A stretch of DNA of 64,000 nt. Source: Circinella umbellata. Its lineage: Eukaryota > Mucoromycota > Mucoromycetes > Mucorales > Lichtheimiaceae. Below the pieces are notes generated by a model. That model ran no database searches. It saw only the letters and a list, made by a program, of their open reading frames with translations, and was not told where the DNA came from. Location: positions 27,406 through 91,405 of the forward strand of contig JAIWNF010000102.1 of the NCBI GenBank assembly GCA_025093555.1. The letters are read 5' to 3'. Positions 1-64,000 of this stretch are shown in pieces. The translations under genes were made by a program, and so were the position numbers. Position 1 is the stretch's first letter. Every line of letters begins with the position of its first letter.

Positions 1-1583
1 CATAGTTTAATGATTAGTAATGTTATAGGTTAAATAAACAGCTTCAACAATCGACACAAAAAATACTTTACGCTATATTGTAGCCGTCCATGATAAAAAA
101 AAAGTATGTATGAAGCAAGGGGAATTTCTAATTTTATACGTTTCGAACCCATCAAGATAAAAATTCATTTGATAAAAATATTGAATGTTGCACATATTGA
201 GATCTCTGCTTTAGACTTGAAGTAGTAAGAAACGAAGGCATAATTTTTTTTAATTGAGTATGATTGTAGTGTTTGATACAGTGCTCGCTAAAATAGCTAC
301 AATATGAGTAATTACGTAGTATTCGTAAAAAAGAGGTCATTTCTTGTTTAATAATCAGTGTTAGGAATGGGTCTTTCATATTTCTAACTCTTATATATAT
401 GATAGTGTTGTGGAAAGAGTATCTTGTTAAACTAAAATTAATTTCGCTTCAGTCCGAATCATGCAAAGAAAATTAAAAAAAATCATGCGACAAATAAGAG
501 AAGGTTAACAACTAAACCTTGTACATAGTGCTTATAAGAAAAGGAAAGGTTGCCAGTAAAATAAAGAAATCTTTTATTATGGCCTCATACTGCGTTCGTA
601 TATGTATACAACGGTGTCACTTACACTATTTTTATTTTTTATTTTTTGCAAAGCCCCATGTCCTGCCCGATGCATAACCCCGCTTTCACGCTAAGATCGA
701 AAAATACCACATGTGCTGAGAGTTAGGTTTCACGATAATGGATTTTTTTAATAACCCTGTTTTAACTGACTATAACGGTTGATCATTACTAATGACATGT
801 ATGAAGAAAAAAATATATATTAGTTCAAGTAATTTAATTGGTGATAACAAGACAAAAAACAAACTGAAAAGCATTTGTGTTAATTTCTTGTGAATTCCAA
901 ATATCCAATAAAAAAAAAAAACTTTCTAGAAATATAAATTGGCAGGTGGCGCAATAAATTGTGTCACCGTTGATCTTTACGTGCTGATCGTACTTACTTT
1001 TTTCATTAATGTTTTGTTGCACAGACATTATTAAGTAAATGACAGATAGAAACATTTTCTATATGATACACCACTCGTATAAGGGCTTATTAGCATATTT
1101 TGTTGATTTGTTTTTCTACTTTAACAATTATGGTTTATGTTATACCTATTTGCTCTTATAATTAGATATATATATATATATATAAAAGTGCTGTACTTTT
1201 GTTTGGTAAATTAGGCAGCTTCAGTCTAATGGACATACGTAGTTCAAATTCAACTATTTATGTAGTGATCATAATGAGTTTATTACTGTATTATTTTAAA
1301 TTTGAAAATGTAATCCCTGCATGTTGGTATTTTATGATTGTACTTATGAATTATGTGTCTTGATTTTTTGATGACAACTACATTATTGTTAAATTACTAA
1401 ATGCACTACAAAAATATTAATTTAATGCAAAATACATTACTACGTATAGATTTTCAAAAGCTTAAAATACACACAGGTAAAGAATAATTTCAAGTCAAAT
1501 GCACAAACATAAAATGTAATATGAGTGTAATAAGTAGAAAATTGAGATCTTTATTATTGTTTATACAATTATGAATTATTTGT
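1..1583. other. intergenic, no gene seen
   Basis: AT-rich sequence with only short, low-complexity open frames on either strand. I see no coding signal, RNA gene or long repeat, only a short TA run near 1170-1185. Confidence 0.5.
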
Positions 1584-2300
1584 TTATTGAGGAGGTACGA
1601 CATTTTCCTTGAATAAACCCTTATCAGGAGTATTAACGTTTCCTGCGGGCCAATATTCACATGTGTATAAGCGACCTGTAGAAAATGATAGTAATATAAA
1701 TTAATGATTACAGTCAACGTCAGGTATATAATCAAAAAGAAAAAAAAATCATCTCTTATTATTTTATCTTTATTAAAATGACAATACGTTACCTTTATCC
1801 TTGCAGTCTGTGACACCACAACCAAGATCAGTGGTAGCCTTCCACACCATAGCAGTGAAATGCCCAGTTTCAGCAGCAAATCCGGGATTATTGTAATCAT
1901 ACTTTGTTTCTTCATCATACCAGTCTTGGATAGCAGCTGGGAAGTCGGGTTGACCCATGGCAAGATTTTCACCGGAAGGACCCTAATTATTGCACAAGTA
2001 CATATATAAATAAATAAAAGAAATAATTACTGCTATGTTCATTTTACTACAGCTACACACTAGTATAAGAAAAAAGTAGTAATGATAACTTACCCCTGAA
2101 TGTTTAAAATCACATTTATCGGACCAACTTTGAGCAAAGTTTTCCAATGTAGCATTCCACTTAAGAGCAGGAGCTCCATGCTTAGCACGCTTTTCATTAT
2201 GAGATTTTAATGCATTGTCAATACCGACTTGATCAATAGCTTGAGAGACTTGAATAAAACCCAATAAGGCGGCAGAGAGTGTCAAAGCAGTGAAACGCAT
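1584..2300 (-). CDS. secreted CAP/PR-1 (SCP) family protein
   Basis: Three exons (2300-2094, 1982-1793, 1675-1584) with GT-AG introns join into one frame of 162 residues ending in TAA. Residues 1-21 form a typical signal peptide ending in SQA. The CAP fold is visible: HNEKRAKHG, then [20 protein letters not shown] (CRISP motif 1) and CEYWPAGN (CRISP motif 2). The cavity residues expected for the family are present (His67, Glu74, Glu107, His110). Fungal CAP proteins are secreted and several bind sterols or lipids; here that function is inferred from the family only. The protein is short, a CAP domain with no C-terminal extension, and the frame is intact. The start is the only Met before the signal peptide and lies about 60 bp below a TATA box. 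Confidence 0.9.
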
Positions 2301-2360
2301 TTTTTTTTAAATTATCGATGAAATGTTGTAAAAAATAAAAAGAAAGCAAGAAATATAGGA

Positions 2361-2370
2361 CCTTTATATA
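2361..2370 (-). promoter_or_regulatory. TATA box of the CAP gene
   Basis: On the minus strand the sequence reads TATATAAAGG, about 60-70 bp upstream of the CAP start codon, followed by a pyrimidine-rich leader. The position and sequence fit a fungal TATA element. Confidence 0.5.
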
Positions 2371-5317
2371 ACCTAGAAAATTCATTCAGAAAGAATCGAA
2401 AATAAGTTCTACGTAGCGACAGGCAATCATGACAAATAAAGGTATACCAAGTGGAAAATAGAAAAAAGAAAACTTGTACACGCATGTGCAAAAACAAGAT
2501 TGGTACTAGTAAGCATTTTATAATACCTTTTAGTTTAGTTTTTAGTCCTCTGAGATTGTCAATTTATGTTCATGTAAAGTATTATTGTAATTAATTTAAC
2601 ATTTTATAAACAATATCCAATTAAGAAGAAGAAAGTTTCAATACTTCTTGATATATAAACGGGGCCTTAGGTTGTTGTCAAGTTGAAACAACTACTATAT
2701 CGTAGTAATAACTTTATAGCAACGTTATTCTGTATGCATCAAAAGCATATTGATCCCAACAATTATTATTGCTATATATGTTGTCACATATAAGAAAAAA
2801 TCTAAATATCTTTTTCCCTTTATTGATGAGCTTGTGTTACGTGTCAATAGGCTTTTGTCCTCTTTTTATTACATACATGAACTTGTTTCCGTTGTTTTGG
2901 TATAATATATAACGGGAGTTCTTGTTGCCGCATTGATGATACGTAAAAGTTTGAATGTGCTAATTATCCATCAGTAGTTTAGACTAAATTCTCAAAAAAA
3001 AAATACTATTATAAGCAAATGAGTATGATACTTATCTTTTATCAGGGGACAAACTGGGAGAAGGCTGATCGATTTTACATCCCACTTTACATCCATCACG
3101 TAGCAAAAAAAAATTACAAGCTACGTGTACGTAAATTTTTTTACATGTAATGGTTTTTTAACAAGTAAAGTACAACTTATATTAAATTAACCTAGATAAA
3201 ATCCAGGATATCACTATATTAAAACACTTTTATGTAGTTATTTTAAGTGTGACATTTTATCACTATACGTACTATACATATTCTGATCAATATCAGGTTT
3301 TTTTCGAGCGCGAAGGTCGTACATATCAGTTTACTACTTCTGTGCTGTCCCAATTTAATACATATTTTATTCTTTAAAGCTCAGAAAGAACGGGAACTTG
3401 CTGCGCCTGCGCCACTCGTACTTTGTGCTTAATGATGGTGCGCGCTCTTCTCTGGCAATCCTTGATGTTGAATCCGTCATAAAAACATGTGTTAATTACT
3501 ATTGTATACATATAAATAATAACTACAGATATTGTACTAGTAGTAGATGTAGATAAAATTTGTACCAGGTTTATAGCATAATTTGTATAGCCATAACGGT
3601 GATTATTTCAGTGCGACTATTGCTTGTACCAAATAAATAAGTAAAATCATAATGATAACGTGCTGCATATACATTTTGGCTTAATCTACAGTAAATAATA
3701 AAAAAGAGATAACATCCTTTAACATGAAACTTTTTTATTCAGCCCGTAAGTGATTTTTCTTATACGATAACATACATTGTAGTAAGATAGTTCTCGCTGT
3801 CAAAGCTACAGTTTCACACCATGCTATATACATTATATTTTTCTTATACGTTATTCATCATTCTTAGTATGTGAATTACATAAATGTAAATTTAAAACTA
3901 TATGCTAATATTTTTTACCCTTTTTTTTATATATCTTGTAAAACGTTAATCTTTTCAATATATAATATATATTTTGTTTTAAACAAATGTTATTCGTTGG
4001 TAGTATTTTACATAAAATTGTTTATAGTTGAATATACAGAATGAACAAAAAAAATTGTACTCGAAAAACTATAAGTGACACGCAAAATAATTTAAATTTT
4101 AGTATTGTATATGTGCTGTGTGCTGGTGAATATGTCATGACCTGGTAGTCTTAAAATACAAAGTTGTTTGTAATATAATAAGAATTTTAATTTTAATTTT
4201 TGAAACTAACATTATATGTTTAGACGAGGGGCTGAGCGAACAACTTGATGCGAAAACTTGAGCATGGATAGATGCTAAAAAATTTTAAGATATACGTACT
4301 AAAAAATAATGACTAGAAATAAAAAAAAAGGAACTTGGGAACGAGCTCAAAGAGAATACTTGGTTAAGTACTGTGTTGATTGAAAAAAGATGCAAGTGAT
4401 GCTAGTATGAGTATGATGTGGGATACACATGATAATACAAGAAAGAAAAATATAAACCATTCTTTATAGCCAGAACGAGAAATTATTTTTGTTATTTACT
4501 GTTAAAGTTTTTATATACGTAAGTCTACAAATCTTTTCGATTCGCCTTGCTTGTTGCTATTGATAACCTGACAATGGTAGTACTCATTTACACATTGCCT
4601 TTATTCCGCGATGCGAATATAGATCCAGACTTGTCAATTTTTAAATTCCCAAATTTGGATTCAGCAAGATCACCCTTCAGCTGGTCATTTTGGCTCAATA
4701 CTTAGTGTAATTGGGAATGGTTTATAGAGTTGTCGAAGGAAGTTACGGGTCGTTATTATTAATATATCATCAGTCGTATACCTTCTTCACTGTTGTACAT
4801 ACTTCTGAGATTTGAATAATAGTGTGATGGTTCTAACTTAAAAATAATGTAAGGTAGTTTTAAGGGTGGATCCAAAGGTACGCGTGCGATTACTTTAGAT
4901 AATACTTACGTAGGCCCCATATGATGAATTAAAGTCGGGAAACACGAAAAAAGGTGTACAATCAAAAAGGTGTACTTTTTGAAATTCCGCAATTCCAGTC
5001 ATAAAAAAAGTGTACAATTGGGTTCTATGGCATCAGCGTAGACTTGATGGGGTACCGAATATTTTGTGCAGATTCCATATTTGGTCGCTCTCCCAAATAA
5101 GGAAAAGCGGGAGGAAAAGCAGTCAGCTGGTATACTATACATAGTCAATAATTATATACTTATTGTCAAGTTTCTTTACTACCTTTTCATAAAAATATAT
5201 AAAATTAATAGTAGAAAATATTATTAAGTATAAGAACCCTTTCATAAATATTTTTATAACTCATAAAAAATGACATATTGTATAAATAAATAGAAACTAC
5301 ACGAAATCTGAGAAATT
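2371..5317. other. gene-poor AT-rich region
   Basis: No convincing ORF or exon. A slightly GC-richer patch lies around 3390-3470, and short repeats of AAAAGGTGTAC occur around 4955-4990. Nothing here can be assigned a function. Confidence 0.4.
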
Positions 5318-5401
5318 ACACAAAAAATTTCTGCACAAAAATAATTTTATGACAAAACTACACAAAAAATTCGTGCACAAAAATAATTTTATAATAAAAC
5401 T
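5318..5401. repeat. 42-bp tandem duplication with ACACAAAAAATT / GCACAAAAAT motifs
   Basis: Two nearly identical 42-bp units start at 5318 and 5360. Each contains ACACAAAAAATT, then TGCACAAAAATAATTTTAT. Related ACACAAAAAAT and TGCACGAAAA motifs recur at about 6705-6825. Between them lies AT-rich sequence downstream of the Fanzor gene. Confidence 0.6.
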
Positions 5402-6970
5402 ACTTTATAAAAGATGTCGATTATCTACCCCGTTGAGTCAATAGATCAGAATGTTTTTTCAACATTGATATCACATACACGCAGAAGTTATCATAATAAT
5501 TTTTATAGCGAACTAAGATCAAGCAAGATAAAACAATAAAAATTAATGTTTTATTAAATAATAATTGTAAGGATGTTTATATTTTTCTAAAAACTTTGCT
5601 AAATATAATATATAACAATAACAATAACAATAATGATGATGATGTAATTTCCAGCTAAGAATTATTATGGATCGCAAGTGATAGTGAAAAAAGAAATGAT
5701 GACAATGATTGTTTTAAATGAAAATAACCTAAAGAAATGTCCAAAAACTAGAGTTTATATTGATCAATTTTAACTATGACAAATACTCGAATTAAAATAA
5801 TAACTTAGATAAACGACTGGTATAACAAAGACTCATATGAATCTATACTAAAAAAACAGTAGACCTATTTTGATATGTGTTAATTTACAAATTAAAACAT
5901 AACTTGTATCAGTAGTATTAATTATTAGAGATACTATACGTAATATATACTGTATGAAATATTCGATTCTTCTAGTTTTTTCAATATCATACGTACTTCA
6001 TTGATATTTTTATATGATATACCTACAAGTAGTACAACTATTATTATTTTGTATATCTTGATATCTAATTCTCATGTATAATAGTTTTTATTTTTTAATT
6101 CATTATTATGTACTATTGTAATATTACTTTCTTCTCTACTTCCATATTTTTAACAAATATATGTTCATCAATAATTATTTAAAGCTAGATACACAATTTG
6201 ATGAACAGAATAATACAAATCGTGTATGTATTTTAATCTATGTACGTAATAGAATAATAAGGCTGATAATATCAAAATAATTATACGAATACATTAAAGA
6301 TATGTGATAAAATACTAATCATATTTAAAATTTCACAACAAGTTATAGGTATATGAAAGTAAATTTGACATTAGCAATACCAGCTCGTACCCTGCTTTGA
6401 TAACTTTTATTATTAGTATAGCTAGGAATATATATATAGAGTATCTTTTTTTCTATTACGTAGATTTATTTACACTTCAATTAAATTATATCTTTCATAT
6501 ATAAAAACATCATAATATTAGCTATTAAACAGTTATAATTACTAAGTGTCAAAAAGACATCTATATTTTATTGATAATCTAAATACACAGAAGTTGCGAA
6601 CAAGTATTTGTATCAATATGATAACAAATACCTCATGAGTGATACTGTTAAAAGGATTTATAAATAACCTACACAAAATTTATATAACGATTTTTAAAAA
6701 GTTGGAAACTGCACAAAAAATGTATATATGATAAAACTACACAAAAAATGCACTTTAAATGTATTCTGCACGAAAAAATACTACACAAAATTCATTCTGC
6801 ACGAAAATTTACAGTACAAATATACAGTGTAACGTAAAACTAGTTGGAGTTCTTTATTTATCAGAAAAAATTACGTCATAAAAAAAATATAATTCACATA
6901 AAAAAAAACTGAAGTCAGCGCACAGCATAAATTTTTTTCATGTTAACCAGAAACAAAAGAAACAAGTACT
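5402..6970. other. AT-rich spacer downstream of Fanzor gene
   Basis: No gene seen. The right part (about 6705-6825) repeats the ACACAAAAAAT and GCACGAAAA motifs of the 5.3-kb tandem duplication, so 5.3-6.8 kb could be one element. I see no transposase or clean terminal inverted repeat. Confidence 0.35.
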
Positions 6971-6999
6971 TACTTCACCCCAGTTATTTAATACATGAA

Positions 7000-7021
7000 T
7001 GCCAGCACATCTTTACTGGCA
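7000..7021 (-). other. short perfect hairpin just below Fanzor stop
   Basis: TGCCAG and CTGGCA form a perfect 6-bp stem around a 10-nt loop, starting 24 bp past the Fanzor stop codon. TnpB and Fanzor guide RNAs are typically encoded at or beyond the 3' end of the nuclease gene, so this is a candidate structural piece of a guide RNA. It could equally be chance. A strong donor-like GTAAGT follows at 6973-6968 on the same strand. Confidence 0.25.
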
Positions 7022-7044
7022 GTTTTAGTTTTCTTTTATAGCTA

Positions 7045-10000
7045 TTATTCTTCTTCACTCGCAATTTCTTCTCGAACAAGTTCTTCTTCTTGCATTTGTG
7101 CATTAATATGTTGGTTTTGATTATCAGGACGTCGAAGGTATAATGGTCTTGAGTTAGGATCACCATTGCTATTGATATAAGCTGTAAATACTCGTCCAAT
7201 ATTATTTGCAGCGTTAAGATCCCTATCTATTACACGACCTAATACATTTTCACCATTCTCGTCAATTCCTCGTTCACAATGTCGACACCATCGATATGGA
7301 TATACATTACGCCTATAACCAGCTATATATACAATATTATTATTACGTATTATTTTAAAAAGAGAAGAGAAAGTATGATCATTTAGTTTTTAAAATATTC
7401 AATAGTAGCGTGATATTTTTTCTTTTCAAAAATCATCAAGTTGGAAACGATACAAACCAGCACGCACGCGATCAGGACATTGTGATGTACGTGTTAATGG
7501 ATTATTTTCTTCATCACAGCACCAAAGTATCTTTCTTCCCTTTCTGTTATTTCCAGTAGTTCTTCTTATTTTTTGTTTTCTATATTTTAAGAAGAAATAG
7601 AGTTAGTTTCTCACTTGAATAAAAAGAAAAACAATTAATATGATTTATCTTACCGATGATTTGTACATATCCACATATCTCTATCTGGATCACCCCGACT
7701 TTGATGAACTAAAGATACTGTACGATTATGACATACAGAACACATTATACTTGTGTAAGACTCGTTAGTTAATATAACTAAAGTCCGACGTGCCAACACT
7801 GCACGAAATGTCTATATAATAATAAAGAAAAAGAGGTTGAAAAATGATTAAAATCCTGAATTTGTATGATATGATGCTTTAATGTATATAAATGGTCACA
7901 TACTTCCACTGGAGTAGGTTCATAACCCCTCATACTTGGTCTAAGCCTACCGTCACCATAAGCAACAATGGTTGGCAAGGGTGGCACATATCCAGGTTGT
8001 CGTCGTCGTTCTCGACGAACTGCTCGTCGATGATTTTTACGTTCTTTTTTTGAATGTCTGAAAAAGGTAGGGAGTTGAGGCGGAAGTTGTGGCTGTAAAT
8101 AACACAAAAAAAATTAGCAATTTCATACCAATGAATTTAATAATACAAGTGGATATACATACATCGTTTTGTTCATCCACACCAATTAGCAAGTTGGCTA
8201 ACATTTCCAAGGCACTACGATGTGCTCCAAAATATCGCATACGCATTTCACGATGGCGGTAATGAAAATTAAAGTTTTCATATATTCTATAGTAAAGAAT
8301 GTTAGCTATTATGAAGTGTTGCGTGCAATATAGACTTTTTTTTTTAAAAAAAGAAAAAAAAAACTACTCACTCTGTATGAAATTCACCTATCATACGAAT
8401 GTATTGAATGAAATTTCCAGTTGTAGTCACTGTTGCTGGAACAAATCCCATCATATGGTAAAGCAGATGTAAGTCGGTAGCTTCTCGACCACGTAATGCT
8501 TCTTCAGCGACGTATTGACGTCGGTTTTCAAGCTCTCTGTATTGAGACCACTTGAACAAAGATTGGACTCTATTATTTAGGTAAATAGTTATAATATAAT
8601 TAATGTATGCCAATTATAATAAATTATTATCTTAGTTAATATTACTACATATTAAAAGAAAAAAAAACATACTGATATTGTCCGTTATGTAATTTTATTG
8701 TGTGCTGTTCACGTTGTTGATCTGTTTCCAGCGCATCCAGTGTATCCACAGCAGTGACCAAAGAACGAATGCCTATTTGTTTTATTAATATAGATAATTT
8801 TTTAAATAACAGTAAGTACACATTTGCTCTTTGGTAAAGCACAGTTATAGCAATGTAACAATAAGTACGTTTATTACTGTACCTGGATCAATATATACTA
8901 AGCGAGAGTCAGCGGCGCGTTGTTGAGTTAATCCCTGAGGATTTTTAGAGAGATGATACATCCCACGTCGCCATGCTGTCAAGTCTTGATTACGAGGATA
9001 TCGTACAACTTCTCTAGAGGACTGTGGCAATCGCTCTAAAATCATATACGATTAAAGTTAAAAAAAAAAATAATGGGATATAAACATTTTGGTACAACAT
9101 CAAAATAAAGTTGTAATAAGCAGTATATTTACCACCACGGATAGTTGCGATTGGTCTTCTGAACGTCAGTGACACCCCAACACCATCAGTTTCAATATAA
9201 TTGTTGAACAAATACCGTTCACGATGTTGAGATGGAAACATACCGGCTTCTATAAATTAAAAGGACACTCGTGCTATTCATCAGTTTTTGCTACGCCTTG
9301 AAGAAAATCATTGAAAAAGATCTTATTTCAAATAAAGAATACTTGCCGTCAGTTTCCCAATATGTACAGCGGCGAGGTATAACGTGATTCAAATTAAATA
9401 TATCCTCCCATATTTGTTCCATTTGAACAGAAGAAAGTGCTCGAAAGGCAGCAATTGTGATTAGTCGATGTTGTCGTCTTCCTCTTGGTGGGTTAGGTGA
9501 CTAATAGCATGTATCCAACGTTTATATTAGAAGATACTCTGTTTAAAATATACATTGAATATTAATAATACAATAGAAAATGCTTACCATGATATGAGGA
9601 GGCATGTGGGCGTTAGGGTACTGAATTGAATAAATTTTTAAGATATGATATAGTGACCGTTGATCGATTGGCATGTAAGCCACTTGATGCTTTGCAACAG
9701 GAAGTACAGTCCACCGTCTTACACCATTTTCTTCTATTTGGTTCAGTAAATATACTAAATAAGTAGGCAATCGTTGATAAATGTTTACTTGTTGCACGCT
9801 ACTTGGCCTTTCAATGATACTTTGGGCATTTTCATCAGCAAACGCTGTTTGAAAAGCTTGATGATGTTCTCTGCGTGATGTAAAGCAAAAGAAAAGAAAA
9901 TAAGTTCGTTAAATACATAGAATAGTATTATACAGTAAAAAGTATCAGGTACTGTAATAAAAAAAAAGTGACACTTACGCGTAATAATTATTTACTCTGT

Positions 10001-11503
10001 TTCGGATGGCAGCGGGAAACATAGAAATAATATTGTTCGGGAGATGATCAGATCGGTCCACGAGTTGCTTGTAAATTTTATTTGCTGTTAGATTAAAAAA
10101 AAAGAAAGATAATAAGAAGTTATTATTTATTAATTTCAGCAATGTTAACAGTAAACATAAATTATAATAGCAAAGCATGATTTAATACGTTACCCAAAGT
10201 ATTAGGTGATTGTCGTAAGTTTATATTAAGCTCGGTAACCAATCCATTAATGTAAGATAACCATACTCTTTTCAAAAAGTCAGGAATATTCATAAGCAAG
10301 TGATTACGGGCATCTATTATAAATGGTAATAAATGACAAAAATTAGACTCTTGTATAGGTAACAAAATAAAATATAGAATATCAAGGGACGACGATAAAA
10401 TTCAACAATACATACTTGTCATCGCTTTTCTGGCAAAATTTCTTCTAACTTCGGAACGTAAACCAGGATCCCATGCAGGTACTGCGTAATAAGCTAATAG
10501 TATTTAATTAGAGCCTATTACAGTACATAATCATGCACTATTTGGTAATTCATAAAAACAAATGTAAAGCTTACCTTGACCATTATTTTGTACACGAGCA
10601 GGATTAAAGTGATTTGTAAATGTATTATCAAGTTCAGGGTAAGGTGTTGGCTAAACAATATATGTATATATGTATATGGTTAATAAGTTATTCATGTTAG
10701 GCATGTGGACAGTCAATACATAACTCTATAAACAAAACTTACTCGAGCAAGAGCTTCACCAGGTGGTGTCGTCACCAAATGAAAGGCATTTTCCCAAAAG
10801 TTTTGATCTGTTAATACAGGACGAGTGACATTGGCAGGATCTTCAACAGATCGTAACACATGTAACGTTACAAGGTTCATTGCATCCCGTCGAAGAATAG
10901 TATATTCTTCTGCAAGTCGACGTATGAAATTCTATAAAAAAAAACCACAATTCAGTAAATACTTTTCATTATATATTTGCACGTGAAGTTTTAACTACAA
11001 CAAAAAAAAATGCATATATAATTACCAACATATCTGGCGTACCAGGTGGTGGCTGCCTTGCACCTGCCAAATAAGGATTTTCTAGAATGGTTTGGAGTTT
11101 ACATTCACGTGTAACAACTCTGTTACGTCTTCTTGCTGCTCTGTGATTATCGGGGAAAATTTCTCTCAAATATGCTCTAGCTTGTTCTCGTCCTGATAAA
11201 ACACATAATAAAAATAAGTAAATACATCTAATATTGTTATATTGATATGCGTGTGTGTATAACATAAAATACTACATTATCCAAATACTTACGTTCCGCC
11301 AATGTTTCCGGTCTTGGATTTGGACCCCGTGTTACGGGGAATACCACTTCTTGGTCTTCAATAATATCAGCATCAGATCGATTACTTAGAAATGAAAACC
11401 CTGACCCGTTTGAATTAAATGAATTTATGGAATCGATTGACATGGCATCCTCAGTGTCGTCATCACCTACGCTGTCGGCACTATCAATATCCATAGGCTC
11501 CAT
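7045..11503 (-). CDS. Fanzor (eukaryotic TnpB-like RNA-guided nuclease), 18 exons
   Basis: Eighteen exons splice to one open frame of 952 residues: 11503-11293, 11192-11026, 10931-10743, 10650-10575, 10493-10416, 10349-10194, 10084-9979, 9870-9588, 9500-9347, 9249-9133, 9035-8883, 8772-8673, 8569-8372, 8286-8163, 8092-7904, 7811-7654, 7579-7458, 7322-7045. Introns are 66-135 bp. Intron 9 would use a GC donor, and the exon 17 donor (GTTTGT) is the least certain. The N-terminus is acidic (MEPMDIDS). RuvC-I is VYIDPG (Asp562). AYGDG (about 748-752) precedes NESYTSIMCSVC, which holds the alternative catalytic Glu784 and the first zinc pair Cys791/Cys794. WCRHC (Cys873/Cys876) completes the finger, and DRDLNAANNI gives RuvC-III Asp895. 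These are hallmark Fanzor/TnpB motifs. In the family the protein cleaves DNA guided by an RNA made from its own locus. No stop or frameshift is seen, so the gene looks intact. Its length suits Fanzor1. Confidence 0.87.
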
Positions 11504-11530
11504 GGCTGGAGAATAAGAACAAGTAGCAAT

Positions 11531-11603
11531 AAAGAAAATGTAAGAAAATGTAAGAAAATGTAAGAAAATGTAAGAAAATGTAAGAAAATGTAAGAAAATG
11601 TAA
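11531..11603. repeat. 10-bp tandem repeat in Fanzor 5' leader
   Basis: About eight copies of TAAGAAAATG lie 30-100 bp upstream of the Fanzor start codon, between it and a TATA-like element. On the transcribed strand the array is pyrimidine-rich (CATTTTCTTA). Confidence 0.85.
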
Positions 11604-11650
11604 AAAAAAAAGAGATGATGAATAATTTTATGAGGTTTACAGAAACCGTT

Positions 11651-11658
11651 CTTTTATA
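11651..11658 (-). promoter_or_regulatory. TATA-like element upstream of Fanzor
   Basis: TATAAAAG on the minus strand, about 150 bp upstream of the Fanzor ATG, between the two tandem arrays. It is plausible as the core promoter, judged from sequence and position only. Confidence 0.4.
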
Positions 11659-11695
11659 CTTAACCGTTGGCTAAATAGATCATTTTCAGAACAGC

Positions 11696-12206
11696 CATTT
11701 TATCAATGACTATTTTTTATCAATGACCATTTATCAATGACTATTTTTTATCAATGACCATTTTATCAATGACTATTTTTTATCAATGACCATTTATCAA
11801 TGACTATTTTTTATCAATGACCATTTATCAATGACTATTTTATCAATGACTATTTTTTATCAATGACCATTTATCAATGACTACTTTTTATCAATGGCCC
11901 ATTTTATCAATGACTATTTTTTATCAATGGCATTTTATCAATGACTATTTTTTATCAATGAACATTTTATCAATGACTATTTTTTATCAATGACCATTTA
12001 TCAATGACTATTTTTTATCAATGACTATTTTATCAATGACTATTTTTTATCAATGACCATTTATCAATGAACATTTTTTATCAACGAACATTTATCAATG
12101 AACATTTTTTATCAATGAACATTTATCAATGAACATTTTTTATCAATGAACATTTTTTATCAATGAACATTTATCAATGACTATTTTTTATCAATGACCA
12201 TTTTAT
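11696..12206. repeat. short-period tandem array (TATCAATGACYATTTT)
   Basis: About 510 bp made almost wholly of TATCAATGAC/TATTTT and TATCAATGACCATT units with a period of roughly 14-18 bp, drifting to TATCAATGAACATT near the right end. It lies just upstream of the Fanzor promoter. It is a minisatellite and codes for nothing visible. Confidence 0.9.
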
Positions 12207-12912
12207 CACTAAAAATAAAGATAGGAAAAGAGAGAGAAAAAGCCAATGAGACCTCAAAAGAACAAAATTTAATTGTAGCCAATATAATTGAGGTGTAGTC
12301 AATTAAAACAAAATATCCTCTCTATTTATACATGAGATCCTCATCATCACTTCAGCAGGATGTATCAATTATGTTTCTGAGAATTGTGATAATAAAGAAA
12401 ATGATTTTTAAATTAAACTTTGTGCGGTTGACGACATGATCCGTCTACACAGCTGTTACCCATTTGTAGGCGAAGGTCATTGTAGTCTCCCATTTTAATA
12501 AATATAACTTTTAACCTTTTATCATTTTTAAAGACCGCGGACGTCCGTATTTCTGAAACACCCAGTCGTCAGATTAACAGCACCAGACATACTTGTGATT
12601 ATATCTTTTACTTTAAGCAAGAAAATATGTGTACCATAAAAAGAAAGGGAACAAGATAAATGGTGTACGTACAATAATTACGTATTGTACCATTTAGTAT
12701 AAATGTTTTGATTTAATTATGAGTATATGATATAATGAAAGCAAAGAATAATGGTTAATTCCATTACCGGAAAAAGATTTATTGAGAAAAACAAAGAGTT
12801 ACTTTGAATACTACTTTTTGTTTGTTGTTATTCAATATAATAATTATACAGTAGAGGAAAAGTGTTTGATTGTTATTGTTACTACGTACCAACAAATATT
12901 ACGAATACTTTT
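12207..12912. other. intergenic with a near-palindrome
   Basis: No gene seen. A near-palindrome at 12658-12695 (AAATGGTGTACGTACAATA against ACGTATTGTACCATTT) could form a cruciform or be a tiny foldback element. Confidence 0.4.
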
Positions 12913-14722
12913 CTACAGTATTTCTACGTATACGTACATGTTGTTATTAAAAATTATGATACATACAGGTCTCCAAGCTTTACACCATTTCTCTCTTTTA
13001 GGGTACCAATATTGGTACATATAATCATAGAATTCAACATAACCATTTACATCGTGCCACATTGATTTAAACGAATCCTATAGAACCTCAAACAAATCAA
13101 TACTATCACAATTCATCAAAAGATTCAAAGAATTACGAGCTTGCCGTTGTTGTTCTTTTGTTTCATGTGTAGAATTTTCGACTTTGATTTTATAGAAATT
13201 AAAACAATGAGTTACAAGTTAATACATCGTACCAAAACAAATAATAACGTTTCATATATAAAATAAAACCAAATTCACTTACCATTTTTTTTATATGTTT
13301 CTCCCATGCTCTTTTAATGTGCCAATGACACAAAAGAACCTGAACAACATCACCCTATACTTGGTTTATAGCATTTATTTCAACAGGACTACAATCGATC
13401 ATTATAGACTTAGGGACAAAGTTGATGACACTTTTTAACCATTCAAACCAACTAGCAACAGAGACTGTGGTTTCCGAGTTTGTTATCATAAACCCAACAG
13501 GACAACCTTTGTTTGTATCAAGATTTTTGCAAACAATGGTAAATAAATAGCAACTATCAGAACTTCGAATAAATGATTTACATGTTTTATGTGTCGAATC
13601 AACACAAACAATATCCTGCCTTTGAAGAATCTAAAAAGAAATACCATAATAATCAATATCGAATCAATCATCAATTAACAACAGATCATTTTTACTTACT
13701 GGTTTTTGCCATTTGGATATCCAAGCAATTGTAAATCTATTATTATCTTCATCAATATTTGACAATACATCATATCCTTCATCATCAAGATACTTAAGCC
13801 AAAGACGTACACTATCTTTATCAAGTGCTGCTTTTTTTGAAAGTCGAGCAAGTTTTGTTTGAATGAGATTTTGGACGTCTTTATAATGAATAAGTTCTGA
13901 CACAGGCAACAAATTTGGGTTATTATCAAGCTATACATTTGTTTTTTATAACAATTAGTATTACATCATTATTATCATATATTAAGTTTACAAAACATAC
14001 GTAATCTCTTTCTTTACGCGTCAAACGCAATGCATTCTGTATAGCTTCCCAGTCCATATTTTTATCAACACGTTCAATAATCCATTTGCGAGCTTCTTCA
14101 GGTAAACGAGATGCAATAATACTTTCTGAATTTGTAGGATCATGATTATGGTGATACCAATAATAAACAGCTTCGTATGAATCATCTGAATACTTATACA
14201 AATCAATCTTAGCAGGACAATCAACTTTAGGAATCATTTTGGATGGATCACGTTTGCGTTTTTTGGAAGGAGATATTGATGATGATGACGACGAAGAAGA
14301 AGCACTTGATGCTTTACGAGGTTTTCCACCATGGTTACAAATAAAACGATACTTCATTTGATATACAGCAGGACGGCCAATTGTTTCTGACTTTTCATTG
14401 TTATTATTATCATTATCATTATTATTGTTGCTATTATTGATGCTGTTGCTATAGTTATTGTTATTATCATTGGTATTATTATTATTATCATTATTATTAT
14501 TATCATTATTATTATTATTACTTCGTTGCTTTGCCTAGGCTAAAACCATTACGAATAAATGTGGCATGATTTTGAGGAACTGTTTTAAACCATGACTGCC
14601 ATTCTTCTTCAGTGTTAAAGCTTTTACAAAAAGGATGTACGTCGTAATTGGGAGATAAAACCTAGTTCGTCAAGTAACGAACCTTTAGAGAAATGTTGGG
14701 GGTTTGAAGGAATGGCAGCCAT
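12913..14722 (-). pseudogene. MULE-type DNA transposase pseudogene
   Basis: Exon-like blocks on the minus strand encode, in order: an N-terminal piece (MAAIPSNPQHF, then a frame change to HPFCKSFNTEEEW); an Asn/low-complexity run; a FAR1/WRKY-GCM-like zinc domain (FICNHGG, CPAKI, WYHHNHDP); a helical segment; then the MULE catalytic core. The core has VDSTHKTC (first Asp), FMITNSET, MIDCSPVE (second Asp), LLCHWHIKRAWEKH, and a C-terminal YWYPKREKWCKAW block. Introns are short GT-AG (donors near 13988, 13700 and 13282). In-frame TAG codons interrupt the region after AINQV (about 13360) and after LFEVL (about 13078), and there is a frameshift near the N-terminus. The copy is therefore probably dead. 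The family inserts and excises DNA by a DDE mechanism. Confidence 0.72.
14396..14525. repeat. TTA/TTATTG low-complexity tract
   Basis: Trinucleotide-rich tract that reads as poly-Asn on the minus strand. It sits between the N-terminal piece and the zinc domain of the MULE pseudogene. Confidence 0.7.
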
Positions 14723-14812
14723 GGTCAAAGAGGAAAGTAAACAAACAAAAAAAAAGTTTTATAAAAATTGCGGATGTATAATTTAATTTACGTCACGACT
14801 TTCTGGTGATTT

Positions 14813-15150
14813 TTAGCTACGCCGTACATTGTTGGGAATTAATGCGTCATCTATCTCTTTTTCTTGTGAATCTTTCCAAGTTGAAGCTAAACCAGTATAG
14901 CCGATTCCAAAACTATTAAACAAGTTCTTTCTAATGCTCATTGGATGATCTTTTGTAATATTCATTACTTCAAATGAATGTTTAACACAATGACCATTAT
15001 GCCATACTTCTAATGGTTTTGTAATACCAATTCGTTCACTCTTTTTATCAGAACTAGCTTAACAAATATAATTCTGGATAGGTATTTCTTTAATATTTTC
15101 TTTATTACAAAAATATCTATTTATGGCTGAAAGCGTAGTTCTTCTGTCTA
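14813..15150 (-). pseudogene. retropepsin-like retrotransposon fragment (tentative)
   Basis: A minus-strand frame with good codon content runs from LDRRTTLSAINRYF to a TAA at 14813-14815, broken by one internal TAA near 15058. The segment VWHNGHCVKHSFEVM followed by NLFNSFGIGYTGL resembles the C-terminal half of a Ty3/gypsy aspartic protease (F-V core, then the IG.DLL..G-type turn). The active-site D[ST]G that should lie upstream is not visible. More coding-like sequence lies at 15240-15300. No LTRs are recognisable. It could instead be a fragment of an unrelated gene. Confidence 0.3.
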
Positions 15151-16480
15151 ACAAAAAAAAAGACACATTCTTTCTCTATAGTTGTATAAGTGTTTCGTCC
15201 TCTTGGTTCATATCTGTTTTCTTTTGATTCCCTGTCCTTGCTTTTTTGAGATGCCAGGATGTTTGTCAATTAACGCTTTGTCAAACTCGAGTAATGTCCA
15301 CAAGCCGATATCAGTTTTTTGTAAGAGTTCTATCAGGCTCTCTTACAACTGAATTATATAGATAATGGAAAGAGGCCAAGAGAGGATCATGCCGTCACCA
15401 CCCACCGAAATAGAAGACTAAGTTTGTCAGTACATGGTGGTACGTCATGGCCACACCATAATCCAGCCAGCCAAGGACCACGTCAACTAAAATATGATCC
15501 AAACCTGCATATGGTGCCATCAAGAGAAAAACCCAGGTCACACTTGTGAGACGTATAGAGGGTCTGAGGGTCTGTGAAGGGCAACACGAGTGACAAGAAG
15601 CAGAAATAGAACAGGCTGAGCGGCTCACTTTCAGCAACTGGTTGAGAACACAACTGATGATAGACTTCCTTGTAAGTTACAAATAAAGGTCACATTAAAG
15701 TTGAATACGATCTTAGTGTTTTGGAGAGTTTATATCCAGAAAGTGAATCAATTCGCAATCAACTGAAATATATCAGAAAATACATAAAGGTAAATTTCAT
15801 ATGAAGTTTGCATAATAATTGATCGACGTTGAAAGTTGTTAAAGTTTCTTTTTGTATTTAATATGTAAGAGTAAAAAAAATGTCGCGTTGGAATAATTCA
15901 AAGCCCACTCTCGATATGTATGCAATTGAGCAGTATACAAATGAGGTAAAACATTCGTAAAAAAATGGAGGGAGGGCCTTGTTTCAATTTACTCACGTAC
16001 AATATGATTTTCCAACTACGGCTACTATAGCAAGTGTTCGAAAGCGCAAGTCTTGGATTAGCCGCTCAATATATCAGTCAAAAAACAAAAAAACGAGCTG
16101 CACCATCATCATCATCATCATCATATATTGCTTCCAGTTCTAGAAAACAGAAGACAACAACAGTAAGACAATTACCCAAGCAAATTAAAAATATGAATAT
16201 CTTTTCTTTAAAGTTGATTGACCTACTCTTTGTGTGTATGTAGCAAACGGTAAGCAGCTCATCAAATGACGGTTCGGTCGAAGAGCAGTTTAAAGAAAAT
16301 GACAATATATTTATTAATCGAAAAGGCTCATCTGTTGGTACTATTATCAAGCATAATGCACTATTTATCCATTAAAAGTATCAAAGCCGTAGCTCATCAT
16401 TAACAAATCGCGAAAGGAAGATTATGGTGTAAGTAAAAATGAAATAAATAAACGACCTAGATTTTTTAATTACTGATCAA

Positions 16481-16715
16481 AGAGCATGCCCAACCGACTC
16501 CCCAAACTTTTTGCTAGATATAAACCCAGAATCAGTGCCGAAATTTGGCAATTGTGCAAATCACCCAACGGACTCCCCAAATTAAGAATTTTTATTTCAA
16601 GGCACAGAAAGGTGTTTGGAGATCAGCCAGAGGCTCCCGTTGGGGCAATGAATCTCCAAATCGGTTCTCCAAATCTAGCAGGTTTCTTTTTTCGGGAGTC
16701 CGTTGGGCATGCTCT
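16481..16715. mobile_element. 235-bp MITE-like element
   Basis: Terminal inverted repeats of about 21 bp, AGAGCATGCCCAACSGACTC at the left and its complement at the right, with one mismatch. CCCAACGGACTCCCC also recurs internally near 16565. The element lies inside an intron/exon border of the decayed gene. No target duplication is clear. Confidence 0.7.
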
Positions 16716-17639
16716 TAGAGTTGGTTTATCATCTGTGTTGGATCTTACCGATAAGTCAATGGAATCACAACGATCATTATTCACTGAAGAGGAGTGGAAG
16801 TGATTAACAAATTATTTCAATAAAAAGTACCACATCGAGCCAAAACCACTACCCAAGTTTCTTGATAGTGCTTGGCCAATTGTCGCCAATGTAAGTGTTA
16901 CAAAACTAGCTAACCACATGTATGACATGCTTAATTTTTTTTTTTTTTTTTGAAAATAAAGGTGTGTAACACATCAGTTACGCCTGGTCAAGAATACCTT
17001 CGCAAACTTATTGCTGACCCATCCTTGTCCAAAGAAAACCGAGATATTTTAAAGATGATGGAACATTGGTGAGGAATCATTATATGGAGTGGAAGAGAAA
17101 CAAGATATTGAATTCGTATTAATCTCTTTTTTTTTCTATTTGGTTTCTTTGGATCTAATAGTTTGGACTTGGATGGGGGTTGTCCAGTTTTTGTCGTTAA
17201 AACAAACAAAAAACAAAAATATACTGAAAACGACTGCTTTCGCATTATTTGGTCAAGATCATTCGAACTTTTGTTCAATTCATCAAAAGTTGTACGGATT
17301 AAAAGGTAATTTGTTGGTTATCTTATTGAGCACACACATAATGCGCAATACTGGTTTTTCTTACTCACACATACAATAAAGCAGAGAGTCGGTGCCTATT
17401 TTTAGTACTGAAAACAAGGCCGAGCTCTATCCAAATGACAGTAACATAATTGGCTTCAAGATTGATGCGCGTGTAGTTGTGGATGTTGACGACAACGGGC
17501 ATGATATTGTATCGGTAGAAGTAGCAAAAGGCTATCAAGTCGGAAACGTACTGTCACCGCTCGCTATGACCACATTTGATATAACGATGTTTCGATATAC
17601 AGTTGCGATAGTGCTCTTGGGGCCCAAGATAGATTGGGC

Positions 17640-17825
17640 GGTGAAAATCGTCCATTTTCTATAATGACATCCGCCTTGGGCATCATCGCTACCAGGCGCG
17701 AAGCGCCTTTTTGGGGGGTCAAGGGGGGGGGTTTACCCCCCTTGCGACGTGTTCTCCGTTGAATGACCCGAAGCGAAGCGTAGGGGCTCATTCAGCCGAA
17801 GCGAAGCGAGACAGGCAAACGCTAG
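17640..17825. mobile_element. GC-rich short insertion with hairpins
   Basis: A sharply GC-rich island inside AT-rich DNA. It contains GGCGCGAAGCGCC, a G-run/C-run hairpin (GGGGGTTTACCCCCC) and repeated GAAGCGAAGC. Base composition differs strongly from both flanks, and it interrupts the decayed gene. I read it as a short interspersed insertion of unknown class. Confidence 0.45.
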
Positions 17826-18632
17826 TTTACAGTATGAAGATATAATGTTTTAAAGTTTTCTTTTTGCAAGAAATATTAGATACATATGCGGACAAAAAGG
17901 TACATTCACAAGGGTATTTTCTCGTAATCGTTTCTCTTCAAAACGGGTTCAGAAGATGTTTTCTTGCTAACATTGTTTTCGATGGCTGATGTATGAACAG
18001 AAGCAATCTGCCATATATCTATGAATCACCTTACTAGAGATGGTCTTTACGTATACATTTCCCAACACAGCTTTCGTATGCTGATATCTGCATCAACGGA
18101 ATCATTACTCGAATTCCGCAAAACATTTGAATTTTTATATTCAGTCAAGGTTAGTATGTGCTTACTAGAAAGTTATAACAAGGTGAGAAAAGCATTTTGT
18201 TCGTTCTAACAGGTCTCTTTATTTTTCAATTCTTTATATTGGAATCATATTATACAATTAGCAACACGAGTGCTTAAATATCATACAAAGCAAAACGATA
18301 TTAGCCAAAAATTTGGAGAATTTAGAAAGGAGAAAACAAGCGATGATGATACTGATTTATGGACTCGTGACACTTGGTACACACCCCATCGTGATGATGG
18401 AAGATCTTCTGAACTACCGGCTCATTTATTCGGATTGCGTCGGCCGAAACCACTATTGGAAAAATTGCTGTTACTTGTCGATGATCAAGAAGATGTTGGT
18501 GATAGTGTGGAGCCTGAACAAAGCCCAACTAAAGAAGTAGATGAATTTGGATACCAGAAAGTAGAGTCAGGATGGTTTAATGTGTATACAGGAGAAACAA
18601 CCGAAACACATCCCTTACATTATACCGATTAA

Positions 18633-19157
18633 AGATAAATGGCTACTCGCAACTTATATTCAAGATGCCTTTTTGGAATTATTTTAGCGCTTTTAGCTCT
18701 TCTTTTTCTCCTCCCTCTCTCAAGATAATCCCAATTGATTTCTTTTACTACAATTGTTTGTTTCGAATCATCTAAATCACTTTAATTTTAGTTTTAAACT
18801 TCTCATTCTAATACATTGATGTGCATAATAAATTGACAATACTTCAATAGCATATATTATATATTCGGCATTTTATGACAAACAATTCACCAATTTTACT
18901 TTAACACCATACGCGTTTACTCCTTCTTTTTTATTTTTCTGGCTGTTTTTGGAAATAGCATCATTGATGAATTGTTCAGTAATTAATACGTACATAATAT
19001 ACCAAACGATTTGGATCGACTTTGAATGGTAGCCTACATAGGTAGGAAGTTACTATACCTCTTTTGAATCAGCCGATCGTTACTGTTATTGAGCACGCTT
19101 ACTTTATTAGCAGCACCTTCATCTAATTTTCTCGTTTGATAAACTTATTACAAATAA
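18633..19157. other. intergenic, no gene seen
   Basis: AT-rich sequence downstream of the decayed gene. No coding or repeat signal was noticed. Confidence 0.4.
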
Positions 19158-19518
19158 TGAGAATTGCTACCGGCGTACCAAAAGTGCGACTACGAGCGTA
19201 GCATGGAGGACCATTAAAACCATCCTCACTTGAACAATTACTTATGCTATAAAGTATGTAAATTAATTTCCACTTGCTATAGGTTTACATTGATTTACAG
19301 AAAATGGACCACTATGTTAGTTATGCTTTGTAAGAGTAGAATTAATAATAAAGTAGCAATTGAAAAAGGATGAAACAATAAAGATTAAAAATAACAGTGA
19401 AATAATAAAATGAAAATGAATCTCACTGGATGGGTGTTAACTCTGATGATAATGCTGGTATACTAGAGGCGTAGCGTACAATAGCGACTCCTCCATGCTA
19501 CGCCCTTGGTAATTCTCA
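19158..19518. mobile_element. 361-bp MITE with TAA target duplication
   Basis: Ends TGAGAATT and AATTCTCA are inverted and flanked on both sides by TAA (19155-19157 and 19519-19521). The subterminal GCGTAGCATGGAGGA is also inverted between the ends. A 3-bp TAA/TWA duplication fits PIF/Harbinger-type elements. No coding capacity. Confidence 0.6.
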
Positions 19519-19591
19519 TAATACGCGCTGAACTAAATTAATTTTGCGCTATGAGAAAGATTATTTTGCGTTGTCTGGGGAATAAACTTGT

Positions 19592-19828
19592 GTTAGTAAT
19601 TTTTGCGCCAATGATTTTTTGCGTCAAAATATTTACTTCCTTTGTGCTTATAACTTTATTTTCATAATTATTTCTAAAATAGCTCATATGGAATTCATTT
19701 ATGATTATTTTTAATGAAATATTGTTTAATATATTTCCTGGTGAGCCAATAAAAAATACTAAGTGCTTGGACATACATACTTCGGTGCAACAATTCGGTG
19801 CAAAATCATTAGCGCAAAATTACTAACG
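19592..19828. repeat. inverted repeat, arms about 31 bp
   Basis: GTTAGTAATTTTTGCGCCAAT at 19592 is matched in inverse by ATTAGCGCAAAATTACTAAC ending near 19828, with a spacer of about 170 bp. It may be another small non-autonomous element next to the 361-bp MITE. Confidence 0.5.
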
Positions 19829-19840
19829 CAAAATCACATT

Positions 19841-20372
19841 ATTCTAGTACTTATATATCTCCGCTTAACATTTTTAATTTTGGGTGTAAATAACTCTCTT
19901 CCAAAAGTGACGCAGTTTTTTTATTTCTTCAACTCTGGACGCAGCACGAAGTGCTTGAAACTTATATTTTGCATTGGACACTAGCTTTAATGCACTAGCT
20001 TGCATTTGTATTTTTTTTGCAGTGTTTTACTATATAATCCAGCTGGTAAAAGAAAAATTAGGTTTACTTTTATGAACGGGTTTTTTCTCAGATGAAAAAA
20101 AATGATTACACATTATAAGAATATTACAAATTGAAACATCACTGCAATTTTTCATAGCACCCGCACAATTCCTCCTAGTTCTTAAAATCCAGCAAGACGA
20201 TTTATGTAAATAGCAAGGCATGTAATGTTTTTGCCACTTTGAAGTTCATTACCACCGTGGAATATTATCAAATACCAACCGCAATTTTTTTTCTCTCGCT
20301 GAATAAATTGTCCAGTATACCATTCTCCGTTTCGTCAAGATGTGAATCTTGTTCGTTTATGACCTCCATGAA
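19841..20372. other. intergenic, no gene seen
   Basis: Short unsupported frames only. The sequence abuts the left edge of the 285-bp tandem array. Confidence 0.35.
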
Positions 20373-21938
20373 CATGGCCAGTGCCCAGCGCGTAAAACCG
20401 AGAAAGACCAGGGCAGACACGAAGACTTTGTCTTTGACCTGCTAGGAGTGGGAAGTAAATGGGTTATGGTTCTTTTTTGAGCTGTAGGTTATTTGCGTTG
20501 GTCATGTCGTTGTAGCATGCAGTTGAAATGACAGACTTGGTAAGCTCTTTGAAAATATCTTTTGTTAATAGAGTGACGAGTTCTGAATCTCATTTATATA
20601 TTGTGAATAATTCTAGGTATCCAAGTTGATTTGTATTACGGTACAACCGATAGCGACATGGCCAGTGCCCAGCGCGTAAAACCGAGAAAGGCCATGGCAG
20701 ACACGAAGACTTTGTTCTTTGATACTGCTAGGAGTGGGAAGTAAATGGGTTATGGTTCTTTTTTGAACTGTAGGTTATTTGCGTTGGTCATGTCGTTGTA
20801 GCATGCAGTTGAAATGACAGACTTGGTAAGCTCTTTGAAAATATCTTTTGTTAATAGAGTGACGAGTTCTGAATCTCATTTATATATTGTGAATAATTCT
20901 AGGTATCCAAGTTGATTTGTATTCCGGTACAACCGATAGCGACATGGCCAGTGCCCAGCGCGTAAAACCGAGAAAGACCAGGGCAGACACGAAGACTTTG
21001 TCTTTGACCTGCTAGGAGTGGGAAGTAAATGGGTTATGGTTCTTTTTTGAACTGTAGGTTATTTGCGTTGGTCATGTCATTGTAGCATGTAGTTGAAATG
21101 ACAGACTTGGTAAGCTCTTTGAAAATATCTTTTGTTAATAGAGTGACGAGTTCTGAATCTCATTTATATATTGTGAATAATTCTAGGTATCCAAGTTGAT
21201 TTGTAATCCGGTACCACCGATAACGACATGGCCAGTGCCCAGCGCGTAAAACCGAGAAAGACCATGGCAGACACGAAGACTTTGTTCTTTGATACTGCTA
21301 GGAGTGGGAAGTAAATGGGTTATGGTTCTTTTTTGAACTGTAGGTTATTTGCGTTGGTCATGTCGTTGTAGCATGCAGTTGAAATGACAGACTTGGTAAG
21401 CTCTTTGAAAATATCTTTTGTTAATAGAGTGACGAGTTCTGAATCTCATTTATATATTGTGAATAATTCTAGGTATCCAAGTTGATTTGTATTCCGGTAC
21501 AACCGATAGCGACATGGCCAGTGCCCAGCGCGTAAAACCGAGAAAGACCATGGCAGACACGAAGACTTTGTTCTTTGATACTGCTAGGAGTGGGAAGTAA
21601 ATGGGTTATGGTTCTTTTTTGAACTGTAGGTTATTTGCGTTGGTCATGTCGTTGTAGCATGCAGTTGAAATGACAGACTTGGTAAGCTCTTTGAAAATAT
21701 CTTTTGTTAATAGAGTGACGAGTTCTGAATCTCATTTATATATTGTGAATAATTCTAGGTATCCAAGTTGATTTGTATTCCGGTACAACCGATAGCGACA
21801 TGGCCAGTGCCCAGCGCGTAAAACCGAGAAAGACCAGGGCAGACATGAAGACTTTGTCTTTGACCTGCTAGGAGTGGGAAGTAAATGGGTTATGGTTCTT
21901 TTTTGAGCTGTAGGTTATTTGCGTTGGTCATGTCATTG
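20373..21938. repeat. tandem array of 284-286 bp units, 5.5 copies
   Basis: Units begin CATGGCCAGTGCCCAGCGCG at 20373, 20657, 20943, 21227, 21513 and 21799, and the last is truncated at about 140 bp. Two subtypes differ near the start (CCAGGGCAG with TTTGACCTGC, against CCATGGCAG with TTTGATACTGC) in the order A B A B B A. Similarity between units is very high. Each unit opens with an ATG frame starting MASAQRVKPRKT, closed by a stop after 23 (A) or 28 (B) codons. I do not recognise a known satellite or RNA gene in the unit. Confidence 0.92.
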
Positions 21939-23612
21939 AATCTATTGCTAAGGCTATCATAGTAAGCTTGTCAAATAATATTTTTTGATGTTCCTTTTCG
22001 ATGTACTAATGCTTTTATGTGATCGTGTCTTTGCGTGCTTGTATAGATATTCTTTTACTTGTATGGCGGATTGGGCAAGGCGGAGGCTCTGGATGAGGAC
22101 AAAATTATGATAGATTCCATGTTTTGTTTGAGTGCTTGGTACACAATGCAGCTTATTCAACTACATATGTTGATAAGGTAATGATTCTTTGTGTGTGTGT
22201 TTGAATTTACTGTAACATGGAACTGAGACTTTTTGTTAATCACGAGTGGATAACTGGCTCTATCTTTAAGATTAGGTGTTATTTAATTTCGACAATATTA
22301 ATATACAGTATTTTGGTATCAAGTTCATCCACATGGAAATTTCCTATCAGCAGCGGAGATACTTCAAACAAGCATCAATTTAATCTTTTGCCAGATAACT
22401 AAATATAGTTTTATACATATAAAAGATAGTATAATCCATGTCACATCAACAAAATACGAAAAATCGTATGAAACTAGAACTCTTGTAATATTTATGTTAT
22501 TATTAGTTTTTTTATTTAAATAGTATTTTTCATCATCTACTACAATATATTCAATGGCGCGACCATCGTTACACACATCTGTTTCTTCTCTTTTTACCCT
22601 TTGATTATTTTTTTCTCCAGGAAGTGTTGGAGCTTCATGAACCAGGCAAAAAAAAACATTGGCAGGGAATGTAGTATGTGTTCGGATGAAAATGCTACTT
22701 GGGTACCACGAATGAACAAGCAGATAAGGAATGATGGTCTCAAGTGCTTTCAATTTTTTTTCCCTGCCTTTATTATTGCTCTTGCTTTATTTTCTAAGCT
22801 TGGAAAGGATTCCAGGAAATCACCAAGGGAATGAACATTGGCACAGTAACCAAAGACACCAGCAGGCTCAGCACCATGTTCGTTCATATATTTATTTAAT
22901 TTTATAATGAAACATTACAACCATCTTGCATCCTTCTGAAGACGACATGTTTCCAACTTCTGAAAAATAGTTCAAGACTATATTGATTCTTTTTAATTAG
23001 TTTATATATACGTCTTTTTTTCTTTTCTTCTTTTATTGATTGAGAAAAAAAGTGAAATTTAAAATCAATACTAAAAGAATAGATTATTAGGAGGAATGAT
23101 GGTGGTAATAATATTTCAGTTCAATTTTTTCTTTGAATCCTACAAGATCGATCCATTTGTATATATATTATTTAGCATGAATATATGCAGGAAAATTATT
23201 CTGTCTTACCATAATCGGTTTGGTTGTGAAACTATAAGTGGTTGGAATAAAAGAGTCCACAACGTTTGTGAGTGAACATCGACATTTTTTTTTTCGTCCA
23301 TAACATGTTAGCTGGAAAAGCACCGCAGTTTTTTTTACCGCACCAAATGATGATTGTGCGTTTGTTCAGTTTGAATAAAAAAAAGGCCTTGAATTTGAAT
23401 TACTACTAGCTTAAGAATGAAAGTGTGTGATACGCCCTTGTACTATAAAACCTTTCAAAAGCGTTTTTTTTTCTTGACGATAACAAAATGTCTTCCTCCT
23501 TTTCGCTACACCCTTCAATATCAATATTTTCTTCATTCGGTTTTACTTTCACCTTTGGTATATCTTTTTACACACACGTTCGTTTATGACATACATTTGA
23601 TATCTCCTCTAC
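21939..23612. other. intergenic, no supported gene
   Basis: Several short frames overlap on both strands (22.2-22.8 kb) but none shows splice-consistent extension or a recognisable motif. Confidence 0.35.
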
Positions 23613-23614
23613 TA

Positions 23615-24367
23615 AGGTGCATCCTGACTTAAACCGTCAAAATATGGAGTGGAATAAGAATTGACAAAAAATTGTCAGAAATGAAGCTATGTTAATTTAA
23701 ATATTCTGAAGAGATGTTACGGACCAGTTTTTAGAAAAAGTCATTTTCCATTGAGATTTGTTACGTCAAAGTTTTGTCAATATATGATATTTTACTAAGT
23801 AACACCAATAATTCGAGAAAGGGATAAGCAGTGTGTAACCTATAAAAGTGGATGAATTATGGTTACACAAGGTTCGTGCTCTAATTTATATGTAGCTCCT
23901 AGCTTTTACCGTTCTATTTTTCTTCACTCAATAAAAAACAAATAGATATAAGAACAACAATAAAACTCAAAAAATAGTTGTTTTCAAATATTCATTGCAT
24001 GTAAATACTATCATCTATACCGAAAAAGATTCCAATCATTTCCAGGCTCTTGTTGAATAGCAACCAAGTAAAGTTATAACCCCATCTTCCACCTGACAGA
24101 AAATATTGGGGAAATATCAGAAATATCAAATGGTATTATGAAACCAAGCAACAGGAAAAAGGAAAAAGAATAGGGAAATTACTGCATATTTCTCAACATT
24201 ATACACACATGCACTATCATCTCTTTTTATCCTATTTTTTATAAAATATAGGACTTATCTATGGCCAGCAGAATTTTGATAGTCTCATTGGTGACAGTAT
24301 GATTACCCGTCGGGTGTTTAAAATATTTCAATTTTCGAAAAATGACGGTTTAAGTCAGGATGCACCT
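23615..24367. mobile_element. 753-bp non-autonomous DNA transposon, TA target site
   Basis: Perfect inverted termini of 25 bp begin AGGTGCATCCTGACTTAAAC and are flanked by TA on both sides (23613-23614 and 24368-24369). A TA duplication fits Tc1/mariner-type transposition. No transposase frame is visible inside, so the element would depend on an enzyme encoded elsewhere. Confidence 0.75.
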
Positions 24368-24767
24368 TACTTTTTTTTTTACCTATATAGCTGTGGATAC
24401 GTTTCTTAACAACTAGTTGAAGTTAGTAGAATAGCTTTTTTGTTGTCATTATTCTACCTTTTGGCTATAAACCAGGTTTTTGAATTCCGAAAATTACTGA
24501 TTGTCTATATCAATTGATCCCCCCCCCTTGCCATTTTAAATGGGCCAACCCTCCTTCTCCTCTAAGTTTAAGGCCACGGTGGCAGGAGAGTTAACGTATC
24601 TGATTAGAAAGAATTTGTAAGTAAATTAGAGTTTCCTTTTTTTCATGGCGTCATTTTTTATTAGCATAGTAATTTCATTAAGAAGAAAGAGGAGTTAGAA
24701 TATGGGTGAGAAAGAAAAAAAAACGATGAACAGTAGAAATAATGCATTTTACCTATCAATGACTTAC

Positions 24768-24945
24768 AAATCAAATAAGGGCATGGATATAAAGTAGTAC
24801 TATCCTTAGTAGTAGCCATTGCTAGTACATTTTGTAAGATATCGTTTTGAAGTTTATTGTCACCAACAACATAATTATCCAATTTGATTTGAAATGATTG
24901 TTTTTGTTGGTTATTTTCATAATTGTCAAAGTACACGAGAGCTCT
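24768..24945 (-). other. possible coding exon, unassigned
   Basis: A minus-strand block bounded by an AG acceptor (above 24945) and a GTAAGT donor (24767-24762) is open for 59 codons: RALVYFDNYENN, then VVGDNKLQND, then TTLYPCPYLI. It looks coding but I cannot join it confidently to neighbouring exons or name a domain. It might be a later exon of the F-box-like gene that starts at 25793. Confidence 0.3.
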
Positions 24946-25581
24946 CTACATGTAATGACTGGGCGTTGGAACAGTGTAGAAGCACATCTCTAAACGAATA
25001 CATAATTATTACTTGAATTTTTTCCATATTGGAATTCAACGATACAGTAAACAAATGCTTGTAGCATTTCATTGTTTAAGATTATTTTTGACAATATATA
25101 AAAAATGATGATGAGGTTCTTACCCATCGATACAAAAAATTTTGAAGATGGGGAAATACGTTTAAAATATACTTCAAGAGAAATGGAATTAAAACAAGAA
25201 TACTTTATCTTGTATTGAGAAATTGATGAGCGGATATTAATAGGAAAAAAATGAGTAAAGCTAAAAAAAAAAAAAAAACCTTTGGTATGTAAAACGTAAA
25301 TTGTATCAAATAAATCTTCCAGTAACATACAATAACAAAAGTCACCCTTTCATTTGAGATATACATAATGTAAAATGCACCGGTCAAAAATCCCTATTTC
25401 TAATTTTCGATTTTTGTCTTTTATAATGACATATCGCTGATATCGTTGATGTAAACCAAGAACCAACTATGGTTATCAATCCTTTTTATAATGATAAATG
25501 TTGATTTTTTTCATGATGAATAAAGCTGAAAACGGCGCCATAACATATTATCATTGATTCATTAGTTGTATTACCAGTCAA

Positions 25582-25793
25582 CTATCGCGCGTTTCTCGGA
25601 TGAAAATAATAAAAACTATTCAGAAAAATTTCTAGTGGTAGTTCATTAACAAAGTCAGTGATCTGTTTCATTAATATGTTACGATAGTTGATCTCGTTGC
25701 TGCTTCTGTTACTTTGAGTTGTTGTTGTTGTTGTTGTTGTTGTTGTGCTAGTGCTGCTTTAACTGATATATTGCTACCACGACGTTTTGGCAT
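25582..25793 (-). CDS. possible F-box protein, N-terminal exons
   Basis: Exon 1 (25793-25713) encodes MPKRRGSNISVKAALA followed by nine Gln and LK. A short intron with GT-AG ends and a TATTAAT branch-like site leads to exon 2 from 25662. Exon 2 reads ITDFVNELPLEIFLNSF and then FHPRN before a TAG at 25584-25582. NELPLEIFL fits the start of an F-box (LPxEI), a motif that docks substrates to SCF ubiquitin ligases. No confident continuation was found, so the gene may be truncated, or the second donor may lie just before the TAG. A TATA element sits about 60 bp upstream of the ATG. Confidence 0.35.
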
Positions 25794-25850
25794 GTTTCTG
25801 TTGGTAGAACCCAATACCATGCGTTACTTTTCTTTTCTTTCAAAAATCAT

Positions 25851-25863
25851 TTTATATATATAT
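25851..25863 (-). promoter_or_regulatory. TATA element of the F-box-like gene
   Basis: ATATATATATAAA on the minus strand, about 60 bp upstream of the ATG at 25793. This spacing matches the CAP gene. Confidence 0.4.
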
Positions 25864-25869
25864 GGCTCT

Positions 25870-28290
25870 ATGTAGTTTATCCATTTGTGACTGATTCACT
25901 CTCCCACTGGAACGATTATTTTATTTGTTTCACAACCAGGGTGATGTTGGTGATTGAGATGATCTGAGATCAATTTACGATGGCATTTTTGAGACACGGG
26001 ATTTGGTTATTACCTTTTTTTTTGTTCTTTCTGACTGTAATTTCTGACGGGGATGACAGAGATCCTTCTTGTTTCATTGATAATAAGTTGTAATTCATCG
26101 CTCAAGAAAAGATGGTTCTTCTGCTGCTGTTGCTATTCCGTCGATATTTTTTTCAACTCTGGTTCTGAAACAGTTTAAAGTGAATAATCTTTTCATTTTG
26201 TTTTATTCTTGTGTATTTCAATAGGTAAAAAGCAGAATATGAATTTTTTTAAAAATTTGAATTATGGGTCATTCATGCTGTAGAATCATTCTTTCAAGTG
26301 GATGTTTACTTTAAGTTAAATTATGTTACGCCCTTGTATGTTACACATACCAACAAGAGATGAAGTTATACCTACGTAATCAAAATACAAAGAGAAAAGG
26401 TACAGGTATCTGGGCGTAAGATAAGCTTCTTTTTTTTTTATCTGTGATGGACTTTTTATTTTATATAAATACTTGCAAATTTACTACGTATTCTGGAAAG
26501 TAAAATAAATAAACGTAATTCATGCTGTATCAATCAAAGATAACATAACTGTATAGAATCGCCACAAGATAAGAAATATAATCAATAAATAACAGAATAT
26601 GTGCGAAATACAAAAATGAAGGTTCGATGGTTAAACTACTACAATATAAACGTCATCCATATTAAATGTACAATGTGTGTCATTGAAGTCTTACTTGTAA
26701 TATACAAATCTATTTTTTTTTCTTATGCGTCTAAAGAATCTTGTACGTAGAAATAAGATATTTGAAAATGACTTGATGATGGTATATACATTAACACATA
26801 CGTAGCTATATAATGAAACGTTTAAATGTAAATATTATTTTCACCACAATGTGTGTATAGGTACTAGTCTGTAAATGATTCGTCGAGCGTACAAAAACCA
26901 GAACCAAGTAGATCCCATCCAAATTTAACTGACACCTTTTTAAAAGGGGTCAAAATCATTAATGGATTTGAAGAACGTGTTTCAGTCAGTAATATAATAA
27001 TAATCAGGAATAATTTGTGTAAATAAGGTTTCATATTAAAGTACGTAACAAAAGGATGAAGAATAAGAAGCTCCTGTGAAATATACAATATTATACCCTT
27101 TTTTTCTTCCTTAAAAAAAAGGGAATATGTACAACGCCAACCTCTCTAGATGTGGGGATTCACAACAAATATTTCTTTTATTTTATAGTCATTAAAAAAA
27201 AAGATAATTGTATAAAGCTATTTTATCATACCAACTAAAAGATTTCTGATTGATTTATTATTTGATTCTCATCAACACTTGCAAATATATATTTTATGCA
27301 AAGAAAAAAAAATTCAAAGTAAATTATATAATGCATTCTATTTAGGTTCTTTTTTATATCTGATCGGCAATAGGCGGGCATTCCTAATAAAAATTGCTCG
27401 AATAGTTAATTTCCTAATGTATTTTTCTTAAATCTAACTAATGATATGAATGGGGAAAATGTATGATTTTTAATGGTATAATACATCTGTATTTCGAATA
27501 TGAGAAATAAATCGAAAGAGAAGTTATATATAATGAATCTTATTAATAAATATTTTGAATGATTACATATTTATAAATAATGAAATACCTGTATTGAAAG
27601 TGTTTATATATACGTTTGTTATTTTTCTTTTTGTACTAAAAAAAGACTTTATTGTACGTACGTACCATGTAATAAACTAGTATAGTTCTTGATTATTATT
27701 ATTTTTATCTCCCGTAATGTAACATCTATCATGTTGAACTAGTATAAAATCTGTTATATCTAACTATAATTTAAATCGTTTTCTCTAAACTTTAAACGTT
27801 TGATAACAGGATTTTATATAAGGTTTTTCTCTTTAACTTAAAAAAAACAATAGTGATCGAACCTTCCCCTTTTCCGTTAAAGTTGATGAGAAATTTAGAG
27901 TTGTGGTACATCGATCTTTTGTTATATCCATTCTCTTTTTATCATCGTCATTATTATTACTTGAATATTATTGGTGAGTTTCTCCTAGTTTGTATACAAT
28001 ATATATATATATATAAAAGTATGGGGTTGTTTTCTCCTCTTATGCATTCCATCGAATTTAACTTCTTTATTTTTGCCCTTCAAAAACATATATGTGAATT
28101 ACCATTTGTATTTGTGTTACCGACTTCACCCCCTTCCCCTGGTACGTGCGGGACCTCTTTTTTTACTATAAATTTCGGGGGGGGGGGAGGGGGTCGTAAA
28201 AAGAAATTGAGTTAAGGAAAAAAAAATTGTACAACCTGAAAAAAGAGAGTTGTTCCCGGACCCACCGAAATATCTTTTCCCCCCAAAGGT
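25870..28290. other. mostly non-coding; scattered exon-like pieces
   Basis: On the minus strand, a coding-like start lies near 26100 (MNYNLLSMKQEG). A Cys/His-rich stretch near 25960 reads KCHRKLISDHLNHQHHPGC. Another frame, ending VKFGWDLLGSGF before a TAG, lies at about 26880-27000. I could not connect them into a gene. The rest is AT-rich and empty. Confidence 0.3.
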
Positions 28291-28291
28291 T

Positions 28292-28316
28292 GCACCATAT
28301 ATATATATATATATAT
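28292..28316 (+). promoter_or_regulatory. TATA-rich promoter of the Ser/Pro-rich gene
   Basis: A CATATATATA run ending in TATAAAAAG, about 140 bp upstream of the ATG at 28455, followed by a CT-rich leader. This resembles the other promoters of the window. Confidence 0.45.
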
Positions 28317-28454
28317 AAAAAGAGAGAAACTGTTCCAGCCTTTCTCTTTAATTCATTTGTTATTTTTCTTCTTCTTCTTTTCACATTTTTTTTTATTTAC
28401 ATTTTTTTTGCTCTCTTTCTTTTATTGATATAATTTTAATTGGAATCGAAAAAA

Positions 28455-29492
28455 ATGAATTCTCAATATGATACAAAGAAAAAGAAACCTAAACCACTTT
28501 TTGGAATATTTCGTACTGGTGGTGGAAATAATACAATGAGTAATAAAAAATCATCATCACCAACATCACCTGCCATTCCATCACCTTCTTTACCTACTCA
28601 ACAACCACCAAGATTAGGATATGATCCATATGACCCTGTTCATTTTTCAAGACCTATGGAGGTAATTTCTTCAACATCAACATCGAGAAAACAACAGCAA
28701 CAAGCACAACAATCGACAAGACGACCACGATCTAAATCAACTGCTGCTACAGGTCAGAGAGTGACAATGTCAGCTGCTCAACGTGCACACAGTGTCAAAG
28801 TACGCGAACAAGCATTAAATAAATTATGTGGGACATCACCTACTCCATCGCCATCCACTTCATCCCCTCGATCCCCATTTCAACAAAGATCTCCCATGCC
28901 ACGACAATTCACACCACCCGGTTCACCTTCTCCATCACCCATAATAAGAAAACATGTTTCAGCGAATGATTTACGACAGGCTAATAAACATCAATATGAT
29001 GCAATTTATAATAATAATCGGATACCCATACCAAGTAATAGTACAAGTCGAACAGGATCTCCACAACGAACTCATTCGCCAAGAATGATGCCTACTATTA
29101 CTACTAAAACCTATAAAAAACATCAACACCAAAAGCCTTCTCTTCCAAGTGATGATGAAGATTCTGATGATGATATACCCTTAGCTGTTACCATGGGAAC
29201 AACGCCAACAAGAAATAAAAAGTTTTATTTATTGGATGGTGTAGAAGATGACGATGATGATAAGGATTTGATACCTATTGCAACAGCTTTAAGTATGAAA
29301 GGAAATGGTATGCTATCAGCAGCAGATAAATATAAACAAAAAGTCAAAGAACAATTGGATATGAGTAGTGATGAAGAAGATAATATTCCTATTTCAACAA
29401 TGGTGTCACGACAGTCAATGCGTTCGGGTCGACAAAAAAAACCTGGTTTACATGATTACAACTATTGTACCGCAGGTGGTATAATAACATAA
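28455..29492 (+). CDS. Ser/Pro-rich disordered protein, unknown function
   Basis: Single-exon frame of 345 residues from the first ATG at 28455 (MNSQYDTKKKKPKPLFGIF). An upstream in-frame TTG at 28440 is not a normal start. The protein is low in hydrophobic residues and rich in Ser, Pro, Gln, Thr and Arg. The middle (about 100-220) holds many SP/TP sites, typical of phospho-regulated disordered regions. The C-terminal third carries three spaced copies of an acidic run followed by a short hydrophobic core: DDDIPLAVTM, KDLIPIATALSM and EDNIPISTMV. No folded domain is recognised. The repeated IP[LI][AS] motif suggests a peptide-binding partner, which is inference only. Confidence 0.8.
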   Translation: MNSQYDTKKKKPKPLFGIFRTGGGNNTMSNKKSSSPTSPAIPSPSLPTQQPPRLGYDPYDPVHFSRPMEVISSTSTSRKQQQQAQQSTRRPRSKSTAATGQRVTMSAAQRAHSVKVREQALNKLCGTSPTPSPSTSSPRSPFQQRSPMPRQFTPPGSPSPSPIIRKHVSANDLRQANKHQYDAIYNNNRIPIPSNSTSRTGSPQRTHSPRMMPTITTKTYKKHQHQKPSLPSDDEDSDDDIPLAVTMGTTPTRNKKFYLLDGVEDDDDDKDLIPIATALSMKGNGMLSAADKYKQKVKEQLDMSSDEEDNIPISTMVSRQSMRSGRQKKPGLHDYNYCTAGGIIT

Positions 29493-32096
29493 ACAAAAGA
29501 AAAAAAAAGTTCTGTCCTCCACTCTTTCTTTCCCTCTCTTTCTTCATTAATACATAATTATACATCTATTGGTTCATAAATTCTAGCGATATCGATTTTT
29601 TTCCCATTATATCAACATCATCATTCTTATTTTGTTTATTTTATTTTAACTTTATATTTCACACATAACACAAACATACACACAGACCCGATCCATTTAT
29701 TACTTATTGTATTTTCTGTTGCAGTATATAAATACACAACAACATTGCATTGTTTATTCTTATCTTTTGTTTACTGTACTGAATATCCTATTTGGCATAT
29801 TGACATTTTGAGCAGAAATGTGTAAAAGAGAATTTTTGTTTCTCTCTCCTTGAATAAGAATTGTTGTTATGGTTGGGGACAAGTAGGTATTTCTTTTAAG
29901 TAAATGCGGGTGTGTATATAATATGACCAACGATCAATTATTATTATTGTAAAAAAGAAGAAAATCAGAATGAGGCTGATGTATTATACAAAATGCGCCA
30001 TTTCCTTTTTTAAGGTTACAGATAAACTGGGCTTTATAAATAAATGTGCTAACAGATCTCACTTGATCTATTGAATATTAAATTTTGAAAACGTTCTAGG
30101 GTAAATAACTTTTTTTTTTAATATATTTATTATTTATTATAATCATATTTGTAACCCCCTTTCGCCGCTTGAATGAATAATAAAATGATTGTAACAGATG
30201 AACCAAGGTATGTAATAGTTTTTTTTTTTTTTTGAACTGGAGAATATTGCAATTAATATGATAATTAGGTTAATTTAATTAAAAAAAAGTTCTTTGGTAT
30301 GTTCGTTCTTTATTATTATTATATTAAATATCCTTTTGCTCTCTCTTTCAATTTATTATATATTAATAATAATGGATTATTTTGTCGATCTCTTACATCA
30401 CATCTACTATATAATGGATAAATAATTGTTTGATGAGTAATTATACGTAATACAGAAATAATATAACATACCACGCGACAGAAAGATATGCAATCTTCTT
30501 GTAATAAAAAATATCTGTATTCGAATTGATTATCATAAAATGAATTGAAATTACCACGTTCCAATAATATATTTTATATTATATTACATAGCTGAAGATT
30601 GAGATTTGATCAACAGCGCCTCGAGCCCTCACCCATTTTTTTGATATCCATAATTATAAGTGTAAAAAGGATAAAGTACGTAGATTGATATATTTCTTCC
30701 ATTATATCATAAAATTATTTATTTTTTATCTCTTTTATTACTTTTAAATTTTTATGTTAATATTGTTCAGGTACTTTTTCACTCTTATAACAGATTGTAA
30801 AAACACCCCAAATTTTTAATACAAAATGAGTTCTTGCTCAAGACTCAAAAAAAAAAAGACTTTTATGTAATATTCACTTAGTTCTCTATAATGTTTTATT
30901 GTCATTGAAGTTACAATGTTTTTAAAGGTAATATTGCTTACAAGTCGGAAAAATATAAATCATACGTACAATTATATATAATAAAAACATTTATTCAAAG
31001 AGTAATATCAAATAGGCTGTGCTATAATCAAATTTTGATTTTTCTGTTTATCTGAGGATAGATAAAAAAGGCTTGGTTTAGATTTTTCTAAATCACTTGA
31101 GGGTTATAGGTATGCATAAACTTACTGCCTTTCTTTTTGAAAAATTTAAAAGTTTTTACGAAATATAAAATACTTTATTAGAACAAAGTGATGTAGAGTA
31201 TGATATATTCTAGTAAAAGTGGTATATCAGCATTCAAAATTATTGACTAAAAGTGCGGTGCGGTCGGTGAGTATATGATGAATGATTTAGTTACTCTACA
31301 TCCAACAAAACTAACATTTTTTAATCGTACGTATCAATTTTTTTGTGTATCAATTCATCTATTAGGCTGCCGTATATATATATATATATATAATACCTAC
31401 GTAATGAGAAAAATATTTCATAGTTTATTTCAATTGTTCAAAATGTCAATAGTTATCTTAATTAAGTATCACATCATAGGGCGTAGAATGATTGCTTCGA
31501 CTAAACCACTTTTATATTTTTTCAAAGGTACATAGCAATATAATATAACTACGTCGTATCCAGCCATTTATACACTATATATACAGCTATTATTGATATA
31601 TAACTTAAGAATGTTTATGAAGCTTATATTAGCAGTTCAACTTTTTATGAATAACGTTCAATATTTCTCATCTTTTCTCACTATATCTTTATGCACAAAA
31701 GTGGGAGCTGCATGAAGACAAGACAAACAAGGAATAATGTATATTTTTAATGATATATATATGAGCGGCCCAATAAACGGTATTGGTGTTGATAACTATA
31801 GTTTACATGGTCTACGTACGAGCTTGTTTGACACCTTTTTATTTGTGGGGTGTCCGTAGGAATTCCCCTAAACTACGTTATATGTATCGTTGCTATAGAC
31901 AACAACAACAACAACAAAAATAAGAGACTGACTAATTTCTTATTTTATATATAAAAACTCGTAAAAAATCCTTTTATTACTAGTTTATACTTAAAAGTAA
32001 AAAAGATGTCATAACCCATTTTAAACTAACCTTATTTCTAAAGACAGCGAAGAAAAAAATAAAATGGAGGTAAAGCGCACCCGAAAAATTACACAC
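29493..32096. other. intergenic, no gene seen
   Basis: The 3' flank of the Ser/Pro-rich gene and AT-rich sequence, with poly-T runs and TA repeats near 31374-31391. No coding signal was found on either strand. Confidence 0.45.
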
Positions 32097-32097
32097 G

Positions 32098-32106
32098 CAT
32101 ATAAGG
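32098..32106 (+). promoter_or_regulatory. TATA-like element of the thiolase gene
   Basis: CATATAAGG about 130 bp upstream of the thiolase ATG, with a long pyrimidine-rich leader between. Confidence 0.4.
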
Positions 32107-32237
32107 CATTAATCAACATTTTCACATGGTATTCAACTCTTTTTTTTTCTTTCCACGCCTTCTTTATGTCATGAACCTTTTTTTTTTCTTTTCCTTCACT
32201 CTTTTTCTTTTTTCTTTATTTATTTTAAATTCTCGAA

Positions 32238-33720
32238 ATGGCACTTCGTCAAGCTTACATCGTTTCAGCCAAAAGGTAAAAAAAATAAAAAACTTCCATT
32301 CTTATTTCTTTAAGAGCTTGTTTTTTTTTTGAAAAAATATATTCTCGTTTTTTCTCTTTTCTTACATATAATCTTTTAATGTTATTATTATTATAGAACA
32401 CCTATTGGTAGCTTTGGTGGCAAGTTTAAGGATTTAACTGGTAAGAATAAATAGGAACTAATATATCTTACTCTTCCAAAAAATCGAAAACGAAAACTAA
32501 TAACAAGTATGATTATAATAATATAGCTTCTGAGTTGGGTGGTTTAGCATCCAAGGCAGCCATTGCTGATGTGAAAAAAGATATTGATATTGATTCAGTT
32601 ATTTTTGGTAACGTCATGCAAACGGATTCAGCAGGTGCTTATGTTTCTCGTCATATTGGTCATCGTGCTGGTTTACCTGTTCATGTACCTGCTTTGACTG
32701 TAAACCGATTGTGTGGTTCAGGTCTTCAAAGTGTTGTGAATGCAACCCATGAAATCTTATTAGGGGATAGTGAAATTGTTTTAGCAGGTGGTGCTGAAAG
32801 CATGTCCTTATCTCCTTATACATTGAGCGGCAAGTCGCGTTGGGGAACTAAATTAGGTGTTGATTTAAAACTTCAAGATTCCATGTGGGCTACTTTAACG
32901 GATCAATATCCTAATCCTACTCCTATGGGTATTACTGCTGAAAACTTGGCTGAAATGTATAAGATTTCTAAAGAAGAATGTGATCGATATGCTGCTACAA
33001 GTCAAAATCGTTATGAAGAAGGTATTTAATAATAATAATAAAATTGAGGGGGGGGATGATGAAATTGAAAAAAAAAATGTAATTAATATGGGATAATAAT
33101 TTATAGCTGCCAAGAAGGGAGTTTTTGATGCAGAAATTACACCTGTTGATATCAAGGTGCGTAAGGGTATTGAAACTGTAACTCAAGATGAATATCCTCG
33201 TTCGGGTGTTACTTATGAAGCCTTGCAAAAGTTAAAGCCTGTCTTTAAAAAGGATGGTGTTACATCTGCTGCTAACGCTTCTGGTATTAATGATGGTGCT
33301 GCTGCTTTGATTGTTGCAAGTGAAGATGCTGTTAAAAAGTATGGATTGACCCCTCTTGCACGTGTTGTTAGTTGGCAAGCTTCCGCTGTTGAACCTACTT
33401 TAATGGGTTTGGGTCCTGTACCTGCTATTCAAGGAGCACTTAAGCGTGCTAACTTAACTTTGGATCAAATGGATTTAATTGAAGTGAATGAAGCTTTTGC
33501 TGCTCAATATTTAGCTGTTGAAAAAGAATTAGGATTGGATCGAGAAAAGACAAATATCAATGGTGGTGCTATTGCTGTAGGTCATCCATTGGGTGCTTCA
33601 GGTGCTCGTATTTTGACTCATTTGACACATGCTTTGCAACGTACTCAAACAAAATATGCTGTTGGTTCCGCTTGTATTGGTGGTGGTCAAGGTGTTGCTG
33701 TTATTCTTGAACGTGTTTAA
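32238..33720 (+). CDS. ERG10: acetyl-CoA C-acetyltransferase (thiolase)
   Basis: Four exons (32238-32275, 32397-32440, 32527-33021, 33107-33720) with GT-AG introns give 396 residues, the usual length. The enzyme condenses two acetyl-CoA to acetoacetyl-CoA, the first step toward mevalonate and sterols, and can run in reverse in ketone and fatty-acid metabolism. The nucleophile is Cys90 in NRLCGSGLQ. The catalytic His352 lies in GHPLGASGAR, and the base Cys382 in CIGGGQG. The N-terminus (MALRQAYIVSAKRTPIGSF) starts directly at the thiolase fold, and the C-terminus ERV is not a PTS1, so a cytosolic form is likely. The frame is intact. A mitochondrial or peroxisomal paralogue cannot be fully excluded. 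Confidence 0.95.
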
Positions 33721-34000
33721 ATTATTTTATAAATATATATATATATGTATAGACAAAACCAACTTTTCCCCTCTCGTATTAAAAACAAAGAAAAAAAAAG
33801 CAATTGATTTTTTCGTATCAACTCTATTAATAATAATAATAAATGTCATCTTCAAAATACTCTCACACTTCATCCCGATCCAAAGGAAGAATAATTACCC
33901 AATTCTTCCTTATGAAAAAAAAAGTTCTTATCCCAAATCCGGAAGATTTTTTTTTTTTTTTTTTCGGTTTGCATACTTTATATGAGTTAAATACATAAAA

Positions 34001-34762
34001 ATGACAGAAGTTGCGAATGAAATTGAAAAAGGTTTAATTTTTTTTAAAAGTTACATGGTTTCAAAAAGGAGATTTTAAATTTCATTCTTAAGCTTGTATT
34101 ATAATAAATAAATAAAAAAAATTAGTACTTGCTGATCGTGAACGTCTTGCCGATGAAATCTTGATTAATAAACAAGCGGTAACTTGCTATTCTCTATTCT
34201 CTATTATTATTATCAATATTGTAAAGATTCTTTGTTATACTATAAATGTATGAATATCAATGACTTATATATCCATACAAATAATAATTAGGTCATTGAC
34301 CATGATCGAAAAAGAAACGCTAATCGTGAAGGAGTAAATCAACTCACAAGAGGCAAATTAAAAAATGGTAACCATTATATGGATACAAATTAAATCTTAT
34401 GGATAACGCCTTACATTGATACTTTTTATTTCCTTCATAATTTTTCTTAATAATATATAGAAAAGAAAGTATGGATGATGACAGGTGATTTGTTTATTAA
34501 ATTACCAGTAAAAGATGCAAAAGATTATATTGAAAAAGGTAAAGAATCATCAAAAATTAAGAAGGTATGCATATCCACCCCACCAATAAGGTTTTATTGA
34601 ATTCATGGAAATTATATAATAGATCAAAAGGTATTGACAGAAAAGATCGATTTATCAAGAAAGACTATGAAAGAAAATGTACAAAAATTGGAAGGATATG
34701 ATATGAAAGGTTTTGATTTAAAAAGTATCACTTCAGAAGATCTTTATGATATAACAAAATAA
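34001..34762 (+). CDS. PDRG1: PDRG1-like prefoldin-domain protein
   Basis: Five exons (34001-34031, 34126-34178, 34292-34367, 34461-34564, 34631-34762) join to 131 residues, close to the usual PDRG1 length. Recognisable family features are INKQAVIDHDRKRNANREG, a centre with VWMMTGDLFIKLP, and a C-terminal coiled segment ending near KGFDLKSI. The fold is two helices around a short beta hairpin, as in beta-prefoldins. PDRG1 is a component of the R2TP/prefoldin-like chaperone complex. For the last intron the nearer AG (34621-34622) breaks the frame, while the AAG at 34628-34630 keeps it, so I chose the latter. It lies 280 bp downstream of the thiolase gene on the same strand. Confidence 0.82.
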
Positions 34763-34929
34763 AAGATAGTTTTTTTTTTACTTATAAAATACGGTAATTA
34801 TCAAAGCATATGAAGCCGCTCAATGTGAACTCTTTTTTTCTTATTAAAAAAACAACAACGACAATGCTTGATAACTTATGGAATTTCGAGGATATAAATC
34901 TTTTTATGGATTCACAAGAGAAAATGAGA

Positions 34930-35800
34930 AAAGAAGTGTAATAGGTTTAATATTCGATTGGATATATATAGAAAAAGGGGAAATGGCTTGTTATATATGG
35001 AAGAAGAACGGTTTATACATATTTTGAAATCGAAATAATCATAGATCAATCTTTGAGCGTTCAGTTGATATTCTCTAACTATTAACAATGGATTACCAAT
35101 TAGTATCCAGATGAGCACGTATCATATACCAGTGATCAATTTAATTGTCTTTCTGAACCTGTTGTAACAAGGTGAGTAAGAAAATAAACTAATGAGTACT
35201 GGAACTATTTTTTTTTTCAAAAATCAATGATAACAATGATAGTTGTAATCCAGCGCTTCATACAGCTTTCAATATGCAAAACAGTTACTTATCTAACACT
35301 TTGTATAATGGTCTAAAAGACGAAGGATTTGTTATTAATTTTCTGTTAGAGATATACTAGTAATGACCAGGTACTTTGGATTTTTTTACATTATTTAATC
35401 TTTGCTAACTTTTATGTAAGTTTGATAAAAAAAAATAGGGTTTGTGGCTTCTATTCTTAGTATAAATCTGGTTTATATAAATATACTATTATAATATTCA
35501 TATTGTATTATTATTTGTCAACTGAAAAGACTCTATTTCAATTGTTAGTGTTATTATTACTTTTTAGCTTAAAATGTTTTCATAGAATTAGAGTACCCAT
35601 GAAAAAAAATAGTTGAGCGTCAGGTAAAAACCATAGGTGGTCCGTGCATTTCGTATAGCTTTATTGTTTTTTTAGATTAGTTAACAACAACTGACAATTT
35701 ATTTGATGGAATAAAAAATAAAAAGATCTCATAACAATAATAAACAGATGTCATCATTATATAAAAAATAATTTCAGGCCTATAGTTTTATTATACAAAT
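34930..35800. repeat. 5' flank repeat of micro-exon gene copy A
   Basis: Sequence shared, with drift, between copies A (34.9-35.8 kb), B (38.9-39.9 kb) and D (56.2-57.85 kb). It includes ATATACCAGTG, TCATTGATAACAA and GGTCCGTGCATTT blocks and a TATA element (TATATAAAAA near 35756). This is the promoter-side part of the duplicated unit. Confidence 0.6.
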
Positions 35801-37469
35801 ATGATTCTAGTGTATGTGGAGAAAGGTAATAAAATTATGGGACTTGACTACAGGTGTGTTGGATGCAGCTCGTTTTACTCTAGCAATGCATCACGCATCC
35901 ACTTTGCTAAAAATCATTCCCTTCTTCCTCTTCCGAATGTTCGCTTTCCACCACTTCCTGCTAATCCGACTCCAGCCCATACATCGGCTCTTAGGGTAAT
36001 GCAAGCTGGTTCAAACAGAGTAGTCAGAAAATATAAAGATCAAAAAATCGCACAAAGGGACATCGCACCCATTCGACGATTTCGTCGTCTGGGCATGTCT
36101 GTTTCCATCGCTGCTCCAGCTACGACTGCTCCGGCTGCAAGTAGAGGTACTGTCACTTCTGGTGTTAGTGGCTCTGCTGGTGCTAGTCGCGGTTCCCGTG
36201 GTGGTACTGGTGGTGGTGAGAAAGGTGGTGATGAAAGTGAACCAATGGAGGTTGACTAGGTATTTGGAGATCCAGAAAATATGAAAGTTGGTTGGCGGAA
36301 ACAGGACCATGGAGGTGGATGTCCTCCTCCCCCCACAATGTCACTTCATTGTGGTTCTAGAGGAAAAGGTAAGTTCCGTCTAACAGTATTGCATACAAAA
36401 ATTTATTTAATAGTGTTATTCTAATATTATAGCTATTATATATTTTGTAGTTGGTTTTTTTATTATATACCTTTAAAAAAAACTCACAAAAGTAAGTTGC
36501 ATACTATTTGTTTGTACCTGTCAAAAGAAAGAACTTTTTTATTGACGCGCTTTTTTCTTTAACAATTTAAAAGTATAGAAAACCAACAAAAAATACCATA
36601 AAAAAACACCATAAAATATGTTAAAGTTGCTTTCTTTTCTTTTTTTTATTGGTGTGTAACTTTTTATATTATTCTATGAATTGAATATTATACATGTTAA
36701 GATATTGGATATTAATACAACAATCTTCTTCTTTGTAGGATCGCCTCCCTTTGCGTTTTACTTTTTTTTTCTTATTCTTAGGGGTATGTACGTAAATATA
36801 ATTGAGTATTTATGGAAAAGAGAAATAATAGGGTCAATAATTTACTAGTTCTGATATACGTATGTACTTTCTTTTTTTATTATTATCATTTAGGTTGCAG
36901 TTGAAGAGCTTGCTCACTCTCTCCCATTTCTTTGTACATATTTTTCTTGAGGTAATTACTTGATCCGGTACAGGGAACTAATGACAGTGGTTTACTTGTA
37001 GTGTACTAATATCAAAAGCTTTTTATGCTATCCATATATGTATATAGGTCGAGCTGGCTCCCTCTTGTATATATTTCAAATACTCTTCGTTATATATCTT
37101 ATTTATTTCAAGCAGTTTTGGTGCTGTTACTAAGGTAAATACTCTATATATATAATCATGGATATGGATATGGATAGGGTGGTATATGAAGATGATCTGG
37201 CAATTACAATACTAATTATATTTAACGTAGCGCACATCCATATGTATGTAGGTCGAGCTGGCTCCCTTTTTTGGAGTATACCTTATCTAATTTCCAAATT
37301 TTTGCTGTTGTTTTCGAAATAAATATTCCATAAAAGTATAATGGATATGAATATAGATAGGGTAACAAATGAAAATGATATCGGAGCTACTGATCAGTAT
37401 TATTATAATTCACATCCATGTATATAGGTCGAGGTTGCGCTGTTCCCTTTCTCCATCCTTTTTGCTTAG
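35801..37469 (+). pseudogene. micro-exon gene family, copy A (decayed)
   Basis: Exon 1 runs to a GTAAGT donor after 36368. The frame from 35801 contains VMQAGSNRVVRKYKDQKIA and DIAPIRRFR, matching copies B and D, and ends EPMEVD at a TAG (36257-36259). Micro-exons follow at about 36739 (ends in a stop), 36894-36951, 37048-37134 (87 bp, open: VELAPSCIYF to GAVTK), 37252-37318 (stop; donor GT changed to AT) and 37428-37469 (VEVALFPF, stop). Splice acceptors are TATATAG/GTCGAG. It has no ATG matching the MTRST start of the other copies. This is the most diverged of the three long copies. I do not recognise the family. Confidence 0.6.
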
Positions 37470-37949
37470 CATATGTACTGTGCATATATTCAAAAGAGCG
37501 TTATAGCACGTTCATATGATGGTAAACTGCTTGATTATTTTGATTAAACAAATTTTCGAAAACGTTTTCTTACTTTTGTGATGATAATGCGTGTATCTGT
37601 ACGTATTCTGTGTCTCTATGTAAATGTAAAGAAGGCGCCGAGTACGTAAGTAATAACATGATTGTAGATAAGAAGCCACCTACCAACTGAATAAAATAGA
37701 CATGGTTTTTATAGATCGATCCTCGGTTAGATTCACTTTGTATTATACTCGGTTTCACTGTCATCTCTGGAGTTTTATGCAGACAAAAGTACTTGTGACG
37801 TGCTGATGAACTTTGTAACTGCATTTAAGTATATTTTTAGTCTGGAATTGCTTAAGGAAGACACCATGTTCTTGAACCAATAAGTAAACGCGTGGAATAT
37901 CTGGGCTGTTGATGCAAGTCAATGAAAAAAAAACAGCCCTCCAGGATTA

Positions 37950-38141
37950 GTGTTTACAATAAAACAAGATTATTTGTTGCATACCTACAAGTTGCTGAAG
38001 CGTTTAGGATCGATGCCCCATTATGCCATGGTTTGTATGGAAAGATGTATAGACGAGTTTAAAAAATTTTGTAAGCGATACATGAAACGACGTACAACAC
38101 CACCATCTACATCAGTCAGCCCCCAGTTTTTGAACACCTAA
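37950..38141 (+). pseudogene. possible TNP2-like transposase remnant
   Basis: Short frame with YLLHTYKLLKRLGSMP and a following CMERCIDEFKKFCKRY. The spacing of an H-rich helix, a GP-like turn, ER and a basic run resembles the C-terminal tnp2 (En/Spm) block. No other part of a transposase is seen, so the assignment is weak. Confidence 0.25.
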
Positions 38142-38689
38142 TTTTTTGTTGCAGAACCGAAGACTTGCAAGAAGCGAAACTTGATATATATATTAAAATA
38201 CAGCATCTCAAATCACTTATTCTTTTGTTAGCATTTTGGGTATTTCCATATTTGAATAAAAGATTCATAAGAATAATATACACAATTATTAAATTATAGT
38301 ATGATTTACTCCCGATTAGCGTAACTCGTCCAAAAATCTTGACGCAAGTTGCGATTCTAATAAGTACTTTTAACATTTCCAAAAGCAGAACCAGGAGATT
38401 CGCAAAAGTGGGCGTTGACTGTATCAAAGTCAAATACTAGAAACAGATTTGGGACTTTGGCAAAAAATCAGCCATGTAATCGTAGGAAAAATCATTCGTA
38501 TGTCATAATAATTGCTAAGGTCAACATTGGCCTAAATCAGAATGACTCAATTGCACCAAGAAAATGTTAGTATTTCATTCCAAATTATATCTTTGCTTAT
38601 AGATTTAATATGTTTCAATAGCTTTTTAAAGTCGTATATGTAACCGAATTTGTTTAAAAAGCCACAGTTTATGATGTGTCATTTACAAC

Positions 38690-38720
<31 letters not shown>

Positions 38721-38900
38721 TTAGATTTGCTGTCTGCATAACAGTAAAAATAAAATCATAAACATATTTTTTAATCTTAACTTGAACCGTTCAAAAAGAA
38801 AGATCCACCATAGGATGAATGGAAGCACCTACTAAAAGAAACTATATATTTAGTTCAATGTATATCAATTAATATAATGATATAAAAAGGAATATTTGGC
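38142..38900. other. intergenic, TA microsatellite
   Basis: No gene seen. A TA dinucleotide run lies at about 38690-38717, and the promoter-side repeat of copy B begins near 38900. Confidence 0.45.
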
Positions 38901-39737
38901 AATCTTGATATAAAATTGGATACTTGAATAACTTTTCTTTATAGTGGTAGATCGATTTTTGTGTGTACTTGATAATATGTACAAGGGATGGATAATAACC
39001 ATTAATTTAAAGATGGGATTCATTGTTATCACCCATTAGTATCTCAGTGAGAGTGTCATAAATATACCAGTGATACATTATCGATTATACGTATAATGTT
39101 TTTTTTACTGTCTTTATGAAGACATTGTAACAAAGCAAATCAGGGAAATAAAAAATTAGTACGTAGACTATGTACTTGTTCCAAATCATTGATAACAACA
39201 GTGATTTAGTTGTACAGACATAATCTAACATTTCAAGAAACTTTTAATACACGAAACAGTTTTTACCTATAGTACAATATTCTGTAATGCTTTGAAAGAC
39301 AAACGCTTTATTATTTATATTCTATTGAAGATATACAGCTAACTTTATATCATTTCAGCTTCGTGTAAGCCTTAAAAAAAATAAGATTCTGGCTTTCTAT
39401 TTCCACGTAATAATATATTATTTCTTAGTATATTATCTGGTCCATATAAAAATAATTATATTATTGTTTGTCAATTTAGCTTTCTCTAAAGGATTCCTTT
39501 TCAGCTGTTAGTATTGATATAATTGAACCTGAGATCATTTAACTGAATTAGAATGACTCAATCAAACTTCTTTTCGAAAAAAAAAAATTAGCTGAGCGTC
39601 AGGTAAAAACCATAATGGTCCGTGCATTTTCTATAACTTTATTGGTTTTTTAGTTAATAAATGACATTCTTTTTCTGAAATGAAGTATAGAGAGATTTTA
39701 AAAAGATTTCACAATAATAATAAATCGTCGTCATTAC

Positions 39738-39748
39738 TATATAAAAAG
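39738..39748 (+). promoter_or_regulatory. conserved TATA element, copy B
   Basis: TATATAAAAAG, also present at the matching place in copy D (57634-57642) and near 35756 in copy A. It is followed in B and D by the shared block GTGCGCGGGATCCAAGGAAC and a second TATAAAATAAA, about 100 bp before the start codon. Confidence 0.5.
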
Positions 39749-39929
39749 TAACAAAAATTACGTGTATGTGGAGATAGTAATAAAATAGGTGGTTCTAGAC
39801 TGTGCGCGGGATCCAAGGAACGGGTAACTGTAATGCAGCTATAAAATAAAATTCATTTCCATGGCGGCGCGTTTTTTTCTTTTTCTTTTTGTTTCACCTT
39901 TTTTCTTTACCTCTTATTTTTTTAACAGT

Positions 39930-42467
39930 ATGACTCGCTCTACTTTCACAATTCCTGCTACTGCTCATAACAATGCCCGCAATCCGAATGGTTCGCGCAT
40001 TCGTTTACAAATTTTTCGTCCTCCTGTTACTCCTCTCCAAACCCGACCTCCTCGTTGCACCCCACCTCCTCGCCGTAGACCCATTCCTGTCTTTGTATCT
40101 AGCTCCGGCTGGGTACAGGCAGGTTTGGGCTCGGTAATTCGAAAAATAATGAACCAAGACATTGCAAAACGAGAGATTGCACCCCGCCGCCGGCTCCGTC
40201 CTTCTCGCATGTCTCCATCTCGCGTTGGTTCTTTCATAGCTCCTGCTATTTCTCGCCCAGAATTTTCTGGTGCTTCTACTCCCGTCTCACCTGTTTCTTC
40301 TGCTCCCCCGTCACCTGTTTCGTCAATCTGCTCGCTCTCAACCCTTTCTACTCTCTCGACCCTCTCCTCTGGTGCTTCTGCTCCAGCTTCTCCTACTTTG
40401 TCAACTAGCTCGGTTGTTTCTGGTGTTTATGGTGCTCGTAGTAGAGAAGAAGAAGAATATGAATAAGGTGAAGAAGAAGAAGCAGAAGAAGAAGAAGAAG
40501 CTAAAGAAGGTGATTGTGAAGAAGGTGAAGAAGAACAAGGTGAAGAAGAAGAAGATACTATGATGGAGATAGATTGGCGCTTTGGAGACAGTGAGGACAT
40601 GGATGTGGATTGGTGGGAGGGGGATATGGAGGTGGATATCCTCCCCCCCAATGCCACATCATTATGGTTCTAAGGAGGTAAGTTCTGTCTTGAATTGTAT
40701 ACAAAAACAACCATTTTATCGTGTCTCTAATTATCAATGTTCTATTTTGTAATAGTAGATTTAAACCTTAAAAAATACAAAAGTAAGTTGCAAAATACCT
40801 GTTTGAAACATGTTTTTTTACTTGTCAAAAAATAAATAACTTGTTACTGACACGTTTTTCTTCTAAAAACTTCAGAAATCAGAAAACCCCATAAAACAAA
40901 AAAAAAGCATAAAACCCAAAAAAACCCAAAAAAAATCGAAAAACCTTAAAAACCCTCAAAAAACATTCTTTTCTTTTCTTTTCTTTTTTCTTGGTAAGTG
41001 ACCTTTTGATATTGTTCTATGAATTGGATATAAAGCATCTTAAGATATTGAATACTAATACAACAATCTTCTTCTTCTTTGTAGGCTCGTTTCCCTTTGC
41101 TTTTTACTTTTTTTTTTCTTTTTCTTTTTCTTTCTTTTTTCGAGGTACGTAAATATAATGGAGTATTTATGGAAAAGAAAAATAATAGTGTCAATAATTT
41201 ACTACGTAGTTCTAACATTATTATAATTATTTAGGTTGTAGTTGAAGAGCTTTGCTCACTCCCTCCCATTTCTTTTGTACATATTTTTTTTTGAGGTAAT
41301 TACTTGATCGAGTACAGGAATTAATGACAGTGGTTTACTTGTAGTGTACTAATATCAAAAGCTTATTGTGCTATCCATATACATATCTAGGTCGACCTAG
41401 CTCCCTCCTGTGTATATTCTTGAATACCCTCCCTCTTTATATACCCTATTTCTTTCATATACCCATTTTTAGTCAAGGTAAGTATCTTATAAATATATTA
41501 TGAATATTGTATACGGACAAGGTGATAAATAAAAATGATACGTAGTGTAGTTACAGTACTAATCATATTTATCATAACTCATACTCATATATGTAGGTCG
41601 AGCTGGCTCTCTTTCCGTTTTTTCAAGATACCCCATTTATAGACCATACCCTATTTATTTAATGTTTTTGCTGTTGTTTTTGAGGTAAATATTCCAAATA
41701 TATAATATGAATATGAATTATCGATAGAGTGAGAAATGAAAATGATATCGCAGTTACTGATCAGTATTCTGATAATTTACATTCATGTATATAGGTCGAC
41801 CAAGCTCCCTCTTTTTTTGTTCTTTCATATACCCTATTTTTAGAAGATACCCTATTTATTACAAGTTTTGTTACTACCATTGAGGTAAATATTATATAGA
41901 AATATTATGAACATGGACATGGATACGCATAAAGGCGTTTAATGGAGACGATATTGTAGTTACTAATCATATTTATCATAATTCACATTTATATTGATTT
42001 AGGTCGAGGTTGGGCTGGTTCCCCTCCTCCCTCGTTTTTGTCTATTTATTTTTCCAATTTTGATGTTTTTTTTTATTAGAGGTACGTTGAATTTATTGCA
42101 TTGATAAAGAAACGTTTATTCTAGTGATTTATGCTATAGCAACTAATGAAACATTTATTATATATTTTATTAACAACTAGGTCGCGCTGAGTCCCTCTAG
42201 AGGTTCGCCTTTGTTGATGGCGCAATACATGGTTTTCGAACCATGGAGGTATGTAAAATATAATTATATCAGCGTGTAAATAATGGAGGATTATAAGAAT
42301 CGACGATGTTTAACCAATCTATAATTTATTTTTTTTATTTAAATAGACCCGTAGTGGTGTTACGGGCTGGTTTGTCCCGCTTGGTGGGGGCGGAGGAGAA
42401 TGGCATCTCGGCGGATGGCTTGGTGGAGAGAAGGCAGGGTAGTGTATGTTCATACTATGGTTGGTAG
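39930..42467 (+). pseudogene. micro-exon gene family, copy B (most complete)
   Basis: Exon 1 (39930-40677) starts MTRSTFTIPATAHNN just after a pyrimidine tract and CAG, so an upstream exon is possible. It encodes Pro/Arg-rich, then VQAGLGSVIRKIM, then Ser/Pro-rich sequence. A TAA at 40464 and a C-run slip near 40650 break an acidic tail (MEIDWRFGDSEDMDVDWW). Micro-exons: 41085-41144, 41235-41295, 41391-41477, 41597-41684, 41795-41884, 42003-42081, 42181-42248, 42347-42467. Exon 6 is a clean 90-bp phase 0-0 unit (VDQAPSFFVL to TTIE). Exon 4 keeps length and phase with one TGA. Exons 5 and 7 are one base off. The last two exons read VALSPSRGSP, then RPVVVLRAGLSRLVGAEE to a TAG. Function unknown. 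The hydrophobic units and acidic first exon resemble no family I can name. Confidence 0.62.
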
Positions 42468-42547
42468 AACGGTGAAGGGGTGCTTACTCTGTGGCTACCC
42501 CGTGGTTGGTGACTGTGGGTGTGGGTAAGGGGGGAAGCAGAGTGAGG

Positions 42548-42917
42548 GAACTTCAGGAACACCCGGTCTTTTATAGGTTACTTGGCAATACGCCATCTTC
42601 GATCTGGAACAGATGTAATGCTGATGACAACAAGGGTTTTCCTTTTCTTTATAAAGACCGTAAGTTATTTTTCCTTTTTTCTTGTTCTTGAAAAAAAAAG
42701 AAGTGATAAATGCAGTTTTTGATGGGATTTTACTAACGATTAAAAGAGTTAATTTATAGACTTTTAGATACTCCATTATAACAGTTGCAAGCGTGTTATA
42801 ATGGAAGCAGAATAATGAATTCCCAGTTTTAATCTTGTCATCAGCCTTATATCTGTTCCGGATCGAAGGTGGCGTATTGCCAAGGAACCTATAAAAGACC
42901 GTGTGTTCCTGAAGTTC
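42548..42917. repeat. inverted repeat, 82-bp arms
   Basis: Arms 42548-42629 and 42836-42917 are the same length, inverted, and differ at about 6 of 82 positions. Left arm begins GAACTTCAGGAACAC and contains CTTGGCAATACGCCA. The spacer is 206 bp. It begins just after copy B ends and sits in locally GC-rich DNA. It could be a foldback element or two head-on copies of one repeat. Confidence 0.85.
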
Positions 42918-43012
42918 TCTTACTTCTGTGGACTTCCGAACCTACATTCATGGTCATCGGCCATGGGTGTTAGCCATGGAGTAACTCCCTGGACCCTAGT
43001 ACACCAGCTGTA

Positions 43013-43297
43013 GTGTGGACTGCGCTGCCTCTAGGTTCTTTTCTTCATCAAGTTCATTCGTTGAGGTGTCATCCTAGGGTGTGCGCTGGGTGCGCAGTGG
43101 CGTTTGTTTTTGACGCTTTGTGGTTTTGGCGTGTGGCGCACGAGAGGCGTCACAGAGGGTTTCCCACGTGGGTGCGAAAACCTACTTCTCGTAGGTGCAG
43201 TTTCGGTTTATTTGCCGGAATAGTACTCAGCACTATTTTTTGGCGTTGCGGTGCTGCCTGTTTCGCTTTTTCGGTTGGCGAAAAATCCTTGTATTAG
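43013..43297 (+). other. 94-codon ORF in GC-rich patch, unassigned
   Basis: Open frame reading HQVHSLRCHPRV, ALWFWRVAHERRHRGFPTW and FAGIVLSTIFW. Codon use and GC content differ from neighbours. It adjoins the 82-bp inverted repeat and may belong to the same repeated element. No known domain. It may be non-coding. Confidence 0.25.
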
Positions 43298-46200
43298 GAT
43301 GTAGATTCATCGTGCGTTGACGCAGATGAACTTGGAGACATTGGTATGAATTCTGGTTTAGGGTAGCTGGAACATCAACCTCAGGGTATTCTTTGGAGTG
43401 TTTGAAAAACTTCTACTATAACAAGAACGCAAGTAATCGGATAACGATTTATTTGGACCAACACAAACTGAATGAGAGGGAGATTGGTATTAATTATGTC
43501 TTTTCTCTTGGTATTGAATCGAAGCCATCGTAGTGGATCAACCAATTAGGGGTCAAACTCTATATGTCTCAATCAAGAATGTTTTATAAGGCAACATACC
43601 ATATTTTTTATGTGCACTCACTATCAGCAAAAACCATGGTAAAAAAAAACAAGGAATAAGCATTAGAACCAAAAAAAAAAGCACCTATCAATACTACTCT
43701 ATTTTTCTTTTGCACACACCAAAAAAGAAACAACTCGACAAGAGCCATTCAACACTATGACTTATCAAGAATACAACACCAAGTCACAATACAAATAACA
43801 ACGCCATCAATCAATTTATCACCATCGATTATCAAATCAACACCATCTTATTATATATTGAAAAAGAACATCAAAAAATAACCACTCACAACTTGTGTTT
43901 TGGCGACGAACAACAATCTTTTAATTCAAACCAAACACACACCATTTTACAACGTGAAGCAGCGAATAAATTCAAACATATATGGCAATAGCAGAAGCGA
44001 AATATTTATTTACGACACATAATCTTCACGCCACCTAAAAAGGAAAACATATTGGGAGTTTCAGATAAACGAATGACAAGTATTTACAAGAGCCAAGAAT
44101 ATTTCAATTATCAAAAACAAGAACAGTATCTCCTTGCAGAGCGGTCATCGTCATTGTCACAAATTGTCATCAAATATATATATATATATATATCTTTATC
44201 GGCAACATATGGAAGTTGAGCATCTTATTAGGAGGAAAAGGCGAAGATATTAAAAACTTGAATCGTCATGATATGTACGCACCACTTATCTTACCAAAAC
44301 AAATCATCAAACACCAAGTTATAATGTTTAAGGACAGCAACTATTAAGGAAGGTCGTTATTATTATCCAAGATCCAAGTACATTGTCATATTGGGGTTGT
44401 GACATAAGACAGCAAACATATGCAAGCATAATATTACACTTTATGGATCAAAAATCAACAAGTACCAATAATTACATACAATTATATTCTTAATAACAGA
44501 AACATTTTTATCGAAAACAAGGAAAAATATAATATTCCCAGCAGCATCACCATGACCGTCATCTTCAAAAGACAAAGATCAAACAATTCGTTATTGAACC
44601 ACCAGAAAATTACCAACTTTTATCCTATTGGAAATGCACGACAGCGATATTTTGAAAACGAAAATTTGAACCCTGTTGATGATATTGATTTTGAACCGTC
44701 AACTCAAAAAATCACGAACCCATATTTTTTTTCAAGTAACAAATAATTATGAAAAAATGATCAAGAACCGATCAAGGAATGCTATACACAATATTATCAG
44801 CTATACATATCTATAGTAACAGTATGAAAATTGCTATAATTGAAAAACAGCACATATCACATACAGCAGCAGTAGAACCACAACCACCATTATCATCTTC
44901 ATCGTCATCACCACAACAACAATCAAAAGGAGCAACTATCATTCAATTGAAAGTAGTATCATAAATACTATTTGTTACCTAAACAGAGTCTAAAAGGAGC
45001 AAATACCGTCACTCACGAATATTCACAAAGAGCAGCAGCTGTCATATTATACGAAAATACGCTACATTCAGTAGATAACAGCAGGACGAGTAATACCACC
45101 ACCATCACCTAACAATTCAATACATTTTTATAATCACAATCAACAACTAATTTATTACGAAAGAAAGCACCTAAGCACCACAATGTACCTTATTGTTACA
45201 TAGTAGTGAAGAACATGCGACAACGCATCACCAAAAAAGAAAAAAGCAACTTATTATCACAAGAAAAATGCAACAAAAAAACACGTTCAATTATACCTTG
45301 ATCATATATTGGAGCAAGCATACACATTCGCGAGCAATAGTGCCATTTTACTAAAGGAAACCTACAATATGAGGAAAAAGTACGATAAAGCGTCTTGCTG
45401 AGGTAATCAAGTACCAAAGAGCACCAACAATGAGAAGACATCAACTATTACCGAAAGCTCAATTACATCGGGGGTATTAGGACTCAATCAAGTCATTACA
45501 TTTCATTTTAACATAAAAAAAAAACATAAAAAAAAACGTATAAAAAACATATAAAAAAACATATAAAAAAAACATATAAAAAAAACATATAAAAAAAACA
45601 TCTAAAAAATCACTAACCAAAAAATCAAAACAGAACAATAAACGATAAAAGTGGCCTCTCTAAAAAAGAATACTTTCAAACAGTAAGTCAATTATTTCTT
45701 AGATTTGGAGAAAATGAAGAAAAGAAAGCATATACAAATTATATATAAAATACTGTGGTAATTCACGATCAGGACTTTATACAACCTACATTAGAATCAG
45801 AGATTACGAAAAACAAGAAGCAAAAACACTACACATAATAGAGCTTAGTTCTGTATTACATACATATGCAGGTAGGTGTAAATACTTATTGTTCATTGAT
45901 ACGTCTTGCAACTAATAATTAATCATCTGTTTAATTTAATAGTAGCACTAGATATGGCCTTTGAATCTATTTCAGAGCACACAAAAAGAAATCCATATGT
46001 ATAGGAATAACAAAACACGGTAAGCATATAACGTTTGACTATATAAATACCGTATTGATGAATGCAGTAACTAACAATTGAGTTTAATAATTACTCTGAT
46101 TAATACATAGTAGCGACCGCTAAATCTACGAACTTCATAAGAAAATAATAGATCGGCAAAAATACACACGTGCAATCACGGCATATACGTAGAAATAAAG

Positions 46201-46800
46201 AAGATCAAGGAATAGAGTAAAAGTAAACAAGTAATAATAACAAATTAAAACTTTGTCTTTATTGATCATAATAAAATAATGCTTTCCTATGGGCCATCTT
46301 CCTTTTTTGCTTAATGTTGTCTTTTTATTTATGAAATGATCAAAGAAACTAGTATTGCCTTTTTGCGTTCATTATTGTATCTATGAATATATCCACTGTG
46401 CTATGTTCACAGATCCATTTATTTATCAATTAATATATTTTCCTCAAGAGAAGCTATGAGAGTTACTCTATGGATGAAAATCAATACAAATAAAAACTGA
46501 TCAGTGTTGTTATCGGAATGAATAAAATATGGGCTTTCTGGCCATGGGTGGGGGATAACTTTTTTTTCTTTTATTGTGCATTAGGCTCACATTGAAAAAA
46601 AAATTGATAAATCAATAAAAATAGGAAAGGCAAGTGATAAACCAGTTTAGTAAAGATGTTATACTGAAAAAGAAATAGAGAGAATATGAAGAAAGTGTAG
46701 ATAAAAAATACACATGTGATAAATGAATGGTAATAAACTACTTGGACAATTTAACCACTACTTTTTTCGCATCTTGACGGCGTTAGCATTACTATTATCT
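43298..46800. other. A/C-rich region, no supported gene
   Basis: Long stretch rich in CAACA and ACAAT on the plus strand, with short frames only. It holds a TA run near 44175 and a tandem repeat of about 14 bp at 45.52-45.61 kb. I see nothing else that can be named. Confidence 0.35.
45515..45607. repeat. tandem repeat of ACATATAAAAAAA units
   Basis: Seven or so copies of ACATAAAAAAA/ACATATAAAAAAA with variable A-run length. Confidence 0.7.
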
Positions 46801-47416
46801 AAAGTATGTATAGCATTATTTGTTGTTGCTGTGATGTTGAGGAATGTGGTAACCTTGTTGTATTGCATCTCTTATATTTAATATTAATGACTGCCCTGTG
46901 GGGGATAGGTGGATTGGCTTTTGTTCATTGTACTGATAAAGGTACTACTATGTTTAAAGCATTGATGATATTATTAGAATTTCGAACTACAGCAGCTTTT
47001 TGTTCCATTCGAGGAACCTTTAAAACTGATAATCATAATGTTGACTCAGCTGTTCGCTTTTGAGTTGAAGACTGGACTGTTTACGCATGTTTTCACAAAG
47101 TGTGTAATCAGTACCAACTGTAGGAATACATGTTCTTTTATCATTCGAACATTTTCGTCCGTTTTTAGCGGTTCCGGGGCCTTATAATAGTTTGTTTGAC
47201 CATTAGCTTCAGCTGCCATAGTTTACCAACCTATTCCAATCTGGGTCCGTTGCAGTTGCAAATCATGGGTCTTTCTCCATGTAAATTTTGGTGAATAGGT
47301 GTCACCGTGTATTTCGCACTTTGTTTTTCTTTTAAATTCTGATATTGATTTTCAAGATATTTTTTTTTATGAAGAGCATTGCGCTGTTAATTTCCAGGGC
47401 ATGTTTTATACTTGCA

Positions 47417-47450
<34 letters not shown>

Positions 47451-49956
47451 GGTTTGTTGTTGGATATTTCTGTTGCTTTTCAAAACTGTTTTTATAATAA
47501 TATTAGCTCTTGAATGTTGTTGACAAATGTTGTTTTCGAATTCTTCCGTATCATTAATGTTGTTATTATAAGTTTATTGTTGTTGGGTGTTACTGATGTC
47601 CAATTTATTTATATCTAATGTTCAGCTAACGTTGTGTGCATAAGAACACTGATATCCAAATAAGAAGTAACATATTCTGTAATACAGAATAGCGCATCCT
47701 CATTCGCAGACTGTAAAAGGATTACAGTCTGTAATCCCTTATTCATCGATTTTATTGGTTGAGAACCTTCCCCCAACTACCGCCAGTGAGCCAAAATATG
47801 TACGTAATTAATTTCATTTCAAATTACCCTGTATGTATTATGATAACTTGAACAGTCAAGATTTTTACTGACATCTGTCTCAAATATTCTGGCAATACAT
47901 ACATTGAGGTCTACCTACTTTTTAAAGACAATTTTGTAATACGTAGGTATGAATAAACATGTTGCGACATGTATGCACTGTTTATTTACAATATCTATTA
48001 GAGCACTAGCTACATAAAACAATAGTGAGCAACCAAAACTACGTAATTCCAAAAACAATTGGCGTCCAAGATATTGAAGTAAATCATCATCTCTTTTTTT
48101 AATTATAACGGGTAATCCCTCGACCTTACGTACTTTTTTCTTTATTATTTTTCTTTTAAGTATCACCTATATTATGTTGTGTCATTGTGAAAATCCGCTT
48201 TATCTTAGGTAGTATACCTACTAGTAAAATTTTCTTTGTATATACGTACGTATAGGTATATATTCAAAATGGGTTATAGAGAGCGAATTTTTATGTTACA
48301 CAATCAACAAATAAACATTTTTTTTTGCATATCTAAAAAAAATAACAATTAGTTTGCAATAAAAAAAGGATTACTTTCATTGTACATGATCGAAGACATT
48401 GAAAAAGTAAAAGCTAAACTATTATCTTATGTAGTCTTTTACCTCTTCTTGGTGTTAAAAAAAAGAAATCATTCTTAAATACGTACTCTACTTGAAAGTA
48501 TTCATGGTAATGGTTTTATGAAATCCTTTCATATATTTACTCAGCCATACTAAAGTAGGAATGGTTCACTTTAATTTTTTTTATCACGGGTAGCAATGTT
48601 GATGGAACGACATGTGCATAAAGCAATATCATGTGAGACTGACATTATTATGTTGAGGTGCGTACTATCGTCAAAAAAAAGCGCGAGGCATAGAAAAGAA
48701 TAGAACCTTTACTTATTCATTCAAAAAAAAAAAAAATACGATTTAGATTTCTTGAAACGTTCCGTGTTAAAGGAAAAATACGTTGTAGTAAACGATTTAT
48801 TGTCATGGAAATAATGCCTTAACAACGGTTTATTTTACTTTGGGGGCGTACGTCCCTTTTTTTTTTTATTTCGCTATAGTAACGCTAAAGAAAGAGTGGT
48901 AAAAAGAGTAAGTCCCGAGCAATTACATCATACGCTTAAAAAACGAAAAAACTGGTCGGTCGATATCCGAATCCCCAAGATAAGTTCCATGTTTTTCTTT
49001 TTCTTTCTCTTTCTTTTAACCTTGTCTCTTCTTTCTTGTGTGGAAAGTCCTACCTTGATATGTAGGCTCCTTTGATATAGAGGTATTGTCATTTGGGATA
49101 TCGCAGTCATCGATAGCGGCGTCTGCACATCGCATGGGTTATGTGTTTTGTATACCTCACTTACAATATACCGTGTACTGATCATTTCTTGTGATCCTAC
49201 CTTAATTCCATGTCGATTTTCTTATTAGCACAAGTTCTGGTCTGTAGTGTACTTTAGGTCCTGGATTGGAGCGACTGCAAGTGTGTGGGACTACAACGCC
49301 ATATCCTCAACACGGGTGGGGAGTGGTTGGGGTACCCATGATGCGTCCTTTCTTTTTATTTTTTTTTCTTACTTCCTTTGTTGCGACAAGCGAACATGAT
49401 GGCGACAGAGTCATGATCAAGGCACAAGAGAAATCATTTTGCTGTTCCCTCACTTTCTCGTCTTGAGGAATGGGGGGAGGGGATGAGAAGAAGAGTAGTA
49501 GTAGTTTAAAATGATGATATTAAATCATTGCCAATATGTGTACGCACATATATATTATGGCATAAGATAATCAAGTCTGATTAAACAATAATAAAAAATC
49601 TTTTCAAATACAATAAACGTTTTGATTGTTTTTACCTAAAAGAAATATTTTTTTTATATTTGATGTGTGAATAATAAATGTCAATAGAACATATTAAGCC
49701 TGATAATCTTAGACTGAATCGAAAAAGATTGGTGATTAAAGACGTGTACGTACACAGACAACTAAAGAGAATATCATGGTTAAGCAGACCAGGGAGTTGA
49801 ATATAAAAATATAAATAACACTATTCAAGAGAAAGATGTTGGTCATTGATATGAGATATATAATATCATGGATTAAAACCTTAATATCTTTAACACATGT
49901 ATAAAAAGAACTTCATGGTTGTATTATATATAAATCGAAATTTCTACTTGTATTGT
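46801..49956. other. intergenic; (CTA)n microsatellite; no supported gene
   Basis: An 85-codon frame at 46806-47063 is open but shows no motif. Eleven ACT units occur at 47418-47450. The rest is AT-rich. Near 49765 the sequence AGAGAATATCATGG followed by AAGCAGACCAG resembles the right end of copy D (60890-60925). Confidence 0.35.
47418..47450. repeat. (ACT)11 microsatellite
   Basis: Eleven uninterrupted ACT trinucleotides. Confidence 0.9.
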
Positions 49957-49970
49957 TTTATTTACGTATA
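49957..49970. repeat. target-site duplication of the LINE, left copy
   Basis: TTTATTTACGTATA, identical to 55335-55348 at the other end of the retrotransposon. Confidence 0.85.
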
Positions 49971-50260
49971 GGTTAAAATTTATTGTTTTATTTATGGGAA
50001 GACTAATTTGACCTGCGCCTATAGGCATATGGTCGCTTCCTTGCGGTACATTAAGGGGTAGAAAATAGTATATATACAAAGAGAAAGAGTGGAGGTATTA
50101 ACTGAAAAAACCCTCAAGAAGGGAAAAAGTTAAACTAGTGTAGGAACAAGAGAAAAGATGTAAGAGGTAAAGAGAATATAAGAGAAAAAAAAAGGGGGGT
50201 GGAGGATAAGGAAGTGAGATCAAGGGATATTAATAACGAATTGATGATATACTTGGTAGC

Positions 50261-53200
50261 TTATTGAGTATGGGGAGGGGGGAGAGGCGAAGAAACTATG
50301 GCATCCTCAGGGTTTGGTTCATCTTCATTAAAGTCATCATCAGGATGACTTAAACGGTCAATTTCGCGGAGAACATTAATGAGAGCTGGCCATGTTTTTT
50401 TCCATTTTCCAAGTGACAAACCAATTTCAGAGCGCGGGAGGCGGTTGATGATGAAATCTATAGGCTGGAGTTCTGGAGGCAATATGGGAAGGCTACCAAA
50501 TATATTGTTGAGATCATCAAGTAGTGGCTGAAGCATAGGACAGGATTTGTAATGTTCTCGGTTGGCTGCTATGAAACCACAACGACAATTTTTAAGTGGA
50601 TAAGATGGTAGCCAATGCATACGCCATTTTACTAATCGATGTCGATCACGCGGAAAAGCTGGTAGATAAAGTATTGGATCAATTATACGGTTATGTCGAA
50701 GACAGCGTATTGTTTTACGTTTGGAGCTAAGATTCTGGTATTCCTCATCTCGTTTTTGTTCAATTGCTTTGTGAATTGGATCTTTTGGTGGACTGGTGCT
50801 GTTTTTCAATCGGTTATGGAGCTGATAAAATGGATTATTTGAGGTGAGATGTTTCCATTGTTTGTCACAGTCTTTATCCCAAAGAAAAGATAATTCAATT
50901 GATCGGGCTAGTGTTGTTACTGGAAGCTCTTGTAGTCGGGTTACAAATTTTAGCTATAGAGTACGGACCCTATGTTGAATCGAAGGAATGTTCGCCAGTG
51001 CCATAGGTACTATTGTTGGGAAATGTGTTGAACTATTGCGGTTCATCGCCATTTTGATACAGCTTCTTTGTGTGTTATTAAGTTTTTCTTTTTGTTTGGC
51101 TGATAATGTGGTAATTGCTAATCCATATTCGAGAACTGGTCGTATAAATGTTCGATATGCTCGGATAACTAGCCATAGGCCAGCACCATACTGATGAATA
51201 CCTAGTTGTCGAAGTAGTGCCATGTTACCAGTTGCTTTAGTGATGCGTTGATGTATAAGCTGGTCAGAATTAATACCATTATAGTCGAATGGTATTCCAA
51301 GGTATTGAAATTGTTGGACTTTCGGTAGACGTTCGCCATATAGGAAATAGTCAGAGGAAGGTGGTTGGTGGGTTGATGTAATAGAAGCTGACTCGTCATT
51401 GATAGTTGGTGGTGGTTCAATGATCGCACATTTGTCTGGGTGCCATCTGTATCCGTATTCAAGGGAATGCCGTTCTGCTATATGAAGTAGCTTGGTAATA
51501 TCCTTTGGGGAGCCTAGGAGAACCACATCGTCTGCATATAATAATGAAGAGATGATTGTTGTGTTGATATCTGGACGATTTTTATTGGGACGGCCATTAA
51601 TACCACCTTTATAGTGTCGTTCTTGAGCAGCTGCTTCAGAGGTTCCAGCTTTAAGTGTTGCACGTAGTTTTAATGGATTGTGACAATGTACAATCATATT
51701 GAGGCGTAGCCTTTTAGGAAGTGTATCAATGAAAACAGCATAAAGCAGTGGGCTAAGTATAGAGCCTTGTAATACTCCTTTTTTTGGGTATATATATCGT
51801 GATTGGTAATTTTGTAAAATAACAGCAATTTGCACATCACCAAACATATGTTTAACCAGGTGGAACATGGCACTCGGAATTTGGTGTTGTAACCTTGACC
51901 ATATAATATCACGATCTACAGAGTCGTATGCTGAGCGTATGTCCATATATATTTGTGTTGGAAGAGTATTGTATTGTTTTTGGTATTGGTGTATTAACAT
52001 ATTAAGAGAGAAAGCTTGGTCAAGAGCTCCTCTATGGTGACGGAATCCCCCTTGGGAAATATCCAAAGAGTTAATAGTACTGAGCAGTTTTGGTAATAAG
52101 CATCGTTCAAGTATTTTTCTGAATACACTGGTGAGACTAATTGGCCTAAAATTACCTGCCACTGTTGGGTCACCTTTTTTGTAAATGGGAACGACTTGAG
52201 CTGTCCGAAAAGATGTTGGTATATATGACCAGTTCCAGCAGAGCTTGAAAAACTTGCTCAAGGTAAATGATAGCGAATGTACTATTGGCTTTAGCATTGC
52301 ACCAGTAAGGTGATCATTACCTGGAGCCTTGCGTGGTGCCATTTTTTTAATTAGGTATTCGATTTCTTCAGCTGGAAAAGGGTTGTCATTTTCGTCATGT
52401 TCAAAACCTCATTGCTGTGAAAACGCATTGGACCTTGTGGTGTTAAGTGGGTTTGGTCTTTCACCACCAAAAACTTGAGATAAATGTGAAACCATTTTTT
52501 CTGTTGCTTTTTGTGGGCCTTCTACATCTGAAAATATATATGTTGGTTTTCGATTGCTATGCATCCTCTTAATGACAATATTAGCCTCATTGGGGGTGCA
52601 TTGCCGAGTTTAGTGCAAAATTGTTTCCAGGTTAAACGGCGAGTTCTTGATAGTGTTTTGGAGAAATCATCACATTTTGTAATATATACTGACCATAATT
52701 TTGCACGTATAATTAAATTATTTGGTGCTCTACGCCATTTTCGGTATGCTTTTTCTCTTAGGTCAGCCTTAAGTTGTAGCTCTGCATTCCAGTACGTCTT
52801 CCATGTTTTAGGGCGTGGTTTTGTACGAGACACACTATGGTCAAGTGCATCATATATAGCCGAAGTTATATCACTGCCTAGTTGTTCGATGGTTGGTGGG
52901 TGTGGAATGCTGATGGTGCTATGACAAAGCTGCTCAAGTACTATATTGATGCTGTTGATATTGCTCTCGAATTTTTAATAAATAATTGTCTAAGTTCTGG
53001 ATCAGAAAACCGTTGGAGTTTCCAGTGTTGACGAGTAGAATTTGGGACTGGTAGCGGTTTCCATGGTGAATGTGGTGAAAATGATAAGGTGCAGAGATGG
53101 TGGTATGTTGAAAGCGAAGTCATATCGTGAATATTCATAGTTGGATTGATTATGGCGTTTTCTGGTGAAATGAATAAGTCAATGATACTTGTTCCAGCTG

Positions 53201-53750
53201 CTGTACGAAATGTTGGTTGTGTGCGGGTCAGTGTTCCATTCCATACATGTAGACCATTCCCAGTAATCCATGGTTCTAATGCATGAATTCCACGAGTGTT
53301 GTTTGAATGATCACCAGTCAGCATTTTTGAACGCGCATTTAGATCTCCTAAGATGATAGTGTTATTTGTAATATTGAGCTGGTCCAGCAGCTCGATAGTA
53401 GTAGTGTCATTTAGAGTTGGTGGTGGTGGAAGATATAGACCATGAAAGGTATAGATACCAATTTGAAATGATAAAGAGAAACGGCTTGTATTAGGGAGAT
53501 GATGGATGTGTAAATTGAGATTAGGGCGTACAAGAAGGGAGATACCACCTTGTCCCCTCTTTTTGATGTCAGGTTGAATTGCATAGTTGTGATACTGAAG
53601 CTAGTCAGTCTGTAGTCGACCACGGATGAGAAAAGTTTCTGTGATAAGAATTAAGTCGATATTGTTGTTGTTGCAGAATTTAATAATTTCATCTGGTGAT
53701 TTGGCAACACCAGTTGCATTTAATAAACCAATTTTTAGTTGGTCTATCAT
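50261..53750 (-). pseudogene. LINE ORF2: endonuclease-reverse transcriptase, broken
   Basis: Starts at the ATG that shares its A with the ORF1 stop (MIDQLKIGLLNATG). Endonuclease block: LILITETFL (Glu), IILGDLNAR (Asp, Asn), SIIDLFI and STYHHL. RT block: [30 protein letters not shown] (motif A), [12 protein letters not shown] (B), YADDVVLL (C), RWHPDKC (D), FQYLGIPF (E). The C-terminal cluster is NCRCGF followed by H and C (REHYKSCP). Defects: TAG at 53601-53603, frame change near 52980, frame change at a five-base G run near 52597, TGA at 52409-52411, and TAG at 50954-50956. Final TAA is at 50261. The protein would nick target DNA and reverse-transcribe the element RNA. Confidence 0.88.
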
Positions 53751-55045
53751 TATATTTCCATGTGTTCCGTCTTGTCGATGGTGTCATCCTTACCACTAGA
53801 CAACAAGTTGCGAGCTTCATTAAGTGTGCTGATAGGACGATGTTGGCGGGGTGTTGGTTTTGGGTTCATGTCTTGGAATTTGGTCCAGTATGCTGAATCG
53901 ATGTGATGCTTATCTTCTTTCGAAAGAGAAGTGAAGTGTCTGAGTATGGCGATACCTAGATGTTTTTTTGACATGCGTAAGCACATAGCTAACATCCGTT
54001 CTTGATAGATTTTTTTAGCTTCATCCGCTCTTTCGGTTGCTGATAGTTTTGCCAGAAGAGTGGGGTCACCAATGGTGTTTGCTGAGATTGGGTCAAAATC
54101 ATTTTTGGGTGTTAATTTTGCGTGGGTGAGTAGATCACGAAGTTCTGCTTCATATGAAGAATGAATTAAGAGTGCTACGATTCCATGTGCGGGAAATTGA
54201 ATGTCGATCACGCGTTCTGTGGCAACGCCTACCAAACGAAGAGCTTTCCTGATTTCGCTGTGTAATGTGCGACGTGGCGATCCCATATAGACAAAAGAGT
54301 ATGCTGTGGTATCATTTGCTGGTGTTAAAAGGCGATGTGCCCAATTAAGTAATTTTTCAGAAGGTGGTTGGACAGCCTCTTTTTTTTTTCTTGGTGTGAT
54401 GCTTCTGCCTGTAACCTTTGCGTATGATGTTGCCAAGGTATTTTGCTGTAGATGGTGGTGACGATGCTTGTGTTGGTGACGTTGCTGTTGTTGATGATGG
54501 GGCATTTGCTGCTCAAGTTGTTTGAGCTGTTTCGACTGCATTTCTTTATCTTGTTGTTGTTGCTGTTGTTGCTGAACCTTAATTTCGGCTTTTCTCATTT
54601 CCCACTCTTCAATAGATAAAGCATGACGTGATTCGCACGTGCCTGTGAGAAGAAGGTCCTGATCTGCGGAGACATCATTAGCAACTTTCTCTTGTAGAGT
54701 AGTGGTTTGATGCTGCTGTGTTTCCAAATATTGAAGTTTTGCTTTATAGGTTGCTAATTCGGTTTTGAGCGCCTCGTTTTCTTCAATCAGCTTTTGGAAA
54801 AGCTGGAGTTTGCCCTCTTGAACTTTTAGTTCCGTTGCTTGCTCTGTTATTGTTTTGGCCATGGCTATTTGTTGGTGGACAATAAAATGAGCCCATTCTG
54901 GAACGTGACTCAGGTCAGGTTGGCTGGATGGATTTGTAGATACTGAAGAGTTCTGAAGGAGATTCTGTTCCCATTGGCTACTACCAATTTCTTTGGCAGT
55001 GCTTAGGTTTAGATCTTCCGTATGTGGTTGTGGCTCGTTGTTCAT
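53750..55045 (-). CDS. LINE ORF1 (RNA-binding/gag-like, coiled coil)
   Basis: Open frame of 431 residues from its first ATG (MNNEPQPHTEDLN); the frame is also open upstream to at least 55231 but without another ATG. An acidic/Ser-rich start is followed by a coiled coil with heptads (about residues 60-125: ELKVQEGKLQLFQKLIEENE), a Gln/His-rich run, and a C-terminal folded region (SFVYMGSPRRTLHSEIRKAL, then LGIAILRHFTSLSKEDK). No CCHC zinc knuckle is seen. LINE ORF1 proteins bind the element RNA and form trimers through such coiled coils; that is family knowledge. The stop TAA overlaps the ORF2 start, which suggests coupled reinitiation of translation. Confidence 0.75.
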   Translation of the reverse strand: MNNEPQPHTEDLNLSTAKEIGSSQWEQNLLQNSSVSTNPSSQPDLSHVPEWAHFIVHQQIAMAKTITEQATELKVQEGKLQLFQKLIEENEALKTELATYKAKLQYLETQQHQTTTLQEKVANDVSADQDLLLTGTCESRHALSIEEWEMRKAEIKVQQQQQQQQDKEMQSKQLKQLEQQMPHHQQQQRHQHKHRHHHLQQNTLATSYAKVTGRSITPRKKKEAVQPPSEKLLNWAHRLLTPANDTTAYSFVYMGSPRRTLHSEIRKALRLVGVATERVIDIQFPAHGIVALLIHSSYEAELRDLLTHAKLTPKNDFDPISANTIGDPTLLAKLSATERADEAKKIYQERMLAMCLRMSKKHLGIAILRHFTSLSKEDKHHIDSAYWTKFQDMNPKPTPRQHRPISTLNEARNLLSSGKDDTIDKTEHMEI

Positions 55046-55334
55046 TGTTCTGTTAGTAGTAGTAATTCTCGATTTATTGCTATTAAGAATTTTTTGACTG
55101 TGTAACAATGTGGTGTTATTGGTACGATGTTTAAGGACTCGCTGTCCCGATGAGGAGGTGGTTGTTGAAATGTTTAATTTGTTTTGTGTAAACACGTTTT
55201 TTGTAGCTTTTTCTTGTTTGCTTGATGACAATGCGGCTTTATTATAAAAAGGGAAAGGTGTGTATTTTGGGAAAGGATAAAAAAAAGTATAAAAGGAAGT
55301 GTTATTTGCCGCGCGCGTTACTCGACTACGTCTC

Positions 55335-55348
55335 TTTATTTACGTATA
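55335..55348. repeat. target-site duplication of the LINE, right copy
   Basis: TTTATTTACGTATA, identical to 49957-49970. Confidence 0.85.
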
Positions 55349-55619
55349 CCTGTTGAGCGTTCAAAGCCAATTACAACACTTTACCAGATTAATAATTGGA
55401 AAGAAAGAACTAATATATAGTTTAATCTGATTTTCATCCCACAAAACATAATATTTTCGCACCTTTGTAACAGCATGGTCTTTATCCCTTTCTTATGAAT
55501 GAATAAAAATTCCCTTTAAAAGGGGTCAGATCAGATTGGTCAAAACGTTTGGTTAGATCTAATACATTTGTCTCTTTACTTTCTCTCATGCACTCCTTCT
55601 CTTTTCGTTTTAAATGATT

Positions 55620-56160
55620 CTATTACGTAAGTAGCTTTTTATATTGTTATATGAATTGGATAAAGCATACCTATCAAGCTACTGGGTATTTAATATAAGA
55701 ATCTCCCTTCTTTATTGATAGGCACGTTCTCCTTTGCATTTTTTTCTTTTTTGTTTTAATCGGTATTGTTGGAGTTAAACAATATAATTCAGTAGATGGG
55801 TTGAAAGTGAATAAGTTAATAATCCTGTCAATAGTTTACTAATGCCAATATGTATTCTTTCTTTTTTTTTGAGGTTATTCTTTGATCTTGTATAACTAAA
55901 TTAATGACGGTGGTCAGATCGGCAGTACAGAATATAAGATTATTCGTATTCATATATATAGGCCGAGCTGCTTCCCTCTTTTAGTTCTTAGACACTATTT
56001 ATTTTGAAAATTCTGCTACCATCGTTGAGGTAAATATTTTACAGGTGTATTATAGCTATAGATACTGATAAGCGTGTTAAATGGAAATGAAGCTGCAGTT
56101 ACTAATCGTAGTTACCACAATTCATATCCATCTACTGTACAGAGGATCCTGGCTCGTTAA
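55620..56160 (+). pseudogene. micro-exon gene family, copy C (3' fragment)
   Basis: Matches the other copies from intron 1 onward. Exon 2-like sequence starts after TTGATAG at 55722 (phase 2: HVLLCIFFFF). One micro-exon at 55962-56029 reads AELLPSFSS and then a TAG, with a 68-bp length that breaks phase. Its GTAAAT donor and TACTAAT-like branch (GTTACTAATCG) are kept. It then runs into a truncated GGATCCTGGCTC exon. Exon 1 is missing, so this is a remnant. Confidence 0.5.
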
Positions 56161-56369
56161 TTTTTATAAAAACATTTTTGGGGAAATCAACAGATACTAG
56201 ATATGATCAGTACCCAAGCGAGAAAGTACTATATACCAGTGGAAGTTAATTTCACTGTTCATATGAAGATCTTGTAATACATAAAGTGACCAAGGAAATT
56301 AATGAATATTAAGACTACTTTTTCAAAATCATTGATAATAAATATAGTTGTACGAGTGTAACCCTTACA

Positions 56370-57140
56370 TAAACAACTTTTCTTATTTTCTATTTTTATA
56401 CACGAATATTCAGAATAATTATTCATATAAGAATATTCTCATTTCTATTACCTTTTACACGAATCAATCTATTGTACAACAACTTAATATAAATATCCCC
56501 CCAATTGATTAATTAAACAATCACATGTAATAACTGCGCGACATTAAACAGTTGCTGCGGATTTAACTGCGTAACATTAGAAAGTTACTGCGGAACAATT
56601 GTAAAAGATATATAAACCCCAACTTTTTTAAACCAAATAAAAATCATCAATCTGTTATTCAGTCAATTTGACTTTATTTTAAATTTATTTTCTATTGATC
56701 ACTCAACACCGTATATTGGGTTGTTTTAATTATTTTATTTATCCAAGGGATTAGCTTAAGATCATTATCTTACTTATTTTATATATTTATTTGTTGACTA
56801 CATATTAAACGTAGTATTTGAATTTGATAACAACTAAATTCACATTATAAAGACTCAATACCTACAGACATAATATCTCTGTACTAGATTTGATTATATT
56901 AAAATCATTATCACTTAACATATATTATCTCAAAAGAACTTGAGAAATCTTAATAAACAATTACGTTGTAATATACGATAATATTACTGGTGCTCACTAT
57001 AAAAATACATAAGCATCTGTTGTAGCTGAATAAATATATCTACTTATAAATTTAATATAAAAACATCCACACCGGCTACACGAGCATAAACATGTCGAAA
57101 GGTCATACTCTTTAAGGTCTTTTGGATTAAAGAGCTAATC
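56370..57140. other. AT-rich insertion within 5' flank of copy D
   Basis: Compared with copies A and B, the D flank is interrupted between GTTGTACGAGTG (about 56347) and the resumed block near 57145. The extra 770 bp is AT-rich, holds a short direct repeat (AACTGCG...CTGCGGA, 56530-56600), and has no ORF. Confidence 0.4.
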
Positions 57141-57633
57141 CACCATTTCAAATCAGGCAAGCTTTCAACATATTAAGCATTTATATCTAACATTTTGTAC
57201 AACGGCCCAGAAGAAGGATATTTTATTGTTAATATTCTATTGGAGATACTCTGTTAAACTTTATGTAAGAAAAATAGGGTTTGTGGCTTTTATATTTCCA
57301 TATAATAATATATATTTTTTTGGTATAAATTGTCTGGGCCATATAAAATAATGATATTATTGCTTGTCAATTTAGCTTCACCTTGAAATATCCCATTTCA
57401 TTTGTTAGTATTATTATTTTTTAACTTGAGTTCATTTCATAGGATTAAAGTGATTCCATCAAACATCATTTCAAGGTACCAATGGCAACAAAAAAAAGTT
57501 GAGGATTAGGTAAACCATAGTGGTCCGTGCATTTTTTATAACTTTATTGGTTTTTTACTTAATAAATGACATTCTTTTCCTGAAATGAAGAATAAAGGGA
57601 TTTTACAATTATAATAAATCGTTGTCATTATTG

Positions 57634-57642
57634 TATAAAAAG
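57634..57642 (+). promoter_or_regulatory. conserved TATA element, copy D
   Basis: TATAAAAAG at the position equivalent to 39738 in copy B, about 210 bp before the ATG at 57853. Confidence 0.45.
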
Positions 57643-57852
57643 CAACAATAGTTTTATTATAGAATATGGCTATAGTGTGCGTTTGTAGAGATCATAAGAA
57701 AAATAGGTGGTTCTAGACCGTGCGCGGGATCCAAGGAACGGGTAGCTGTAATGCAGCTATAAAATAAAATTCATTCCCATGGCGGCGCGTTTTTTTCTTT
57801 TTCTTTTTGTTTCACCTTTTTTCTTTTCTCCTTATTTTTTTTTCTTACAAGT

Positions 57853-60791
57853 ATGACACGCTCTACTAATTTTACAGCTCACAATTCCAACAAAAAACGC
57901 ATTCGAATGCTTATAAATTGTCCTCCTCCACCTCCTTCCAGCACTCCCATTCCGCTCTTTGTGTCCAGCTCAAGCTGGGTACAAGCAGGTTTGGGCTCGG
58001 TGTTGCGAAAAATTATAAAACAGAACATTACAAAAAGACCATCTGCACCACGCCTCCGACTCTGTGGCTCTCGGCTCTCTTCTGCTCGTGCTGGTTACTT
58101 AGTAGCTGCTACTACTACTACTACTACTATTGCTTCTCGTTGTCGTGGTTCTGGAGTTCCCCTTTCACCATTTTCTTCTGCTCCTCCATCTCCTGTTACC
58201 ACAGTCTCCACTCTCTCAACTCTTTCGACGCTCCCCATTCTCTCTCCTGGCTCTTCTATTCCAGGTTCACCCGCTTACTCTCCTACCTGTCTCCACTTTT
58301 GGTTGTCTCGTCTCTCTCCTCCGTTGTTTCAGGTGCCGATAGTTCTGTTGCTCTTGGTGACAATGTTTCTGTTCGTTCGGTTGGTAGTGTTGGTTCTGGT
58401 TTCGGTGAGAATGATGGTAGTCGAGAAGAAAGAGAACAAGAAGTTGAAGAAGAAGTTGAAGAAGAAGTTGAAGAAGAAGAAGAAGAAGAAGCAGAAGAAG
58501 AAGCTAAAGAAGGTGGTTATGAAGAAGGTGATTACGAAGAAGGTGGTTATAAAGAAGGTGCTTATGAAGAAGATGATAACATGATGGAGATAGATTGGCA
58601 GTTTGGAGACAGTGAAGATATGGATGTGGATTGGTGGGAGGGGGATATGGTGGTGGATATCCTCCCCCCAATGCCACATCATTATCGTTTTAGGAGGTAA
58701 GCTTTGACTTATTGCGTACAAAAAAACAAACCATTTTATTGTGTATTCTAATTATCAATGTTCTATTTTGTAATAGAGTTTTTTCATACTTCAAAAAATA
58801 CAAAAGTAAGTTGCAAAATACCTGTTTGAAACATGTTTTTTACTTGCCAAAAAAAAACTTGTTACTGACATGTTTTTTTCTTAACAATTTAGAAAACAGA
58901 AAATCCCACAAAACAAAAAAAAGTATAAAACCTCAGAAAAACCCCCAAAAAAAACTAAAAAACTTTATTAAAAAACCTTAAAAAACATTCTTTTCTTTTC
59001 TTTTCTTTTTCTTGGTAAGTGACCTTTTGATATTGTTCTACGAATTAGATATAAAGCATCTTAAGATATTGAATACTAATATAACAATCTTCTTCTTCTT
59101 GGTAGGCTCGTTTATCTTTGCGTCTTTCTTTTTTTTTCGAGGTACGTAAATATAATTGAGTATTTATGGAAAAGAAATAATGGTGTCAATAATTTACTAC
59201 GTAGTTCTAACATTATTATTATTATTTATGTTGCAGTTGAAGAGCTTTGCTCACTCCCTCCCATTTCTTTTGTACATATTTTTTTTGAGGTAATTACTTG
59301 ATCGAGTACAGGAATTAATGGCAGTGGTTTACTTGTAGTGGACTAATATCAAAAGCTTATTGTGCTATCCATATACATATCTAGGTCGACCTAGCTCCCT
59401 CCTGTATATATTTTCAAATACCCTATTTATTTCAAGACATTTTTGCTGCTGTTACCAAGGTACATATTTTATATTATAATTATGGATATGGATATGGATA
59501 GGTGGGTATATGAAGATGATCTGGCAATTACAATACTAATTATATTTAATGTAACTCATATCCATATACATGTAGGTCGAGCTGGCTCCCTTTTCTTTTC
59601 TTGCTTTTTTATATACTCTGTTTTAGAATACCTTATTTATTTTTGCTGTTTTTGAGGTAAATATTCTAAATATATAATATGAATATGAATTATCGATAGA
59701 GTGAGAAATGAAAATGATATCGCAGTTACTGATTATTATTATTATAATCCACATTCTTATATATATATATAGGTCGAGCAAGCTCCCTCTTCTTTTTGTA
59801 TATACCCTATTTATTAAATTTTTGCTGCTTTCATCGAGGTAAATATTTTATATGAGTATTATGAATAACGTTATGAATAAGCATGTCAAATGAAAATAAA
59901 ACTATAGTTACTAATCATACTTTACATAGTTCACATTCGTATACACTTAATATATGTGAGGGTTTGTACCGGTTTATCGAATTACCGGTTTAACGAATTG
60001 AAACGCAGCTGGTACCAATATGTAATATACTGAAAAAATAACTAAGCTGTATGGATAAGATAAAAAATGATAGCTGATATAATGTATCTATGCTATTATG
60101 AGCTAATATTTTGGTGATAAAAATGATATTAGTATACAGTATTCTTCGAATAGTAACAGTTAACCAGAGACAGGATTAATAATGAATGTACAACAAAGTG
60201 TGTTTAAAATATGGACCATGGTTAGCGGTTGAATAAATGCGTAAAAATGAATTGTATCAGCAACATAATTACATACATTACTCAATGGTGATAAACAAGT
60301 ACGTGACAAAGTTGAAAAGAAACACATACATATCCAGATAAGAAAGAAGAAAAAGCATCTGTGTGAAGTTGGTGAAAAAGAGACACTGTTATCAATAAGG
60401 TGTTGAGAAGGTTTCTTTTGACGGCAAGAATGATTTGTGTATTTTCAATTTCTATGGAAACAAAGTGGCCAACTGAAAACAAAGCGAAGAGCTGAGATGA
60501 CGATAAAGGAAGGCCGTGTCAATAATGTTATCAATAAAAACTGATATTATATTATATAAGAAGAAATAATACTATTATAAACCCGGTAAATATTTAAGAA
60601 AGCTCACCGGATACCGGTTTAGCGAATCACCGGTATTTTACTAAGTATATAAAAAATATTTAAGAGATATTACCGGTTTAGCGAAATACCGGTTTAACGA
60701 GAACCGGTTTAGCGAATACTTACTGTATATATAGGTCGAGGTCGGGCTGGTTCCCCTTCCTCCCTCTGTTATTTATTATTTATTTTCAAAG
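57853..60791 (+). pseudogene. micro-exon gene family, copy D
   Basis: Exon 1 (57853-58696) begins MTRSTNFTAHNS, has VQAGLGSVLRKII, then Ser/Pro-rich sequence. A frame change near 58290 separates it from the acidic tail, which is otherwise open (GDSEDMDVDWWEGDMVVDIL) up to a GTAAGC donor. Micro-exons: 59106-59141 (36 bp, phase 2-2), 59230-59289 (acceptor AG changed to AT, poly-T one short), 59385-59469 region ending 59459 (75 bp, open: VDLAPSCIYF to AAVTK), 59576-59656 (81 bp, one TAG), 59773-59838 (66 bp, one TAA) and 60735-60791 (57 bp, open: VEVGLVPLPPSV). All but one keep lengths divisible by three. An insertion of about 770 bp sits in the intron before the last one. Confidence 0.6.
59945..60725. 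mobile_element. insertion with ACCGGTTTARCGAA repeats
   Basis: The intron here is about 900 bp, whereas its counterparts are about 110 bp. The extra DNA starts and ends with clustered copies of TACCGGTTTANCGAA (three at the left including partials, five or so at the right), mostly in the same orientation. The right end is CTTACTG next to TA. No coding frame of note. It may be a non-autonomous DNA element using subterminal transposase-binding repeats. Confidence 0.45.
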
Positions 60792-60990
60792 GTATTTATA
60801 AATGTGCTTAAATACATACATTTATTATATATAATAATAATCAGCTATATTTGAGTTACTAATGTCCATGTCTTTGTAATTAAAATTAGAGAAAATACCA
60901 TGAGTGAGCAGACCAGTTGATCGGATCCGATCCGATTGACCAAAGTTTTATTATGTTTATCTCTTTGCTTTCTCATACATTTTGTCTCTT
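60792..60990 (+). other. 3' end of copy D
   Basis: Intron-like sequence with GAGTTACTAATG ends in AAAATTAG, followed by AGAAAATACCATGAG and a TGA. The block CAGACCAGTTGATCGGATCC that follows is echoed, with drift, near 49765 and 55525. This may mark the end of the repeated unit. Confidence 0.35.
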
Positions 60991-63581
60991 ATCACTTATT
61001 AATTTTTAACATTTTGGCAAACGTGGATAATTAATTCAGCCAGTATAAATAATGTACGATCATAGAATAGTATTATACACATTATTATATATACGTACAC
61101 ACTAATTGTATAGTAATTTCAACTTTTGTATACATTGTATATATGTATGATATACCATATATTGAATTCGGTACTATATATATCATAACATTATAGTAGT
61201 TCAGTAACAGAACATCATTTTTCATTTATAAAAATATATTCAGAAACATGGGAATTATGTAGCGCTATTTTGATCGAAATGAAATATCATTTGAGAATAA
61301 TGTACTTATAATGGTGTTTTTTCTTCTATAAGACTAAAATTAAAATGGTAAATATGTACGTTACTGTAAGATACATATTTATGGCTTGCATAGTAGCATC
61401 TATCATATTAGATTTTTTTATATAAACCATGTAATATGACATAGGAAATCATATACGTATACTACAACATTTCTGCTAATCATATGATTACTGTATATCA
61501 CATATATTGTGCTTTCCATTGCAATATATATATATGCTACTAATTAGTGAACTTTGATAGTTATTCATGTTGCCTTTTCTTTTGTAATATGTACTGTGAT
61601 ACTTTTATCATCCGGCAACGTACTTATATATGTAAGTGTATATAGTAGTTTTTATAATTTCACAAAAAGTCAAATATTACATACTCAGGAAAAATATTAT
61701 AAATACAAACTTTATTCCGTCTTCTTTACCAATGTCGTTTTACATTTTATATTTTACTTCTATTATTTACGTCACAAATATTAAATATTTAAAAAAACTA
61801 ACCTTTTTTTTTCATCCATACGTATATAATTATTTTTAAGAACTTGATAGTTTTTTTAAAAATTAATCATTATTGCATCACACCCCAAAATCCTATTTCA
61901 CATACTCACTTTGTCCAATCCCCATTTTTTACCTTCCGCATCCAGATCATCATCGTCTATTATACATACGTATATATATCTGTCCGTTACAGATTTTTTT
62001 TAGCTGGCTCGACCTTGTGAATTCATACTGTAAGTTTTAATGATTTGGGGTATTATAAAGTCAACTTCAATTGTACGTATATTATTATAGTTTGTTTAAT
62101 ATGGCATAATAGAGAAGTAACCGAAACTACTATGTTTGAGTTATATCTGTGTATATTATCATTTATTATTGATGGTGGGTAGCATTATCACAATAAGGCA
62201 TATCTGAGCTATCAGAAATATGTCAGAAAATGTTTATCTCGACTTTTATTTCTTACAGCATGCTCAAGATAGTCATATTGGACCAAATATCTTATACTAA
62301 TCCAAGGTATCCCCGAATTACTCCTATTTCTAGCTGATTTTCGTGTAATTTGATAATGATCTTTGCTTGATATGTGAAAATAATGCCTACTCTTTATAGT
62401 AAATTTACTGTCTTAGAAAAAAAAACATACGCACTTGATTCAGAATTTTAGCTTTCTATGTGAAGGTTGGTTCTATAAATATGATTGTTATATCCTCCAA
62501 GATAATAAAACAAGAGATAAAGATTCAAAAGATACGTAATACGATGTAATAGATTAATAATGTTGATTAAAAGATCAATTAGTTCTTTCTTTGATATACG
62601 CAACAAGTCTATCTATTTATATTAAATTACATCAAATATAAAGTTATCGCAATTTATGTATTAATGGATTGCTTGTTCTACGTATATATATTCTAACCAT
62701 GTCATGAGAAATATAATAGTCAAAAAGACAGGAACCATAAGAATAACTTATAAGGCCATGTCTAATATTATGAATATAAAATTTTATAGGCGGATTGATT
62801 GAACCACAGCAATAAAAAAAAAAGTGCCCCAATTGATTATCCACACAGCCAATATTAGGATAGAGCAATATCTGGTTATACTTAAAGAACAACGGAATAT
62901 TTTTTTATTAATACATTTTGGCACGAAACCATATTTAATAATAATAAGAAAAAAAGTATACGATAAATTTAGTTGCTTTATTTACAGTCCCCGTTAAATA
63001 CAACGTCCGGTTGGACATACTTGTTTGAGACAGTTCATAAGTGAGAAAAGTTATAGCCTGGTTACAAAAGCTATGTTGTGTGGCACATGAGAATAAAAAT
63101 GTTATCGATAACAATCGCCAAGTATCGCCAAATAAATAGATTGTTCCCGGTAGCAACCGATTGACGGTGTTTCAAACAGTTTGTTGACGTAAACACGCGT
63201 CAGCAAAATAGATTATTGCCGGCAACAACCGACTTACGAAGTTTACCTCTTTCTTTCTCGAATTTAATAATGTATCTGTGGCAGTAACTATGGTAAGTAG
63301 AACTATCATTTTTTTTATTATTTAACACCTTTTTTATCGTTATGTACATCAAACGTTATGGCCTCACTCTACTTTTACATTCCTTTTTTTTGTAACTACA
63401 TTCCTGTTTCTTTAAACTACACTTTTCATTCTTTTTGAGAAAAAAAAAAAAAAAACTCACAATTTTTTTATTCTTTTTTTATAAAAAGGCGAATGACAAT
63501 CTGGTACTTGGCATTACTTGTTGACGTTCAATGAAGCAGGTGTTTTTTCTAAATCACTTGTTTCATTGCTTAGTTAATGCA
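60991..63581. other. intergenic, no supported gene
   Basis: AT-rich with TA-rich runs and short frames. An inverted fragment AGCTGGCTCGACCT at about 62002-62015 recalls the GTCGAGC micro-exon starts but is not a clear match. Confidence 0.4.
63133..63238. repeat. imperfect direct repeat
   Basis: AATAGATTGTTCCCGGTAGC at about 63135 and AATAGATTATTGCCGGCAAC at about 63207 are followed by AACCGA-T-ACG in both cases, giving two diverged copies of a roughly 33-bp unit 72 bp apart. Confidence 0.45.
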
Positions 63582-64000
63582 ATGGACATTCCTCATCTTG
63601 GTAAAAAAAAGGTATTCATAAACCCATATATTCAGTGGAGAAATAAAGAGAAACAAAAGACATGACATGCGTTGTTGTTTTTTTTATAGTAAAATATTTT
63701 CACTTACCTTTTATCTAAGTTTTTTTTATTCAAGTTTGTCAGATTCAAAAGCAAGAAAGGTCCATACTCTGGTGTCCAAACCAAATGCAGTTTAAGCTAT
63801 TTTTACGTCACTGTATAATTGTGTTAACAAGGTAATGACCAAACAAGTAGATAAATGGTTCCAAGATCAATTTACAAAGATGTATAATTTTATCACTGTA
63901 CTGACTTTTTGTTAATTATAGGAACTGCTCCCTCCACAGAGTCACCATTATCGATATGCCTTGTTCAAGATGATATCCGATTTATTATTACATACTTTAA
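63582..64000 (+). CDS. possible 5' end of a gene running off the window
   Basis: ATG at 63582 starts MDIPHLGKKK (exon ends 63611 before GTATTC). A second exon, 63743-63831, is in the same phase: IQKQERSILWCPNQMQFKLF, then RHCIIVLT. A third block after TTATAG at 63920 is open to the window end in phase 0 (ELLPPQSHHYRYALFKM), but the joining phase does not fit the preceding exon. One exon edge is therefore wrong or the gene is damaged. The residues look coding. No family is recognised. Confidence 0.3.

Follow-up and report, generated by a model that had tools for sequence, protein, structure and literature searches.

The window, a 64,000-nt stretch of Circinella umbellata contig JAIWNF010000102.1, harbors on its minus strand a Fanzor1-type nuclease gene (7045..11503) with 18 exons, 17 predicted introns and 940 codons. 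The exons map to 11503-11293, 11192-11026, 10931-10743, 10650-10575, 10493-10416, 10313-10194, 10084-9979, 9870-9588, 9500-9347, 9249-9133, 9035-8883, 8772-8673, 8569-8372, 8286-8163, 8092-7904, 7811-7654, 7579-7458 and 7322-7045. Removal of the introns (16 GT-AG and one GC-AG) leaves a single open frame, as an earlier note on this DNA had proposed, yet that note's count of 952 codons is to be replaced by 940, and its residue numbers (Asp562, Glu784, Asp895), 12 too high, become D550, E772 and D883. All 17 pairs of splice-site dinucleotides are identical across the full-length copies C5, C101, C174, C136a, C136b and C197. Twelve of the 17 junctions (1-5, 8-11, 13, 14 and 17) agreed with P0001 or P0002, protein models deposited for Circinella, with at most one mismatch per 11 residues; junction 6 found a weak match in P0005 (three mismatches), and junctions 7, 12, 15 and 16 none among these deposited models. 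Since 940 codons spread over 17 consensus introns recur in other copies, and the product is 35% identical to proteins from another genus, chance can be excluded as the source of the frame. Bordered by GT..AG, an in-frame stretch of 39 nt (7239..7277, minus strand), absent from P0001, may be an 18th mini-intron, in which case the gene would comprise 927 codons and possess a C-RVIDRD joint resembling that of P0001.

Inspecting the predicted protein revealed the RuvC-I aspartate D550 within IDPG (codon 8887..8889), the alternative RuvC-II glutamate E772 within NExxTSxxCxxC (7761..7763) and the RuvC-III aspartate D883 within DRD (7219..7221), all encoded on the minus strand and invariant in an alignment of three full-length proteins. 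E772 sits in NESYTSIMCSVC (NESYTS), WCRHC lies at residue 860, and D883 falls within DRDLNAANNI. Relative to two full-length Lichtheimia homologues (35-36% identity), D550, E772, T775, S776, C779, C782, W860, C861, C864, D881, R882 and D883 are all invariant, bearing out the catalytic and zinc-binding signatures that had been read from the sequence before. The superfamily-defining pattern D-X(125,275)-[TS][TS]-XX-C4 zinc finger-X(5,50)-RD (Bao and Jurka 2013, PMC3627910) is present as D550, TS 775-776, C779xxC782, C861xxC864 and R882 D883, with spacings of 224 and 17 residues. A 78-residue insertion separates the two CxxC pairs of the zinc ribbon. Against PF07282 (cut-off 26.3 bits), the window protein scored 20.8 bits, below the threshold, and the Lichtheimia homologue P0003 38.4 bits, above it.

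Fanzor1 proteins are defined, in the available part of the source, by DPG in RuvC-I combined with an alternative glutamate in RuvC-II that adjoins the zinc finger (PMC10711439), and the window protein has both (D550 and E772). Its TDG motif (T482 D483 G484), unchanged across an alignment of five proteins, corresponds to one that a published Fanzor1 description, as far as its accessible text goes, places in the WED domain. With DPG, alternative glutamate and TDG signatures all found, the Fanzor identity narrows to Fanzor1, and the prediction that the gene encodes such a protein is supported. Its closest homologues come from Circinella and Lichtheimia; at least five protein relatives were recovered with only ~8000 candidates scored per search, so that the family may be larger. 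Among viral contigs, nine pattern matches yielded no confirmed relative. No chain in the solved-structure set matched the family profile at E ≤ 10, other sequence searches of that set returned unrelated hits only (E ≥ 0.2), and a paralogue gave a single unrelated hit (E 0.26). An AlphaFold2 model of P0003, taken as a proxy and built from a five-sequence alignment, reached a mean pLDDT of 35.4 and a pTM of 0.26, too low to judge the structural features expected of Fanzor1, namely kinked helices in REC2 and a single RuvC site uniting the D-E-D residues.

The gene resides within a larger mobile unit of ~7.98 kb (6846..14824, minus strand), since homology among copies ends sharply at both points. 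Its left end, at 14824, starts with CGGCGTAGC, and its right end, at 6846, finishes with ...GAACTCC. Compared by eye with the left ends of Fanzor-less MULEs, the left terminus (14785..14824, minus strand) shows a degenerate match to the terminal repeats that MULEs have in this genome. The right terminus, TGACGTAATTTTTTCTGATAAATAAAGAACTCC (6846..6880, minus strand), is homologous to that of Fanzor-less MULEs, and a pattern made from it returned 19 genome matches as compared to none for a reversed control. Exact 9-bp target duplications flank copies C136b (ATTAATCAT) and C197 (ACTATGATG), and C174 has one of 8-9 bp; no matching pair was found at C5, C101, C136a or the window copy. By its ends and ~9-bp target duplications the element is a MULE (MuDR) transposon, and thus the Fanzor gene is carried by a eukaryotic transposon other than IS607, as is characteristic of Fanzor1. 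Two tandem-repeat arrays lie upstream of the Fanzor start codon (11532..12208, minus strand).

Further upstream, on the same strand and in the same repeat unit, a truncated MULE transposase gene (12960..14722, minus strand) contains FAR1-like DNA-binding and MULE DDE regions, which refutes the previous impression that no transposase partner accompanies the nuclease and rules out a lone gene. With its stop typed as Tyr, as in copy C57, the remnant matched PF10551 (MULE) at 1.8e-8, over the cut-off; its FAR1 match (0.0016) stayed below. The C-terminal part with the SWIM finger, found in relative C57, is missing here. The element is non-autonomous, with no complete transposase of its own: the coding region ends at 12960 and is interrupted by an in-frame TAG (13357..13355), which recurs in C37 and in all six Fanzor-bearing copies where the exon could be seen. 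An internal-deletion junction (12959..12965, minus strand), recognized by comparison with C37 (L043) and C63 (L046), is where the 7-bp microhomology TATGTAT joins a MULE intron to the pre-Fanzor region. The longer relatives on the C37 and C63 contigs contain a Myb-like gene inside the unit.

Intron-bearing Fanzor copies number at least seven (one cut by a contig end) and occupy different places in the genome, alongside several decayed copies; these counts are lower bounds because 49 of the 109 candidates from the genome search were scored. Over their exons, the seven copies are 98.8-100% identical, any two of them differing at 0-12 of every 1000 exon bases. Rather than an intact survivor amid dead transposons, as once supposed, the gene therefore belongs to a young multi-copy element. 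Five of the six full copies have an intact reading frame; C101 has two 1-bp deletions. All six retained all introns, implying movement at the DNA level and ruling out a retro-copy origin. Among the seven copies, 17 nonsynonymous substitutions stand against 25 synonymous ones, as compared to an expected ratio of 2.97:1 (P 2.5e-6 with copy C195, P 0.005 without it), and in the older copy C189 divergence at third positions (0.129) is about twice that at second positions (0.057). Such codon changes are compatible with purifying selection.

The 3’ noncoding end of the element (6846..7044, minus strand) is a predicted source of a guide-RNA scaffold, with the putative guide lying in the flank from 6845 downward. 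Its fold was more stable than expected (z -2.61; one of 200 shuffles equally stable), and covariation analysis of 11 copies found no compensatory changes among 32 predicted pairs. The last 64 nt formed the least diverged class in only three of five copies compared. An Rfam scan of 6600..15000 gave no match at gathering scores, and a bacterial promoter and terminator scan of the 3’ end detected nothing, although bacterial models mean little for a fungus. Counting against the reading favored below, a Fanzor1 study describes, in its accessible part, the target duplication as lying inside the scaffold and not the guide.

Inspection of the insertion sites uncovered a one-sided signature. In seven of nine independent left flanks, CCC stands immediately before the 9-bp target, at 10-12 bases ahead of the left end; across the window, CCC has a frequency of 0.005-0.006. 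It was found in five of six left flanks where a Fanzor gene was read on the element and in none of six Fanzor-less relatives (Fisher P 0.015, CCC P values being uncorrected because the motif was spotted in the flanks first and tested afterwards). The mirror-image GGG after the right target occurred in none of 15 right flanks. On that side, the first base was A in 15 of 16 flanks (14 of 15 minus one duplicate; C124, with no intact right end, was left out) versus two of six control right ends (P 0.009). The control insertions at C207:101 kb and C136:607 kb are one duplicated insertion and count once; C145 and C207:60 kb, with a single usable end each, were left out of the left-flank control count, and the latter is included in the right-end control count. 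All these samples are small; C183 and C185 have one flank in common, C57, an inverted duplicate, counts once, and C11 has no usable left end. Control L065 has CCA at the CCC position. C136a carries the Fanzor gene without CCC and also without a matching target duplication; in C5 and C101, CCC is present and a matching duplication absent. The one-sided tag fits a TnpB-type TAM preceding a guide that takes its sequence from the right flank, and CCC-A is likely the recognition signal by which the predicted nuclease would cut a vacated site.

We favor, with a probability of roughly 0.62, a reading in which a predicted Fanzor1 RNA-guided endonuclease, housed in a young multi-copy MULE with a broken transposase, cuts the donor site that the element has left, with the result that it is copied back in. 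Another MULE transposase would move the element in trans, and the 3’ end would be transcribed as a guide-RNA scaffold running into the right flank, the guide beginning with the duplicated target. Once the element has been excised, the nuclease would recognize CCC (or CCCA) as a TAM beside the matching sequence and cleave; repair from a sister copy would restore the element, so that CCC-adjacent insertions persist. A more tentative extension, to which we give less than even odds, treats the insertion sites as fossil traces of what the nuclease does. A eukaryotic RNA-guided nuclease would then filter the places at which its MULE carrier survives, cleavage and copy-back rescuing only insertions 3’ of CCC-A whose orientation sets the matching guide beside this TAM. 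If true, genome sequence by itself would reveal the TAM of a Fanzor1 and the start of its guide, as it does for bacterial TnpB elements.

The insertion signature has a second plausible, if not favored, explanation, which would leave the element and its Fanzor1 gene as described and the nuclease uninvolved: CCC-A could reflect a preference for targets in one orientation on the part of the MULE transposase moving this subfamily. Target preferences are common among transposases, two CCC left ends (C37 and C46) belong to elements in which the Fanzor part went unread, and an asymmetric complex, given that the element's two termini are unlike, could integrate in a single orientation. However, the Fanzor-less MULEs that lack CCC in all six cases have homologous termini, including C57, whose left end is almost the same, and symmetric integration would not predict a motif on one side with no GGG on the other. 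That the nuclease is inactive, the gene being a passenger whose intact look reflects only the youth of its copies, seems unlikely to us: at 0.0-1.2% exon divergence there has been little time to decay, and C101 already has its deletions, but the synonymous bias, with or without C195, and the codon-position contrast in older C189 argue against it. The earlier note had offered recent activity or host retention; seven near-identical copies at different places favor the former. Domestication would draw on the intact frame and synonymous bias, yet copy number rules against it: the near-identical and decayed copies, the transposon ends common to the copies and the target duplications at some of them are not those of a single-copy gene without transposon ends, making host retention highly improbable.

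Our preferred reading, with donor-site cleavage by the nuclease, builds on a family that amplified recently and offers an intact predicted nuclease, mapped ends, target duplications, a one-sided target signature and, as controls, Fanzor-less relatives whose ends are homologous. In it the role of Fanzors for their eukaryotic carriers becomes testable, now with a stated predicted TAM (CCC/CCCA) and guide start. The element also adds a protein family without a sequence match to any solved structure in the set searched here. Fanzor1 genes on MuDR-type elements of Mucorales (ROr-4, PBl-3, MCi-4) have been known since 2013 (Bao and Jurka 2013, PMC3627910); they share with our element the fungal order, 9-bp target duplications, a Fanzor1 gene and the lack of a working transposase. 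Whereas those elements were described as encoding no MuDR transposase (PMC3627910), the window element has a truncated MULE transposase, tying this kind of element to a specific MULE lineage; the Myb-like gene of the longer relatives and the one-sided CCC-A signature likewise set it apart. MCi-2 of Mucor circinelloides (PMC3627910) resembles it in a near-identical 3’ part with the Fanzor gene and variable 5’ parts, in a truncated transposase (in one MCi-2 subfamily) and in a one-sided motif opening the target duplication (ATAATTNNNN), but has 11-12 bp duplications and Crypton sequence as opposed to 9 bp and MULE sequence. SpuFz1, GtFz1 and PpFz1, with published structures, belong to the same Fanzor1 class according to the available text of PMC10432273 and PMC11423790, which reports RNA-guided cleavage with a 5’ TAM for SpuFz1 and GtFz1; the TAM predicted here is CCC/CCCA in place of CATA or TTAAN. 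Bacterial IS607 TnpB with an alternative glutamate, as the accessible part of PMC10711439 describes it, shares DPG and the alternative RuvC-II glutamate with the window protein, whose gene, in contrast, is intron-rich, has the TDG motif and is carried by a MULE.

The Fanzor gene occupies 11503..7045 on the minus strand in 18 exons, and splicing yields a frame of 940 codons with one terminal stop. Sixteen of its 17 introns are GT-AG and intron 9 is GC-AG; 12 of the 17 junctions are supported, at ≤1 mismatch over 11 residues, by the deposited Circinella models P0001 or P0002, which are possibly automatic themselves. An in-frame stretch of 39 nt (7277..7239) is a possible additional intron. The intact frame with seventeen introns described in an earlier note on this DNA stands, whereas its 952 codons become 940 and its residue numbers are each 12 too high.

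By sequence, we file the gene as Fanzor1, since its DPG, alternative glutamate and TDG are the published Fanzor1 marks given in PMC10711439 (further Fanzor literature: PMC10432273, PMC11423790). Protein searches, each drawing on ~8000 scored candidates, returned at least five relatives: P0001 from Circinella umbellata, P0002 and P0005 from C. minor, and P0003 and P0004 from Lichtheimia ornata, the last two both full length and 35-36% identical to the window protein. Family alignments revealed D550, E772, D883, C779, C782, C861, C864 and the TDG triplet 482-484 to be invariant. In the Pfam profile check, the window protein scored 20.8 bits against PF07282, below the cut-off, which P0003 passes with 38.4 bits. 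The family profile matched no solved structure at E ≤ 10, and an AlphaFold2 model of P0003 from the five-sequence alignment had a mean pLDDT of 35.

The same genome holds a distant Fanzor1 paralogue (G000:C134:1001332-1004550) with ADPGI, STDG, TSEIRTS and DRDVNAARNI, related to the window family at an hhalign probability of 98.5 with exons joined by hand. A second TnpB/Fanzor family comprises L001 (G000:C200:169642-172806) and L002 (G000:C156:666525-669677); it is perhaps of the Fanzor2 kind, given that part of L001 matches the solved TnpB-like protein L79 (9b0l; E 5e-8). L002 no longer has the RuvC-III aspartate (DRYLNS). Elsewhere in the window lie a ~308-bp MITE-like repeat (19525-19832) with ~94-bp inverted ends and 19 other genome places, and, judged by eye, open frames resembling a LINE-type retrotransposon, parts of which look like an endonuclease and a reverse transcriptase (50261-55339, minus strand). 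Three open frames (35786-36259, 39834-40466 and 57763-58584) share, again by eye, a stretch resembling VQAG..V.RK...Q.I.KR..AP..R.R, loosest in the first. From its translation, we take 32451-33720 to be an acetyl-CoA acetyltransferase-like host gene.

The Fanzor gene sits in a MULE-type repeat on the minus strand, whose homology stops abruptly at 6846 and 14824. Exact 9-bp target duplications flank copies C136b and C197 (8 or 9 bp at C174), and flank comparison found no matching duplication at C5 (the window copy), C101 or C136a. The left flank of a relative on C37 equals the right flank of C101 (ACACACTCT), suggesting that copies exchanged sequence or that the assembly contains a mis-join. 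The right terminus, TGACGTAATTTTT.CTGAT.AATAA.GAACTC, is common to the Fanzor element and to elements of ~3 to 3.7 kb that contain MULE transposase sequence and nothing that matches the Fanzor protein; the pattern has 19 genome matches at ≤3 mismatches, both kinds pooled, and its reversed control none.

Upstream of the Fanzor gene, where the earlier note saw no transposase partner, is a MULE transposase gene truncated at 12960. Its segment matches MULE PF10551 at 1.8e-8 when the stop position is given the residue that copy C57 has there; a FAR1-like match (0.0016) falls below the cut-off. An identical TAG interrupts the transposase exon in all six Fanzor-bearing copies with the exon visible, and in C37. 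Judging from this shared stop, the transposase was lost before the element spread, and movement must then be in trans; at E ≤ 1e-8 the MULE exon has 68 genome matches, Fanzor-element exons included. The window-type element looks like an internal deletion of a longer form: its junction bears a 7-bp microhomology, and longer relatives on C37 and C63 extend into a gene that encodes a Myb-like domain (PF13921, 7e-8), that on C63 also holding the pre-Fanzor region. Among the contigs read, no single one spans the full longer form. In the close relative C57, the transposase gene bears a deletion. On that contig (C57:697850-720500), two inverted Fanzor-less MULE copies ~18 kb apart form a large palindromic duplication, and their left flanks are identical.

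At least six full Fanzor copies are present (C5, C101, C174, C136a, C136b and C197); five of these six are intact, and C101 is disrupted by 1-bp deletions at codons 621 and 633. C195 is cut by a contig end, C15 is decayed with 13 premature stops in the aligned frame, and further decayed or partial places are C142, C189, C124, C79, C127 (three right ends) and the pair C183/C185, which share one flank. The seven young copies differ pairwise by 0 to 1.2% in exons and 0 to 0.44% in introns; C136a and C136b are identical over the whole gene, and all splice-site pairs are unchanged across the six full copies. Changes among the seven number 17 nonsynonymous against 25 synonymous, where 2.97:1 is expected (P 2.5e-6; without C195, 11 against 12, P 0.005). 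The gene is coding-competent and has recently spread at the DNA level. This spread of near-identical copies bears out recent activity, one of two explanations previously offered for the intact copy, and speaks against the other, host retention. Across the six full copies, variation is lower in introns than at synonymous sites as estimated (8/1636 vs 12/~705, P 0.006).

Evidence at the 3′ end lends weak support at best to a predicted guide-RNA scaffold. Only one of 200 shuffles of the 199-nt end folds as stably (z -2.61). A hairpin, TGCCAG..CTGGCA, has eight pairs, each formed by between 9 and all 11 of the copies compared; none of the 32 pairs of the fold shows a compensatory change among these copies. 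Compared class by class with the window, the final 64 nt show the lowest divergence in C189 (0.048), C124 (0.033) and C15 (0.016); this does not hold for C142 or C195. The first 135 nt show no unusual conservation and diverge more than introns in C142, C15 and C195.

Most insertion sites read carry a one-sided signature, CCC-A. In seven of nine independent left flanks (C5, C101, C136b, C174, C197, C37 and C46), the 9-bp target is immediately preceded by CCC, which puts the motif 10-12 bases from the left end (9-11 bases at C174 should its duplication be 8 bp); C136a and C57 lack it. Given a window frequency of 0.0051 per position (GGG 0.0057), P is ~7e-15 for a motif noticed first and tested after. 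It accompanies five of six copies in which the Fanzor gene was read and none of six Fanzor-less relatives (Fisher P 0.015; C57, C101:675 kb, C123, C147, C189 and C207/C136). Of these controls, C147, C189 and C207 show a matching 9-bp duplication; C101 and C123 do not, and the right end of C57 was not found; C207 has CCA in the CCC position. The mirror-image GGG follows the right target in none of 15 independent right flanks. Of 16 rows, 15 have A as the base directly following the right end (14 of 15 minus a duplicate), against two of six control right ends (one each on C101, C123, C147 and C189, two on C207).

From a symmetric integration, no fixed orientation of the element relative to this motif is expected. 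A TnpB-type nuclease would produce one: its guide is copied from the right flank, so that in the empty site CCC sits immediately 5′ of the sequence the guide matches. Insertions in this arrangement would, as we infer, be rescued by cutting and copy-back. The main rival to this nuclease-based origin takes CCC-A as an oriented target preference of a transposase. Published Fanzor1 work describes some guide RNAs with the target duplication as part of the scaffold, which would shift the predicted guide start.

Among the matches listed, titles and abstract starts described neither a Fanzor-MULE unit with a transposase remnant nor a TAM, the motif recognised beside the target, read from insertion sites. 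For Mucorales, PMC3627910 describes Fanzor1 on MuDR-type elements (Rhizopus, Phycomyces and Mucor) that encode no transposase and are flanked by 9-bp duplications; MCi-2, also described there, varies at its 5′ end and has TSDs that read ATAATTNNNN(N).
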